Shown: piece after piece, positions 1 to 47,827 of the stretch
Layout: each line of letters begins with the position of its first letter
Position numbering within the stretch: position 1 is the first letter of the stretch
IMG/VR virus record: IMGVR_UViG_3300024346_000115
Coordinates: 1-47,827 of that record
Strand: one strand, 5' to 3'
Source of the DNA: a virus
DNA: 47,827 bases
Position numbers and translations under genes: made by a program
Notes under the pieces: generated by a model
What the model was told of the DNA's origin: nothing
What the model saw: only the letters and a program-made list of their open reading frames with translations
The model's database searches: none

Positions 1-27
1 TTTGCGGTTGGGCGGCGGTGGTGGCGA

Positions 28-65
28 TAGCAACGGCTTGGGCGATCGGGACTGAACCGTTGCTA
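28..65. repeat. 9-bp perfect inverted repeat with 20-nt spacer
   Basis: TAGCAACGG at 28-36 is the exact reverse complement of CCGTTGCTA at 57-65. The spacer contains CGATCG. No U-tract follows, so it is not a classic terminator. It could be a protein-binding dyad in the genome-end region. Confidence 0.55.
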
Positions 66-212
66 GGTTCGGCTCCTTAAATCCCGGGGGGAAGGCCGGC
101 GGAGCTGGCGGGTATGGGGGGGGGATGCGCGTCTGGATGGGGCGGCGTCGCGGACTTGGTACCATAGAGGCCTATGCGATGAGTAGAACGACATTTTCTA
201 TTTTTGCGGGTA

Positions 213-239
213 CCCCCCACCCATCATATTTAGGGGGGG
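213..239. repeat. C-run/G-run hairpin
   Basis: Six C (213-218) can pair with six of seven G (233-239) across a 14-nt AT-rich loop. There is no U-tract on either strand. It lies about 100 bp before the first gene and could be a weak terminator, a transcript-stabilising stem or part of a packaging site. Confidence 0.4.
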
Positions 240-335
240 CGGTGCTTATGAGAGTACCGACGCTAAAAAACTTGCAATATATGCACGAGAATTAGACGAT
301 CTGCACCATAACTTCATGTAGAGGTTGAAAAAACG

Positions 336-590
336 ATGGCTACACCACGTAAAGGCAAGGCAAAAGTGAAGGTCACGGCCTCTGGTAAGAAGGTTTCCTA
401 TGGGCAGGCAGGCAAAGCCAAGGGTGGCGGTCCTCGTGTTAAGGCCGGAACTAAAAAAGGTGACAGTTATTGCGCCAGATCGCTCGGCATTAAGAAGGGA
501 TTGTCTAAAGACAAGCAGAATGATCCCAATACCCCTAACAATCTATCTAGGAAGCGCTGGAAATGCTCTGGCGCCAAATCGAGGAAGTAG
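336..590 (+). CDS. Small lysine-rich phage protein, DUF6321-like
   Basis: An 84-residue, very basic protein with a Lys/Gly-rich N-terminal half. Its C-terminal half has the pattern SYCARSLGIKK ... DPNTPNNLSRKRWKC. This resembles the SFCAR ... RKxxxxRxW-C arrangement that I associate with small phage proteins of the DUF6321 type; that assignment is from memory and tentative. The two conserved cysteines (residues 46 and 77) could bind metal. The start follows a GAGG about 11 nt upstream. It is the first of four tiny basic genes before the packaging genes. The function is unknown; DNA binding or packaging is only a guess from its charge and position. Confidence 0.7.
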   Translation: MATPRKGKAKVKVTASGKKVSYGQAGKAKGGGPRVKAGTKKGDSYCARSLGIKKGLSKDKQNDPNTPNNLSRKRWKCSGAKSRK

Positions 591-592
591 TA

Positions 593-787
593 ATGGATCA
601 GTTACGACAAGCATTTAAATCTCGCACAGTGCAGTACGGGGCGGCTCTCGCGTGTCTTTCGGTGTTACAGGGTTTCGTAGGCTTTCTGCCGGCTAATCCT
701 GCAATCCAAGCGATGTTCGGCTGCGCTATAGCCACCGGCATTGTGGTGTTGCGATTTATGACTACTCAGCCGGTTGGTAGCAAGTGA
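593..787 (+). CDS. Small membrane protein, possible holin
   Basis: A 64-residue protein with two hydrophobic segments, about residues 16-34 (ALACLSVLQGFVGFLPA) and 38-54 (AMFGCAIATGIVVLRFM), joined by a short turn. The start at 593 has GAGGAAG 6-12 nt upstream and removes a 10-residue extension from an earlier ATG at 563. Size and topology fit a small two-segment holin, and the DUF5675 lysis-type gene lies 570 bp downstream. A second holin-like gene is at 18254, so which one times lysis cannot be told. Its stop overlaps the next gene (GTGA). Confidence 0.6.
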   Translation: MDQLRQAFKSRTVQYGAALACLSVLQGFVGFLPANPAIQAMFGCAIATGIVVLRFMTTQPVGSK

Positions 788-972
788 AAAAAGCTAAGCC
801 CAAGTCGAAAGTAAATTCGGCGGGCAACTACACGAAGCCAACCATGAGGAAGCGTCTCTTTGAGAAGATCAAGGCCGGTAGTAAGGGTGGCAGCGCTGGG
901 CAGTGGTCAGCAAGGAAGGCGCAGATGCTGGCTAAGGAGTACAAAGCTAACGGCGGAGGCTACAAAAACTGA
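784..972 (+). CDS. Small basic phage protein of unknown function
   Basis: A 62-residue lysine-rich protein. The recognisable block is KPTMRKRLFEKIKAGSKGG then GQWSARKAQMLAKEYK, a sequence type I recall from many marine phages that is usually left unnamed. The start is GTG at 784, overlapping the previous stop by 4 bp. An ATG at 844 would remove the N-terminal 20 residues. The W-SARKAQ helix and the basic charge suggest nucleic-acid binding, but nothing proves it. The stop overlaps the next start (TGATG). Confidence 0.65.
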   Translation: MKKAKPKSKVNSAGNYTKPTMRKRLFEKIKAGSKGGSAGQWSARKAQMLAKEYKANGGGYKN

Positions 973-1226
973 TGGCACTGAAAAAAACTCAGAAGAGCCT
1001 GAAGAAGTGGACTGCTCAAAAGTGGAAAACTAAATCGGGAAAGCCGTCGACGCAAGGCTCCAACGCGACAGGCGAGCGGTACCTGCCTGAGAAGGCCATA
1101 AAGAGCCTCTCAACAAAAGAGTATGCCGCGACTACCCGTAAGAAGCGGGAGGACACCAAAGCCGGCAAGCAGCATTCTAAGCAGCCCAAGCGGGTTGCAA
1201 ACAAAACCAAACAGCATAGGAAATAG
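972..1226 (+). CDS. Small basic phage protein, DUF5872-like
   Basis: An 84-residue protein with about one third Lys/Arg. It has the pattern LKKWTAQKWKTKSGKPS ... GERYLPEKAIKSLSTKEYAATTRKK, which I tentatively place near the DUF5872 family. The KW-x-x-QKW start and the YLP segment are the conserved-looking parts; the tail is low-complexity and basic. It is translationally coupled to the gene before it (TGATG). The role is unknown. High charge and proximity to the terminase make a link to DNA packaging or condensation possible. Confidence 0.65.
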   Translation: MALKKTQKSLKKWTAQKWKTKSGKPSTQGSNATGERYLPEKAIKSLSTKEYAATTRKKREDTKAGKQHSKQPKRVANKTKQHRK

Positions 1227-1231
1227 CGACC

Positions 1232-1354
1232 ATGATGAAAACATGCAGCAGTTGCTCTACTAAGGCTAAGTGCAAGAAGGCCGGCAAGTGTATGAAGAAG
1301 GGTTTACCTAAGCGTGGCCAACGTGCCGCAAAAAACAAGGCTTATAAAAAGTAA
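1232..1354 (+). CDS. 40-residue Cys/Lys-rich mini-protein
   Basis: A short ORF starting MMKTCSSCSTKAKCKKAGKC and ending at TAA 1352-1354. Four cysteines in the first 20 residues (positions 5, 8, 14, 20) give a possible metal-binding knuckle, followed by a basic tail with 16 Lys/Arg in the whole protein. AGGAAA lies about 10 nt before the ATG, and the next gene begins one base after the stop. It fits as the last of four tiny basic proteins. The function is unknown. Confidence 0.6.
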   Translation: MMKTCSSCSTKAKCKKAGKCMKKGLPKRGQRAAKNKAYKK

Positions 1355-1355
1355 G

Positions 1356-1763
1356 ATGGATATAACGATCGAACGCTTTTGCTATCACCCCAAGGGCACT
1401 CTCGGCGTCTGTACTGTCGCTGGCGAGACGTTCTACACAATAGAACGCCCTTGGTTAGATAACGCACCAAACGTCTCCTGTGTCCCTACAGGCAGTTACA
1501 GCATGACGTGGAGAGAAAGCCCCCGCTTCGGCTGGACGTGGATGCTCGAAGATGTCCCGGGCCGAACTTATATTTTAATACACGCAGCCAATTACGCGTC
1601 AGACGTACAGGGTTGCATCGGTCTTGGTACTAGCTTAATGGGAGATCGAGTAGCCGTTAGCAATAGCCGAAAAGCGGTTGCAGCGTTTGACGAGCTTACT
1701 CAGGGGGGGTCGTGCCAAATACACATAAGCGATGTATTACATGCCGCATTGAAAAACCACTAG
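1356..1763 (+). CDS. DUF5675 family protein, probable lysis-related enzyme
   Basis: A 135-residue protein matching the DUF5675 pattern: GTLGV-x-TV, FYTIERPW, N-x-P-x-VSC-x-P-x-GxY, SPRFG, then GRTYILIHAANYASDVQGCIGLG. The start at 1356 lies directly after the previous stop; an earlier ATG at 1314 would add 14 basic residues that overlap that gene. H76 and the G86-C87 pair in a (S/D)xxGCI context recall the His/Cys site of L,D-transpeptidase-type peptidoglycan enzymes; this parallel is inference. It is probably cytosolic, with no signal peptide. Position next to a possible holin supports a cell-wall role. The last 52 bp overlap the HNH gene. Confidence 0.75.
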   Translation: MDITIERFCYHPKGTLGVCTVAGETFYTIERPWLDNAPNVSCVPTGSYSMTWRESPRFGWTWMLEDVPGRTYILIHAANYASDVQGCIGLGTSLMGDRVAVSNSRKAVAAFDELTQGGSCQIHISDVLHAALKNH

Positions 1764-2203
1764 GCGAATTTGATGTCAGGAGAAATGCCTGTCAAAGCTG
1801 TCGAGTAATCCAAAGAAGAAGATCTGCGGTAAAGACGACGACGTCGTGGTTAAGGCAGAGGATCGTTGTTGCGAAGAAACGCGCCATAAAGCGCAGCATG
1901 GATTTTTCTGATGACGTGACAATAGATTATCTTATCAGCCTTCTCGCCCGTCAGGACGGATTGTGCGCGCTTACAGGGGTGCATATGACTCACGGCGGTG
2001 GTATGGCGGACACGGCGATGAGCATTGACAGAATAGATAGCCGCATCGGCTACATACCCGGCAATTTACAGCTGGTATGCCACCGAGTAAACGTAATGAA
2101 AATGGATATGCCTGACGACCAGCTGTGGTGGTGGGCAAAAAATCTGGTGACCCATGACGAACGACGAGAAGATCATACAAGCAGCGAAGAAGCTGAAGAC
2201 TAA
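1712..2203 (+). CDS. HNH endonuclease with N-terminal zinc knuckle
   Basis: A 163-residue protein starting at GTG 1712, preceded by a G-rich ribosome site (GGGGGGG). Residues 8-30 hold two CxxC pairs (C8/C11, C27/C30). The HNH core follows: CALTG at 85-89, SIDRIDS at 104-110, GYIPGNLQLVCHRVNVMK at 113-130, with N118, H124 and N127 in the usual places. HNH proteins next to the large terminase act in cos cleavage or packaging in HK97-like phages; that role is inferred here. A free-standing homing nuclease is the alternative. It overlaps its neighbours by 52 and 50 bp, an unusually nested arrangement. Confidence 0.8.
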   Translation: MPNTHKRCITCRIEKPLGEFDVRRNACQSCRVIQRRRSAVKTTTSWLRQRIVVAKKRAIKRSMDFSDDVTIDYLISLLARQDGLCALTGVHMTHGGGMADTAMSIDRIDSRIGYIPGNLQLVCHRVNVMKMDMPDDQLWWWAKNLVTHDERREDHTSSEEAED

Positions 2204-3746
2204 CTTCCCGTTATATGCAAAAAATATCCTGCGAATTGTCAACAAAGAGGGAGCGATAACCCCTTTTGAGTTGAATGCAGGCCAGCGATGGATGCACCAA
2301 ACGCTAGATCAGCAGCTAGAAAAGCAGGGAAATATCCGCGCCCTAGTTTTAAAAGCCCGTCAGGTAGGCATATCAACCTACGTGGAGGGGCGATTCTTCT
2401 GGAAAATCACACAAAATCGAAACGCTAACGCGTTTGTACTCTCGCATCTGGCCGAGTCGACCAACTCGATCTTTAATATGGTGCGCCAGTTTTACGACCA
2501 TATCCCCCACCCCGCTTTTAAACCGGGACTGGCATCGCAATCTGCGAGCACGCTGGCATTTGAAGGACTGAACAGTCGGTACAGGGTAGGTACAGCAAGG
2601 TCGACTCAGACTGGCCGGGGCCAGACTAACCGATTCGTGCATGGGTCGGAGGTCGCGTTTTATCCACAGGGTTCAGATATCGTCGCGGGACTCTTGCAGA
2701 CCGTGGGCGGAAAAGGCTCGGAAGTAATTCTCGAATCGACGGCGAACGGCGCGGGCGGCTGGTTTTACGATCAAGTGATGAAGTCTCTGCGCGGCGAAAC
2801 CGAGTGGGTCGTGTGCTTCATACCGTGGTATTGGATGCCGGAGTACCGCCGAAAAGTAAACCCATACTTCGAGCGCACCCCCGAAGAAGACAAGCTAGCG
2901 CAGGCCTACAAGCTAGACGACGAGCAGTTGATGTTCCGCCGAGCAAAACTTGACGAGCTGGGATCATCTGATTTGTTCCGGCAAGAATACCCGAGCACCC
3001 CGATCGAAGCGTTTTTGACTTCCGGCCGGTGCTTTGTAGAGGACGCGGTTCTCCGTGACGCCGAAGACAACTGCTATACCCCGGACTTCCGAGGCGATTA
3101 CCGTTCCGGAGTTTTGGAAAATTACACGCACGGGCCTTACAAAGAGTGGTGTAACCCTGATCCTGATGAAAATTATGTGATTGGGGTGGACGTTGCCGAG
3201 GGTCTGTCCTACGGAGACTACAGTTGCGCGCAGGTTTTAGACTCGAGAGGCAACCAAGTAGCCTGCTATCACGGGCATATAGACCCTTTCGAGTACGCTA
3301 ATTTCTTAGGAAAGCTAGGTGATAGATGGAATAGAGCCTACATGGTGGTGGAAAGAAACAACCACGGCCTCACTACATTGCGCCGATTACAGGAGATACA
3401 GTACCCCAACCTGTTTGTAGAGAGTTCAGTTGATGGTGCATATGGTGACAAGCTCACTAAGCGTGGTGGTTTTTTAACCACATCAAAGACAAAACCCCTG
3501 ATTATCGACAACCTTGCCGCCCTACTTCGACAGCGTGAAGGGGGTGTTGCAGACATCGAGTTAGTTAATGAATTACGAACGTATGTTATTGATGATAAAG
3601 GGAGTTTCAATTCTCAGAATGGATGTTATGATGATAGGGTGATGGCATACGCCATCGCCTTGCATGGATTAGCCTCAATGCCCCGCCCTCGCATTCATAT
3701 TGCGCGGCGCGGCTTTAAGAGTTTGGACTCGACTGTGGGCTATTAG
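2154..3746 (+). CDS. terL: Terminase large subunit (packaging ATPase-nuclease)
   Basis: A 530-residue DNA-packaging motor. The ATPase half has a Walker A of the KARQxGxST type at residues 68-75, a Walker B-like segment around E166 (VHGSEVAF) and motif III ESTANG at 194-199. The C-terminal RuvC-like nuclease shows D346 (VIGVDVAEG), E400 (MVVERNNHG) and D493/D494 (YDDRVMAYA). Length is normal for the family. It overlaps the HNH gene by 50 bp, and the portal gene starts at the base after its stop. No small terminase subunit is recognisable upstream. Confidence 0.95.
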   Translation: MTNDEKIIQAAKKLKTNFPLYAKNILRIVNKEGAITPFELNAGQRWMHQTLDQQLEKQGNIRALVLKARQVGISTYVEGRFFWKITQNRNANAFVLSHLAESTNSIFNMVRQFYDHIPHPAFKPGLASQSASTLAFEGLNSRYRVGTARSTQTGRGQTNRFVHGSEVAFYPQGSDIVAGLLQTVGGKGSEVILESTANGAGGWFYDQVMKSLRGETEWVVCFIPWYWMPEYRRKVNPYFERTPEEDKLAQAYKLDDEQLMFRRAKLDELGSSDLFRQEYPSTPIEAFLTSGRCFVEDAVLRDAEDNCYTPDFRGDYRSGVLENYTHGPYKEWCNPDPDENYVIGVDVAEGLSYGDYSCAQVLDSRGNQVACYHGHIDPFEYANFLGKLGDRWNRAYMVVERNNHGLTTLRRLQEIQYPNLFVESSVDGAYGDKLTKRGGFLTTSKTKPLIIDNLAALLRQREGGVADIELVNELRTYVIDDKGSFNSQNGCYDDRVMAYAIALHGLASMPRPRIHIARRGFKSLDSTVGY

Positions 3747-5747
3747 ATGCAAGATCCAGCAGAGTTAATGTACGAAGAAGAGTTTGTCTCTGACGAAGAC
3801 CTCGACGGGCAGCAGGAGCAAGAACTGCAAAGCTTGGGTCATCGCCTGAAAGACATCTTTCAAGAGTACAAAGACGCACGAAAAGAAACTGAGAACGAGT
3901 GGCTTAAAGATCTGCGCCAATACAATGGGCAGTACGAGCCCGAAATCCTTGCGCGCCTGAATGATCATGGCGGCGCCCGCTCTAAAGTTTTTGTAGGCCT
4001 CACCCGAACCAAGGTAATGGCCGCGTACTCTCGTATTGTTGATCTGCTCTTTCAGCATGGCGACCTTTACTTTGCGGTACACCCTACCCCGATCGCCGAC
4101 ATCGATCCTTTGACCGCTGCGCGAATGCGCCAGCAGGCAATGCAAGAAGTCATGATGGCCTCCGGCATGGCTGACCCAATGCAGAATCAAGATCTCATGC
4201 TTGAGCGCATGGGCGAGCTTGAACAGGGATTCAAAGAAGTTGAGCAGAAGATGGCGGAAGAAGCTGCCAAGAACATGACTGTTCAGATTAAAGATCAGCT
4301 GATTGAGGAACGCGCCGACCAGAAGTTGAAGCAATCCATACTTGAGGCTTGCATATTTGGATCAGGGGCAGTCAAAGCAGGAACTGTTCGAATCGATACT
4401 AAGCAGTCTTACGGGAAGGCTATAGACCCTGAAACTGGCGCGCAGACCTACGCACTGAGCGTAGTTGAGACCCCAGTCCCCGAGTTAGAAAGCGTATCTA
4501 TATTTGATTTATATGTCGACCCTTATTGCACGACTCTCGATGATTGCAATGGATTATTTCGTCGTCATGTACTAACACGTCGCCAGTTCCGGGACTTGGC
4601 TGATCTACCAGACTTTGACGATGAGATGGTCCGGTACTTACTCAAGATGAACCGGACAGGTAATCATGTTGAGGAAGAGCATGAAAGAACACTGCGTAGG
4701 ATTGCTGGCATTAGGGATCATGCTGAGTCTAACCGTTTTGAAGTATTTGAATACTGGGGTGATGTTGACGGTTACGCCCTAGAAGAGCACGGGATAGACG
4801 TCCCTGAAGGTATGGAGCTGAGTGATCAGTTCTCTGCATGTGTCTGGTTATGTGAGAGCAAGATTTTAAAAGTCATGCTAAACCCGATTGCTGGGTACAA
4901 AATTCCATATCACATCTTCCCGTATGAGCGTAATCCCCATCAGTTTTGGGGTATCGGCGTGCCTCGCATGATGCGTGACAGCCAAACAACAATGAACGCT
5001 GCTGTTCGGATTTGGTTAGACAACATGGCCCTTTCATCAGGCCCAATGGTTGAGGTTAATACTGACCTTCTGGCAGCGGGCGAAGACCCCACGGACATAC
5101 ACCCATGGCGAGTATTCTTGCGCGAAGGTGGTGATGGTTCTATGCCGGCAGTACGTTGGTATCAACCGGTGGCGAATGCCAATGGATTAAACCAGATCGT
5201 GGAAATCTTCCGCCGATTTGCGGATGAGACGACCAGCCTACCCTCCTACACTCACGGGGAGCAAACGGCATCATTAAACAAGACAGCTACGGGCATGTCT
5301 ATGTTGATGGGAGCTGCGAACGTAGCGCTCAAAAGTACGATTAAAAACATTGATGACTTCCTTTTGGAGCCAATGATTGAAGCAATGTTCCACTGGAATA
5401 TGGAGTTCAATCCGAGGGAAGACATCAAAGGCGATCTCAGGATCGTCGCAAGAGGTAGCACTGCTCTTGTTCAAAAAGAAGTGCAAAGCCAGCGACTGCT
5501 CCAATTCCTGTCACTGGTTTCTAACCCCATGGATGCGGCTTTAGTGGATCGACCTAGTTTGTTGCGCGACATCGCGCAGACATTAGATATCGACCCGGAT
5601 GAAATTATTAAGTCTGAAGAGAGGTTGCAAGCTGAACAAGCACTCCAAAATCAAATGCTCGCCGGAGCAGGCCCGGGCGGTACTGGAACTCCGGCTCAGC
5701 CCGGCATGGTCCCTGATATCGGACCTGCTGGCGTCCCGATTGGCTGA
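3747..5747 (+). CDS. Portal protein (head-tail connector)
   Basis: A 666-residue protein directly after the terminase and before scaffold and coat, the standard place for a portal. The N-terminal region is acidic and helical, followed by EWLKDLRQYNGQYEPE and SKVFVGLTRTKVMAAYSRIVDLLF, typical of podovirus-type portals. The centre contains YERNPHQFWGIGVPRMMRDSQ and the helical KTATGMSMLMGAANVALKST segment, consistent with the clip and stem. The C-terminus is Gly/Pro-rich. It should form the dodecameric DNA channel. The end overlaps another gene in a different frame by up to 149 bp. Confidence 0.9.
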   Translation: MQDPAELMYEEEFVSDEDLDGQQEQELQSLGHRLKDIFQEYKDARKETENEWLKDLRQYNGQYEPEILARLNDHGGARSKVFVGLTRTKVMAAYSRIVDLLFQHGDLYFAVHPTPIADIDPLTAARMRQQAMQEVMMASGMADPMQNQDLMLERMGELEQGFKEVEQKMAEEAAKNMTVQIKDQLIEERADQKLKQSILEACIFGSGAVKAGTVRIDTKQSYGKAIDPETGAQTYALSVVETPVPELESVSIFDLYVDPYCTTLDDCNGLFRRHVLTRRQFRDLADLPDFDDEMVRYLLKMNRTGNHVEEEHERTLRRIAGIRDHAESNRFEVFEYWGDVDGYALEEHGIDVPEGMELSDQFSACVWLCESKILKVMLNPIAGYKIPYHIFPYERNPHQFWGIGVPRMMRDSQTTMNAAVRIWLDNMALSSGPMVEVNTDLLAAGEDPTDIHPWRVFLREGGDGSMPAVRWYQPVANANGLNQIVEIFRRFADETTSLPSYTHGEQTASLNKTATGMSMLMGAANVALKSTIKNIDDFLLEPMIEAMFHWNMEFNPREDIKGDLRIVARGSTALVQKEVQSQRLLQFLSLVSNPMDAALVDRPSLLRDIAQTLDIDPDEIIKSEERLQAEQALQNQMLAGAGPGGTGTPAQPGMVPDIGPAGVPIG

Positions 5748-5901
5748 CGCTAGAGACCGGCTAGAGCAGGCAGACGAAAAGAATTTTAGGTTTGAGCAAG
5801 GCCGCGTAACTGAGTTGCGCTTCGCGCTTGAACTTGAAGATACCGCGAAAGCGGTACTAGACCGAGAGCGGACCCCTAACCGGAAATCCGCAATTACTTA
5901 A
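5599..5901 (+). CDS. Small helical protein overlapping the portal 3' end
   Basis: Up to 100 residues; the stop is certain but the start is not. The part beginning EQARAVLELRLSPAWS and running through SRLADARDRLEQADEK and EQGRVTELRFALEL looks like a compact helical protein of the kind often found between portal and scaffold. The first third of that sequence lies inside the Gly/Pro-rich end of the portal gene in another frame, so the gene likely starts within it. ATG 5599 is the only ATG far enough upstream but has a poor ribosome site; TTG at 5740 is an alternative. The function is unknown. Confidence 0.6.
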   Translation: MKLLSLKRGCKLNKHSKIKCSPEQARAVLELRLSPAWSLISDLLASRLADARDRLEQADEKNFRFEQGRVTELRFALELEDTAKAVLDRERTPNRKSAIT

Positions 5902-5934
5902 CGGACATCCCCTTGTGGACCCGAGGAAAAATAT

Positions 5935-6843
5935 ATGGCTAGTAGAAATGACCCTGAGCGTTTAGAAGCTGAAGCACGAGAAATGCTCAGCAAGCTGACA
6001 GAAACTGAAGCGGAATCTCCTGTCGACGTGGAGCAAACCGAAGAAGTGGAAGCGCTTGCTGAAGAGACCCCCGAGCCTACGGATACGGTCGAAGTTGAAA
6101 GTGCGGATGAGGCTCCAGTATTTGAGGAAGAACGCGGCGAAGAAACTCAAATGCAGGATCGGCTAGATAAAGCCGAGAAAGCGATGAAAGGCGCTCAAGC
6201 GAGGATGACCAAAGCAACCCAAGAGGCTGCTGAACTCCGAAAGTTAAATTCGGATTTGATGCAAGCTGTTGGCGATCTTAAAGGTCAGCTGGAGGAGAGA
6301 CAAAAAGACAATGAGCAGCTGGCAAAAATCCGGGAGGAATATCCCGACATAGCTGGCCCGCTCCTTGACGAGTTAAGTCGAACCCAAGCAGAGGTTTCAA
6401 GCACCAAGGATGCCTTGGCAGCTGAAGAACGCAGACGACAGGAAGCCGTTGCAACACAAGCGCAGGCTGAGCATTTTGACCGAATCCGAGCGATTCATCC
6501 CGATGTAGATCAACTGATCGAAACCGCGGACTGGATTAATTGGCTGGAGGTTCAAGATCCTCGAACGCACGAGTGGGTGGAACGCGGATCTTCTAACGAT
6601 GTCAATGCGATTTTGACGCGGTTTAAGGTTGATATGGGCATGAAACCACCCACGCCGCAAGAGCAGGCTCTCGAGAAAGCAAGGAAGGTTGCAGAACCTA
6701 AGATGCCAAAAACTCGGAAGCCTAATACTGGTGGAAAGAAAACTTGGACTGTGGAAGAGATCAAGCGGATGCCGAATCGAGACTTCGAGAAGTATCAGGG
6801 TGAGATCTTAAAAGCCATGGAACAAGGATCAATCCGCCGTTAA
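5935..6843 (+). CDS. Capsid scaffolding protein
   Basis: A 302-residue, highly charged protein immediately before the coat gene. Residues about 1-80 are Glu-rich, about 80-175 are a predicted coiled coil (repeated Glu/Lys/Gln/Ala heptads), a small globular block follows (IHPDVDQLIETADWINWLE, about 187-206), and the C-terminus is basic with TWTVEEIKRMPNRDFEKYQ. Acidic helical N-terminus and basic C-terminal coat-binding end are the usual plan of podovirus scaffolds, which direct coat assembly and leave the head. The ribosome site GAGGAAA lies 7-13 nt before the ATG. Confidence 0.85.
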   Translation: MASRNDPERLEAEAREMLSKLTETEAESPVDVEQTEEVEALAEETPEPTDTVEVESADEAPVFEEERGEETQMQDRLDKAEKAMKGAQARMTKATQEAAELRKLNSDLMQAVGDLKGQLEERQKDNEQLAKIREEYPDIAGPLLDELSRTQAEVSSTKDALAAEERRRQEAVATQAQAEHFDRIRAIHPDVDQLIETADWINWLEVQDPRTHEWVERGSSNDVNAILTRFKVDMGMKPPTPQEQALEKARKVAEPKMPKTRKPNTGGKKTWTVEEIKRMPNRDFEKYQGEILKAMEQGSIRR

Positions 6844-6869
6844 TTAATACTCTTGTGAGGAATTAAACA

Positions 6870-7730
6870 ATGGCTTTTTCATTTTTCAGCACGGGTGCTA
6901 CATCTGAAGTAAATTTCGTCCCAGAGGTGTTTTCAAAACTCCTTCAGGCTAAGTTTTACAAGCAGTCTGTACTGCCCGCAATTTCAAACACTGACTACGA
7001 AGGCGAGATCTCAGGTCAAGGCGACAAGGTTGTAATCCGAACCGTACCCGCGGTAACGATCAACGACTACGCTGGTACTGTGTCAAACCAAGAGCTTACT
7101 ACTGCCAAGGTCGAGATGTTGATCGACAAGGCTAAGTACTACAGCTTCAAGATTGACGACGTATTGGCAGCTCAGGCTGACATCAACATGCTCGAAGCTG
7201 CATCTTCTGATGCTGCCGAAGGTATGCGCGTTGCAGTTGAGTCTGACGTAATGTCTTCTGTGATTACCGGTGCTACTACAATCGGTGCTCAGACTACAAT
7301 TACTGCGTCCAACGTATTGGGTGAGATCCTTGAGCTGTCTACAGCGCTGGATAACCTGAACATCCCAGAGGAAGGACGATTCATCGTTTTACCTCCTTCG
7401 ATGATCAGCCTGCTCAAGCAGTCAGAACTCCGTCAAGCGTACTTGACCGGCGACTCAGAGTCTCCTCTGCGTAACGGTCGTGTAGGTATGGTAGATCGTT
7501 TCACTGTTTATCAGTCAAACATGCTCTTCACAGCATCTTCAGGTGCTGACGATACTTACACTCACGTACTTGCAGGCCACCCAAAGGCTATCTCATTCGC
7601 GTCGCAGTTCACTAACACTGAAACTGTCCGCCTTGAGAGCACCTTCGGTGATGCTGTTCGTGGCTTGAAGGTATACGGCTCTAAGGTCGTAGTTCCTGAT
7701 TGCCTCGCTGTAGGTAAGTGGAAGGTCTAA
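6870..7730 (+). CDS. Major capsid protein
   Basis: A 286-residue protein after the scaffold gene, with a strong GAGGA ribosome site and codon use biased to frequent codons, as expected of the most abundant virion protein. It has VNFVPEVFSKLLQAKFYKQSVL at the N-terminus, KVVIRTVPAVTINDY, the long helix region FKIDDVLAAQADINMLEAASSDAA, and a C-terminal block EGRFIVLPPSMISLLKQS ... AISFASQFTNTET, consistent with the HK97 fold. It forms the head shell. A stable hairpin follows the stop. Confidence 0.92.
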   Translation: MAFSFFSTGATSEVNFVPEVFSKLLQAKFYKQSVLPAISNTDYEGEISGQGDKVVIRTVPAVTINDYAGTVSNQELTTAKVEMLIDKAKYYSFKIDDVLAAQADINMLEAASSDAAEGMRVAVESDVMSSVITGATTIGAQTTITASNVLGEILELSTALDNLNIPEEGRFIVLPPSMISLLKQSELRQAYLTGDSESPLRNGRVGMVDRFTVYQSNMLFTASSGADDTYTHVLAGHPKAISFASQFTNTETVRLESTFGDAVRGLKVYGSKVVVPDCLAVGKWKV

Positions 7731-7740
7731 AGACCGGTAC

Positions 7741-7758
7741 GGGGGGCGAAAGCCCCCC
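7741..7758 (+). terminator. 7-bp GC hairpin with GAAA loop after the coat gene
   Basis: GGGGGGC (7741-7747) pairs perfectly with GCCCCCC (7752-7758) around a GAAA tetraloop. The downstream bases (TAACTTATT) are not a proper U-tract, so it may be a partial terminator or a 3' stem that stabilises coat mRNA, letting coat be made in excess over the genes after it. Confidence 0.6.
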
Positions 7759-7776
7759 TAACTTATTGGATTTATT

Positions 7777-8043
7777 ATGGAAACTGGTAAGCGCTTTAAA
7801 AAGGACGAGCTATTTAAAGAAGCTCAATCGGAGTTCAGTGTAAAGCTGGATCGTCGATTAAGCCTCGAGCAGCTTGAAGATCAGATTGCCCGACTACGTC
7901 AGCACGGCAAAGAGCCTGCTGAGTCTGAGAAAAAGCAACCTGTACCTAAGCGTGTCAGAAATGTCATCACTGGTAACATTTTTGACTACAACCCTGTTTG
8001 GAAGGGCTTGCCTGACCTTGAAGTTATTGAGTGGGAGGATTGA
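7777..8043 (+). CDS. Small head-completion type protein, SAP/HeH-like N-terminus
   Basis: An 88-residue protein between coat and head-tail adaptors. Residues 13-41 (LFKEAQSEFSVKLDRRLSLEQLEDQI) read like a HeH/SAP or Rho-N type helix-extended-loop-helix, common in small phage head proteins. The C-terminus VRNVITGNIFDYNPVWKG looks like a conserved tail. The position suggests a decoration or completion protein. There is no firm family assignment. Confidence 0.65.
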   Translation: METGKRFKKDELFKEAQSEFSVKLDRRLSLEQLEDQIARLRQHGKEPAESEKKQPVPKRVRNVITGNIFDYNPVWKGLPDLEVIEWED

Positions 8044-8045
8044 CG

Positions 8046-8723
8046 ATGGCAACAACAAAGGTTGTGGACATCTTAGACAGAGCCTCGATCATTTTACAGG
8101 ACAGCACCAACGTCAGATTCCCAAACTCTGAGTTGCTGAAGTTCTTTAATGACGCGCAGAAAGAAGTTGTATTGCATCGCCCAGACGCAAAGATGGTCAA
8201 CGAATCATTTTCTTGTGTTGACGGTAGCAAGCAGACTCTTCCGGCCGCGGCATTACGCTTGATCGAGATTGTTAGAAACGTAAGTGGCAGAGCGATTACT
8301 CAAGTTGATCGAAAGATCCTTGATGAGACTCTACCTAACTGGCATGAAACAGCAGCCGGGACAAACAAGATCGAGCACTATATTTACGATCCTGCTGACC
8401 CTAAGCATTTCTATGTTTATCCGAAAGGCGCAGCAGGAAGTCACGATATGGAAATCGTGTATAGCTCTGCACCGTCAGACATTGCTGTTAGTAACTTTGA
8501 TACTGACACTACGACGATCAGCCTAGATGATGTTTACGCAAACTGCATACTGGATTACATACTGTATCGTGCATATCAGAAGGATTCTGAGTACGCCGGT
8601 AACGCAGAAAGAAGCATGATGCACTACTCGTCATTCGCTAACGCTTTGGGTATTAAGACTCAAGCTGACAGCGCAACTACGCCAGTGCCAAATACTCCTG
8701 ATAGGAACGCTGGGAGAGCTTAA
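8046..8723 (+). CDS. Head-tail adaptor protein, DUF6682-like
   Basis: A 225-residue protein. The opening VVDILDRASIILQDSTNVRFPNSELLKFFNDAQKEVV is characteristic of phage adaptors that I associate with DUF6682: a helix with D-x-x-N-x-RFP then E-LL-x-F-x-NDAQ. It would sit below the portal. The ATG at 8046 is preferred over GTG 8031 because GGGAGGA lies 7 nt before it. Its stop overlaps the next start (TAATG), so the two adaptor genes are coupled. Confidence 0.75.
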   Translation: MATTKVVDILDRASIILQDSTNVRFPNSELLKFFNDAQKEVVLHRPDAKMVNESFSCVDGSKQTLPAAALRLIEIVRNVSGRAITQVDRKILDETLPNWHETAAGTNKIEHYIYDPADPKHFYVYPKGAAGSHDMEIVYSSAPSDIAVSNFDTDTTTISLDDVYANCILDYILYRAYQKDSEYAGNAERSMMHYSSFANALGIKTQADSATTPVPNTPDRNAGRA

Positions 8724-9346
8724 TGAAATACTCAGACCTCAATGTTCACATCCGAACCGAAGTTCAGGGTTGCCCTGACTTCATCATAGAGCGTGCAGTT
8801 CGTGATTCAGCGATTGAATTCTGTCGTAGGACAGACGTTTACATCCCTGAGCCAGAGTTCGTTATTGTGATCGGCGGGGTCAACGAGTATTCCGTTACTA
8901 TCCCAACCGGGACCGAGCTTAATCACATCATCGACATCTTTGATAACCATAGGGCGTTGCAGCCAATTAGTTATAACGAGCTGCTGCGCCGTCTTGGTGA
9001 TGAAACAGAAAGGGGCAAGCCTGCATATTACTCACAGCGTGATAACGCAGAGTTTTTTGTGGCACCCATACCTAATGACAGCGACTCCATTCGAGTCGTT
9101 TATTCTGTAAAGCCGACTTCAACCAGTACCAGCATTCCCGACACTATCGGTAAAGAGTATCGAGAGGCTCTTGTGCATGGTGCGTTGTTTAGGCTGCAAA
9201 TGATGGCTGGGCATCCGTTCACAAATCCCAACATGGCGTCGGTTAACAAGAACCTCTTCGAGCGTGAAGTGGGTCGCACTACCCGTCAAGTTAAGTATGG
9301 ATTTTCTGGCGGCACGCTCACATGTAAAGCGAGGGCGTTTATCTAA
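8723..9346 (+). CDS. Second head-tail adaptor / tail-tube-like protein
   Basis: A 207-residue protein starting MKYSDLNVHIRTEVQGCPDF with IIERAVRDSAIEFCRRTDVY, the helical start seen in podovirus adaptor or gp11-like tail tubular proteins. The middle is beta-rich (IPTGTELNHIIDIFDNHRAL) and the C-terminal helix VHGALFRLQMMAGHPF resembles the same group. It likely joins the portal ring to the tail. Coupled to both neighbours through TAATG overlaps. Confidence 0.75.
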   Translation: MKYSDLNVHIRTEVQGCPDFIIERAVRDSAIEFCRRTDVYIPEPEFVIVIGGVNEYSVTIPTGTELNHIIDIFDNHRALQPISYNELLRRLGDETERGKPAYYSQRDNAEFFVAPIPNDSDSIRVVYSVKPTSTSTSIPDTIGKEYREALVHGALFRLQMMAGHPFTNPNMASVNKNLFEREVGRTTRQVKYGFSGGTLTCKARAFI

Positions 9347-9720
9347 TGGCTTACATAACGACTATCGATCTTGTTCAGGGCGACCAGTTGCCCGAGATAG
9401 AGCTGACCTTAAAAGACTCTAACCAAGCCGCTGCGGGTCTAACTTTAGACACAGACGACCCGTCAACATTTGCGGCGCTTACTCTTTCTGGTGGCTCTGT
9501 AAGAATGCGTCTACGCAAGGTTGGCCAGACCGCATTGATTGACACGCTTGTTGGAACTATTACTGACGGCTCCGCCGGCAAGGTCACTTTTGTTTTTGAC
9601 AGCGACACTCTAGATACAACAGGCGTCTTGGAGGGTGAAATAGAATTTACTGACTCCGGGAGCAGAACTCAAACTGTGGTTGATCTAATTAAGTTTAAAG
9701 TTAGATCACAATTCGGGTAA
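9346..9720 (+). CDS. BppU N-terminal-like beta-sandwich tail protein
   Basis: A 124-residue, all-beta sequence with the plan of BppU-N type domains: QGDQLPEIELTLKDSNQ near the N-terminus, SVRMRLRKVGQ, DGSAGKVTFVFDSDTLDTTG, then GEIEFTDSGSRTQTV. Such domains anchor fibres or receptor-binding proteins to the tail. It lies just before the fibre region, which supports this. Family assignment is by pattern only. Confidence 0.65.
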   Translation: MAYITTIDLVQGDQLPEIELTLKDSNQAAAGLTLDTDDPSTFAALTLSGGSVRMRLRKVGQTALIDTLVGTITDGSAGKVTFVFDSDTLDTTGVLEGEIEFTDSGSRTQTVVDLIKFKVRSQFG

Positions 9721-9726
9721 AGACAT

Positions 9727-11112
9727 ATGGCGATCCATGCCGAGGTTAGATTCCGAAGGCTGGTCGCGAGTGCTACAAGTCGAAAGATATACGTTCAAGC
9801 GTCTAAACGTACCTTTGCGGCAGTTGTCTCAGAGCGAAATCTATACTTAGATACCAGCTATCGAGCATTAGCCCCCGAAATCAGCTATAGAAGACTACAT
9901 GCGGCGCCAAACTGGCGCAGCCTTTTCTTGCACGACGTTCACGTCAATCCAGAAAGAACTATCTACTTTTTTGCTGACCAGTTTTCTTTTGCAGATACAC
10001 CGTTACTGTCTATAGAGCCCTCTTACACTGACTCTTTCGTGTTTTCTGACGATACATTCTTTGATATCGGCCGCTCTTTAAATGACCTAGAAGTATTGAC
10101 GGATGCCGTTGTAAAGGCGATAGATAAAAACCCTACAGATGCATCTACCCTGACAGATGTTTTGTCGCATGTCATGGACTTCAGTCGACTCCATAGTGAC
10201 GACGTCAGTGTTTTAGACAGTCAGGTTTTTGATGTCTCAAGCTTTGCAACTGACACATACACCACTATAGATGCCGCTGAATTTAGTATTGGCAGCTCTT
10301 TAATTGATAGTACGTCTCTATCTGAGACCTCCTTAATCAGCACGTCTAAAGTTTCTGAAGATACAGTCAGTGTTACTGAAAGTATCCAAACCAGTCCAAG
10401 CCTTAACAGACTTAACACTATAAGTGTTACCGAAGTACTCACAGCAACTAGAGATCCTTTTTCATTCGAGTTTACATTCGGCGATGGGTTCACCAACGTC
10501 TCTGGGTCTCCAGATGATCAGGTATCTTTTTCAGAAACGCAGTCATTTGACGTTGGGTTTGGTCTTCAAGACTTCTTTACCCTTGATGATTTCAACCAGA
10601 TAGACAAAGAGGCAGCTGCCAACAAATCCAATGTTTACTCATTGCAAGACGAGCAAGCTCTGGCATTTGGAAAGCTTTCTGATGATTCCTTTGTTTTATC
10701 TGATTCGCCGGTCGCCTCAGTAAGCTCAGAAAAATCTGATACCTTTGCCCTTGCTGAAGATGCGGACATTAGCGTTTCTAAAAGCAACACCGACTCCTAT
10801 TCTTTGTCAGAATTCAGCCTAAGATCAGTTGGAAAGCTGTTACAAGACTCAACTAACCCCTTGACAGATAACGCGATTTTTGCATTTACCAAGAGCGCTT
10901 CTGAGAATATAATTGTAAATGAAGTGCAAGCTTTTTCTGTGTCCAAGCTTGCGCTAGATGGTTTAAACATATCGGACACACCCGTGCTGTCTCCACGGAA
11001 AGGTACTTCGGACAGTGTAACTATGGGTGACGTATTAGTTACCCAAAGATTGGTAGCCAGCTCAGTCCTCAATAAAGGGGATTTGGGTTTCGTGTTACTA
11101 AACGCTGACTAA
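9727..11112 (+). CDS. Repetitive Asp/Ser-rich tail or fibre protein
   Basis: A 461-residue protein. Residues 1-85 are Arg/Tyr-rich with repeats of the type RRL-x-A ... RNLYLDTSYRAL ... YRRLHAAPNWRSLFLHD. Residues about 90-440 are a degenerate tandem repeat of about 35-40 residues with the signature (S/T)DS-x-x-(L/F)S(D/E) and (F/V)-(A/S)-x-(S/G)KSL, suggesting a repeated beta structure such as a stem. It sits between the BppU-like and fibre genes. The exact role is unknown; a side fibre or stem is likely. Confidence 0.6.
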   Translation: MAIHAEVRFRRLVASATSRKIYVQASKRTFAAVVSERNLYLDTSYRALAPEISYRRLHAAPNWRSLFLHDVHVNPERTIYFFADQFSFADTPLLSIEPSYTDSFVFSDDTFFDIGRSLNDLEVLTDAVVKAIDKNPTDASTLTDVLSHVMDFSRLHSDDVSVLDSQVFDVSSFATDTYTTIDAAEFSIGSSLIDSTSLSETSLISTSKVSEDTVSVTESIQTSPSLNRLNTISVTEVLTATRDPFSFEFTFGDGFTNVSGSPDDQVSFSETQSFDVGFGLQDFFTLDDFNQIDKEAAANKSNVYSLQDEQALAFGKLSDDSFVLSDSPVASVSSEKSDTFALAEDADISVSKSNTDSYSLSEFSLRSVGKLLQDSTNPLTDNAIFAFTKSASENIIVNEVQAFSVSKLALDGLNISDTPVLSPRKGTSDSVTMGDVLVTQRLVASSVLNKGDLGFVLLNAD

Positions 11113-11126
11113 AGTGGAGACTCACA

Positions 11127-11573
11127 ATGATCCAAGACGATCTTAAACTAAAGGGGCGGCTGGATATTGTCGTCACCTCTCAGGATGGTGTAATAAAGCA
11201 AAAAGAATCTGTTGAAAACTTAGTTGTCACAGCAGGTAAAAGCTTTGTCGCATCAAGAATGGCCGGAAGCTCTGCCAGTGTAATGAGCCACATGGCAATT
11301 GGAACCGACAATACAGCTGCCTCTGCAAGCGACACGGCCCTTGGGTCCGAATCCGCACGCTCCGCGCTAACCAGCACTACCGTAAATAATAACGACGTAG
11401 TCTACGTTGCCAGCTTTGCAGCTGGAGTTCCGTCGACCTCCGCAGTTATTACCGAGGCCGGAATATTTAACGCGAGCAGTAGCGGTACCATGCTTTGCCA
11501 TACTGTATTTGGATCAATTTCAAAAGGTACTAGCGACAGTTTGACTATCACTTGGACGGTATCTGCCTCCTAA
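11127..11573 (+). CDS. Phage tail-fibre-associated beta protein
   Basis: A 148-residue protein with a recurring phage pattern: SVENLVVTAGKSFVASRM, MSHMAIGTDNTAASASDTAL, TEAGIFN and a terminal LTITWTVS strand. These proteins are usually encoded beside tail fibres and are thought to be fibre bases or attachment modules; no biochemical role is known to me. GTGGAGA lies about 8 nt before the ATG. There is no transmembrane segment. Confidence 0.65.
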   Translation: MIQDDLKLKGRLDIVVTSQDGVIKQKESVENLVVTAGKSFVASRMAGSSASVMSHMAIGTDNTAASASDTALGSESARSALTSTTVNNNDVVYVASFAAGVPSTSAVITEAGIFNASSSGTMLCHTVFGSISKGTSDSLTITWTVSAS

Positions 11574-11598
11574 GTCATTGATCTAAAGAGGTTTATAT

Positions 11599-14500
11599 AT
11601 GGCTGTCAAGTTTGCCAACCTCGCCAGCGCCACGCTCGCGAGTGCTACTACAAATTCTGCTACCTCATTAACGGTATCTGATGCTTCGTCGTTCCCCTCT
11701 CTTGGGGGCGGCGATTACTTCTACGCTTCTATAGGTGAAGGGTTAAGCTCAGAGATTGTTAAGGTAACAGCTGTTTCGTCTAATACACTTACTGCAACTA
11801 GGGGCCAAGATGGCACCACTGCGGTGGCGCATTCTTCCGGAACTGTAATAGCACTTCGTGTAGTCGCTGCGGCACTTGATGACATAGCCTCGCAAGCCCA
11901 AACAGCCGCCGACACCGAATCGGTCTCCATCGCTGGGGATACGATGACGGGCAATTTGTCATTCGGAGATAACGTCAAAGCTACTTTTGGCGACAACGAC
12001 TTACAAATCTACCACTCAGGCTCTGCTTCATACATTACTGACTCAGGAACTGGAAACCTGTTGATACAAGGTACTGACGTTAGATTGCAGAATGCTGGAG
12101 CTACTGCTAACTACTTAAAAGGAACAGATGGAGCAGAGGTTTCTTTATTTTATGCAGGCGGACAAAAACTAGCCACGAGTGGCTCAGGTATTGAGGTTAC
12201 AGGCGCTATCTCGAGTGGGGCTATCACTAGCACAGGAAAGCTAACGCTAAATGACCCGAGTGTTGGCGGATGGATTCAGTCGAATGGAAGTATTCGGATC
12301 GACATCGACAATGATAACGATCAAACCAATAGAGCCTTCATTGTCAGCAAAGACAACGGAGCTACAAATCTACTAACAATATACGAAGATGCCGCCGCTA
12401 CTTTTGCAGGCACAGGCGCGTTCTCTGGCAAGCTGACTATAAGCAATGGTAATTACGCGAACCATTTAGAGCTTGTTCGTGGTAGCGATACGCTATACCT
12501 CACACCAAGTGGCGGTCAGTTACTTACTAACGGTGGACTGTCACCCGCCGTAACAAACCAATATGCCCTTGGTCGAACTGATAAGTATTGGCAAGATTTA
12601 TGGCTAGGCACCTCGCTAAAAATGGGCGGCACTACTGTCATTAACGCTAGTCGCAACCTAATCAACATCGGCACTATCTCTAGTGGGGCCATTACTAGCA
12701 GTGGAACGATAACGACAAGCGGCAGTTTTGTCGGCGTTAACGCTATCGTAGACAATGTTATTGCCAAGACATCAGGCGGCAATATCTTATTTAAAACAAA
12801 TGGCGGCTCGTCTATTGCTAGGTTTAATAATAACCAAAGTGCTGATTTCTTTGGCGCGATTAATAGCAGTGGGCTAATTAAAGGAACAAGGTCGATAACG
12901 TCTGCCGATGTTGATTACTTGCGTTTGCAGATGTCGTCGTGGTCACAACACGCGGGTTACCTAAAGAGTCTCGTTTGGCATGACGGCGCAAACAATATTG
13001 CAGGCATTGGGGCAGAATACGACCAAAGCAAAACCAATATACATTTTCACAGCCAATACAACGCCGGTTACAAGGGAACGAGCGTTAAGACGTTCAGCGT
13101 GTTCGGCAACGGTAACGTAGACGTTTTGGGTACTACTTTATCCGTAGGGAATGCTACTGGCGGTAATCAATTCTTTAAAAGACCAAGTGCAAATTATATT
13201 TTTGCAGATCAGACAGGCGGCTATCTAGTTTTCGGAACTAACGGGTTAAGTACAAGCCTAGCGAATGCGTCATTAAGACTTGATACCTCTAAAAATGCAA
13301 TCTTTGGAGGCACCATCACGAGTGGGGCTATCACTAGCACAGGCACCTCGACGTTTGGTGGGGTTCAAATTGGCGGCACTACTGTCATTAGCTCTAGCCG
13401 CAACCTAACTAACATCGGCACGATTTCGAGTCAGGCTATCACTAGCGTCGGTAACGCCAGTATTTCAAACCCGTCGGCTGGTGCGAGCATAACTCTGAGA
13501 AGAACGGATGTTAATACAAGCGGTATATTTCTCGTAGGAAGTAGTTTCAGCTACATAGGAACAACAACGAATAAGCCGTTTCACCTCTATCAAAATAATG
13601 CTTCTGCGTTACAAATTGATACCAGCAAAGACGCAACCTTCGCAGGCAATATTTCGAGTGGGGATATCACCAGCACAGGCACTGGAACGTTTGGCACGCA
13701 GGTCGCCCTTGCAAAACAAGGAACTGCAACATCATCAAGCGCGCAATTTAGTTCAGCATCAGTGGCATTTGAAGCAAGCGGATGGGATGTAAACAACGCT
13801 ATTTCAAGAACTGGTGTCTGGACGATCTATAATGCACCAACAGCAAGTAATTTTCCTGATTTTGATCTTAATTTTTATGAGCCGGGTAATGGCTTAAAGT
13901 TTCAGTTGCACGGCAGAGGATCGAACAATTATGTAGATCCTTTAGCTGCATCGTTCTATGGCAATGTAAATATCAACGCTGATAGCTCAAGTGCAGCTGA
14001 TGGTGGTGATGGAAGTTTAACCGTAGCAGGCGCAATCGGCGCTGGCGGTGCGGCAGAAAGTTTTTATGATCTCAAGGTTTACGGACTAGCGCGCTTTCAA
14101 GGTTCGGCAAACTTTGTTTCAGCGACAAACCCAATACAGGTAGGCGGCGTTACCCTCGTCGACGCCAGTCGCAACATTACAGCAGGCGCGATTACTAGCA
14201 GTGGTCAACTATCTGTATCTGGCAACAACCTAGCAGTGTTTGGCCCTAATAGTCTTTACTCAAGGTCATTAGCTATCGGTGGTAACGCTAACAACTCAAC
14301 TTCTACTAGAGCTTCTATAGGCACAACAAATGGCAACTTACACATTGACGCGGCGACTGGCGCTTTCGGTACATATCTTAATTTATACGATGGCACTGGC
14401 GGCGTTCATTTAGGTAACGGCGTAGGTGCTACTGCGGCGCACTTCAATGCAAGCGGACATTTATCACTTGCAGGAAATGCAGGGGGGCATATAAGTGGCT

Positions 14501-16344
14501 ACGCACTAAGCGTCGGAGGTGTTGGCGTTGTAAGTACGTCGCGCAACATCTCTGCGAGCGCTATCACAGCAGATAGCGCAACTTTGGGCTCGGCGGCGGC
14601 TTCTGCAAACGTTGCATTACAAGTAAGTCCTCCAACTGGAAATAATCAAAGCGGACTAAAAATAACCAACACTGATGGCGGTGCGCATACTTGGCTTGGC
14701 TATTACGATGGAAACAACTACCTCACCGGAGATGCGGACGTAGCCACTGGCGGTAAAACTTATATTCGCTCTGAATCTGGAGGAGCGTACTCAAATATTG
14801 CAACCTTCTCTCCTACTAGCATAGTTTTCTCTAAATCCATTACGAGTGGTGCGATTACCAGCAGTGGGATAGTTGATGCCCCCTATTTTATTGGAGGCTC
14901 AGGGGGATACAGAGTTAAGTTTTCGGTTTGGAGTGGCACTACATACGGTATAGGCATGAAAAACGGCTTTTCGTATGGTGGACTCGCAAGCAATTATGCA
15001 ATGTGCTTCCAGATGAACACCACAGCCGGTCGTGGTTTCTGGTGGGGAACGACCGGAAACTCCGACGCTCAAGGTGCTATGGCTCTTACCAATGACGGCA
15101 AGCTGACAGTAAACCACTCAATGCGGCTTGGATATGGAGTCAATGACACCACAACCCCCGGAGCGACTCATGCTTTAGATGTAAGCGGCACAAGTGTTTT
15201 TACAACTGCGGACAACAGCGCACAAGTCACGCTTATCTCTACAGATACAGATGCCTCAGTAGGGCCACAACTTAATCTTTGGAGAAACTCAGGCCTAGGA
15301 TCAAACGGTGACTTGATCGGTAAAATTACGTTCACAGGTGAAGACACGGTTGGTTCTACAAATACGTTTGCAACTATTTATGGCGTAGCAGACCAAGCAA
15401 ACAACGGCGCTGAAGACGGATCTATTCACTTCCAAACGCTTATCAATGGCGTTTTAGAGGATAGGTTTGAAATTAATAGTGCTGGAAATTCTGTTTTTAC
15501 TGGGATTATCAACAACACACGCGGCAATTCAAGTGTCGCACCTCCCAACACCGCCGATCATACTGCGGGTACACGCATCAGTTTTTACGATGCGAGTGCA
15601 ACTTCTTGGTATGCGATGGGGATTGAGTCAAGCACTCTTTGGTTTAATTCTGACGCAAATTATAAGTGGTACCAAGACGGCACGTTAAGGATGTCTCTTC
15701 TGGGGGCGAACCTTGCTGTTACTGGCACCCTGAACTCGGGTGCTATAACCAGCAGTGGTCAAGTTACAGGCACCAGATTTACGGATGCCGCCAATCCAAC
15801 AGCCTACTTCGTTCAACCAAGCGCCATCAGCTTTATCCATGAACTACGTGTGGATGACTTCATCCGCCACAATGGCGACACGGACACGCATATTAAGTTC
15901 CTTACCGATAGAGTTCAGCTTACTGCTGGCAACGTGCTCATGCTTGACTGCGTTGAGGGTGGTACAGACTACATTGATATAATTAATCGCGTCCGAGTTA
16001 CGGCTGGTGGTAATTTGGAGTGCGAAGGAAATATAACGGCCTACACAACAACCAGTATTTCGGACATCAACCAAAAAGAAAATATCCAGCAAATTAGCGA
16101 CCCCATTGAAAAGGTTAAGCAAATCTCTGGCTATACATTCGACTGGAAGAACTCAGGCGAGCACTCAGGCGGCGTAATAGCTCAAGAGGTCGAGCAAATC
16201 ATGCCAGACGTGGTCAAAGAGGTAAGTATCCGCGACGGCGATGAAATGAAGGCAGTGGATTACCAAGCCATAATCGGGCTATTGGTTGAGACTGTTAAAG
16301 ACTTAAACAAGCGAATAGAGGATTTAGAAAATGGCGATAACTAA
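11599..16344 (+). CDS. Large tail fibre with C-terminal S74 chaperone domain
   Basis: A 1,581-residue fibre. Residues 1-90 form a beta N-terminal attachment region. The shaft is built from repeated blocks containing variants of GAITSSG and of GGTTVI-x-(A/S)SRNL-x-NIGTIS. The last 94 residues, from S1488-D1489 (SDINQKENI) to the coiled coil LLVETVKDLNKRIEDLE, are a peptidase S74 / endosialidase intramolecular chaperone. The family cuts itself off at the conserved Ser after the trimer folds, which is expected here at S1488. It should bind host surface structures. No glycan-degrading domain is recognised in the middle. The 3' end overlaps the next gene by 14 bp. Confidence 0.88.
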   Translation: MAVKFANLASATLASATTNSATSLTVSDASSFPSLGGGDYFYASIGEGLSSEIVKVTAVSSNTLTATRGQDGTTAVAHSSGTVIALRVVAAALDDIASQAQTAADTESVSIAGDTMTGNLSFGDNVKATFGDNDLQIYHSGSASYITDSGTGNLLIQGTDVRLQNAGATANYLKGTDGAEVSLFYAGGQKLATSGSGIEVTGAISSGAITSTGKLTLNDPSVGGWIQSNGSIRIDIDNDNDQTNRAFIVSKDNGATNLLTIYEDAAATFAGTGAFSGKLTISNGNYANHLELVRGSDTLYLTPSGGQLLTNGGLSPAVTNQYALGRTDKYWQDLWLGTSLKMGGTTVINASRNLINIGTISSGAITSSGTITTSGSFVGVNAIVDNVIAKTSGGNILFKTNGGSSIARFNNNQSADFFGAINSSGLIKGTRSITSADVDYLRLQMSSWSQHAGYLKSLVWHDGANNIAGIGAEYDQSKTNIHFHSQYNAGYKGTSVKTFSVFGNGNVDVLGTTLSVGNATGGNQFFKRPSANYIFADQTGGYLVFGTNGLSTSLANASLRLDTSKNAIFGGTITSGAITSTGTSTFGGVQIGGTTVISSSRNLTNIGTISSQAITSVGNASISNPSAGASITLRRTDVNTSGIFLVGSSFSYIGTTTNKPFHLYQNNASALQIDTSKDATFAGNISSGDITSTGTGTFGTQVALAKQGTATSSSAQFSSASVAFEASGWDVNNAISRTGVWTIYNAPTASNFPDFDLNFYEPGNGLKFQLHGRGSNNYVDPLAASFYGNVNINADSSSAADGGDGSLTVAGAIGAGGAAESFYDLKVYGLARFQGSANFVSATNPIQVGGVTLVDASRNITAGAITSSGQLSVSGNNLAVFGPNSLYSRSLAIGGNANNSTSTRASIGTTNGNLHIDAATGAFGTYLNLYDGTGGVHLGNGVGATAAHFNASGHLSLAGNAGGHISGYALSVGGVGVVSTSRNISASAITADSATLGSAAASANVALQVSPPTGNNQSGLKITNTDGGAHTWLGYYDGNNYLTGDADVATGGKTYIRSESGGAYSNIATFSPTSIVFSKSITSGAITSSGIVDAPYFIGGSGGYRVKFSVWSGTTYGIGMKNGFSYGGLASNYAMCFQMNTTAGRGFWWGTTGNSDAQGAMALTNDGKLTVNHSMRLGYGVNDTTTPGATHALDVSGTSVFTTADNSAQVTLISTDTDASVGPQLNLWRNSGLGSNGDLIGKITFTGEDTVGSTNTFATIYGVADQANNGAEDGSIHFQTLINGVLEDRFEINSAGNSVFTGIINNTRGNSSVAPPNTADHTAGTRISFYDASATSWYAMGIESSTLWFNSDANYKWYQDGTLRMSLLGANLAVTGTLNSGAITSSGQVTGTRFTDAANPTAYFVQPSAISFIHELRVDDFIRHNGDTDTHIKFLTDRVQLTAGNVLMLDCVEGGTDYIDIINRVRVTAGGNLECEGNITAYTTTSISDINQKENIQQISDPIEKVKQISGYTFDWKNSGEHSGGVIAQEVEQIMPDVVKEVSIRDGDEMKAVDYQAIIGLLVETVKDLNKRIEDLENGDN
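12625..13450 (+). repeat. Two near-identical ~75-bp blocks in the fibre gene
   Basis: The block beginning GGCGGCACTACTGTCATTA occurs at 12625 and again at 13372, 747 bp apart, each followed by the codons for (A/S)SRNL-x-NIGTIS-x-x-AIT. Shorter copies of the GAITSSG coding segment recur near 12220, 13316, 13658, 14187, 14845 and 15737. Such repeats allow recombination to lengthen or shorten the fibre shaft. Confidence 0.65.
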
Positions 16345-16600
16345 CACACGAACAGTTCAGCGTTGCGAAGTGTACCCAGCAATGAGTGCCGACGAGCATC
16401 CAACTATGATGATTGTTTATCAGCACACATTCGACGACACAGATGACGCAGAGCTTCCAGTCACGACAGATAAGGTTGTCCATTTGACGCGGTACGTTGT
16501 GACTATGGCTGACGATGGTACAGAAACTTCTACGGCCACTGACATGACTAGTCACGACCAAATGGTGCAAGACATTGCCTCGGCTATATGGACTGACTAA
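16331..16600 (+). CDS. Small fibre-associated protein of unknown function
   Basis: An 89-residue acidic protein with QRCEVYPAMSADEHPTMMIVY and a central HLTRYVVTMADDGTE strand, ending DIASAIWTD. The ATG lies inside the fibre gene's last codons (14-bp overlap) and the stop overlaps the next start (TAATG). Its location suggests a fibre chaperone or small tail component; I recognise no family. Confidence 0.6.
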   Translation: MAITNTRTVQRCEVYPAMSADEHPTMMIVYQHTFDDTDDAELPVTTDKVVHLTRYVVTMADDGTETSTATDMTSHDQMVQDIASAIWTD

Positions 16601-17418
16601 TGGCTCTTCAAACCTCGGGTGCTATTAGTCTCAACCAGATTCACATCGAAGCCGGTGGGACTAGTGGCACCACAGTTTCTTTTAATGATTCTGACATCAG
16701 AGGTTTGACCCCCGCTAGCGGAAAAACGATTAGCACTGTGTCGGGTTCGGCGATTGACTTTGCTGACTTTTATGGCGCATCAGATGTTCTTAATCTGTTT
16801 AACTCTTTCACTTATGCTGCGGAACGAGCGAATCAAACAGGCAGTTCACTTACTCAAGTTTCGAGTGCCTATAGTAGCTATTTCGCAAGCATTATCGGTA
16901 CCCTAGGTTTTAGACTCAGGTTGGACAGTAATGTTTTACATTTTGAGGTCAAGAGAATAGCTGGCGGGAATGGCGTTCGATATGACGGCTATGGCTCTGG
17001 AGTGCAAGACGGGACCACCACAAGTATCGGCACTTCTTATGTATCACTAGGTACTGTCTCTGTTCCTTCGCCTGTAGATGTAAAAGTTAACTGGGCTTAC
17101 TTTATATCAGGAACAGGAGGTACAGGGTCTATTAATGGTAACACCGCGGGTACGGGCGCAACATATTCGCTGTCAGACAACACTTTCCAAACCTTAACGA
17201 ACGGTCAATCTGCTGGATTTATGACAACCGCCAGTAACTCACGTAGTTATTCTGGAAGCCAGTCAAGATATTTGACGGTCACTCAGATGAAACTGTCGCT
17301 ACAAAAAACAGGGTACACAACAGCCGAGGTCGCAGATTTTGACGCCTTCATCACAGCTATTGCTCAAGTTGCTGGCGGCGGTGGCGGCGGTGGCGGCGGT
17401 GGCGGGTTTGAACCATGA
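16600..17418 (+). CDS. Phage tail protein with glycine-rich C-terminus, possible adhesin
   Basis: A 272-residue protein. The N-terminal MALQTSGAISLNQIHIEAGGTSGT ... FNDSDIRGL ... FYGAS module is a recurring start of marine-phage tail proteins. A beta-rich middle (about 70-225) follows. Residues 257-269 are a pure poly-glycine run encoded by GGCGGT repeats. Gly-rich ends are found in distal adhesins, so receptor contact is possible. It is coupled to the gene before (TAATG) and overlaps the one after by 4 bp. Confidence 0.6.
   Translation: MALQTSGAISLNQIHIEAGGTSGTTVSFNDSDIRGLTPASGKTISTVSGSAIDFADFYGASDVLNLFNSFTYAAERANQTGSSLTQVSSAYSSYFASIIGTLGFRLRLDSNVLHFEVKRIAGGNGVRYDGYGSGVQDGTTTSIGTSYVSLGTVSVPSPVDVKVNWAYFISGTGGTGSINGNTAGTGATYSLSDNTFQTLTNGQSAGFMTTASNSRSYSGSQSRYLTVTQMKLSLQKTGYTTAEVADFDAFITAIAQVAGGGGGGGGGGGFEP
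17374..17405 (+). repeat. GGC/GGT trinucleotide tract
   Basis: A run of GGC and GGT codons encodes the terminal poly-glycine of the tail protein. Slippage here would change the Gly-run length without breaking the frame if whole codons are gained or lost. Confidence 0.6.
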
Positions 17419-17729
17419 TCATAAATATTTTTAATACAGAACTAACAGCCGTTCCTGACGACACCGGTATTACGGTAGCGGTTGAGGTAGTCACTAGCCG
17501 CTATTCTCAAGAACCGACACCAGTTGGTAATCCCGTTGAGGCTACTGATGAGCATGGAATTACAAGTCTAGTTCAGCCTGTTGAATACCTTAATGAGCAC
17601 ATAATTGAGTCTGATGCATTTACATACAGTGTTCCGGTAGAAGATCGAGCAGAGGGAAAGATAGCCAGTGATTACTGGGCTGATATAGAGGGCCAAAGCT
17701 CGTACACGCGATTTATCGAAAATGATTGA
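17415..17729 (+). CDS. Hypothetical small tail-region protein
   Basis: A 104-residue acidic protein, beta-rich at the N-terminus (MIINIFNTELTAV, GITVAVEVVTSRYS) with a C-terminal ASDYWADIEG segment. No family is recognised. It overlaps the genes on both sides (4 and 8 bp), so it belongs to the tail operon. It may be an accessory or chaperone of the preceding adhesin-like protein. Confidence 0.55.
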   Translation: MIINIFNTELTAVPDDTGITVAVEVVTSRYSQEPTPVGNPVEATDEHGITSLVQPVEYLNEHIIESDAFTYSVPVEDRAEGKIASDYWADIEGQSSYTRFIEND

Positions 17730-18177
17730 CCCTATCACCGCCATCGCTGGAGCCACCAAGGCTTTCACGCTCGTAAAAGCTATGGTGGAAGTTGGAAAAT
17801 CCGCTGAAGATACTATGATGCAGATCGGAGTATGGTACGGGCACGCCTCAGATGTGCTTTATGCTGACAAAAAAGCTAAGAACATCAGCCCGTTCAGGCG
17901 AGTGGTGTTTAGAAGAAGCGCGCAGCAAGAGGCTATTCAAGCTTTTGCAGCTAAGAAAAAACTGGAGAGTCAGCAGCGTGAGCTGATATCTATGATCAAT
18001 CTTGTTTACGGAGCACAAGGGTTACAGGAGTTCCGTGAGATACGAAAGCAAATAATTCAAGAGCGGGAAGATACGGTGTATCGGCAGCAAGAAATGAAGG
18101 AGGCTATGGTTAACAGCTTTTCAATAATGGTTCTTGTCGCCGTTCTATCTGGCCTGCTGATGTTTATGTTCTCATAA
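17722..18177 (+). CDS. Helical protein with C-terminal membrane segment
   Basis: A 151-residue protein starting MIDPITAIAGATKAFTLVKAMVEVGKS, with a long charged helical region (RRSAQQEAIQAFAAKKKLESQQ, then IRKQIIQEREDTVYRQQEMKEA) and a single strong transmembrane segment at the C-terminus (about 131-150, SIMVLVAVLSGLLMFMFS). The sequence type recurs in marine phages. A tail-anchored protein next to a holin could take part in lysis or membrane contact; that is inference. Confidence 0.6.
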   Translation: MIDPITAIAGATKAFTLVKAMVEVGKSAEDTMMQIGVWYGHASDVLYADKKAKNISPFRRVVFRRSAQQEAIQAFAAKKKLESQQRELISMINLVYGAQGLQEFREIRKQIIQEREDTVYRQQEMKEAMVNSFSIMVLVAVLSGLLMFMFS

Positions 18178-18191
18178 TTAGTGAACAAACC

Positions 18192-18211
18192 TTGCCAGTG
18201 ATATATTGGCA
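18192..18211. promoter_or_regulatory. Short dyad TGCCA-N9-TGGCA before the holin-like gene
   Basis: TGCCA (18193-18197) and TGGCA (18207-18211) form a short inverted repeat in the 76-bp gap before the ATG at 18254. TTGCCA with TACAAA 15 bp further on is only a poor promoter match. A regulatory site or small stem is possible. Confidence 0.25.
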
Positions 18212-18253
18212 CTACAAATCAACTGCACGGACAGCATAACTACGGAGAGGATC

Positions 18254-18637
18254 ATGAGTATTCTCGGTTCTGTGCTGGGCAGTCTGGGCGGAAAAGTTGT
18301 TGAGGCAATTGATAGCCGCGGCCAACGAAAGCACGAGCAATCAGTTCAAAAGATTGAGCTAGAAAAGCTACGACACACAAAGCAAATCGAAATGATCCAG
18401 CAGGGTCAGCAGATGGACAATGCGTGGGAGCTTCAGCAAATCAAAAACTCAGGATGGAAGGACGAATTTGTTCTTCTACTTCTCAGCATACCTCTCGTTA
18501 TGTCTTTCATTCCCCAGATGCAGCCTTATGTTGTCGATGGCTTTGTGGCCCTATCAACAACGCCCGATTGGTATCAGTGGCTGATTTTATCTGTATTTGC
18601 TGCGATCTATGGAATCCGTATCTGGAGGCGCAAATGA
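18254..18637 (+). CDS. Holin-like membrane protein (3TM / GTA-type holin)
   Basis: A 127-residue protein from ATG 18254 (GGAGAGG 4-10 nt upstream; the earlier ATG at 18206 would add 16 unlikely residues). The N-terminal SILGSVLGSLGGKVVEAID is amphipathic. A charged helix (KHEQSVQKIELEKLRHTKQ) follows, then WKDEFVLLLLSIPLVMSFIP and WYQWLILSVFAAIYGIRIW as two strong membrane helices, ending in RRK. This is the layout of the PF11351-type 3TM holin family. It would make the membrane lesion for lysis or serve in ejection. It overlaps the next gene by 4 bp (ATGA). Confidence 0.72.
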   Translation: MSILGSVLGSLGGKVVEAIDSRGQRKHEQSVQKIELEKLRHTKQIEMIQQGQQMDNAWELQQIKNSGWKDEFVLLLLSIPLVMSFIPQMQPYVVDGFVALSTTPDWYQWLILSVFAAIYGIRIWRRK

Positions 18638-20280
18638 CAGGTTTTAGACTCAGGACGTTTGGCGGTAAAGCACCAAAGGTTTTTGCTAGATTGCTACCGG
18701 AGGACATGGCGCAAACAGCAACTAATGTACGTTTAGACTCTGGCCGATTAGAGCCATGGAAAGGTAATGCGTCTGCGACAATCACCCCTGTTGGTTCTTA
18801 TGGTATTACTGGTTCAACTAAGACGTTATTTAAATTCAACTCTTCCATATGGATTGGCAGCCATTCTGTCTTGGACATTGTCCGCTCTCCTCTGGCTGAA
18901 GATTCTCATGAGCGCATTTATATTTCTGGTATAGGTGGGAGCACTGGCTATCCAAGGATGACAACCAGCGCAATTATTGGGAACAACACTTACTATCGCT
19001 TAGGTATACCAAAACCAAATAACATAACCACTGTTGCAACTGATGTTGCGACCGCGAAAACAGACGAAGAAATACCTCAGTCTAGAGCATACGTTTTCAC
19101 GTACGTTTCTGCGTACGGAGAAGAAGGTCAGCCTTGCGATGCTTTAGCGAGTCAAGTAATCGCCGTTTACAGTGACCAGAATGTGGTTGTAACTTTCCCT
19201 ACAAACATCACAGGTAATCACAATCTAACAAAGAAGCGCCTTTACCGCACCGACGCCAGCGGCACGCTTCGATTTGTTGCTGACGTCACACTAGCGACAG
19301 CTTCTTACACCGATTCAAAAACAGACTCGCAACTAGGCGAGGCAATCACCTCTTCAAACTTTGATCCTCCGCCAGATGATATTTCAGCGGACCATCCTGA
19401 CGGCCCTCTTCTCGGTCTCACTGCTATGCCTAATGGCGTTTTTGCAGGATTCTCTGGACGAACAGTCTGCTTTAGTGAAGCTTACTTGCCTCATGCTTTC
19501 CCAGATGAATATAAGCTGGGTGTGAAGTCTGACATCGTGGCGCTTGCTCCTATGCAGACAGGCTTGTTGATCTTAACAGCAGAAAAGCCTTACATGGCCT
19601 CAGGCTTAGACCCTGCATCTGTTGCTCTTACGGAAATAGACTCGACGCTATCATGCGTTGCAGGCCGCTCAGTTGTAGACATGGGGTCGTCTATTATGTA
19701 TGCCAGTCCTGACGGATTAGTGATGGCTACAGACAACGGGTTACGACTAGTCACTGAGGATCTGCTTACTAGGGATCAGTGGCAGGCACTTGTCCCCTCT
19801 TCTATTGTGGGGTTTATGTGGGAAGGCCATTACATTGGGTTCTACAACACCGGCTCTGATCAGAAAGGATTTATTTTTGATCCGCGGGGAGAAAAAAATT
19901 CCCTCACCGACCTAGACTTTTATGCTACCGCAGGCTTCAACGACCTAGAAGAAGATGAGTTATACCTAGTAGTAGGTGGAGCGGTTAAGAAGTTTGCGGC
20001 TGGAAGTGCTCTTGCCTATACGTGGAAGTCCAAAAAGTTTTATAACAGCAGGCCCATAAACCCCGGCGTCGCTAAGGTACAGGCAGACAGCTATGGGTCT
20101 GGTATTACCTTTAAGCTCTATGCGGATGGGACATTGCAGCACACTCAAGTGGTGACCAGCGACGAACTGTTCCGACTTCCTTCAGGATACAAAGCAAAAG
20201 AGTTTGAGGTAGAGCTGACTGGATCTGATGCCATCAACGAGGTTTGTGTGTACGAATCGGCTGGAGAAATAAATGGCTAA
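18634..20280 (+). CDS. Tail nozzle/stabilisation-type beta-propeller protein
   Basis: A 548-residue, beta-rich protein. The opening FRLRTFGGKAPKVFARLLPEDMAQTATNVRLDSGRLEPW is the known start of a podovirus protein group often annotated as virion stabilisation protein or tail tubular protein B. Repeated strands such as SRAYVFTYVSAYGEEGQP and KRLYRTDASGTLRFVADV, and the segment PHAFPDEYKLGVKSDIVALAP, support this. It likely forms the nozzle at the tail end. ATG 18634 overlaps the holin stop; the open frame extends further upstream but only inside the holin gene. Confidence 0.78.
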   Translation: MTGFRLRTFGGKAPKVFARLLPEDMAQTATNVRLDSGRLEPWKGNASATITPVGSYGITGSTKTLFKFNSSIWIGSHSVLDIVRSPLAEDSHERIYISGIGGSTGYPRMTTSAIIGNNTYYRLGIPKPNNITTVATDVATAKTDEEIPQSRAYVFTYVSAYGEEGQPCDALASQVIAVYSDQNVVVTFPTNITGNHNLTKKRLYRTDASGTLRFVADVTLATASYTDSKTDSQLGEAITSSNFDPPPDDISADHPDGPLLGLTAMPNGVFAGFSGRTVCFSEAYLPHAFPDEYKLGVKSDIVALAPMQTGLLILTAEKPYMASGLDPASVALTEIDSTLSCVAGRSVVDMGSSIMYASPDGLVMATDNGLRLVTEDLLTRDQWQALVPSSIVGFMWEGHYIGFYNTGSDQKGFIFDPRGEKNSLTDLDFYATAGFNDLEEDELYLVVGGAVKKFAAGSALAYTWKSKKFYNSRPINPGVAKVQADSYGSGITFKLYADGTLQHTQVVTSDELFRLPSGYKAKEFEVELTGSDAINEVCVYESAGEING

Positions 20281-23200
20281 AAAGAAGGCCGTGATGGCCG
20301 TCCCTCCGAGCTGGGGGGCACAAGATAAGCGCTTTGGCGAGACTGTAAAGGAAGGTCTTGACGTGTTGCTTGGTCATCGAGGACGGCCTCTTGAGCGGGC
20401 GGTTACTTTTCAGGATTTGCTAGACACCAACGTCCTAAAGCTTTCCGGCAACATCTCGCTTTCTACAGTCATCGATTCACCATCAAGCTTTGAGCCTGTA
20501 AGTGATGACACTGGAGTACAGCAGCCCCCTGCTCCGACAAGCCTCGTGGCTTCCGGTGCCTTCCAAAACATCATCTTGACGTGGGATTTAAGGAACTATG
20601 TAGGCCATGCCTTTGTTGAGGTGTTCCGTCACACAAGCGACAGCATTTCTGATGCAACGCTCTTGGCGCGTGTGTCTGGGTTTACTGGCATCTTTTCGGA
20701 CCCGGTTGGAACCGGTGCGAGCTTTTACTATTGGGTAAGAGCTGTAAACATTCTGGATGATATAGGCCCGTTCAATAGCTCCATAGGTGTTAACGGAACT
20801 ACGCAGCCAGACGTTGAATTAATCCTAGAACTCCTTGAGGAGCAGATCACGTCGAGCGAGCTAGCTCTGAGTTTGGCAACTCCGATTGGGCAAATCGACA
20901 CAATTAACGCTCTGACCACGTCACTCGAAACATATACTGGCTTCATAGAATCCTATACCGGTGACAACCTAGTTACTCGGATAGGTAGCATCGACACTTC
21001 GGTGGGCACAATTAATACCGCCATTGAAACGATCAATACCTCTCTCGGCACTCTAAATACAGCGACGAGCAATCTGCAAACGTCGCTATCAGATCTGTCA
21101 GCAAATACGGCAGACGTCTACATATCAGGGACTCAGCCAGTCGGCACTGCTAACGATCCAATCGCGGATAACTCGCGTTGGTATGACACGTCAGATAACA
21201 ACACCTTACACATTTACTTTGATGGAGACGGTGACGGAGATAAAGAGTGGGTTAGCATTGAAGACCCCCGGATCGGTGACAACGAAAGCGCAATAAGCAC
21301 TTTAAATTCCACTGTTTTTAACGCTGACAACTCCTTAAAGCTTGCAACCTCTACCGCACTAGGTGCAACAAATACTACGGTTACTAACATCAACGGGACT
21401 GTGAGCAGTCTTTCAAGCGCGGTCACATCTCTACAGGGCGTTGTTTTTAATAGCGAAGATCAAGTGGTAGTTGCGACGACGGAAGCCCTCACTGCTCTTA
21501 CTAATGATGTTACTGCGATCTATGACGGGGACGGGGAGCCGAGCTTAATAACAACAGTGCAATCGTCTGTCACAGACCTTAATGCTGCCGTCTTTGACGG
21601 TAATAATGTCAAGCTCGCTGAGACGAGTGTTACCGACACGCTAACTAGCTCAGTTACAACTCAAGGTGAGTCCATAGGAACTCTTCAGGGGCAAGTTACA
21701 TCACTTAACGCGCAAGTATTTGATGATGAAAGTCAGCTTGCACTCGCAACAACTTCAACCGTGTCTGGTCTGACAGACAGGATAGAGGTAAATGAAGACG
21801 ATATCGGAACCGCTCAAGGTCAGATTACGACCCTTAATTCTGCCGTCTTTGACGGTAACGGTCTAAAGCTCGCCGAGACATCTGCGGTTGATACGCTGAC
21901 TCAGGAAGTTGAGGCTATCTATAACGGAACAGAAAACCCAAGCCTTGTAAAAACAATACAAACAAGTGTTACCGACCTTAACGCTGCTGTCTTTGATGGT
22001 AATAATGTAAAGCTCGCCGAGACATCTGCGCTTGATGCGCTGACTCAAGAAGTTGAGGCTATCTACGACGGGGAAGGAAACCCAAGCCTTGTAAAAACAA
22101 TACAAACAAGTGTTACCGACCTTAACGCTGCTGTCTTTGACGGTAACAATATAAAGCTTGCCGAGACATCTGCGGTTGATACGCTGACTCAGGAAGTTGA
22201 GGCTATCTATGACGGAACAGAAAACCCAAGCCTTGTAAAAACGATACAGACGAGCGTTACCAGTCTTAATGCTGCCGTCTTTGACGGTAATAATGTAAAG
22301 CTCGCTGAGACGAGTGTTACCGACGGAATAAGCAGCACGGTAGAGACTCAAGGTGAGTCCATAGAAACGATACAGGGGCTTGTTACCAGCCTTAATTCCG
22401 CGGTGTTTGATGAGCAAGACCAAGTTAAGCTTGCTGAGGGATCAGCTCTAGAAACACTGACCAATCAGGTCTCCGCCATTTATGACCCGGAGTCGAATAA
22501 CACTGTGATTGGCACTGTTCAGGGCGACATAACGACTCTTAACGGCGCGATATTTGATTCAAGTAACCAAGTTAAGTTAGCAAGCTCGACCGCAGTTTCG
22601 GCTCTAACCAATGAGGTTTGGGGTGCCGGAGTAAACCCTACCAGCGCAACGTCGTCTCGGATTGACGTGCTTAACTCAAGCCTCTTTGACAATGACACGG
22701 GATTAGAGGCTGTTGGTAATGCAGTTGACTTTGTAACAACAGAGGTTTTTCCAAATGGCGTCGCTAACAGTAGCGCAATCACAAATCTTAACGCGGCAGT
22801 ATTTGACGGTGGTGGAAACTTAAAACTTGCTTCGTCCTCTGCTGTAGCTGTTCTGAACACTGAAGTATTTGGTCCAAACAGTGCTTCAGCAAGCCGAATA
22901 GATGCGTTGTTTACCGAGGTGTTTGATGCGAACGGTAGTCGACTAGCGACGGCCAGTGCCCTGAGCACGTTGAATACAGAGGTCAATGGTGACGGGGCAA
23001 TAGCCGATAAGGTCTCTAACATTGCCGCGTCGATGTTTGTTAACGGGAACACTGAGGGAACTCTTAACTTAGCGACGGCCTCAGGCCTAAGCACGGTCAC
23101 AGCCGAGGTGTTCCCTAACGGTACAAGCAATGCGTCTAGCATTGATCAAATATCAGCGGCAGTATTTGACGGTTCAGGAACGGTAAAGCTTGCTTCGGCT

Positions 23201-24547
23201 GATGTTGTGAGCACCATTCAAACTGAGGTGTTCCCTAACGGAACTGCAAGCGCCTCTGCGGTTGACACGGTTCAGGCTACAGTTGACGAGCAAACGTCTT
23301 CTATTGAAACATTGCAAACGGTAGTCGGTGATGAAAACGGCGGCCTCTCTAGCCAGTACACAGTAAAGCTGGACAATGCCGGTCACGTATCTGGGTTTGG
23401 CCTGTCAAATACAGTCAATAACGGAACGCCAACGTCTGCATTCATTATTCGGGCAGATAGGTTTGCAATCGTAAATCCGAGCGCAAGCAGTCAGCAAACA
23501 AACAGCCCCGGAAACACTAGCAATCTAATCGTTCCCTTTGTGGTTCAGTCTAACTCTACAAGCATTAACGGTGAGACTGTCCCTGCCGGTGTCTACATGG
23601 ACACCGCGTTCATCAAGAATGGCTCGATTACAAATGCGTTTATAGGCGACGCAGCGATAGATAACGCGAAGATCGCTAACATTGACGCTGGAAAAATCAA
23701 TGCGGGAACAATAAGCACCTCCCGCCTCTTTATCGATAACACTACCTTGACGTCGAACCCCAATACTGGCGCGCTTCAGGTAAACGCTATACAAGCTAAT
23801 CAGATAACTTCTGGAAGCATCAGCGCAAATGTCATGAGCGGCACCACTGTTTACGCCGATAACTTAGTGGGCGACGTTGCTGTTCTGCTGCCTTTTAGGT
23901 CAACGCAAAGTATTGCGTTTAGGGGTAACACTGCCTCAGGTGGCGGCACGAAACAGGTGATCACGCAGCAGCTATCAAGCACGACACACCAAACCAACGG
24001 CCACAAGCCTTTTGCGTCAATCACTGGTTGGTATGACTCGACGGCAAACAAGACCTATAGATTTCAGTTGTATATGCAGGATCTAGCGGGTACGGCAACG
24101 TCATTAGGCACTGTAACTGCTGTTTACTTCTACCTTAGCATATTCAGGGTTTACTTTAGCGGCAATAAGACCGGTGTTGTTTCTGCGGGCCAAACAATTA
24201 CGGCTGCTGGTAAGACTGGCACTGTAACTGCCGTTGCCTATGTTTCAGGCAATAATTCGACTTACGTGCAATATAATCCCGGTGGAACAGTATTTGTGGT
24301 TGGCGACAGCGTCAGTGTTTCTGGTGCAGGGAGCTATATGCTCGTTGGCGAGACCCGCTTCAAAGCCAACACGAATCTATACGCTCAATTTGCAGTGAGC
24401 GGTTCTTTATCAAACAAAACACTAGGCGCAGTAAACATGAAGCTGGAGGTAACGCGAACAGGATCATCCGGCATTTATGATAGTGATAATTCAACTGCAA
24501 CCGACTATATCCACGAAGTCTCCGGCTTCATTATGGGAGCGAGATAA
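20273..24547 (+). CDS. Large central tail fibre / J-like tip protein
   Basis: A 1,424-residue protein. A fibronectin III-like domain lies at about 83-180 (PPAPTSLVASGAFQNIILTWD to YYWVRAVNILDD). Residues about 200-1020 are long, repeated helical or coiled-coil shaft units, including a near-identical 48-residue repeat. From about 1024 the pattern GLSSQYTVKLDNAGHVSGFGL ... FIIRADRFAIV ... PFVVQ ... GVYMDTAFIKNGSITNAFIGDAAI matches the C-terminal part of lambda J-type tip proteins (DUF1983). The last 200 residues may be the receptor-binding tip. It overlaps the genes on both sides. The DNA repeats make its length prone to change. Confidence 0.82.
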   Translation: MAKKKAVMAVPPSWGAQDKRFGETVKEGLDVLLGHRGRPLERAVTFQDLLDTNVLKLSGNISLSTVIDSPSSFEPVSDDTGVQQPPAPTSLVASGAFQNIILTWDLRNYVGHAFVEVFRHTSDSISDATLLARVSGFTGIFSDPVGTGASFYYWVRAVNILDDIGPFNSSIGVNGTTQPDVELILELLEEQITSSELALSLATPIGQIDTINALTTSLETYTGFIESYTGDNLVTRIGSIDTSVGTINTAIETINTSLGTLNTATSNLQTSLSDLSANTADVYISGTQPVGTANDPIADNSRWYDTSDNNTLHIYFDGDGDGDKEWVSIEDPRIGDNESAISTLNSTVFNADNSLKLATSTALGATNTTVTNINGTVSSLSSAVTSLQGVVFNSEDQVVVATTEALTALTNDVTAIYDGDGEPSLITTVQSSVTDLNAAVFDGNNVKLAETSVTDTLTSSVTTQGESIGTLQGQVTSLNAQVFDDESQLALATTSTVSGLTDRIEVNEDDIGTAQGQITTLNSAVFDGNGLKLAETSAVDTLTQEVEAIYNGTENPSLVKTIQTSVTDLNAAVFDGNNVKLAETSALDALTQEVEAIYDGEGNPSLVKTIQTSVTDLNAAVFDGNNIKLAETSAVDTLTQEVEAIYDGTENPSLVKTIQTSVTSLNAAVFDGNNVKLAETSVTDGISSTVETQGESIETIQGLVTSLNSAVFDEQDQVKLAEGSALETLTNQVSAIYDPESNNTVIGTVQGDITTLNGAIFDSSNQVKLASSTAVSALTNEVWGAGVNPTSATSSRIDVLNSSLFDNDTGLEAVGNAVDFVTTEVFPNGVANSSAITNLNAAVFDGGGNLKLASSSAVAVLNTEVFGPNSASASRIDALFTEVFDANGSRLATASALSTLNTEVNGDGAIADKVSNIAASMFVNGNTEGTLNLATASGLSTVTAEVFPNGTSNASSIDQISAAVFDGSGTVKLASADVVSTIQTEVFPNGTASASAVDTVQATVDEQTSSIETLQTVVGDENGGLSSQYTVKLDNAGHVSGFGLSNTVNNGTPTSAFIIRADRFAIVNPSASSQQTNSPGNTSNLIVPFVVQSNSTSINGETVPAGVYMDTAFIKNGSITNAFIGDAAIDNAKIANIDAGKINAGTISTSRLFIDNTTLTSNPNTGALQVNAIQANQITSGSISANVMSGTTVYADNLVGDVAVLLPFRSTQSIAFRGNTASGGGTKQVITQQLSSTTHQTNGHKPFASITGWYDSTANKTYRFQLYMQDLAGTATSLGTVTAVYFYLSIFRVYFSGNKTGVVSAGQTITAAGKTGTVTAVAYVSGNNSTYVQYNPGGTVFVVGDSVSVSGAGSYMLVGETRFKANTNLYAQFAVSGSLSNKTLGAVNMKLEVTRTGSSGIYDSDNSTATDYIHEVSGFIMGAR
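21843..22316 (+). repeat. 144-bp in-frame tandem repeats, about 3.3 copies
   Basis: The segment around GAAGTTGAGGCTATCTA recurs at 21904, 22048 and 22192, an exact 144-bp period (48 codons), with only scattered substitutions. A more diverged copy starts near 21507. The copies encode VTDLNAAVFDGNN-x-KLAETSA-type shaft units of the J-like fibre. The near identity points to recent tandem duplication. Confidence 0.85.
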
Positions 24548-24900
24548 TGGAGCTTTACGTTCAGTGGGACCACGAAAACGAGACTATTATTTTTGGCCCC
24601 CAAGGCCTTAAAGGTGAAGGTGATAACTGGTATCCGTATGCAGACAGCGGTGAAATTACTAACCCAAGGACTCAGTATCGTCGTTTTGTCTATGCGTCAG
24701 AAATTGAAACCGTAATAGGTGTGGTCGACGGGTCTTCAGATTTAACGTGGATTCAGTCTCGCCACTCTGGTTATGGCGGCTTAGAAGACCAGCTTGATAT
24801 GTTGTGGCATGACATACATTCGGGAACTCTCGACAACACAGGCACCTTTTACAACTTCATCAAGGCGGTTAAGGACGCCAATCCAAAGCCGGAAGATTAG
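24547..24900 (+). CDS. Hypothetical protein after the J-like fibre
   Basis: A 117-residue acidic protein (MELYVQWDHENETIIFGPQG, YRRFVYASEIETVIGVVDG, a central GGLEDQLDMLWHDIHSG helix). Its start overlaps the fibre stop (TAATG), so it is co-translated with the fibre. Position is typical of small fibre chaperones or accessory tip proteins. No family is recognised. Confidence 0.6.
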   Translation: MELYVQWDHENETIIFGPQGLKGEGDNWYPYADSGEITNPRTQYRRFVYASEIETVIGVVDGSSDLTWIQSRHSGYGGLEDQLDMLWHDIHSGTLDNTGTFYNFIKAVKDANPKPED

Positions 24901-24956
24901 CTTTAGAACACCTTAATAGTTGATTTCTTTAGATTTTTATGTATTGGTGATATAAA
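24901..24956 (+). promoter_or_regulatory. AT-rich gap before the ejection module, possible promoter
   Basis: This 56-bp gap is much more AT-rich than its surroundings and separates fibre genes from ejection genes. TTGATT at 24920-24925 could be a -35, but the best -10 at 16-17 bp spacing is poor. GGTGAT at 24946-24951 can serve as ribosome site for the gene at 24957. Confidence 0.25.
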
Positions 24957-25361
24957 ATGGCGTTAGAGTTTGCTGACATCCGAGAGCATTGGGATGTTGT
25001 TCAAACTGGTCTGCTGGCTATCCACGAAGATGTGGCCCCAGATTGGAGACCAGAAGACGTTTACGCTTCATGTGTAAACGGTGATAGCTACCTTATGGTA
25101 GACCCCGCACGGACGACTACTGGGTTTTGCGTACTTCAAAGCGTTCCGATTCCATTTCGGAAAGCTAACAAGTTGCTGATCTGGATAGCATACGACCCTA
25201 TTCCAGAAAGCGCAGCTGTTTACGCTGAAGAACTTGAAACCTTAGCCCGCAACACAGGGCATCAATCGATTGAGATTTGGACTCCCCATGAGGGGTTGGT
25301 CAACCTAGCAAAAGGCTTTGGTTACCAGTGCAAATACAGTGTAGTTAATAAACGATTATAG
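24957..25361 (+). CDS. T7 gp13-like internal protein with GNAT-like fold
   Basis: A 134-residue protein, close to the 138 residues of T7 gp13. The sequence reads like a GNAT acetyltransferase (LLIWIAYDPIPESAAVYAEELETLAR, HQSIEIWTPHEGLVNLAKGFGYQCKYSVVNKRL), but the acetyl-CoA-binding motif (Q/R)xxGx(G/A) is not visible, so it is probably a structural or assembly derivative, as in T7. It is the first gene of the ejection block, which supports this. A real but divergent acetyltransferase is the alternative. Confidence 0.7.
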   Translation: MALEFADIREHWDVVQTGLLAIHEDVAPDWRPEDVYASCVNGDSYLMVDPARTTTGFCVLQSVPIPFRKANKLLIWIAYDPIPESAAVYAEELETLARNTGHQSIEIWTPHEGLVNLAKGFGYQCKYSVVNKRL

Positions 25362-25368
25362 GTGAGAT

Positions 25369-25962
25369 ATGAGCTTTGGCGGCGGAAGCGGAAAAGTAGA
25401 TGAGATGGAGAGCAAGCAGGCGCTTGCAGAGCAGGCGGCGATTTCTCTTCAGCGTTATCAGCAGACGTTTGTTCCTCTTGAAAACTCGCTCATACAGAGC
25501 ACTCTAAATCAGTTTAGTCAGCCCGCTTATGAAAGCAGAATGGGTCAGGCTGGCACGCAAGCGTCTGGGGTTTACGAGGAAGGCATAGCTGATATGCAAA
25601 ACGCGGCCGTAATGAATCGCGGTTTAGATCCTTCGATGGGGGCATTTCAAGAAGAGTCAGCGGCATTAAGAACGGCTCAGGCTCGCGGTGTTGGTCAGGC
25701 TATGAGTGACGCCGGTCTAACCAACACTGATCAGGCTTATCAAGGACTGGCCAACATCGTAAAGATGGGCCAAGGACTTGCCACAGACAGCATGCAAGGT
25801 CAGATGCAGGTTGCTCAGAATCAACTAGATCGGGTTAATAGTCAGGCCACTCAGGATTTTGGCGCCTCAAGCAGCCTGCGTAATGTCGCCGGAACTGTTG
25901 CTGGGGCCGGTGCTGGGAGTGCTTTTGGTCTGAAGAATTATGGGGGCATGAGAAATGTTTAG
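25369..25962 (+). CDS. Internal virion protein, gp14-like
   Basis: A 197-residue protein rich in Ala, Gln and Ser, mostly helical, with a Gly/Ala end (VAGTVAGAGAGSAFGLKNYGG) that could insert in membranes. The order GNAT-like protein, small Ala/Gln-rich protein, larger proteins follows the T7 gp13-gp14-gp15-gp16 order, so ejection into the cell envelope is the likely role. It shares a layout with the next gene (FVPLENSL here, FAPVENFL there). It overlaps that gene by 8 bp. Confidence 0.65.
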   Translation: MSFGGGSGKVDEMESKQALAEQAAISLQRYQQTFVPLENSLIQSTLNQFSQPAYESRMGQAGTQASGVYEEGIADMQNAAVMNRGLDPSMGAFQEESAALRTAQARGVGQAMSDAGLTNTDQAYQGLANIVKMGQGLATDSMQGQMQVAQNQLDRVNSQATQDFGASSSLRNVAGTVAGAGAGSAFGLKNYGGMRNV

Positions 25963-26500
25963 GGATTATCTTGATAGGTTGCAGCAGTCTGGAAATGTAG
26001 GTTTTCAGCAGGTTCAAGACTTCTTTTTTCCCAATCCTGAAAGCACCTATCGCGGTGTTCCTACTTATGCCGGCGGTATGGGTAATGCTTACTCAAACAT
26101 AAACCCATATCGGTACTCAGGGATGGATCCGAAGGACAATCCGGGTGACCAGTTATTTGCAGACCTGATTCGGGCCCAAACCCAAGACTACATGACTCGG
26201 TTTGCTCCGGTGGAGAATTTTCTTGCAAGTGAAATTACCGCTACCGGTACCAAGTCGCTGGAAGGCGATTTACAGCGCACGCGAGACGCAGTAGCAACCT
26301 CCTCTGCCAATGTTCAGGGAACAATGAATAGAGATGCAGCCCGTTACGGAGTCGACGCACAGCAGCTAGACAACAACACAATGACGTCAGCTTTGGTCGG
26401 TGGTCTTAATGCAACACGAATGCGTGATGCAGACAGACGGCTAGCGCTCTTAGGCGGCATGGGCGGAATCACATCTAAAGCGCAGCAGGTGGGTAGATAA
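25955..26500 (+). CDS. Internal virion protein, related to the preceding gene
   Basis: A 181-residue protein. An N-terminal unique part (DYLDRLQQSGNVGFQQVQDFFFPNPESTYRG) is followed by a helical part with YMTRFAPVENFLASEIT, ATSSANVQGTMNRDAARYGVD and ALVGGLNATRMRDADRRLAL, which matches the order of motifs in the preceding protein. It probably arose by duplication. It ends one base before the next ATG. Likely a component of the ejection apparatus. Confidence 0.6.
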   Translation: MFRDYLDRLQQSGNVGFQQVQDFFFPNPESTYRGVPTYAGGMGNAYSNINPYRYSGMDPKDNPGDQLFADLIRAQTQDYMTRFAPVENFLASEITATGTKSLEGDLQRTRDAVATSSANVQGTMNRDAARYGVDAQQLDNNTMTSALVGGLNATRMRDADRRLALLGGMGGITSKAQQVGR

Positions 26501-27241
26501 ATGAGCATTATTGGAACTGGATTCGGTCTTCGCCGACGCGCTCAAGAGGGTATGTCGGCAGTTGCAAAGCTTGAGGCTCAAGAAAACCAGCAGCGCATGC
26601 AGTTAGATGCTGCAAGACAGGCTCAAGAGATGCAGATGTACGGAATCTTTGGAGGCATTGGCGCCCAACAAGGAGTGCCAAAAGCTATTGAGGCCTACAA
26701 AGCCACTAAAGCAGCAAATGCTGCTAACGCAGCAGGAGCAGTAAAGACTGGCGCAGTAGCTAGTCCTGCCGTTCAAACGCCGACGGCGGCTCTTCTGCAA
26801 AATGCAGTTCCGGGTGCTTCTGGCACCGTCGGAGGACCGATGAGTGTGGTCCCGCAAAAGTCTGCAACCGCTCTTCTTAACAAGGCTTCAGTTGCTTCCG
26901 GTGGACAGGTAGCAGCGGGAGGCTCTGGCGTAGGAGCAGCAACTACTGGCGGCACTGTTGCGGGTGCAGGTGCGGCCGGTGGCACGGCTGCCGGAGGTGC
27001 CGCAGCAAGTGGCGCAGCAGCAAGCGGAGCAGCAGCAAGCGGAGCCGCAGCAGGTGGAGCGGCAGCTGGAGGTGCAGCAGCCGGAGGTGCAGCAGCAGGT
27101 GGAGCAGCAGCAGGTGGAGCAGCAGCAGGTGGAGCAGCAGCGGGTGGCGGATCAGCAATGCTGGCGGGACTATCAGCTATAGCAGCGCCGCTAGCCATTG
27201 GTTTAGGTGCGGCTTACTTGATTAATAAGTTATTTGACTAG
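26501..27241 (+). CDS. Internal virion protein with GGAAA repeats and membrane C-terminus
   Basis: A 246-residue protein. Residues 1-50 form a charged amphipathic helix (AVAKLEAQENQQRMQLDAARQAQEM). Residues about 162-217 are tandem pentapeptides, GAAAS then GAAAG, about eleven units. The C-terminus has one clear hydrophobic segment (SAIAAPLAIGLGAAYLI, about 225-241). The Gly/Ala repeat is flexible and membrane-compatible, fitting a protein that enters the envelope on DNA ejection. No named family. Confidence 0.6.
   Translation: MSIIGTGFGLRRRAQEGMSAVAKLEAQENQQRMQLDAARQAQEMQMYGIFGGIGAQQGVPKAIEAYKATKAANAANAAGAVKTGAVASPAVQTPTAALLQNAVPGASGTVGGPMSVVPQKSATALLNKASVASGGQVAAGGSGVGAATTGGTVAGAGAAGGTAAGGAAASGAAASGAAASGAAAGGAAAGGAAAGGAAAGGAAAGGAAAGGAAAGGGSAMLAGLSAIAAPLAIGLGAAYLINKLFD
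26984..27151 (+). repeat. 15-bp minisatellite encoding Gly-Ala pentapeptides
   Basis: About eleven tandem units close to GGTGGAGCAGCAGCA. The last units are nearly identical, the first ones (GCAGCAAGC type) differ by a serine codon. It keeps the reading frame, so copy-number change would alter only linker length. Confidence 0.85.
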
Positions 27242-27249
27242 GGGGAAGC

Positions 27250-28806
27250 ATGGCTACTAATTACTCAGGATTTGCCGAAGGCTTCCAAGGGGGCTTCGGT
27301 CTCATGTCAGATGCTTTTGATAAGAGTCGATTGCGGGACATTCAAGAGCAAGAACGAAAAGATATGGCGGAGTACCGTATCGGCCAGCAAGGTCTTGATC
27401 GGGATAAGCTAGAAGAAACTAAGCGCTCAAACACAGCATCAGAAGAAGCTGCCGCTCTAGCTGCTACTCGAGCCAACGAGCTAAGGACTAAAGAACTTGA
27501 TGTTATAGAAACAAACGCAGCCACAGCTGGAATCAAAGCAGATACAGCCAGTATTACTGCTCGGGCCACGGCAGATGCTGCGGCAGCAGAACGCACTGAA
27601 GCTGAGCGCGAAACAAAAATACAGACGGACGCTTTGCTTGCCAATGAGTTACTTGGGCTATCAGAAATGTCACCCGAAGAACGAAACCTTCCACAAAATA
27701 AAGCCCGCGTAGATGAGATTATTGGCAGTCTTTCTGGGTCTCAATTTTACGATCCTAGCAAAGCGTTACGACCTGACATGAAGCAGTATGATCAAGAGAT
27801 CGGCGCAATCATGACTAAAATTGCAAACGGGGAAGAGATTGCACCGGGTGATATCACTGCCAACGTAAAAGCGGCTATCACAGAAGGGCTTTCAGTTAAC
27901 AACGCTAAGTTTGTTGGAGCCAACATTACGGCAGAAAGTTTTCCGCAGGCGCCTGCAAGTGCAGCCGGCGGAACCATTCTCGACGTACACGTTCATGATG
28001 TATCGGTTGCTTCTGGAAGTCCCGCCCAACAGGGTGTCAAAGCAACACCGGGCCAGCTAAAAGCCAAGGTTGCTGTTAAGTACCGCACTAAAGATGGAAA
28101 AATCGGTTATTACTACCCTGACCTGACTAACAATAGGTCTGGCAGTGGCGGCACACCATTCTCTGTAAATTTAGGCGATGCAGGGCAAGCGTACGCCGCT
28201 CGATCAACCATGATGTCTGATCTACGAAATAACCCTAGATTCAAGGAGTTGGTCGAAGAGCGTTTGATTGAAAGAGATCACGGAGGATCTACTGAATTTA
28301 ACGGTCAAGTAGAAAAGATGACAGAGACCATCATTACTGAACTTAAATCTTTAGAGACTGTAGGATCGGGGACAGATGAATTCATGACCTCTACTTACGG
28401 CCCTAAATTTGGCGGGATTGTTCAGGTCGGTGAAGACGCTCAAGACTTGGCTAACAATGTATTGGGTGTGCGTGAAAGAGTGAGAGAGCGGCTGTTATTC
28501 GGGCGATCTGTTAAGAGCGAAATTGAGCGATCAGATGCGTTTGTATCGAGAGTTAGAAACGGCTTGCGAACACAAATTCAACCCATCGGCATGGGTCAAA
28601 GACGAGCAAGGGTAAATAGTCGCGGAAGAAAGGTGACCGGTGAAGAGGTTACTCAGGGAATCGAGGAGTTTTTAGAGGTTTCTCTTGACGATCTGTCCTC
28701 TCAGCAACTTGTAATCCTGAATGAGTTCTTTGAGCCAGATGGCAGTATCACGGATGAAAACAAAGCAAGACTAATAGAATTCAAAGCCAAGCAAATAGTC
28801 ATTTAA
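27250..28806 (+). CDS. Internal virion protein, gp15-like position
   Basis: A 518-residue protein. Residues about 25-140 are a long Ala/Glu/Arg coiled coil (EQERKDMAEYRIGQQ to AAAERTEAERETK); the rest is mixed, with a Gly/Ser-poor helical C-terminus ending EGSITDENKARLIEFKAKQ-like sequence. GGGGGAAG lies just before the ATG. Placed between small ejection proteins and the giant protein, it takes the place of T7 gp15. No catalytic motif is visible. Family assignment rests on context. Confidence 0.6.
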   Translation: MATNYSGFAEGFQGGFGLMSDAFDKSRLRDIQEQERKDMAEYRIGQQGLDRDKLEETKRSNTASEEAAALAATRANELRTKELDVIETNAATAGIKADTASITARATADAAAAERTEAERETKIQTDALLANELLGLSEMSPEERNLPQNKARVDEIIGSLSGSQFYDPSKALRPDMKQYDQEIGAIMTKIANGEEIAPGDITANVKAAITEGLSVNNAKFVGANITAESFPQAPASAAGGTILDVHVHDVSVASGSPAQQGVKATPGQLKAKVAVKYRTKDGKIGYYYPDLTNNRSGSGGTPFSVNLGDAGQAYAARSTMMSDLRNNPRFKELVEERLIERDHGGSTEFNGQVEKMTETIITELKSLETVGSGTDEFMTSTYGPKFGGIVQVGEDAQDLANNVLGVRERVRERLLFGRSVKSEIERSDAFVSRVRNGLRTQIQPIGMGQRRARVNSRGRKVTGEEVTQGIEEFLEVSLDDLSSQQLVILNEFFEPDGSITDENKARLIEFKAKQIVI

Positions 28807-28828
28807 ATCCAACTCATAGGAGTGTCGG

Positions 28829-31800
28829 ATGCCATTAGTATCCTATGAAGACGACGATTCGATTGACCTTTTCATTCGTGAACAAGATCGATTAGGTCGT
28901 GCAAATACGCGCCAGCAGAAAACCGAGGAGCGTGCTTCCGCACAGCGAGAAATAGCCAACCTCGAAGATGAGACAAATGAGTCAGGCGATTTTGTTACGG
29001 GCGTCAAAGCTGGTTTCAAGCAAACGCAAGGTTTAGGCGGCGGCGTAAAAGCCCTTGCTGGATCTGTTTTTGGAAACGAGGATTGGGTCCGCGATGGCTT
29101 GGATTACTACAACGAGAAGATGGCTGAAGCAGAGGGTCTTGGTGGTAATGCTACCCGCGTTGAGGACATTGATGGCTTTGGCGATGCTCTTGATTATATG
29201 CAGTACACTCTCGGCACTCTTGTTCCTGACCTTCTTGGCGGGGGCGTTGTCGGATTTGCTGCGAAGGCTGGTGCCAAAAAGGTTGCCAAAGAATCCTTCA
29301 AAGAAGCTATTGATACTCGTGTCCAGCAGTCTGTTGCTGACGGTGCTGTAGAGACCGGGAACAAGATTGCTCTTTCAAAGCTCAGAAAAGAGTATGAGCA
29401 AGAAGCCCTTGGAAAAATACCTAGACGGGCTGCCTTGGTAGGAGCTGGCGCATATAGTGCCGCCCTCAACTCAGGTGAAAACTTTACAGAGATAGAAGCT
29501 GAAACAGGACTCTTAGACCCTGTTGCGGCATTAACAGTAGGTATCGCCCAAGGCGCCCTAGATAACTTCGGCGTGCCCATGAGGGCTTTCAAAAGACTTT
29601 TCCCTGACCGCTCGGCAGAAGGTTTGCGAACAGCAATTGCTGAGCAGATGAATGACAACCGTGGCAACATAAGAAAAATACTAACAGGCACAACTAAGAC
29701 CGCTGGAGTTGAGGGTGGTGTAGAAGCCCTGCAAGAAGTAATGGGCCGCGCCGCGGTGGCTTGGGCAAATGAGAGCTTGCCTGAATCTGAGAAGCAGGAA
29801 TTCCTTGATATTATGGGGGGAGAGAACGCTCAATCCCTGTACCTCAACTCTTTTGTAGCTGGCGCTTTAGGTGGCTCTGTTATTGGAGGCACTGCGGAAA
29901 CGCTAGACGCTGTTAGACCTCAGTTTGATCCAAAAGATTTTGACGATCGCCTAGCCAAGATGGTTGAGGCTAAGCGAGCTGCAAAAAAAGCAGCCGCGGA
30001 AGCAGATAACACCCCCCAAGAAGATAAGATTAAGCTAGGAGATATGCCCCTAGAGCCAGAAGAGCAGACTATCTACTTGGGCAGTCTACCCGGACCTCTA
30101 CAGCAGCAGTTACTTGATGACGGTATAGAGGATGACACTGCGCCGATAGCAGCCGTCCAAGCATCTATCGAGAAGCTAGATGGCATTCAGCAGCAGAAAT
30201 CAAAGGCTGCCCTAGAAAGACAAGGCATTGCTAGCCGTCGCCGTAGAAAGGTTCAGGCTGAAAAAGAGCCCGGCGTGGTTGCGTTTGAGGGGCCGATATT
30301 CACCGTTGCTACACCTCAGTCACTGAAGGAAAAGCAATCGGAGTTAGAGCAACAAACAAAGGAAGGCTCAGAGAAGATTCAGGTGAATGGTGATGACACC
30401 TACACACCAGAGTCTATTTCTTTTTCTGGATTGCTGAAGACCATAACCGGCGCCCGTGGTGGCGACCCTATGATCAACAATAAAAATGAGTCTGAAGATC
30501 CTATAGTTTTGCAGCCTCTAGCTGATCGCTATGAAAACCCTAGAGATCCGTTAGAAGTTCCTGAGCTAGAAGAGACCATGTCCATTTACTTGGATCTATT
30601 GGATCGAGGTGTCCCCCGGCAGCACATAGAATCCGTAACCGGTACGTATGCTATAGAGGGTGACGTAGATCTTCCTGACGACGCAGTTGCTGCATACTTC
30701 CCCCAGTCTGGGGCAGTAGGAATTAACACGCAGCAGCTTACACAAGGGCTGTCAGATGAAGAGGCAGCTCGTGTAAATCGATTCGCAATGGCCCATGAGG
30801 TATGGCATTCAGCCGACAGTGAGCAAGGCTACTCAGATACCCTCCCCGACTTGGCTATGGATTTCGCAGATGTTGATGGAGACGGCTTGCCTGACATGGA
30901 CCTCGGCGATGTTGTCGATGAGATTTATGTTAACTGGGAGAACGGAACCGATCTTGGTAAGCGTTTCGGCTATCCATTTAACTTTCTTGAGGGCATGCTC
31001 AATGACGCAGCTCCTGAAGACCGGCCGGAGATACTTCGGTCAACGCAGCGAGAAGTTTTCGCGCAGCTCGGGGCAATGCTTACAGCTAATCCAAAGCTAC
31101 TTAAAGAAAGCGCTCCAAAGGCGTACAATCTTATCAAGTCACTGCGAGACAACCCAACCCTAACTGCGGAGAACATCACCAGTGAACAGGCGCAAGATCA
31201 AACAGACAGTCCTTCCACCGATGCTACAGCAGTACCGGGACAAGTTCGGGCACCTCCCATCGAGGGAAGCCCAGAAGTTCAAGACGATGGAGGAGCTGGA
31301 CCAGTTAGCGGAGATGGCCTTGAGACGGGGCAAGCCGATCAGGAGCTGGGAGGACAGACCGAACCTGAGGACGGGGACGCTGCTGGACAACTTCTACGGC
31401 AACAAGTAATTGATTTCGTAGCCTCACAAGGTGAGGTTGCCGGCATCTCGTCAATCCAAAAGAACATCCGTAAGGGGTTCAATCCAACCGTTGAGGTAAT
31501 CGACGAGCTGTTAGCCGATGGTTTGCTCGAGGAAAACTTTGCCCCCGACGGTTCGCGTTCATACAAAATCCCAGAGCAGGCAGAACCTCAGCAGCAGACT
31601 GAAGATCCGCAGGCGATAAGACGGCAAGTCCCTATTTCGAATGCTGTAGAGCGGGCAAAAACCAAGTATGCAGAATACTCTACAGCTCTTGAAGAGGAGT
31701 TCTTTGGCAACTTCTGGCCTAAGATCTTGTCTGAAGTTGGTGGGACCGTAGAACCTGAAAAGACCAAGACTGCTGCTAAGCGTGCGGTAAAGGATATTGA

Positions 31801-34800
31801 GGATTGGGTTCGGGAGAACCCCAAGTACAACAATTACTATAGTGAAGACATGGCAGCCGTTCGTCAGTCTCTAGAAGAGTATTATGGAGACGTTAACGAC
31901 GACGATCTTCTATTTTTTCAAGTTGCTAATGGACTGACTTCTCCGGCCACCCAGCTCAAATCCAATGTTGGCGATGCTGTTAGAGTGCTGAACCTGTTTA
32001 AAACAGAAGGGAACTTAGACTCGATAGTTATGGGTGTCAGCGCTAAAGGTAACGCTGTCATCGACTCAACACCTATCTCTATCTCAGGCACTACCGGACC
32101 AACAAAAGCACGGTCCTTGAAGGTGTTTGATCGACTCATTAAAGAAAAAGGTGGTGTACGACAGGCTGTCGATTTCTTGAAAGAAGGCGTCACCCCAAAA
32201 GAATTACAGGCTTTTAACCGTGAGATGGGCTACGTAAGCAACATACCGGGCATACCTGCGATCAAGGCTTTAGTTCAATCAGCTACAGGACAAAATCAAC
32301 TACTCCCGAGATTCTTTATCTTCAACAAGAAGATCGGTGCCTACACGATGAATTTGTCCGGAGATCCACGATATACTACAGTGGACGTTTGGGAATCGCG
32401 GTTCATCAGAAGTTATTTTGATGGACTTTATCAAGAGAACACCGGTCTACCCGCAACTGCTTCTGAAAGTGAGCTGTTCCAAGAGTTCTCAAGCCTGTTT
32501 AAAGAAGAATATGACAGGATAACCGGCGGCAATGCCGACCCATCAACTCTTCAGGCAATGCGTTGGTTCTATATGATCAATGCAGCTAGAGAGTCTGGGT
32601 ATAGAGGAGCTTCAACAAATGAAACAATCTCAGAAATCACCGCCCAGCAACTCCAAAGGCTTGGAGGACGCAGCGAAGCTAGCGGGCGAGCGAGCGATGA
32701 AACGGTTAATGCTGAAAATGAAAGCCAACCGGAACCAGTCGCAGAAGAAGGAACCTCAGGACAAGTAGAAAACCCTGAGGCTATACGTGTCCCCTCGTAC
32801 CGAAGCGAAGACGCCAAAACAATAGCTCTTAGGGATACGGCTCGTGAAAACGAAAACATCCCGTACCATGAAACAATCAGTGAGCTTGAAGAAGACAACC
32901 GCTTCTGGATTGACGAGCTTGATGTTACCCCGCGATTTAAAAGGCTTCTCAAAGCGCTAGATCGAGAAGACTATTTGGGCTTTGACACAGTAGACGAAGC
33001 ATTACGAATGCTGTTCAGGGATCTCGATCCCGTTGAGAACTTTGACCTATCTCCTGCCTTCAAGTCTGCGCTTGGTAGATACATTAACGACGTTAACGGC
33101 TTCACTGCCGAGGACGTTCAGTACATCCGGGTAGATGAACCGTTCCAGCAGGACGTCAGCTTTAATCTTAACGACGATTACACCGTAGATAAGAGTGTGG
33201 ATAGTCGCCTTAAAAGGCTAATGCCAAAAGGGATTACTCGTAAGCTTAGTGATCGCCTTGAAAGATTAAAGGATCTTGAGAATCGATTTGCTCAAGTCCT
33301 TGGTCTTGATCGACTGCCTTCTGCTTTTTCTGCTTACGACAACGAAAACCTCATGCACTCCAAAGCTCAGAAGCAGCTGGATGATTTTGAGGAAGAGCAC
33401 GTCAAGCCAATTGCTGAATTAATTGCCGATGCTGACGTAGATTTAGAGCAGGTTGGTTTGTATCTGTTAGCCAAGCACGCCCCTGAGCGTAACGCCAAGA
33501 TTGCACAGCAAGAGCGTGATCTACGTGAACAGCAAATCCAAGCTCTTGAAGAGCAGATGGATACCGTCGAGGACGAGAGCGATCTAAACCTTATCAAGAA
33601 AAAACTTGATGTCCTTAAAACTGCACCGTTCAAGTATCAAGAAAAAGGTTCAGGACTTACTGATGCAGAAGCAGAGGCAATCATTGAGCTTGCTGAATCA
33701 GAAGGTCAGGCCAATTCTCTTGAAGGGATTGCAGACCGCGTCTACCAGATGCTCACACAAATGCGAGAGAACATGGTTGAGCAGGGTTTGCTCGACAACA
33801 GGACCAGAGAGGACTGGCAGGACACGTATCAATTCTATGTGCCTTTGAAAGGATTTGCCGCATTCCCTGAAGGTCTTGAGATGAAGGGTGGTAATGGGAC
33901 ACAGGGCTTCAGTATCAAAGGCTCTGAAAGCTTCAAGGCCAGAGGTCGGATAACCCTACCCGTCAACCCACTAACGGTATCGATGAAGGATGCCGAAGAA
34001 AAAATTGTGCGCGGGGAAAAAAATAGAACCGCCCAAAAATTACTCAAGATGTTTGAGAAGTTCCAGTCTCCTGATAACTGGAGAGTGTATAACCAGAAGG
34101 TGCGACCACCACGCGATAACAACCCTTCTGAAATGAAAAGCAATCAAGAGCTACGTTCAGAGCGTCGTGCTGACGATGGGCTGCCCCGGTACATAGAGGT
34201 AAAGCGTAGAGGCAAGTCGTTCTTCATTGAAGTCAGAGATCAGGAGCTAAACCGGCAGCTACAAAGTGGCGGTGTTGGCATGTTCAACAACCAAGTCGAC
34301 TTCATGAACAAGGCTCTGACCAACATGCAGAAGTTTCAAAACTTCCGCCGCAATATGCTGATCAACTACAACCCATCGTGGGGTCTTGTTAACCCGATAC
34401 GGGATATACAGACTGGTTTAGCTTTTGCTATTTCAGAGCTTGACGCAAAGGGTGGCCGGCTTGAAGGCAAGTTTGACGGAGTTACTGACCTTGTTGGAAA
34501 AGTAGGCAAGTCATACATGCCCTCTCTCAAGGCGTTCTACAGAGCGCGCAGAGGTTCTGAAGGTAAGACTGAGGAAGCAAGAGAGTACGATCAGTACGCT
34601 AGCGAATACATCGAGGACGGTGCTCCTACTGGCCTTTCTGTCGCAAAGTCGTTAGAAGAGCAGCAGGCCAGATTTGAAACGATCATGGGGCAGTCTGCTA
34701 AGGCAAAAGGCATCAATAAGCTACGGCCTTTCTTTGACTGGGTCGAAGATGCCAACCAGACGACTGAGAATGCTGCCCGGTTATCTACCTATATAGAGGC

Positions 34801-36040
34801 CAGAAAGGCGGGTGTAGAGCGTGCAGATGCCGCAACTCTAGCAAAAGACTTGACGGTTAACTTTAACCGCAAGGGTGAGTATAGCTCCGCAATTGATAGC
34901 TTGTATTTATTCTTCAATGCCGCCGTTCAGGGTAACGTCAACATTATTAAGGCGCTAGCCCGCGGCAAGAAAGACGGAGGCGTTAGCAAGGCTCAGACTG
35001 TGGCAGCAAGCATGGTGATGTTTGGCTTCGCTAGAACATTGGCCAACATCTCAATGGCCGGTGAGGATGACGACGGAGAATCGAACTACGTTGACTACAA
35101 CGAGTATGTGATGAAGACCGCCATGGTGTTCACAGATGGTCGTCAGGGCTATGCAATGCCAATGCCGTACGGCTATGGTCTGTTAGACAACATCGGTCGG
35201 TTCGGTGCAGAGATGGCAATGGGCATCAAGACGCCGGAGCAGGTGTCTGTGGATTTAGCCACATCTGTCGATCATCACTTCAACCCCATGAGTTTGCACG
35301 CAACTGGTGACGATAGAGACCTGATCGAAAGCGCAATCCTAAAAGGCATGTTCTTCCTTAGTCCAGACATTGGTGACATGGCTATCGAGCAGATTGCCAA
35401 CATCAACTTCTTTGGATCTAACGTAACCATTCCTCAAAACCCGCTGATGGTAGAAAGACCTGCGGCATATGCCTCAAAGCGCGGTACAAACGAAGCCGTA
35501 ACCGCAATCACTGAGTTCCTTAATGACATTTCAGGGGGCAGTGAGTATCGCAGCGGCGCTGTGGACCTTAATCCAGAGAGAATCATGCACTTCTACGAGT
35601 TCTTAATGGGTGGCGTAGGTCGATTCTTGGATGACTCGTCTGACACTGTGATGAAGATGGCTTCCGAAGAGCCTGATCTCTTCCCTAAAGACATTCCCAT
35701 ACTGCGTACCTTTGCTCCTATGGCGAGCGAGTACTCAGACAGGGTCACCTTCTACAGTAATCGTGGCGACTACCAGCAGTATAGAAAAGAGTACAAAGAA
35801 TCGACACCAGCTGACCGTAGAAACTTACAGCAACGATTTGGCCCAAGGCTGTATCAGTTCGAGATTACTCACAAACAAATTGAGAAGCAGCTTAGAGACC
35901 TTAGAAAGAGGAAGAAGGCTTTGTACGATGACAAAGTGATTGACTCGATGATGAGGTGGAAAAAGTTGCAAGCTATTGCTGAGAGAGAAGAGCGACTTTA
36001 CGACGAATACAACAAGCGATTCGAGTCGGTAAGACCGTAA
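28829..36040 (+). CDS. Giant polyvalent ejection protein with zincin and LPD38-like domains
   Basis: A 2,403-residue protein, last in the late operon where T7 has gp16. Parts in order: an N-terminal region with three Gly/Ala-rich hydrophobic segments (about 120-150, 200-250, 335-360); linkers; a zinc-protease-like domain with HEVWH at 656-660 and a likely third ligand E742 in REVFAQL; a winged-helix block at about 858-914 resembling FtsK gamma (ISSIQKNIRKGFNPTVEVIDEL); a polyvalent-type domain at about 930-1310; helical linkers; and from about 1848 (NPSWGLVNPIRDIQTG) an LPD38-like domain through LYLFFNAAVQGNVN at 2025. It probably enters the cell with the DNA and carries enzymes that protect or assist it. 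No lytic transglycosylase motif was recognised. Confidence 0.8.
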   Translation: MPLVSYEDDDSIDLFIREQDRLGRANTRQQKTEERASAQREIANLEDETNESGDFVTGVKAGFKQTQGLGGGVKALAGSVFGNEDWVRDGLDYYNEKMAEAEGLGGNATRVEDIDGFGDALDYMQYTLGTLVPDLLGGGVVGFAAKAGAKKVAKESFKEAIDTRVQQSVADGAVETGNKIALSKLRKEYEQEALGKIPRRAALVGAGAYSAALNSGENFTEIEAETGLLDPVAALTVGIAQGALDNFGVPMRAFKRLFPDRSAEGLRTAIAEQMNDNRGNIRKILTGTTKTAGVEGGVEALQEVMGRAAVAWANESLPESEKQEFLDIMGGENAQSLYLNSFVAGALGGSVIGGTAETLDAVRPQFDPKDFDDRLAKMVEAKRAAKKAAAEADNTPQEDKIKLGDMPLEPEEQTIYLGSLPGPLQQQLLDDGIEDDTAPIAAVQASIEKLDGIQQQKSKAALERQGIASRRRRKVQAEKEPGVVAFEGPIFTVATPQSLKEKQSELEQQTKEGSEKIQVNGDDTYTPESISFSGLLKTITGARGGDPMINNKNESEDPIVLQPLADRYENPRDPLEVPELEETMSIYLDLLDRGVPRQHIESVTGTYAIEGDVDLPDDAVAAYFPQSGAVGINTQQLTQGLSDEEAARVNRFAMAHEVWHSADSEQGYSDTLPDLAMDFADVDGDGLPDMDLGDVVDEIYVNWENGTDLGKRFGYPFNFLEGMLNDAAPEDRPEILRSTQREVFAQLGAMLTANPKLLKESAPKAYNLIKSLRDNPTLTAENITSEQAQDQTDSPSTDATAVPGQVRAPPIEGSPEVQDDGGAGPVSGDGLETGQADQELGGQTEPEDGDAAGQLLRQQVIDFVASQGEVAGISSIQKNIRKGFNPTVEVIDELLADGLLEENFAPDGSRSYKIPEQAEPQQQTEDPQAIRRQVPISNAVERAKTKYAEYSTALEEEFFGNFWPKILSEVGGTVEPEKTKTAAKRAVKDIEDWVRENPKYNNYYSEDMAAVRQSLEEYYGDVNDDDLLFFQVANGLTSPATQLKSNVGDAVRVLNLFKTEGNLDSIVMGVSAKGNAVIDSTPISISGTTGPTKARSLKVFDRLIKEKGGVRQAVDFLKEGVTPKELQAFNREMGYVSNIPGIPAIKALVQSATGQNQLLPRFFIFNKKIGAYTMNLSGDPRYTTVDVWESRFIRSYFDGLYQENTGLPATASESELFQEFSSLFKEEYDRITGGNADPSTLQAMRWFYMINAARESGYRGASTNETISEITAQQLQRLGGRSEASGRASDETVNAENESQPEPVAEEGTSGQVENPEAIRVPSYRSEDAKTIALRDTARENENIPYHETISELEEDNRFWIDELDVTPRFKRLLKALDREDYLGFDTVDEALRMLFRDLDPVENFDLSPAFKSALGRYINDVNGFTAEDVQYIRVDEPFQQDVSFNLNDDYTVDKSVDSRLKRLMPKGITRKLSDRLERLKDLENRFAQVLGLDRLPSAFSAYDNENLMHSKAQKQLDDFEEEHVKPIAELIADADVDLEQVGLYLLAKHAPERNAKIAQQERDLREQQIQALEEQMDTVEDESDLNLIKKKLDVLKTAPFKYQEKGSGLTDAEAEAIIELAESEGQANSLEGIADRVYQMLTQMRENMVEQGLLDNRTREDWQDTYQFYVPLKGFAAFPEGLEMKGGNGTQGFSIKGSESFKARGRITLPVNPLTVSMKDAEEKIVRGEKNRTAQKLLKMFEKFQSPDNWRVYNQKVRPPRDNNPSEMKSNQELRSERRADDGLPRYIEVKRRGKSFFIEVRDQELNRQLQSGGVGMFNNQVDFMNKALTNMQKFQNFRRNMLINYNPSWGLVNPIRDIQTGLAFAISELDAKGGRLEGKFDGVTDLVGKVGKSYMPSLKAFYRARRGSEGKTEEAREYDQYASEYIEDGAPTGLSVAKSLEEQQARFETIMGQSAKAKGINKLRPFFDWVEDANQTTENAARLSTYIEARKAGVERADAATLAKDLTVNFNRKGEYSSAIDSLYLFFNAAVQGNVNIIKALARGKKDGGVSKAQTVAASMVMFGFARTLANISMAGEDDDGESNYVDYNEYVMKTAMVFTDGRQGYAMPMPYGYGLLDNIGRFGAEMAMGIKTPEQVSVDLATSVDHHFNPMSLHATGDDRDLIESAILKGMFFLSPDIGDMAIEQIANINFFGSNVTIPQNPLMVERPAAYASKRGTNEAVTAITEFLNDISGGSEYRSGAVDLNPERIMHFYEFLMGGVGRFLDDSSDTVMKMASEEPDLFPKDIPILRTFAPMASEYSDRVTFYSNRGDYQQYRKEYKESTPADRRNLQQRFGPRLYQFEITHKQIEKQLRDLRKRKKALYDDKVIDSMMRWKKLQAIAEREERLYDEYNKRFESVRP

Positions 36041-36051
36041 AGGTTCAACTC
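36040..36051 (+). repeat. AAGGTTCAACTC direct repeat, left copy (possible integrase arm site)
   Basis: This 12-mer recurs exactly at 36273-36284. The two copies flank the tRNA-derived attP core in the same orientation, 66 bp to its left and 107 bp to its right. Arm-type integrase sites are direct repeats flanking the core, so this role is plausible. Confidence 0.45.
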
Positions 36052-36117
36052 ATTAGAGAAATCGTTGCGGCACGAGGCTTCTCTAAGTTATTGATTTATA
36101 AGGAAACCCGTAGGTTT

Positions 36118-36165
36118 ACCTTGCCAAGGTACAGGTCGCCAGTTCGAATCTGGTTTCCCGCTCCA
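36118..36165 (+). other. attP core: 3' half of a tRNA-Gly(GCC) gene
   Basis: From the anticodon stem-loop (loop TTGCCAA at 36121-36127, anticodon GCC at 36123-36125) through the T arm (stem 36138-36142 with 36150-36154, loop TTCGAAT) to the acceptor strand TTCCCGC, discriminator T and CCA (36163-36165) the sequence reads as a bacterial tRNA-Gly. The 5' half is absent: upstream bases do not give GCGGGAA or a D arm. Phages that integrate into tRNA genes carry this 3' part so that the gene is restored. The integrase is adjacent, so this is the attachment site. Confidence 0.85.
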
Positions 36166-36176
36166 TTCACTCTAAG

Positions 36177-36200
36177 CCCCTGATTTCTCAGGGGTTTTTT
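36177..36200 (+). terminator. Strong rho-independent terminator of the late operon
   Basis: CCCCTGA (36177-36183) pairs with TCAGGGG (36188-36194) around TTTC, followed by six T (36195-36200). It lies after the last late gene and 11 nt after the attP tRNA end, so it may come from, or replace, the host tRNA's own terminator. The minus strand has the stem but no U-tract. Confidence 0.88.
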
Positions 36201-36272
36201 GTTTCTGAAGGGCTTGGACCCATCCAGTGTACAACTTTCACCTTTTTTGTTTTGAACGATGTACCCAAAATC

Positions 36273-36284
36273 AAGGTTCAACTC
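36273..36284 (+). repeat. AAGGTTCAACTC direct repeat, right copy (possible integrase arm site)
   Basis: Exact second copy of the 12-mer at 36040-36051. It overlaps the 3' end of the integrase gene on the other strand. Candidate arm-type integrase site. Confidence 0.45.
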
Positions 36285-37165
36285 GCTCTCAACTTGCCCT
36301 CAATGCGACTTGCAGCGTCCAACTTATGGAAGTTGCTCATGTGGGTATAGCGCTGTAACGAATTAAGCGAACGCCATCCACCAATCTCCATCAGCTCACG
36401 AGTGTCAGTCTGAGCTTGGAAGTGCCACGTCGCAAACGTGTGTCGCATTGTATGAAAGCTTGTGCCCTTAGGTAGTCCGGCTAAGTCCACAGCCTTCCGC
36501 CAAGTCTTATTACAGACCGCGCTACGACTGAACGGCTTGCCGTTATCCTGAACAAAGACGCCGTCAATCTTGCCTCGCAAAAATGGTCTGCGCTTTACCA
36601 ATTCCTCTTGAGCACGCTCACGTCTTTTTAAGATGTCGCGTGCATCACCATTCAGAGGAATGAGTGCCGGCTTACCATTCTTTGTTTCGGTCGACTCAAT
36701 CGACATGTACCTACCGTCCTTGCTTATCTGAGACCAGCGTAGTGTCCGTACGTTGTTGTTGCGTTGTCCGCAACTCAAGGCAAACTCCACCATGTCCGCT
36801 CTCAGCGGGTCTAGCCATCTCAATAAAGATCTAACTTGACCCGGGTCTAAGTGCAACTCTCTCATCGCTTCCGGCAATGTCTCGATTTTTGGCACACCCT
36901 CAATGACTTCAAGCTTGTCCCGTGCGTAGCACAGTGTCAGCCGTAAGTACTTGAGGTACGTGTTCACAGTCGAGTTACTAAGACCGTGCTCGTAAAGCAG
37001 CTCCTCTTGCAGATCGTTAATGTCTTTAGCCCGGATAGTAGAAATGTTTCTATTACCCCAGCGCTCGACCATCTGCTTGATCGCTAGTTTTGCCGCACGA
37101 CTCTTATCATTACCTCTGCGTGTTTTTATTTTTAAATACCGCTCTGCTACATCTTTGAACTTCAT
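36278..37165 (-). CDS. int: Tyrosine integrase
   Basis: A 295-residue site-specific recombinase. An N-terminal SAM-like core-binding domain (about 1-95, ISTIRAKDINDLQEELLYEHGLSNSTVNTYLKYLR region) is followed by the catalytic domain with R135 (CGQRNNNVRTLRW), K162 (TKNGKPALIPL), H238-x-x-R241 (FHTMRHTFATW), W264 (GGWRS) and the nucleophile Y273 (RYTHMS). The start at 37165 has GGAGA 6-10 nt upstream, while the ATG at 37195 would add ten residues. It should integrate the phage at the host tRNA-Gly(GCC) gene whose 3' half is just downstream. No separate excisionase is recognised. Confidence 0.93.
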   Translation of the reverse strand: MKFKDVAERYLKIKTRRGNDKSRAAKLAIKQMVERWGNRNISTIRAKDINDLQEELLYEHGLSNSTVNTYLKYLRLTLCYARDKLEVIEGVPKIETLPEAMRELHLDPGQVRSLLRWLDPLRADMVEFALSCGQRNNNVRTLRWSQISKDGRYMSIESTETKNGKPALIPLNGDARDILKRRERAQEELVKRRPFLRGKIDGVFVQDNGKPFSRSAVCNKTWRKAVDLAGLPKGTSFHTMRHTFATWHFQAQTDTRELMEIGGWRSLNSLQRYTHMSNFHKLDAASRIEGKLRAS

Positions 37166-37172
37166 ATGACTC

Positions 37173-37179
37173 TCCGTGT
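37173..37179 (-). promoter_or_regulatory. ACACGGA leader motif at the integrase start
   Basis: On the minus strand ACACGGA ends 7 nt before the integrase ATG. GGAG here is also the Shine-Dalgarno core. The same heptamer occurs 7-8 nt before three other genes (40058, 40696, 40855). It is close to the CsrA-binding core ACANGGA. Confidence 0.5.
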
Positions 37180-37212
37180 GTATGAAGCCCCGCACCGCAG
37201 CTATACCTTATC

Positions 37213-37238
37213 AAAAAAAGGGGGGCGTTTCCGCCCCC
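37213..37238 (-). terminator. Leftward rho-independent terminator
   Basis: Read leftward, GGGGGCG (37238-37232) pairs with CGCCCCC (37227-37221) around GAAA, and U7 follows (37219-37213; A-run on the plus strand). It ends the recombination operon (40058-37331) before the integrase, which must therefore have its own promoter or depend on read-through. Confidence 0.85.
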
Positions 37239-37305
37239 AATCACAAGGAGCCACCTTTCGGGGCGGCACGTTTTTTAGTCACTGGTGTGCCAAGCCAGTC
37301 AGGAA

Positions 37306-37328
37306 CTCGGGTACCTATCAGACCCGAG
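37306..37328. repeat. 7-bp inverted repeat after the recombination operon
   Basis: CTCGGGT (37306-37312) and ACCCGAG (37322-37328) can pair around a 9-nt loop. It begins two bases beyond the last stop codon of the leftward operon. There is no U-tract. It could stabilise the mRNA 3' end or be an operator. Confidence 0.5.
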
Positions 37329-37330
37329 GA

Positions 37331-37570
37331 CTAATTAACAACCTCGCCTTCTGCCACTTCCTCTGCCTCTTGGGGGAGGGGTTCCGGCAGAAGCTTTTTA
37401 GCATCAGCCAAGGTTGAGTCTGCACCGGCTCGAGCTGCCTCAAGTAAAGGTGTCAGCATCTGGATTGCTTGGTTAGCTTGTTGAACGAGTGCCAGCATCT
37501 GGCGAGGTCGCTCTCCAATCTCTTGAAAGTTGTACGACTTACCGTCGATACTAATTGTTTGATCACTCAT
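37331..37570 (-). CDS. Small DUF6447-like protein
   Basis: A 79-residue protein starting MSDQTISIDGKSYNFQEIGERPRQMLALVQQ, the pattern of small phage proteins assigned to DUF6447 (T-I-DGK-x-Y then a helix with x-A-x-x-QL). The rest is an acidic helix with Pro/Glu-rich end (LPEPLPQEAEEVAEGE). It overlaps the gene upstream by 4 bp (ATGA). Function unknown. Confidence 0.65.
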   Translation of the reverse strand: MSDQTISIDGKSYNFQEIGERPRQMLALVQQANQAIQMLTPLLEAARAGADSTLADAKKLLPEPLPQEAEEVAEGEVVN

Positions 37571-37965
37571 CTTTTATGCTTACTCCTAGCGTTGTTTCGT
37601 AAAAGTTCATATGACCTTGGCGCTTGCACCAAGATCCTTGCTTGTGGGACGACCCTATTCTTGCTGAGGTCACCTCGCCCACAAATCTCACAGAAGTCAT
37701 CAGGCGTGTACCAGTACTCCTGAATTCCTACGAGAGCTATTGAGACTGTGGGGCTGACCTCTAGGATCTCACCACCAACAGTCATAAGTTGTTCAACACA
37801 GCCGTCTTTGGAATACACATTTAAGAGACAATCTTGCTTGCCCTTGTGGTCCCGGACGCGTCGAACCCATATTTTGTGCTCGAACGTAGTCTCTGGACTT
37901 TGGGGGTCCATGTTCTTTCCCCCGTATAAGACGCTATCGACAGCTCGCGTTAGCCGTAAACCCAT
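37567..37965 (-). CDS. CsrA-like RNA-binding protein with two insertions (candidate)
   Basis: A 132-residue protein. Residues 2-16 (GLRLTRAVDSVLYGG) resemble CsrA strand 1 (LILTRRVGETLMIGD). Residues about 72-82 (PTVSIALVGIQ) match strand 2. Residues 108-123 (QARILVQAPRSYELLR) match QVRIGVNAPKEVSVHR, including the AP turn and the RNA-binding arginine (R44 in E. coli CsrA, R123 here). About 55 residues are inserted after strand 1, and about 25 with a CxxC (92-95) between strands 2 and 3. CsrA proteins bind GGA motifs at ribosome sites and control translation. The match is by eye; an unrelated beta protein is possible. AAAGG precedes the ATG. Confidence 0.5.
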   Translation of the reverse strand: MGLRLTRAVDSVLYGGKNMDPQSPETTFEHKIWVRRVRDHKGKQDCLLNVYSKDGCVEQLMTVGGEILEVSPTVSIALVGIQEYWYTPDDFCEICGRGDLSKNRVVPQARILVQAPRSYELLRNNARSKHKR

Positions 37966-37975
37966 ATCAATACCT

Positions 37976-38368
37976 TTAAAACGGAATGTCTTCCTCGGGA
38001 AAGTCAGCTTGCTGTGGTGCAGGCTGTGGGGCTGGCTTGTTTGCAGGTTTGTTGGGTAACCAGAACTCGACGTTCAGCTGAGAGACTTCGCCATCGCGCT
38101 TCTGTTCAGCAACTTCTAGGTTGTATCTAAAGGCGTCACCGCCATTGATATCGAGTGCTCCCTGCAACTTATCGATCATGTCCTGATCGATCTTCAGCCA
38201 ACCGTCGAAGCTTGGAATCTTCAGCGCTTGCTGCTCTTTACTTAGATCTGTAAACCAGCCGTACTGCTTGAGCTTGTTGTACTTCTCAAGTTTTTTCTCT
38301 CGATCTAGCGGGTAAAGGCGCCCCTTACCAGCATTAATTGCCTCGAAGGCAGTAGGTTTATTTTGCAT
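37976..38368 (-). CDS. SSB-like single-strand DNA-binding protein
   Basis: A 130-residue protein. The C-terminus has a Pro/Ala/Gln linker followed by DFPEEDIPF, nearly the same as the acidic tip of bacterial SSB (DDDIPF) that recruits partner proteins. The N-terminal 95 residues (FEAINAGKGRLYPLDREKK, WFTDLSKEQQALKIPSFDGWLK, FRYNLEVAEQKRDGE) are not a canonical OB fold by eye and may be divergent. It is coupled to the exonuclease gene (TAATG) and lies in the same operon as an annealing protein, so binding ssDNA during recombination is the likely role. Confidence 0.7.
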   Translation of the reverse strand: MQNKPTAFEAINAGKGRLYPLDREKKLEKYNKLKQYGWFTDLSKEQQALKIPSFDGWLKIDQDMIDKLQGALDINGGDAFRYNLEVAEQKRDGEVSQLNVEFWLPNKPANKPAPQPAPQQADFPEEDIPF

Positions 38369-39390
38369 TAGTCATCTCCGATTGATTTGATTGATGATTG
38401 CAGTGAATTACTCTGCCGACGCCATTCGTCGATAGAGCTATCTTTCTCTAGCAGGGCTTGTTCCCCGCCAAGAAATTCAAATGCCCCGCGGAAATCCACC
38501 GGAGGAGTTTTCTTGATGACCTGTATAGACACGAATCCGTTGGTGATTGACCGCTCGTACTTTTTAACTAGCTCTTTCTTGAGTGCGTCACGGCTAGCCT
38601 TGAGGTGGTCTAGGTCTTGAAGTGCTTGATAGTTCATGACCTCAATCTCATTGATCTTGCCTTGAATGTCGGCAAGCTCAGACATCTGGTCATCTTGGAT
38701 TTCATCGTAGTCAGGCTTCAGCGGATCAAGGTGCTTTTGAGCCCGTTCAGGATCGGCAGCTTCAGCTTGAATGAAGTCATACCAAGCCTTGAACAAATCA
38801 AGTCTAGTGACGGACCCCTTTTTTGGTGTTGGCAACAGCCTTCCTTCAAGCTCCTCGTCCAACCAATCCCAGTTGCGCTCTACTCTATCGATGTGCCATT
38901 GGCCTTCAGCCTGTGGATCGGTCGCTAAGTAGCACATGAAGTCACACCAATCTAGGTCACAGACCTCCATGACCATGTGGCACTGCCACAAATACATGAT
39001 TCGCTTTTCGTCAAAGACCGAGTAAGGCGCCTTGGTCCACTTAGGATAGGGGCACTTGAACTCGGCACAGCCTTCAATACCAATCAGACCATCAGGCGAT
39101 GCGGCTAGGAACGAGTGCTTTGAATGTACAACCAAGCCAGTCTCATCAACTTTGTACCGTTGAATTTGCTCAAGCTTAACCCGGGCATAGTCCTCCATCA
39201 TGGAGCCATGCTCTACTGCCGCGTTGGTTTGAAACTCAGACTCGGCGCCAAGGATAGCCCTTACCTCTTGGCGGACAACTTCCGCGACCTTCATGTAAGG
39301 GTGCTTGTTCTCATAAGCAGCGCAGATACTTGCTTTGATCAGGCCAGCTCTGGCTTTTAGCCACCCTTCAGAACCTTGGGGGTGCATCAT
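38368..39390 (-). CDS. YqaJ/lambda-type recombination exonuclease
   Basis: A 340-residue nuclease. GSEGWLKARAGLIKAS (residues 6-21) is the typical YqaJ start. The PD-(D/E)XK site is D100 (ASPDGLIG) with E110-x-K112 (EFKC), and E66 upstream in GSMMEDYAR. The C-terminal 100 residues form a coiled coil and a small basic end. It digests one strand from double-strand ends so that the annealing protein can act. The start at 39390 gives ATGA overlap with the gene before and has GGGGTGG 7 nt upstream; a GTG three codons earlier is less likely. Confidence 0.88.
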   Translation of the reverse strand: MMHPQGSEGWLKARAGLIKASICAAYENKHPYMKVAEVVRQEVRAILGAESEFQTNAAVEHGSMMEDYARVKLEQIQRYKVDETGLVVHSKHSFLAASPDGLIGIEGCAEFKCPYPKWTKAPYSVFDEKRIMYLWQCHMVMEVCDLDWCDFMCYLATDPQAEGQWHIDRVERNWDWLDEELEGRLLPTPKKGSVTRLDLFKAWYDFIQAEAADPERAQKHLDPLKPDYDEIQDDQMSELADIQGKINEIEVMNYQALQDLDHLKASRDALKKELVKKYERSITNGFVSIQVIKKTPPVDFRGAFEFLGGEQALLEKDSSIDEWRRQSNSLQSSIKSIGDD

Positions 39391-40058
39391 GCTGACCACC
39401 CCTTCTTGCTACAGACCTCTTCCCACCGATTGAGACGGTAGTCTTCCAGCCCGCGAGACTTCAGAGCCTTAACATATCGATCAAACATTTTTTGACCGGC
39501 AGTTTTTGTTCGCGCCTTTTGGATTTCTTCGAGGCTGGTCATCCAAAGCCTATCAATGCTGTTCCTGACTTTTGAGTCCGCTTCTGTGTCGTCCGTGGGT
39601 AAAACATCCCCAGAGGACTGGTCAGTGACTTCTTCTACAACCCCCGGCTCTTCTGCCGTTGGCTTCTTGAGCCACAGTTGATGGCCAAGGCCGAACTCAG
39701 CCATCGCCTTAACGCGACACCTTTGCTTGGCGGTGTTTATTTGAAAGCTGTTTGGGTTGCGTACAACATCACCGCCGTCTCTCACCATGTAAGAGGTGAT
39801 CTGGGTGTGCCCTAAAACCGTCATGCGACACCTAACCTCGCAGGTACCGTCATTGAAGTAATGAACTTCCCGGCTGTCGGGGTCTTCGGTAAATTCCCAT
39901 GTGTATTCTGGGAAGTTTTCCATCATGAGTACGTGCGCGTTCATCCAAGACACAGCGGGAAACTTTTCCCCGCTTATCGTTTCGGACTCAGTGCAGTGTG
40001 GTTTTATGTTTACAGCAGAAAGGGTTGCCCATATGTGGGCTTTAGAAGTCTTGTCCAT
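39387..40058 (-). CDS. DUF1071-type single-strand annealing protein
   Basis: A 223-residue protein with the DUF1071 (Sak-related, Rad52-like) pattern: FPAVSWMNAHVLMMENFPEYTWEF at 33-56, EVHYFNDGTCEVRCRMTVLG, then GGDVVRNPNSFQINTAKQRCRVKAMAEFGLGHQLW at about 94-128, with the conserved QRC-x-KA-x-A-x-FGLG. The acidic linker and helical C-terminus are phage-specific. It anneals complementary strands exposed by the exonuclease encoded next. It heads the operon and has a near-consensus promoter upstream (40098-40125) and an ACACGGA leader. Confidence 0.85.
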   Translation of the reverse strand: MDKTSKAHIWATLSAVNIKPHCTESETISGEKFPAVSWMNAHVLMMENFPEYTWEFTEDPDSREVHYFNDGTCEVRCRMTVLGHTQITSYMVRDGGDVVRNPNSFQINTAKQRCRVKAMAEFGLGHQLWLKKPTAEEPGVVEEVTDQSSGDVLPTDDTEADSKVRNSIDRLWMTSLEEIQKARTKTAGQKMFDRYVKALKSRGLEDYRLNRWEEVCSKKGWSA

Positions 40059-40066
40059 GTCGCATA

Positions 40067-40073
40067 TCCGTGT
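40067..40073 (-). promoter_or_regulatory. ACACGGA leader motif at the annealing-protein start
   Basis: On the minus strand ACACGGA ends 8 nt before ATG 40058 and is followed by T, giving ACACGGAT. The GGA is the only Shine-Dalgarno-like element for this gene. Confidence 0.5.
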
Positions 40074-40097
40074 AGTAAATCAATAGATTCACCACAA

Positions 40098-40125
40098 AGT
40101 TTACGCTTGCAAATGAGTTTGTCAA
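40098..40125 (-). promoter_or_regulatory. Leftward promoter of the recombination operon
   Basis: On the minus strand a perfect -35 TTGACA (40125-40120) and -10 TAAACT (40103-40098, 4 of 6) are 16 bp apart. The -35 overlaps the TGA stop of the 48-residue gene. Transcription would start near 40090, about 30 nt before the annealing-protein ATG. Confidence 0.65.
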
Positions 40126-40268
40126 TTACTAGATGGATTTGGACTGTCTTTTCCTATTAATTTTGCGACCACATCGTCACATTCTTTTACATGTATCGAT
40201 GGATTATCTTCAATAAATTTCCGGATTAGTTTGAATAAAGCCTCGTCCGTGAGTTTCTCTTTTCCCAT
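40122..40268 (-). CDS. 48-residue hypothetical protein
   Basis: A short ORF, MGKEKLTDEALFKLIRKFIEDN at the start, then VKECDDVVAKLIGKD and a Ser/Asn end, stopping at TGA 40124-40122. AAGGA lies about 9 nt before the ATG. Helical and charged, in the size range of small phage regulators (Cox/Xis or Cro-like helpers), but no helix-turn-helix is evident. It follows the repressor gene by 20 bp and is probably co-transcribed with it. Confidence 0.6.
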   Translation of the reverse strand: MGKEKLTDEALFKLIRKFIEDNPSIHVKECDDVVAKLIGKDSPNPSSN

Positions 40269-40288
40269 TCTTCCGATCCTTGGTCTGA

Positions 40289-40696
40289 TTATTTAGCCAA
40301 AAAAGTCTTTAGATTTTCCATAAACGACTCAAGCGATTGCTCGTCAGACTCGCCCATTAGGACGAGAGCGGCCATCTGCTTGGCGCTCAAATCGATATTG
40401 TATTTATTTTCAAAGTTTTTACACCTGTGAATGAGTTCAGATAGTCTAGATTCTGAGATGAAAGCGCCTCTTGACTTTCCGGTCGACCATTCGTAGAAGT
40501 CTAAACCGAATTCATCTGCGAAATTTATTCCCGTTTGGATATTTTTTGGAAGGCTACCCTTCAGCCAAGCATCCGCGGTTGCGTTACTACAGCCGGTCTT
40601 TCTAGCAATTTCAGAGGCTCGCCCCCAAGCTGCGACTCCGCGTTTTGTTAGTTGTTCGTTTAGGTATTCCGATCGTTTCTGATTGTCATAGTGCAT
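40289..40696 (-). CDS. HTH transcriptional regulator, probable lysogeny repressor
   Basis: A 135-residue protein. The helix-turn-helix is at about 25-50 (GRASEIARKTGCSNATADAWLKG), followed by SLPKNIQTGINFADEFGLDFYEWSTGK, a continuation seen in phage Cro/C1-type regulators. The C-terminal part is helical (MAALVLMGESDEQSLESFMENLK). There is no S24 protease domain, so SOS self-cleavage is not expected and induction must work in another way. Divergent from the replication initiator across a 158-bp region with dyads, it is the best candidate for the lysogeny repressor. Confidence 0.75.
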   Translation of the reverse strand: MHYDNQKRSEYLNEQLTKRGVAAWGRASEIARKTGCSNATADAWLKGSLPKNIQTGINFADEFGLDFYEWSTGKSRGAFISESRLSELIHRCKNFENKYNIDLSAKQMAALVLMGESDEQSLESFMENLKTFLAK

Positions 40697-40704
40697 TTAG
40701 CTCA

Positions 40705-40711
40705 TCCGTGT
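40705..40711 (-). promoter_or_regulatory. ACACGGA leader motif at the repressor start
   Basis: On the minus strand ACACGGATG ends in the ribosome site, with the heptamer 8 nt before ATG 40696. ACACGGATG differs by one base from the CsrA SELEX core ACARGGATG. A potential hairpin (40714-40739) lies directly 5' of it. Confidence 0.5.
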
Positions 40712-40747
40712 GAAGTTTTTTTAGTCTACTCGAAAAACTCTGTTAAA

Positions 40748-40791
40748 TGCGAATTATTCTCATCAACTCAGTTATGATAATTAAATTTGCA
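40748..40791. promoter_or_regulatory. Imperfect dyad, candidate operator
   Basis: TGCGAATTATTCTCAT (40748-40763) and the reverse complement of ATGATAATTAAATTTGCA (40774-40791) match except for two substitutions and a 2-bp gap. The right half-site overlaps the -35 of the rightward promoter, so a bound repressor would block initiator transcription. Confidence 0.5.
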
Positions 40792-40815
40792 CTATCAAAA
40801 GAATTTTCTTATCGT
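40787..40815 (+). promoter_or_regulatory. Rightward promoter of the replication operon
   Basis: TTGCAC (40787-40792) and TATCGT (40810-40815) are separated by exactly 17 bp. Each hexamer matches consensus only in part, which suits a promoter under repressor control. The start would be near 40822, some 33 nt before the initiator ATG. Confidence 0.5.
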
Positions 40816-40840
40816 TACATGCGCTTTACAGCGAACCACC

Positions 40841-40847
40841 ACACGGA
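40841..40847 (+). promoter_or_regulatory. ACACGGA leader motif at the initiator start
   Basis: ACACGGA ends 7 nt before ATG 40855; GGAG is the Shine-Dalgarno core. Fourth copy of the shared leader motif and the only one on the plus strand. Confidence 0.5.
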
Positions 40848-40854
40848 GTAGTTA

Positions 40855-41523
40855 ATGATTTTCAAACCTGCGGCTCACAAATCTCGGCACTACACCAAGC
40901 TGCCAAACGATTTGCTGCGTGACCCAGACCTAACCCCGGAAGCCATAGGCGTTCTAGCTTACCTTCTTACGCACGTTGACAACTGGCGTGTCACTCAGCG
41001 TCAGCTTAGTAACCACTTCAATTGCAGCCCCGGCCGGATTAAGAATATCGCCGATACGTTAGAAACCTGTGGGTACATTCGCAGAGTTAGGTATATAGAT
41101 CAGGGGAAGCACGTATTTGACTGGGAGGTATATGACGAAAAGCAAGATGTCGAAAACCGACATGTCGAAAAACAAGATGTCGAAAATCAGCACCTAAGAA
41201 TAAACATAGCTAAAGAAGAAACATCTACTAAGAAGAAACATTGGAAAGAAGAACTATCAGACTCCTGCCCTGAAGGCATTCCTAAACTGACATGGCGTGA
41301 GTGGTGGGAGTACAAGGCTGGCACTCGCAAGCCGGGTAAGTCGACGATCACTAGGCAGACCCATGACTTCGAGACAATGGCCAAAAACGGATTCGATTTA
41401 TCAGAGCTAATCCCCTTCGCTATCAGTCGAGGATGGCAACGTATTGGGAGTCCAGACTGGGACTCGCTCAATCGATTTAAAAATAAACAAAGAACAGATG
41501 ATTATCTTGCTGAGGTTAAGTAA
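40855..41523 (+). CDS. Replication initiator (lambda O-like) with winged helix
   Basis: A 222-residue protein. Residues about 12-80 form a winged helix of the phage replication-organiser type (YTKLPNDLLRDPDLTPEAIGVLAYLL, VTQRQLSNHFNCSPGRIKNIADTLETCGYI). Residues 93-112 are four 5-residue repeats (YDEKQ, DVENR, HVEKQ, DVENQ) encoded by tandem DNA repeats. The C-terminal part (WREWWEYKAGTRKPGK, FDLSELIPFAISRGWQ) resembles the helicase-contact region of replication proteins. It should bind iterons inside its own gene and load the helicase encoded next. Stop and next start overlap (TAATG). Confidence 0.78.
   Translation: MIFKPAAHKSRHYTKLPNDLLRDPDLTPEAIGVLAYLLTHVDNWRVTQRQLSNHFNCSPGRIKNIADTLETCGYIRRVRYIDQGKHVFDWEVYDEKQDVENRHVEKQDVENQHLRINIAKEETSTKKKHWKEELSDSCPEGIPKLTWREWWEYKAGTRKPGKSTITRQTHDFETMAKNGFDLSELIPFAISRGWQRIGSPDWDSLNRFKNKQRTDDYLAEVK
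41131..41190 (+). repeat. Four tandem 15-bp iterons, candidate replication origin
   Basis: Four consecutive 15-mers: TATGACGAAAAGCAA, GATGTCGAAAACCGA, CATGTCGAAAAACAA and GATGTCGAAAATCAG; the core is ATG(T/A)CGAAAA. An A-rich purine stretch follows (about 41191-41256). Lambda has four iterons beside an AT-rich region inside gene O, so by analogy this is the likely origin. Confidence 0.7.
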
Positions 41524-43364
41524 TGGATATACGTGTGCTCAAATCAGAGCTTGGGAGGTATGCCCATCAAATATGCCAAGAGTTGTTTCCCGAAGGGATC
41601 ATAGAGTCGGGGTGTTACAAGGTAGGCAGCATCGAGGGGGACAAGGGACGGAGTTTTTCGTGCTACCTGCATGGCGATAAGGCTGGGAAGTGGATTGACT
41701 TTGCAACTGGCGATGGTGGCGACATGCTTGATCTCATCCAACATGGTCGAGGCATGTCACTTACTGAGGCCATGGAGTGGTCAGCTAAGCGCTACGGTAT
41801 ACGGGATTACAGCCCCGCCCCAAAAATTTCGCAGTCGGCAAAGAAAAAATACTCCACCCCTGCCCCACCATCTAGAACCAGTAACAGCCTGATACATGAG
41901 TACATGCAGAAGCGTGGGTTCAGGGAGATGGGTGAGGTGTGCTTCCGGTACAAGATCTATGAGACGGAGACCCGTGGTGGGCTTGATGTCGTGTTCCCGT
42001 TCCATGACGTGTCGGGTGACCTTGTATTCCTGAAGACAAAGCCGATGAATCATGATGGCAATCCGTCTACTCAGAAAGACCTCCGGCCGATACTGTTTGG
42101 TTGGCAGGCTATGCCGGCAAGTGCTCGCAAGGTGTGGATCACTGAGGGCGAGTGGGACGCGATTGCATGTGGTGAGCTTGGATTTCCAGCGTTGAGCGTG
42201 CCAATGGGCGGGGGGAAAGGCGCCAAGCAAACCAATTGGATCGCCAACGAATACGAGAACCTTGCCCGGTTTGAAGAGATCATCATTGCCACTGACATGG
42301 ATGAGCAAGGAGATCTAGCTGCCCAAGAGATCATGAAGCGTTTAGGCGACCGGTGCTACCGGGTGAAGCTCCCAACAAAAGACATCAACGAGCTACTTCA
42401 AAAGCAGGGTTACGAGCAGTCTCGGCTGGTTCTCGAGGCGGCGTATGAAGAGGCCCGATGGCAAGATCCTGACACACTGCGCTCTGTCATGGAGTTTGAA
42501 AAAGACATCGATGATTACTTCGATAAGTCGATCAATGACACGCAGGGGTTTGGCTCGGGGTGGCACAAAATAGACGAGGAAGACATACGGTTTCGGCCGG
42601 GCGAGATGTGGGGTATTACCGGCATCAACGGTCATGGCAAGAGCATGTGGCTAGGTCAGCTATGCCTGAATGCTGTTGAACAAGGGCAGAAGGTATTAAT
42701 CGCTTCATTCGAGATGAACCCAAAACAGACTCTTGGTCGCATGATGAAGCAGGCGGGAGGCAGCTCCGAGCCACCGAAGGACTACCGCCAAAAGCTGATG
42801 GAATGGATGGGTGCAAACCTTTGGCTTTACGTCGACAACATAACGCCTAAGCCTGAAGACCTGATGAAGTGTTTCGAGTATGCGTACCGCCGCTACGGTG
42901 TTTCGGTGTTCGTCATTGACTCACTGACAAACATGGTTAGGCAGGACGACTTCGAGGGTCAGCAGAAATTTGTCGAGAAGGTCGTGAACTTCAAGATGAC
43001 TACCGGCGCCACTGTGTTTTTGGTCACGCACTCCCGGAAGGGCGAGGACGAGCACAAAGCCCCGAACAAGTACGACGTCAAAGGTAGCGGATCGATTACC
43101 GATCTTGCCGATGGGTTTATGTCGTTGTGGAAAAACAAGCGAAAGGTCGAGCACCTCGAGCAGTGCCGAGTGTTAGGTGAAGAGCCAGACGAAAAGTTTA
43201 CCAAGCAGTGGGACGTCTACCTCGAGATTCTGAAGAACCGTAACGGTGGATACGAGGGCAAGGTCGGTTTCGAGTTTGACAATCGCACCTGTCAGTACCT
43301 CGAGCGCCGATCAGGCCGGCCAAAGTATTACATCAAGTACTCCAAGGAGAATCCAAATGGATAA
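41523..43364 (+). CDS. Primase-helicase (T7 gp4/Twinkle-like)
   Basis: A 613-residue replicative protein. Residues about 20-95 form a degenerate CHC2-like region (SFSCYLHGDKAGKWIDFATGDGGDMLDLI) without a full zinc site. The Toprim domain has E208/E210 (ITEGEWDAIAC) and D258-x-D260 (ATDMDEQGD). The RecA-like helicase has Walker A at 367-374 (GINGHGKS) and Walker B with D466 (VFVIDSL), then H-motif FLVTHSRKGEDE. It unwinds the fork and may make primers, though without clear zinc ligands primer synthesis is uncertain. It lies directly after the initiator and probably is loaded by it. Confidence 0.9.
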   Translation: MDIRVLKSELGRYAHQICQELFPEGIIESGCYKVGSIEGDKGRSFSCYLHGDKAGKWIDFATGDGGDMLDLIQHGRGMSLTEAMEWSAKRYGIRDYSPAPKISQSAKKKYSTPAPPSRTSNSLIHEYMQKRGFREMGEVCFRYKIYETETRGGLDVVFPFHDVSGDLVFLKTKPMNHDGNPSTQKDLRPILFGWQAMPASARKVWITEGEWDAIACGELGFPALSVPMGGGKGAKQTNWIANEYENLARFEEIIIATDMDEQGDLAAQEIMKRLGDRCYRVKLPTKDINELLQKQGYEQSRLVLEAAYEEARWQDPDTLRSVMEFEKDIDDYFDKSINDTQGFGSGWHKIDEEDIRFRPGEMWGITGINGHGKSMWLGQLCLNAVEQGQKVLIASFEMNPKQTLGRMMKQAGGSSEPPKDYRQKLMEWMGANLWLYVDNITPKPEDLMKCFEYAYRRYGVSVFVIDSLTNMVRQDDFEGQQKFVEKVVNFKMTTGATVFLVTHSRKGEDEHKAPNKYDVKGSGSITDLADGFMSLWKNKRKVEHLEQCRVLGEEPDEKFTKQWDVYLEILKNRNGGYEGKVGFEFDNRTCQYLERRSGRPKYYIKYSKENPNG

Positions 43365-43692
43365 CGAAAGGTTTGCGAAAGCCATCCGCGATGCGGGTGC
43401 AACTGTGCAAAAAGCAGAGAGGGATTTAGGCTATGCCGAAGCTACTGAGAAAAGGGTTGCGGCTCAGCTCATGATGACGGCAGAGCATGCTCACGGGCAA
43501 AAGACCGTAGCGGCTCAGACCAAGTGGGCCGACGAGCAGGACGAAATGTTCAATGCCCGCGTCAATCGGGGCACCGCCAAGGGCGCCCTCGCCTCCGCAA
43601 AAGCTAACCTTCTTGCAGCCGAAGTCTCGTTTAAAACGTGGCAAACAGAGATGGCCACCAACCGAGCAGAAATGCGGACGTTGATGGGATGA
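43357..43692 (+). CDS. Coiled-coil hypothetical protein
   Basis: A 111-residue, Ala/Glu/Lys-rich, almost fully helical protein (IRDAGATVQKAERDLGYAEATEKRVA; VNRGTAKGALASAKANLLAAE). AAGGAG lies 8 nt before ATG 43357, inside the helicase gene's last codons (8-bp overlap). No family recognised. Its place in the replication operon suggests a DNA-metabolism accessory. Confidence 0.65.
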   Translation: MDNERFAKAIRDAGATVQKAERDLGYAEATEKRVAAQLMMTAEHAHGQKTVAAQTKWADEQDEMFNARVNRGTAKGALASAKANLLAAEVSFKTWQTEMATNRAEMRTLMG

Positions 43693-44039
43693 AGTCTCAC
43701 TCTGCCACCAAGGAAGAGAAAGAATGGATGGATGCCATCGTTCAGCTGGGGTGCATTGTTTGTCGCTTGCATCTTGGCGTGAAGTCGCCGGCCGAGGTCC
43801 ATCATATTTCAGGAAAGGTAAAACCGGGGGCGCACTTAAACACAATACCACTATGCCCCAACCACCACCGGGCCGGCTTAGCTACGCCAATGTGCGTGTC
43901 TCGCCACCCTTACAAAGCTCAGTTCATTGAGCGTTACGGATCAGAGGAATATCTACATGAGCAAACATCATCACTTATCGTTGAACGACGCGACACCGGA
44001 AGACTGGGACCGAGTCTCGAAGCCGAAGCACTACTCTAG
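43689..44039 (+). CDS. HNH nuclease, Ref-like (RecA-dependent nuclease family)
   Basis: A 116-residue protein. CIVC at about 22-25, then AEVHHISGK, GAHLNTIPLCPNHHRAG and the end RHPYKAQFIERYGSEEYL follow the order of P1 Ref-type HNH nucleases (HH-I ... IPLC-x-x-HH ... H-x-x-x-F-x-x-x-YG). The zinc ligands and the catalytic His pair are present. It probably nicks recombination or replication intermediates. ATG 43689 overlaps the previous stop by 4 bp. A generic HNH protein is the alternative. Confidence 0.75.
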   Translation: MKSHSATKEEKEWMDAIVQLGCIVCRLHLGVKSPAEVHHISGKVKPGAHLNTIPLCPNHHRAGLATPMCVSRHPYKAQFIERYGSEEYLHEQTSSLIVERRDTGRLGPSLEAEALL

Positions 44040-44238
44040 TCAGAACGACAAGTTCCCTGACCTCGAGTGCATCGACTCCACCAAAGCGAGCATGTCTCCC
44101 GAAGGCTTTAAAGGCTACTTGAAGGGTTGTGTCCTCAAGTACATGTGGCGTTACGAGGACAAGGACGATCCGAAGCAAGATCTAGAAAAAGCGCAGGAGT
44201 ATCTGCAACGGTTACTGGAAGAGGTTTCCAATGGTTAA
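43957..44238 (+). CDS. DUF3310 (SaV-like) protein
   Basis: A 93-residue protein with VSKPKHYSS near residue 19, ECIDSTKASMSPEGFKGYLKG and VLKYMWRYEDKDDPKQDLEKAQEYLQRLL, the full DUF3310 signature found in many phage replication regions. The start at 43957 has GAGG 9-12 nt upstream and lies within the HNH gene (83-bp overlap); an ATG ten codons earlier is less likely. The family has no settled function; a nucleotide-related role has been suggested. Confidence 0.85.
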   Translation: MSKHHHLSLNDATPEDWDRVSKPKHYSSQNDKFPDLECIDSTKASMSPEGFKGYLKGCVLKYMWRYEDKDDPKQDLEKAQEYLQRLLEEVSNG

Positions 44239-44635
44239 TTCAAGGACCAAAGGTGCTCAGTTTGAGCGTGAGATCGTCAATCTCATGCGTGATTGGCTGG
44301 GTGATGAGGCCACTCATGGCCTGCGTCGAAACCTGACGCAATATCAGGTTGCAGATGAGGGAGACCTGAAGCTGGGCCCGTTTCTGATCGAGTGCAAGCG
44401 CTACGCAAAAGGCGATATCCACCAAGGCTGGTGGTGGGATCAAATTTTGAAGGCCGCGGGAAAAGAATATATCCCCCTCCTGATATATCGATTCGATAGA
44501 CGCCCAACCAGAATGGTCTTCCCTTTACATATAGTCGGAGACTACCCCGAGAACCTCGATTACACCTGCACGGTAGGTGTGGAGGAAGGAATTATGATCA
44601 TCAGAGAGAAGCTCTGTGAGAGTTCCAGAGTTTAG
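44231..44635 (+). CDS. PD-(D/E)XK nuclease, Holliday-junction resolvase-like
   Basis: A 134-residue protein. KGAQFEREIVNLMRDWLG supplies E12/E14, ADEGDLKLGPFLIECKRY supplies D45 and E54-x-K56, a complete PD-(D/E)XK site, followed by QGWWWDQILKAAGKEYIPLLIYRFDRRP. This is the usual plan of Hjc-like resolvases and related phage nucleases. It may resolve branched DNA before packaging. It overlaps both neighbours (8 and 20 bp). Confidence 0.78.
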   Translation: MVNSRTKGAQFEREIVNLMRDWLGDEATHGLRRNLTQYQVADEGDLKLGPFLIECKRYAKGDIHQGWWWDQILKAAGKEYIPLLIYRFDRRPTRMVFPLHIVGDYPENLDYTCTVGVEEGIMIIREKLCESSRV

Positions 44636-44891
44636 GCGCCACTTAGAGCTAGCCGCAGTAAGGCTAGAGTACCCACTGGTTGCGGAATACGTGCGCGAGA
44701 ATGTCCCGGAGGATTTCCACGACATGATGTACGCTTCGCTGTACCTCGAACTACCCCAGCACTACGCCAAGCAGGACGTGGACCGAATCAAGGAGCTGTT
44801 AGCCATGCTCCCGGAGGAAGAGCCAGTCCGAGACTTCAATGAGATCGTGACCTATTGGACGCGTCGGATATGGGCCAAGAATCATGGCTAG
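44616..44891 (+). CDS. Hypothetical protein
   Basis: A 91-residue, acidic, helical protein (VPEFRRHLELAAVRLEYPLVAEYVRENVPEDF, YAKQDVDRIKELLAMLPEEEPV) starting at GTG 44616 inside the previous gene, with GAGAGAAG upstream. It ends inside the next gene's start (8-bp overlap). No family recognised; it sits between two nuclease genes and may assist them. Confidence 0.6.
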   Translation: MRVPEFRRHLELAAVRLEYPLVAEYVRENVPEDFHDMMYASLYLELPQHYAKQDVDRIKELLAMLPEEEPVRDFNEIVTYWTRRIWAKNHG

Positions 44892-45303
44892 ACCTATTTA
44901 CGAAACAGCGAAGGACAGAACCAACGAGGAAGATATCGCCAATCAGATCGCTGAGCGATACAACGCAAAAGCTGTCAAGGCAAAACGCCTGTATGGGCTT
45001 GACTGGTTCTTTGAGCGCGATGGGTACGTTGTGGGGATGGTTGAGATCAAGGCTCGTAGGTGTGCTAGCTCGGACTACAAGACTTACATGATCAGCGCTG
45101 ACAAGATTGCGCGCATCAGGATGCTGTCCAACGTCTCAGGCATTCCCTCGTTTCTGTTTGTGTCGTGGACCGATTGTATTGGCTACATCAATCTAGCTGA
45201 TCAGCCGGACTTCACGGCTGTTGGTGGTCGCAGGGACCGGGGGGATGATCAGGACGTGGAAGCTGTGTTGCACTATCAGATCGATAGGTTCATTCGGGTA
45301 TAA
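44884..45303 (+). CDS. Second PD-(D/E)XK nuclease-like protein
   Basis: A 139-residue protein. E15/E16 (RTNEEDIANQIAERY), D40 (LYGLDWFFERDGYVVG) and E54-x-K56 (MVEIKARRC) form a PD-(D/E)XK pattern, followed by a beta-rich end (IPSFLFVSWTDCIGYIN). It resembles small phage nucleases of VRR-NUC or resolvase type. It is the last gene of the rightward operon and faces the leftward HTH gene. Substrate unknown. Confidence 0.7.
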   Translation: MARPIYETAKDRTNEEDIANQIAERYNAKAVKAKRLYGLDWFFERDGYVVGMVEIKARRCASSDYKTYMISADKIARIRMLSNVSGIPSFLFVSWTDCIGYINLADQPDFTAVGGRRDRGDDQDVEAVLHYQIDRFIRV

Positions 45304-45325
45304 AAAAACCCTACGGTTGTAGGGT
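45302..45325 (-). terminator. Leftward terminator between convergent operons
   Basis: ACCCTAC (45325-45319 read leftward) pairs with GTAGGGT (45314-45308) around AACC, followed by U7. It overlaps the stop codon of the HTH gene. It ends the leftward operon against the end of the rightward replication operon. The plus strand lacks a U-tract. Confidence 0.85.
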
Positions 45326-45496
45326 CATCACAAGTAGTTTCATGGCTGGCTCTGGCATCTTCCGGTAGCCGCTGGTGCCGGGTGATCGGGTCCAGTTGTA
45401 AACGCCCTCAACCTTCATCCCCAGCAGTTCAGCTATTTCTTTTGCTGACAACCCGCGCCTACGCATTATGAGCTTCAGTGCTTCGTTGTTATCCAT
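45311..45496 (-). CDS. Small HTH protein
   Basis: A 61-residue protein. SAKEIAELLGMKVEGVYNWTRS (about 18-39) is a helix-turn-helix of the Cro/C1 type. GGGGGAAG lies just before the ATG at 45496; an upstream ATG at 45529 would add 11 residues overlapping the previous gene. Last gene of the leftward early operon. It may act as a Cro-like regulator or repress its own operon. Confidence 0.7.
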   Translation of the reverse strand: MDNNEALKLIMRRRGLSAKEIAELLGMKVEGVYNWTRSPGTSGYRKMPEPAMKLLVMTLQP

Positions 45497-45683
45497 ACTT
45501 CCCCCGCTTGAAAAACTCAGGGTAGACAATCTCTAGGGCCGGCTCATCGTTGAGCCTTAGCAATACAGTCGAGTAGTCAAACAGAATGCAGACGGGCTCT
45601 TGAAAGCGTTTTGCCATTTGCTCAGCCGCCTGCATCGCCAGTACGGCGTCTTCACTGTCATTGCTCGCGAAGTTAAATTTCAC
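45489..45683 (-). CDS. Hypothetical protein
   Basis: A 64-residue protein starting at GTG 45683 (GTGA overlap with the previous stop). It contains DSEDAVLAMQAAEQMAKRFQ then CILFDYSTVLLRLND, an alpha-beta arrangement, ending FFKRGKYG. No family recognised. It overlaps the HTH gene by 8 bp. Confidence 0.6.
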   Translation of the reverse strand: MKFNFASNDSEDAVLAMQAAEQMAKRFQEPVCILFDYSTVLLRLNDEPALEIVYPEFFKRGKYG

Positions 45684-45901
45684 GGGTAGACGACCTCGCT
45701 CAAATAGTTCTCAAGCTTTTTCTCGTCGTCTTCGTTCAGCTCGATGATTGTCCCTTGCCACTCCAGCCAATCCCACTCAACCTCGCAGAAAGGCGTCGAC
45801 TCAATGACCCCCCATGCCTCAGTGTCCTCTTTCCAGCGGTGGACCTTGGCATTGATGACGTCAATGTCCGCCAGCTTAATTTCAATATGCGCTGTGACCA
45901 T
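45680..45901 (-). CDS. Hypothetical protein
   Basis: A 73-residue acidic protein (VTAHIEIKLADIDVINAKV, EVEWDWLEWQGTIIELNEDDEKKLENYL). The start at 45901 overlaps the previous stop (TAATG); an earlier in-frame ATG at 45916 is within that gene. A C-terminal helix rich in Glu suggests a small regulator or inhibitor. No family recognised. Confidence 0.6.
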   Translation of the reverse strand: MVTAHIEIKLADIDVINAKVHRWKEDTEAWGVIESTPFCEVEWDWLEWQGTIIELNEDDEKKLENYLSEVVYP

Positions 45902-46338
45902 TACTGAAGCTCCCACTTATAAGCGATGTAGTCATTGTGCGACTGCTCTTTAAAGCCACACTCCCGGTGCAGTCGTACCGTGTAGCTTCCGTTGCTGAAT
46001 CTAGCGCCAGCAATGTACGCGGGCTCAGCAAAGTAGCCGCTGACCGACAACTTGGTCTCAGGGAAGACTGAGTCGCAGATCTTGTGCAGGGTTTCTTCCT
46101 CGTCACCATGAAACCCGTGCTCGTCGATGACTAGGTTTATCTCCAGAACCTCGTACCACTGGTCCTTTGCACCTTCCATGTTTTCCATATAGAACAGCCA
46201 CTTGTGCGGTCCCAATGCTGACTGCTTCATGGTTCCGGAAATATCAATCAACCGGGGGTGATGTGGGTTGGAGATAAAGTGTTTTTCTCCCTCCAAAATG
46301 TCGATATCCGCTTTGTCGCCAATCTCAAATCTGCTCAT
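45901..46338 (-). CDS. Hypothetical protein
   Basis: A 145-residue, beta-rich protein (FEIGDKADIDILEGEKHFISN, HKWLFYMENMEGAKDQWYEVLEINLVID, KLSVSGYFAEPAYIAGARFSNGSYTVRLHREC). AGGGAG lies 7 nt before the ATG. It overlaps the previous gene by 14 bp. No family recognised; it is among the larger products of the early leftward operon. Confidence 0.62.
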   Translation of the reverse strand: MSRFEIGDKADIDILEGEKHFISNPHHPRLIDISGTMKQSALGPHKWLFYMENMEGAKDQWYEVLEINLVIDEHGFHGDEEETLHKICDSVFPETKLSVSGYFAEPAYIAGARFSNGSYTVRLHRECGFKEQSHNDYIAYKWELQ

Positions 46339-46552
46339 GGTTTAACTCCCTAGCGAGTAGGCTTTTGAGTGCTGTCAGGTCTGCCTTGTCGATGATGACC
46401 TCGCCACGCGTTCGCTCGCGCGCAGTCATTAATTTGCGTCGCTTCAGCAGCTCCACAGCCATTGATTTCTGATAGTCTGCGCGGAGCTTCACTCCACTTC
46501 CGGCTGGAGACACCATCGTCTCCAAAATGTGCGTTGGTAGTTCATAGTGCAT
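46325..46552 (-). CDS. Hypothetical basic protein
   Basis: A 75-residue protein, basic and helical (VKLRADYQKSMAVELLKRRKLMTARERTRGE, ADLTALKSLLAREL). The start at 46552 is preferred over ATG 46606 because it fits the packed arrangement (11-bp overlap with the previous gene) and has GAGAAGAGG upstream. No family recognised; nucleic-acid binding is possible from its charge. Confidence 0.58.
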   Translation of the reverse strand: MHYELPTHILETMVSPAGSGVKLRADYQKSMAVELLKRRKLMTARERTRGEVIIDKADLTALKSLLARELNHEQI

Positions 46553-46733
46553 TTGCTTTTTGCCTCTTCTCGTTAAGCTTTCGGACCAGCTTGGGCAAGT
46601 CCTCAACTTGGAACTCGTCGAACGTAAACTCGACGCATAGGATGGTGACTACCTCGTGCATCAGGTAGCCACCGTTTAACAGGTCAGTAGCCCTGTCGAT
46701 CACTGTGTATCGGTAAGCTGGGCTGATCACCAC
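46542..46733 (-). CDS. Hypothetical protein
   Basis: A 63-residue protein starting at GTG 46733, with GGGAGG 6 nt upstream. Sequence VISPAYRYTVIDRATDLLNGGYLMHEVVTILCVEFTFDEFQVEDLPKLV is split here into a short strand and two helices. It overlaps the genes before and after (7 and 11 bp). No family recognised. Confidence 0.6.
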   Translation of the reverse strand: MVISPAYRYTVIDRATDLLNGGYLMHEVVTILCVEFTFDEFQVEDLPKLVRKLNEKRQKANAL

Positions 46734-47167
46734 TGCCTCCCGGTTACAACTTTCTCAAAATTAATCCGATCCCAGCCCGTGAACTCAGAGTCGTCCTCTT
46801 CAGTTTCGAAGTGGTCGCTTACACGGTCATAGATATTGTTGATGATCGACTCACCTTGATCACTCCAAAAGTAATCAGAAATGCACACCATCGGATCGTG
46901 CTCTGATCCATTGGCGTAGATCAGCCAGAAGCCACCCAGACGTTGCCATGTGCCATCGCTCCACTGCTCGTGGACAATGAGGTAGTCCTCTTCCGTAGCC
47001 GCCATAGACTCCAGCACAGAGGCCATGTCGGTTGATTTGTGGAGCGTGTCCTCTTCTCCGTCGTTGACGGTGATTGCTAGCCGCATCAATTCCTGCGGCG
47101 CTAAGATTTCCAGAACCAACTGGGCCACGCAGGCCCGGTCGGAGAAAGGTAAGGTGTTGAGATTCAT
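46727..47167 (-). CDS. Hypothetical acidic protein
   Basis: A 146-residue acidic protein (net charge clearly negative), with CVAQLVLEILAPQELMRLAITVN, DYLIVHEQWSDGTWQRLGGFWLIY and SDQGESIINNIYDRVSDHFETEEDD. The start at 47167 has GGAGG 8 nt upstream and overlaps the previous stop (ATGA). Acidic phage early proteins often mimic DNA or bind host enzymes; that is only a possibility here. Confidence 0.62.
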   Translation of the reverse strand: MNLNTLPFSDRACVAQLVLEILAPQELMRLAITVNDGEEDTLHKSTDMASVLESMAATEEDYLIVHEQWSDGTWQRLGGFWLIYANGSEHDPMVCISDYFWSDQGESIINNIYDRVSDHFETEEDDSEFTGWDRINFEKVVTGRQW

Positions 47168-47469
47168 GACTGCACCTCCATGCTTTGCGTGTCGTTGTTC
47201 CAAGCAAGCTTGTGCTTTGACGTTGACTCGATGGTTTTGAGTAGATGCTTCAGCGCTGTAAGCTTCTCGTAGGCGGCAACCTGCGCGGAATCAATCGAGC
47301 TTGTGCAGATTGACACCCATTCGCGTTCGGCGTTGTTTCCCCAGTCACTCGCCAAAAGAACATCGATTGTGTCATCGACCCCCTCGAGCCTATCGATCTC
47401 GCGACTGAGTTGCGTGGTTAGTAAGTGCATTTGTGCATGATTGAGCTTGATGGTTAATACGTTCTTCAT
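47164..47469 (-). CDS. Hypothetical protein
   Basis: A 101-residue helical protein (IKLNHAQMHLLTTQLSREIDRLEG, AYEKLTALKHLLKTIESTS). GGAGG lies 8 nt before ATG 47469. Its last five codons (MEVQS) form the ribosome site of the next gene; a similar five-codon MEAQS segment precedes its own ATG. A terminator lies 18 nt upstream. No family recognised. Confidence 0.6.
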   Translation of the reverse strand: MKNVLTIKLNHAQMHLLTTQLSREIDRLEGVDDTIDVLLASDWGNNAEREWVSICTSSIDSAQVAAYEKLTALKHLLKTIESTSKHKLAWNNDTQSMEVQS

Positions 47470-47486
47470 GACTGTGCCTCCATGTC

Positions 47487-47524
47487 AAAAAAAATCGGGG
47501 CGGGGAAAGAAAACCCACCACCCC
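47487..47524 (-). terminator. Leftward terminator inside the early operon
   Basis: Read leftward, GGGGTGG (47524-47118-type run at 47524-47518) pairs with CCGCCCC (47103-type run at 47503-47497) with one G-U pair, and U8 follows (47494-47487). It separates the first gene (47533-47802) from the rest. It may attenuate downstream genes or be overcome by antitermination. Confidence 0.65.
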
Positions 47525-47532
47525 AGTGCCTG

Positions 47533-47802
47533 TTATTCGTAAGGGGTAAGACCACGGGGTAGAGAGCGACCCTGCTTGAGTAGACGCAAGAACTCCTTAA
47601 CGGTGCCGGGGAATCCTGAGCCCTGCTCGTTGAACTTGGAGATGTCTCCAAACCAGCAGTGGTCGGGGTCGAGGATACCTCGCTGAAATGCCATGCCCTG
47701 AACCTCAGCCCAGTCTGCATCGTTTTGGTAAACCGATCGGCAGATACGGTCACCGATTGGTTGCTTCTTGAAGCCCTGAAGCTTCACGACTTTGTTGTTC
47801 AT
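47533..47802 (-). CDS. Hypothetical protein, first gene of the leftward operon
   Basis: An 89-residue protein (NNKVVKLQGFKKQPIGDRICRSVY, WAEVQGMAFQRGILDPDHCWFGD, GTVKEFLRLLKQGRS). AGGAGGA lies just before the ATG, the strongest ribosome site in the window. Only 25 bp remain to the window edge, so its promoter is outside or, if the genome is circular, in positions 1-335. No family recognised. Confidence 0.65.
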   Translation of the reverse strand: MNNKVVKLQGFKKQPIGDRICRSVYQNDADWAEVQGMAFQRGILDPDHCWFGDISKFNEQGSGFPGTVKEFLRLLKQGRSLPRGLTPYE

Positions 47803-47827
47803 ACAGTCCTCCTGATTGGACGGTAGA

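Follow-up and report, generated by a model that had tools for sequence, protein, structure and literature searches.

The giant gene and its genomic setting

The window analysed here is the whole of the viral record, 47.8 kb in length, and its most conspicuous feature is a single giant gene (Table 1). Located 5′ of this gene are genes for a terminase, an SU10-type portal, the major head protein, structural proteins including an internal virion protein, and tail fibres. Downstream, the minus strand (36278-40058) carries a tyrosine integrase, a Sak-type annealing protein and a YqaJ exonuclease, and a primase/helicase is encoded on the plus strand beyond these integrase and recombination genes. 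These three minus-strand genes point to a temperate phage that brings recombination functions of its own, and the gene order fits a temperate podovirus-like phage in which the giant gene closes the structural genes. The source phage was probably temperate and aquatic. One part of the giant protein, the module at residues 929-1299, is also present on contigs of 40-44 kb filed under two Verrucomicrobia genome records (L069 and L070); these contigs could be phage sequence, and they are no more than a hint at Verrucomicrobia as hosts of related phages.

The reading frame runs through 2403 codons without interruption, and many stops break the opposite strand. A preliminary description of this DNA had listed a 2,403-residue ORF with HEVWH at residues 656-660, the candidate ligand E742, a block resembling FtsK gamma, and LPD38, and each of these elements is confirmed. 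Judged by its sequence the product is a phage-type polyvalent protein, as several unrelated catalogued domains (zincin, winged helix and LPD38) are combined in one giant polypeptide. All three, the winged helix being of the FtsK type, were reported in the polyvalent proteins described by Iyer et al. 2017 (PMC5512222), the phage-type genes of which likewise stand at the end of structural operons, and this family of polyvalent proteins is already known. The present protein differs in having a DUF7178/HhH-GPD-like module; the word 'glycosylase' is absent from the text of that paper, and no report of glycosylases in ejected phage proteins was found in the collection of papers searched. What is new here is a probable HhH-GPD-type module inside a polypeptide that the virion probably ejects along with its genome.

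Table 1. Positions in the window of the giant gene, its domains and predicted functional residues, and a gene of the same operon
Feature	Position	Strand	Basis or remark
PHROG 511 internal virion protein	18424..20280	+	shares structural operon with giant gene
Polyvalent protein gene	28829..36040	+	2403 aa, ATG start
Zincin-like domain, residues 579-778	30563..31162	+	alignment, four homologues
HEVWH, residues 656-660	30794..30808	+	exact in sequence
E742, third-ligand candidate in REVFAQ	31052..31054	+	invariant, four homologues
FtsK-gamma-like winged helix, residues 858-914	31400..31570	+	Pfam profile, predicted structure, fold matches
HhH-GPD/DUF7178-like module, residues 929-1299	31613..32725	+	best-conserved part of protein
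K1168, predicted catalytic lysine	32330..32332	+	invariant in 28 sequences
D1186, predicted catalytic aspartate	32384..32386	+	invariant in 28 sequences
C-terminal module, residues 1471-2403	33239..36037	+	homologous to giant phage proteins, DarB-like ones included
LPD38, residues 2086-2292	35084..35704	+	Pfam match, E 1.7e-22

Zincin-like domain and adjoining winged helix

An HExxH motif followed by a conserved acidic third-ligand candidate is a feature of all four homologous domains compared, in which H656, E657, H660 and E742 are invariant (4/4). The most distant of these domains, at 30% identity, belongs to another giant phage protein of ~2640 aa (L068:1791-9719, plus strand) that shares this type of zincin and differs in its middle part. 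His is rare in the protein (12 of 2403 residues), and chance alone would give 0.005 HExxH motifs; one arose in 19 of 5000 shuffled sequences. The predicted model of the domain is weak, with an overall pLDDT of 54, and HExxH and E742 lie in two predicted helices whose pLDDT is ~70-78; no zincin was found among the top 50 fold matches of this model, and a PDB sequence search with the domain returned nothing. E698, in the segment DEIY, is likewise invariant across the four domains, and in an hhalign comparison (P 0.014) the region around it falls opposite the EEAVAEL glutamate of the zincins from distant relatives. E742 is nonetheless the more likely third zinc ligand and E698 a minor alternative, since a weak match (E 0.076) links the REVFAQ...P..Y segment in the L015 homologue to the closing part of ATLF, a known zincin family. 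Between HExxH and E742 lies a calcium-loop-like segment, DVDGDGLPD (DxDxDGxxD; 30869-30895), that recurs in L015 and L017 and is absent from L068.

Scans for further zincin relatives yielded one more distant homologue. An HExxH zincin-like stretch lies upstream of the 929-1299 module within the same ORF in 19 relatives, a count that rests on motif and position, the profile having been made from HExxH-selected stretches.

The block at residues 858-914 had been likened to the DNA-binding gamma domain of FtsK. The Pfam FtsK_gamma profile matches residues 858-902 below threshold in a full-length scan (E 0.047), and when the 85-aa block is scanned alone the E-value is 4.9e-4 for the present protein and 7.5e-5 and 8.2e-4 for two homologues. 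The corresponding scores of 20-23 bits lie under the curated Pfam cut-off of 30.6. The predicted structure has the order helix-strand-helix-helix-strand-strand, and winged-helix proteins make up nearly all of its best PDB fold matches (probability near 1, E 0.17 to 1). Predicted topology and fold matches thus agree on a winged helix, and the likeness to FtsK gamma stands for the fold and as a sub-threshold score, not as strict family membership. We accept residues 858-914 as a predicted winged-helix fold that is FtsK-gamma-like rather than a member of the family.

That zincin and winged helix adjoin, and that both are supported, invites the interpretation offered in the preliminary description, in which an injected zincin protease attacks host defence or DNA-bound proteins under the guidance of the winged helix, and injected proteins would suit such effectors. 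Nevertheless, we consider this interpretation improbable, since nothing was found that supports such an attack or points to a target, and, unlike the zincin, which many relatives have, the winged helix is confined to the two closest ones. Moreover, zincins are common hub domains of polyvalent proteins, where their proposed task is to divide the polypeptide into functional units (PMC5512222). In our view such self-processing is a more likely role of the present zincin than attack on host proteins.

A module homologous to DUF7178 and probably related to HhH-GPD glycosylases

The part of the protein that is best conserved, and that the first reading overlooked, is the module at residues 929-1299. 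Of all the modules it would also account best for a DNA-directed activity. Its identity to most uncultured relatives is 50-80%, whereas their C-terminal module is ~25% identical or unrecognisable; a tblastn search of cultured phages with the module gave no match. At the level of sequence profiles, computation establishes that the module is homologous to DUF7178 (PF23802, PHROG 3842). The hhalign comparison has a probability of 96 and E 8.9e-9 (like the E-values that follow in this chain, that of a single comparison), aligns K1168/D1186 on K119/D137, and scores 67 bits; 40 column-shuffled profiles gave 20.1 bits or less, and the reversed profile 13.4. In a direct Pfam scan the module reaches 17 of the 27 bits set for membership in DUF7178 (E 0.0056), and so it is a homologue by profile comparison rather than a member of the family. 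DUF7178 proteins also have a Lys and an Asp 18 residues apart and the motifs SP...N and QA.xW, but they are stand-alone proteins of ~200 aa, half the size of the module, which has long insertions. The Lys/Asp pair does not vary in any of the 28 module sequences or 12 DUF7178 proteins compared.

In HhH-GPD proteins Lys is catalytic in the bifunctional members and Asp across the superfamily. DUF7178 is linked to this superfamily by comparison with Verrucomicrobial endonuclease III/MutY proteins (31 sequences; P 0.0024) and, with Lys and Asp in register, by comparison with a broader set of 39 (E 6.9e-5, 36.5 bits, versus at most 17.3 bits for shuffled and 18.0 for reversed controls). The signal needs the broad set, as an AlkA-like subset and one endonuclease III-like subset each gave none against DUF7178 when used alone. 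Direct comparison of the module with HhH-GPD is marginal (P 0.045), and the assignment therefore rests on the profile chain together with the fold matches described below. Lys and Asp thus occupy the catalytic motif positions of HhH-GPD directly in DUF7178 and, via DUF7178, in the module. PDB sequence searches found no solved-structure match for the module and nothing for DUF7178, and hmmscan gave no significant PF00730 match. Pfam matches to Transglut_core, RAC_head, TAtT and Glyco_hydro_8 were isolated, below cut-off and not common to the relatives, and were rejected.

The model of the module, built from 28 sequences, has a pLDDT of 88.9 and a pTM of 0.86. In it K1168 is at the start of a helix that follows a short turn and D1186 is just ahead of the next helix, a placement that matches that of the Lys and Asp in HhH-GPD proteins, both of which are catalytic in all OGG subfamilies (PMC3397491). 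The segment NKKIGAYTMNLSGDPRYTTVDVWESR of the module recalls the catalytic segment of HhH-GPD glycosylases, a resemblance noted ahead of the structure search. With these enzymes (endonuclease III, OGG and AGOG) the module has in common a predicted helical fold, a Lys that opens the second hairpin helix, an Asp 18 residues past it (the spacing also found in the endonuclease III sequence retrieved) and an Arg at Asp+5; it differs in that FGPK replaces GVGxK and in having no iron-sulphur cysteines. A PDB fold search matched the 8-oxoguanine glycosylase Tga-AGOG with probability 0.51 and E 0.64, not significant alone, and this was the sole match of appreciable probability among the best 50, the others being at or below 0.12. 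Among viral models the matches of the module include long phage proteins, eleven in number with E up to 1e-3 and several annotated as polyvalent, as well as a 198-aa protein of Synechococcus phage S-CBP42 that is a DUF7178 member (probability 1.00) and a halovirus endonuclease III (probability 0.97). Taken together, sequence profiles and predicted structure argue with moderate strength for an HhH-GPD-like fold.

One DUF7178 member matched 154 phage records. In cultured phages these proteins are named inconsistently (L110:30543-31139, L111-L121), as hypothetical, glycosylase, N-glycosylase, endonuclease or glycosyltransferase. The name 'glycosyltransferase' in Rhodococcus phage Jflix2 is likely a mislabel, because the DUF7178 profile match favours an HhH-GPD glycosylase.

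Exchange of the module among relatives

A close relative (L017) is 80% identical in DNA as far as residue 902 and 88% identical again from residue 1404 onwards, but the module between is replaced. The replacement (L017:13100-13880, plus strand; VHDAFGHG...ENAWQAH) is unrelated to the glycosylase-like module and matches 200 phage records, mostly of mycobacteriophages, with annotations of hypothetical, crystallin motif, RelA/SpoT and lysin. Another relative (L015) has ~165 extra residues between the winged helix and the module. Given this swapping and insertion, an accessory effector that is exchangeable fits the module better than a part of the structural core.

These observations also bear on whether the module is HhH-GPD-like and yet a non-enzymatic DNA binder, for example one that holds the genome end in packaging or ejection. 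HhH domains bind DNA, and conservation without a known substrate is no proof of catalysis; but the Lys and Asp at the catalytic positions, invariant in the module and DUF7178 sequences compared, speak against a mere binder, and a packaging part would not be expected to be exchanged in a close relative, so that we regard this explanation as doubtful. Less likely still is that the glycosylase likeness is spurious and that the module and DUF7178 form a separate helical fold in which the Lys/Asp motif is structural: the lack of significant matches to solved structures and PF00730 and the high AGOG E-value would suit this, but the DUF7178-HhH-GPD comparison scores twice as high as its best shuffle and brings both catalytic residues into register, and AGOG and viral endonuclease III are independent fold matches.

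The C-terminal module and probable location in the virion

LPD38 scores 80.9 bits versus a curated Pfam cut-off of 27, which places the region within the family. The C-terminal module that bears it matches giant proteins of 127 phage records at 23-30% identity, including those of Vibrio and Stx-converting phages and, annotated as DarB-like, those of Bcep22-like phages. One of these is the DarB-like gp69 of the Bcep22-like phage JC1, for which mass spectrometry of virions purified on CsCl recovered 51 unique peptides (PMC9144972). JC1 gp69 has its LPD38 at residues 4195-4401 and shares with the present protein a C-terminal module of ~930 aa; its gene is at the same place in the genome, adjoining minus-strand genes. 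It differs in its length of 4515 aa and in having helicase/methylase-like and lytic transglycosylase-like regions, and the shared part is 23-25% identical. From the homology of this one module to a giant protein known from virions, it is fair to infer that the 2403-aa protein is packaged and ejected with the DNA. A further match of the module is to a protein of MetMV, an archaeal virus (MK170447.1:40264-42687; 25% identity over 93% of the module).

Discussion

We propose, with a probability of roughly one half, that the giant gene encodes a polyvalent protein that is ejected and in which the zincin, at entry, sets free a predicted DNA-binding, glycosylase-like module. The LPD38-bearing C-terminal module of 930 residues would provide for packaging and for exit with the DNA, as suggested by its homology to a family found in virions. 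The zincin, the identity of which is supported, would then cut low-complexity linkers and release the middle modules. Once released, the winged helix and the HhH-GPD-type module would together bind DNA, and the K1168/D1186 pair may excise bases or cut abasic sites just after entry. Assuming that the module is active, its likeliest target would be damaged or modified bases of the incoming phage DNA, to which we give slightly less than even odds; host DNA or a defence-related base modification is a slightly weaker candidate.

Virion-delivered enzymes work ahead of phage gene expression. As a tentative generalization, some temperate phages may package a virion DNA glycosylase/AP lyase as an exchangeable polyvalent module that is released by a built-in zincin and acts before expression, with DUF7178 as its stand-alone version elsewhere. 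If this is true, a glycosylase would extend the repertoire of polyvalent proteins by a new activity, and DUF7178 would gain a testable function. Bacterial DNA glycosylases are known as a means of defence, as in the case of Brig1 of the uracil-glycosylase superfamily (PMC11078745), and base excision would then also be found on the phage side of the conflict with bacterial glycosylase defence.

Follow-up and report, generated by a model that had tools for sequence, protein, structure and literature searches.

Conserved ACANGGA sites at the starts of early genes and a remote CsrA relative suggest a phage-encoded translational regulator

Introduction

Why do four genes of one phage, coding for integrase, annealing protein, repressor and replication initiator, begin shortly behind the same seven nucleotides, and what might connect them with a small gene in their midst whose product resembles CsrA? 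The question was raised by a viral DNA of 47,827 nucleotides (IMG/VR record IMGVR_UViG_3300024346_000115), the whole of which is referred to here as the window. The original prediction was that the phage sets lysogeny, integration and replication at the level of translation. That reading finds support in that the conservation of the motif and the CsrA homology both hold; that the protein reads the sites we infer from sequence. The genes of the region are as follows.

36278..37165, minus strand: tyrosine integrase, 295 aa (PF00589, E 1e-26; phrog_1, E 9e-48)
37331..37570, minus strand: conserved gene, 79 aa, overlapping the end of the CsrA-like gene, with homologues in relatives
37567..37965, minus strand: CsrA-like protein, 132 aa, with CxxC-bearing insert; putative translational regulator (profile, fold comparison)
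37976..38368, minus strand: SSB-like protein, C-terminal EEDIPF, directly 5' of the CsrA-like gene
38368..39399, minus strand: YqaJ-type exonuclease, second in the gene run, motif absent (PF09588, E 2e-15)
39387..40058, minus strand: Sak-type single-strand annealing protein, 223 aa (PF06378, E 3e-15)
40289..40696, minus strand: putative repressor, 135 aa, HTH-like (phrog_8, E 8e-4)
40855..41523, plus strand: replication initiator/helicase loader, 222 aa (PF13730, E 4e-7; phrog_186, E 9e-15)
41523..43364, plus strand: primase-helicase, after the initiator, motif absent (phrog_239, E 1e-102)

The annealing-protein gene heads the gene run that holds the CsrA-like gene. The product of 37976..38368 we take to be SSB-like from its C-terminus; a family search with the 79-aa protein gave no match of note.

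Sites in the window

The sites and the elements around them are these.

37173..37179, minus strand: ACACGGA, 7 nt 5' of the integrase ATG
40067..40073, minus strand: ACACGGA, 8 nt 5' of the annealing-protein ATG
40705..40711, minus strand: ACACGGA, 8 nt 5' of the repressor ATG
40841..40847, plus strand: ACACGGA, 7 nt 5' of the initiator ATG
40054..40060, minus strand: ACATGGA, second ACANGGA site of the annealing-protein gene, across its start codon (19 of 22 homologue clusters alike)
47479..47485, minus strand: ACATGGA, 9 nt 5' of the ATG of a gene at 47164-47469; possible fifth member
40098..40125, minus strand: promoter-like TTGACA-16-TAAACT, 5' of the annealing gene (consensus match only)
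37221..37238, minus strand: terminator-like hairpin between the recombination genes and int

The four ACACGGA copies lie exactly where they had been predicted, each in sense orientation, and the predicted gap of 7-8 nt between GGA and ATG is found as well (7, 8, 8 and 7 nt). The motif as such is not frequent: the window holds 5 copies where 4.77 are expected, and 55 of 100 shuffles had at least 5. What is unusual is the position and not the count, since 4 of the 5 copies sit 7-8 nt before an ATG; the fifth (15878) has no start codon after it. The pattern ACACGGAN{4,10}ATG matches 4 times in the window and its reversed control pattern 0 times, and at the 49 sites with GGA and ATG before window ORFs of at least 80 codons ACAC is the commonest 4-mer before GGA (4; next 2). 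The statement that other genes use plain GGAGG sites was only partly right; many carry GGA with varied flanks. The ACATGGA sites at 40054-40060 and 47479-47485 and the conservation in relatives had been overlooked.

That the four motif genes stand at the head of their transcripts, as was also proposed, is plausible. Promoter-like matches precede both the annealing gene and the repressor, and a terminator-like match precedes int, but the promoter-like count in the region does not exceed that of shuffles (5 versus a mean of 5.9) and the terminator-like count exceeds it little (8 versus a mean of 5.4). Since such matches are hardly above shuffles, the claim is plausible at most.

Promoter-like matches close 5' of some genes could also mean that the motif is a DNA element, namely an operator or a promoter part near the transcription starts. 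Against this, the motif is not palindromic, is always in the sense direction in the four window genes, is placed relative to the ATG or contains it, and keeps no constant distance to a promoter (judged by eye in initiator leaders of 40 nt). We therefore regard a DNA element as very improbable.

In classical CsrA sites the motif lies in a hairpin loop, a feature for which the window leaders have no confidently predicted counterpart: the motif falls outside the loop of any confidently predicted hairpin, with z scores of 0.18 (int), -0.42 (repressor), 0.10 (initiator) and -2.35 (annealing protein).

Conservation of the sites in relatives

Relatives were drawn from viral contigs. Homologues of five families (integrase, SSB-like protein, annealing protein, repressor and initiator) fell into 135 clusters, which were compared with 241 clusters of other genes. 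Clusters were formed by shared 3-mers with the longest member as representative, and starts were picked by profile position; homologues were left out if they had no start close to that of the profile or less than 40 nt of upstream sequence. For the nine early families all loci to L254 were used, for the late and right-end families a smaller set (1 to 14 clusters each), and clusters are not to be equated with independent events on a tree. The upstream motif had been fixed beforehand by the original prediction, the start-codon form was noticed post hoc.

Of the 135 clusters from the five families, 48 have ACANGGA no more than 26 nt 5' of the start, as compared to 2 of 241 others (p 5e-22), and so the motif is present in the leaders of relatives. 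One of the two exceptions is the window gene at 47164, which may itself belong to the set. The start-codon form, ACATGGA, is found in 31/135 versus 0/241 clusters, 19 of 22 annealing-protein clusters among them (alignment A3 contains 8 of 15 annealing-protein clusters); where a GAN second codon is present, AC precedes the ATG in 31/47 versus 0/23. Either site form is present in 75 of the 135 clusters (2 of 241 others), neither in 60. The leader of the SSB-like gene reads AATCGGA in the window and ACA[CT]GGA in homologues of some other clades.

ACACGGA had been described as near the CsrA core ACANGGA. This was right and even understated, the word shared family-wide being ACANGGA itself: at the variable position A was found 13, C 14, T 20 and G 1 times, so that N is largely free. 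N is also the position that varies most often within clusters (9/32), and positions 3, 5, 6 and 7 never vary, in a test restricted to near-matches. Among sites with GGA and ATG in this phage family ACANGGA ranks first (154/1657, a figure in which the same early genes recur many times as orthologues). In four outgroup phages, which have a homologous primase and gave no match to the CsrA and CsrA-like profiles at E <= 1, it ranks 8 of 64 (10/383). One large relative (G035) showed no enrichment over its whole length (2/91 sites, rank 21), and the CsrA-like gene itself has ACANGGA in its leader in only 1 of 30 clusters.

Could ACANGGA simply be the style in which this lineage of phages writes its ribosome-binding sites, with no regulator involved? 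Most sites do have GGA at Shine-Dalgarno distance (spacing of 7-9 in 44 of 69 distinct ACA[CT]GGA sites), and GGA alone is likewise commoner in the five families (122/135 versus 72/101 and 79/140). The start-codon form nevertheless speaks against it, because Shine-Dalgarno pairing with 16S is not open to a site that covers the ATG. Furthermore, the spacing of the upstream site extends to 12-15 nt in several initiators, and the motif is nearly absent from neighbouring genes of the same phages (1/101). A single MAG, at most a possible host, gave a divided answer: ACACGGA before ATG is not enriched there (13 versus 19 for the reversed control), but ACATGGA is (33 versus 16). We consider a mere ribosome-binding-site style quite improbable.

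The CsrA-like protein

The product of 37567-37965, put forward as a candidate CsrA-like protein, is by its profile and a conserved key residue, and in part by its predicted fold, a remote relative of CsrA. In hhalign its residues 63-126 align to CsrA residues 7-47 with a probability of 87-92%; the score versus CsrA was 36.4 for the whole protein and 37.2 for the C-terminal part, the best of 60 shuffles reaching 20.9 and 17.8, respectively, so that 0 of 60 were as good. The N-terminal half aligns weakly to CsrA 2-21 (score 13.5, equalled by 2/60 shuffles). R123, aligned to R44 in beta 5 of CsrA, is invariant in 29 of 29 homologues, and the N-terminal LR[ILV][TSA]R, to be compared with the LTR of CsrA beta 1 (L4), is found in the 29 of alignment A1; a later homologue (L176) has LKITR. 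PF02599 matches 11 of the 29 homologues at E <= 1 (best E 7.5e-4), more members than any other Pfam family, with no member reaching the gathering cut-off, and the PHROGs family 'CsrA-like regulator' is matched by 2 of 29 (E 0.096). Alignment A2 contains 16 of the 28 CsrA proteins found and alignment A4 11 of the 29 CsrA-like proteins.

The relationship is remote indeed. Searched alone, the window protein has no CsrA match at E up to 1 in either Pfam or PHROGs and none among PDB sequences, and the 29-row profile found no CsrA among the latter (two thymidine kinases at E near 1). A six-frame PF02599 search at E <= 10 returned nothing in the window; it fires, too, in control genomes (9 of 14). 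The 50,697 named phage records contained no significant homologue (best E 0.05), and PF02599 matches in phage records had at most 15.3 bits (cut-off 27).

Two AF2 models (pLDDT 89.2 each) had as best viral-model match both times a 'Carbon storage regulator' (E 3.9e-4 and 6.3e-5). The closest predicted fold is A0A6J5RUQ1 (TM 0.53-0.71) from an uncultured Caudovirales phage, a single chain of similar length (114 aa) with only 10-13% sequence identity, whose name 'Carbon storage regulator' is a database annotation. CsrA itself, a swapped dimer that such a comparison may miss, was not listed among the PDB fold matches, which were led by lipocalins (best E 6e-3), nor in a second PDB comparison, whose best match was H. 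hepaticus CcsBA (Z 8.8 over 83 residues, near the range of no clear match).

The single-chain models have eight strands in the first and nine in the second, and a single RNA-binding site may be formed by two of the strands, N-terminal LRxTR and C-terminal PxxYxxxR. An internal duplication was not detectable by sequence (22 of 60 shuffles gave as good a profile match); the idea of a fused dimer therefore rests only on the predicted strand order and the invariant residues.

Occurrence of the gene and the role of the host

Of 185 loci that have the annealing gene (the window included, several per contig), 164 carry the CsrA-like gene too. Of the 21 loci without it, 20 end within about 2 kb, and all relatives with enough sequence carry it, one distant outlier aside. 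This outlier (L039) lacks the gene despite 3.2 kb downstream, and its annealing gene shows neither form of the site. A natural knockout, that is a related group without the CsrA-like gene, was not found among the best 80 of 158 relatives. The annealing protein has only one weak relative in named phages at E <= 1e-5, and the genome collection yielded one relative, on an 8.7-kb contig of a gammaproteobacterial MAG.

The main rival to a phage regulator is the host's own CsrA/RsmA as reader of the sites, by which the phage would sense host physiology, its CsrA-like protein being a competitor or modulator. ACANGGA is the consensus of host CsrA, the MAG with the lone match has two CsrA copies, and CsrA is above cut-off in 30 of 40 genomes drawn from the phylum of that match. 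Besides, CsrA controls prophage activation in Serratia, according to a passage in a review (PMC7366521). This rival has to contend with the phage's own CsrA-like gene, present in the 164 of 185 loci mentioned above, the rest being mostly incomplete: since the phage bears the cost of this gene, host CsrA acting alone is unlikely, and we rate the rival as a whole as rather unlikely.

Proposed mechanism

We consider it probable, judging from the sequence comparisons, that the gene codes for a CsrA-like translational repressor of the phage's early genes, similar in its action to RegA of T4. The phage would make a divergent, enlarged CsrA-like RNA-binding protein (37567-37965) whose targets would be the ACANGGA sites at the translation starts of the integrase, SSB-like, annealing-protein, repressor and initiator genes. 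Bound over the Shine-Dalgarno GGA or over the start codon, it would keep off the 30S subunit, most likely repressing translation rather than activating it. Since the CsrA-like gene is in the run headed by the site-bearing annealing gene, with which it is presumably co-transcribed, the protein would limit its own synthesis. As it accumulates, the genes for integration, recombination and replication initiation would be shut down together, which would constitute a timing and dosage circuit.

A bolder version, to which we give slightly less than an even chance, is that a group of temperate phages has a single-chain CsrA of its own, perhaps a fused dimer in which one RNA site was retained, as master regulator of lysis-lysogeny and replication at the post-transcriptional level with negative feedback via its own operon. 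The RNA site would then be composed of the first beta strand of the first half and the last strand of the second half. ACANGGA would be read in either of two settings, in the ribosome-binding site or over the start codon, and the genes concerned would be those for integrase, repressor, initiator and recombination.

Comparison with known systems

The phage protein shares with CsrA/RsmA (PF02599) the core profile (CsrA residues 7 to 47), the segment AP...R44 and, judging from the leader sequences, ACANGGA as target word where the ribosome binds. It differs in length (129-134 aa in 29 distinct homologues versus about 60 aa), in its CxxC-bearing insert and in extra predicted strands. For CsrA, a section of PMC7652899 gives RUACARGGAUGU as SELEX consensus, with ACA and GGA fully conserved, and L4 and R44 as critical residues.

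CsrA-type genes on mobile elements are known from phages and plasmids. In 30 phages csrA alleles were found by PSI-BLAST with E. coli CsrA, and in 2020 loss-of-function tests of these alleles were still required, as a passage in PMC7366521 has it; RsmQ is a CsrA-type protein borne by a plasmid (PMC9928087, in part). In contrast to the listed phage alleles, here a divergent gene is present throughout a phage group, and the leaders paired with it lie in cis on the phage genome. No account of phage genes under the control of a phage CsrA turned up in the open-access literature, which does not prove that there is none.

T4 RegA, a protein of 122 aa, competes with the ribosome at the initiation regions of about 30 mRNAs, at sites that overlap the AUG or lie just 5' of it (portions of PMC3014915). 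As proposed here, the CsrA-like protein would resemble it as a small phage protein acting at translation initiation regions; it differs from RegA in fold and target sequence. No RegA family appeared by name among the Pfam matches of the window protein and 29 homologues at E <= 1 or among the PHROGs listed, many of them unnamed. T4 is strictly lytic, whereas the present phage has an integrase and a repressor.

Phage-borne csrA alleles had been listed before; here the gene comes with predicted targets inside the phage genome, so that a single protein and four short RNAs would suffice for a direct test of its role. If the proposal is correct, integration, repression and replication would be under one translational regulator, a counterpart with CsrA fold to RegA of T4.

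The ACACGGA Motif in the Window

The window contains 5 copies of the heptamer ACACGGA, where 4.77 would be expected, and the count above expectation by which the original prediction was to be checked is not seen. What it had claimed of position was found as described: 4 of the 5 copies lie on the sense strand, 7-8 nt 5' of the ATG of the integrase, annealing protein, repressor and initiator genes, and a reversed control pattern before ATG gave 0 matches in the window. The number is thus ordinary and the placement unusual. At the GGA+ATG sites of window ORFs of at least 80 codons, ACAC is the 4-mer most often preceding GGA (4/49; the runner-up has 2). The region is organized as follows:

36278-37165 (-), integrase
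37331-37570 (-), 79-aa protein
37567-37965 (-), CsrA-like protein, 132 aa
37976-38368 (-), SSB-like protein
38368-39399 (-), YqaJ exonuclease
39387-40058 (-), annealing protein
40122-40268 (-), 48-aa ORF between the repressor and annealing genes
40289-40696 (-), repressor
40855-41523 (+), initiator
41523-43364 (+), primase-helicase

Family search clearly identified the integrase (PF00589), YqaJ exonuclease, Sak-type annealing protein, initiator and primase-helicase, matched the repressor weakly (HTH-like) and gave no good match for the 132-aa protein or for the genes on either side of it (37331, 37976). The window's record is a viral contig. The sole blastn match of the region's DNA in 50,697 phage records (E <= 1e-5) was Pseudomonas phage AF (two records, 3% of query, 69.6% identity). 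Adjoining the integrase gene, a stretch at 36100-36165 resembles by eye a tRNA 3' end and is probably the attP core; ARAGORN found no whole tRNA there.

The relaxed form ACANGGA occurs 19 times in the window. Six of these copies precede an ORF of 60 codons or more by 4-15 nt: those at the four genes already named, one at 47164-47469, and one within the large gene 28829-36040. The annealing gene has both an upstream site (40067-40073) and one spanning the start codon (40054-40060). The adjoining genes 47164-47469 and 46727-47167 (-) have almost duplicated leaders, GACATGGAGGCACAGTC-ATG and GCATGGAGGTGCAGTC-ATG.

Leaders of Related Phages

Related loci, near-identical to very divergent, were fetched by scans with the annealing, initiator, repressor, integrase and 132-aa proteins and then with two family alignments; the final scan retained the best 80 of 158. 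In a first view of the leaders, 24/24 distinct initiator rows, with identity down to about 26%, carried ACACGGA, ACATGGA or CCACGGA, in most cases 5 to 15 nt before the ATG. Later clades added ACAAGGA as well as a few initiators without the word. Homologues were then gathered with profiles, which also set the start position, and clustered.

Clusters with ACANGGA at most 26 nt upstream of the start, and with ACATGGA spanning the start codon
Integrase: upstream 7/30, spanning 2/30
SSB-like: upstream 4/18
Annealing: upstream 4/22, spanning 19/22
Repressor: upstream 14/38, spanning 10/38
Initiator: upstream 19/27

As predicted, the motif recurs in the leaders of relatives: upstream ACANGGA is present in 48/135 clusters of the five families versus 2/241 of other genes, namely 1/101 for other early genes (CsrA-like, YqaJ, primase, 37331 gene) and 1/140 for late and right-end genes, the latter being the window gene at 47164. 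Before NGGA, ACA is the first trinucleotide in the five families (49; TCA second with 11) and lies outside the top six in both other groups; N is A in 13, C in 14, T in 20 and G in 1. The start-codon-spanning form is found in 0/241 other clusters, and where codon 2 is GAN, AC directly precedes ATG in 31/47 cases versus 0/23. Either form occurs in 75/135 versus 2/241 clusters (Fisher p 1e-38, an overstatement because the clusters are related). That ACANGGA is a mere style of ribosome-binding site is hard to square with sites lying across the ATG and with neighbouring genes that have no motif.

ACANGGA ranks first at the GGA+ATG sites of the window's phage family (154/1657). It ranks 8 of 64 (10/383) in four outgroup phages whose primase is homologous but which match neither CsrA nor the CsrA-like protein at E <= 1, and 21 (2/91) in one large relative taken alone (G035).

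Leader Structure

The annealing leaders fold much more strongly than their shuffled versions (mean z -3.04, 15 clusters) and the integrase leaders moderately so (-1.29, 22 clusters); the remaining groups have mean z of -0.48 to 0.44 and late genes -0.07 (108). The stems of the annealing leaders differ in sequence by clade, and a Shine-Dalgarno hairpin is often kept in relatives. The annealing leader is likely a structured regulatory leader. Strong start-site hairpins were seen in this leader in L021, L024, L026, L066 and other fetched loci. CsrA sites usually lie in hairpin loops, from which the window departs: of its leaders only that of the annealing gene is structured (z -2.35), the motif lying immediately 3' of the hairpin, and those of the integrase, repressor and initiator genes are not.

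The CsrA-Like Protein

The 132-aa protein has 29 distinct homologues of 129-134 aa, in which M1, L3, R4, R7, G15, G16, R35, C92, C95, Q108, P116, Y119 and R123 are invariant; L176, a homologue added later, carries K instead of R4. No other Pfam family matches as many of the 29 as CsrA does (11/29, best E 7.5e-4, under the cut-off), and the PHROGs family "CsrA-like regulator" matches 2/29 (E 0.096). Searching all six frames with PF02599 at E <= 10 gave matches in 15/37 virus records (open frames of 130-142 aa, best E 2e-4) and none in the window; 9/14 control genomes were also positive at this limit.

With 16 aligned CsrA proteins from genomes as the target, hhalign placed residues 63-126 on CsrA 7-47 (87%; C-terminal part alone 92%), with scores of 36.4 (whole) and 37.2 (C-terminal) versus 20.9 and 17.8 for the best of 60 column shuffles. 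In the N-terminal half, LR[ILV][TSA]R was placed on CsrA LILTR, a score equalled by 2/60 shuffles. RNA binding by CsrA depends critically on L4 (beta 1) and R44 (beta 5) of opposing monomers, and SELEX gave the consensus RUACARGGAUGU (PMC7652899, excerpt); R44 aligns with R123. The match contains a 23-residue insert whose CxxC (residues 92-95) is invariant in 29/29 homologues; with one such pair per chain, metal binding would require a dimer or additional ligands.

Two AlphaFold2 structures, the first for the window protein and the second for a distant homologue (pLDDT 89.2 in both cases), bear on the predicted RNA-binding fold: the top viral-model match of both is A0A6J5RUQ1, "Carbon storage regulator" (E 3.9e-4, TM 0.53/0.60, and E 6.3e-5, TM 0.62/0.71, rmsd 2.9, respectively). 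CsrA, a swapped dimer, is absent among the PDB fold matches listed for the single-chain model. In the second model, the order of the nine strands would be compatible with two CsrA subunits fused into one chain, minus one strand and with only one RNA site; we infer this from the model, no internal repeat being visible in the sequence.

Proposed Mechanism and Known Systems

In the window the CsrA-like gene lies inside the run headed by the annealing gene, right after the SSB-like gene. It is present in 164/185 annealing-gene loci, window counted; 20 of the 21 others break off no more than about 2 kb farther downstream, and the last, L039, is a distant outlier. The 79-aa gene overlaps it by 4 nt and is kept in relatives (64 distinct leader/protein variants); its product, which has no known family, is possibly a partner or antagonist of the CsrA-like protein.

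CsrA sites overlapping the Shine-Dalgarno sequence usually bring about repression. Most likely, the CsrA-like protein would bind ACANGGA words that lie at ribosome-binding sites or start codons and would repress the translation of early genes and lifestyle genes, among them the run that encodes it; activation is the alternative. The main rival explanation is that host CsrA reads these sites.

The CsrA fold and its target word are already known. In the excerpt of PMC7366521, csrA alleles are reported for 30/2517 phage genomes, with loss-of-function tests called still necessary. No description of a phage CsrA paired with a regulon of the phage itself was found in the open-access literature searched, relative to which the enlarged single chain and the putative phage-internal regulon are new. 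As proposed here, the CsrA-like protein has a functional parallel in RegA of phage T4, a protein of 122 aa that competes with ribosomes for some 30 initiation regions, at sites over the AUG or immediately 5' of it (PMC3014915, excerpt).
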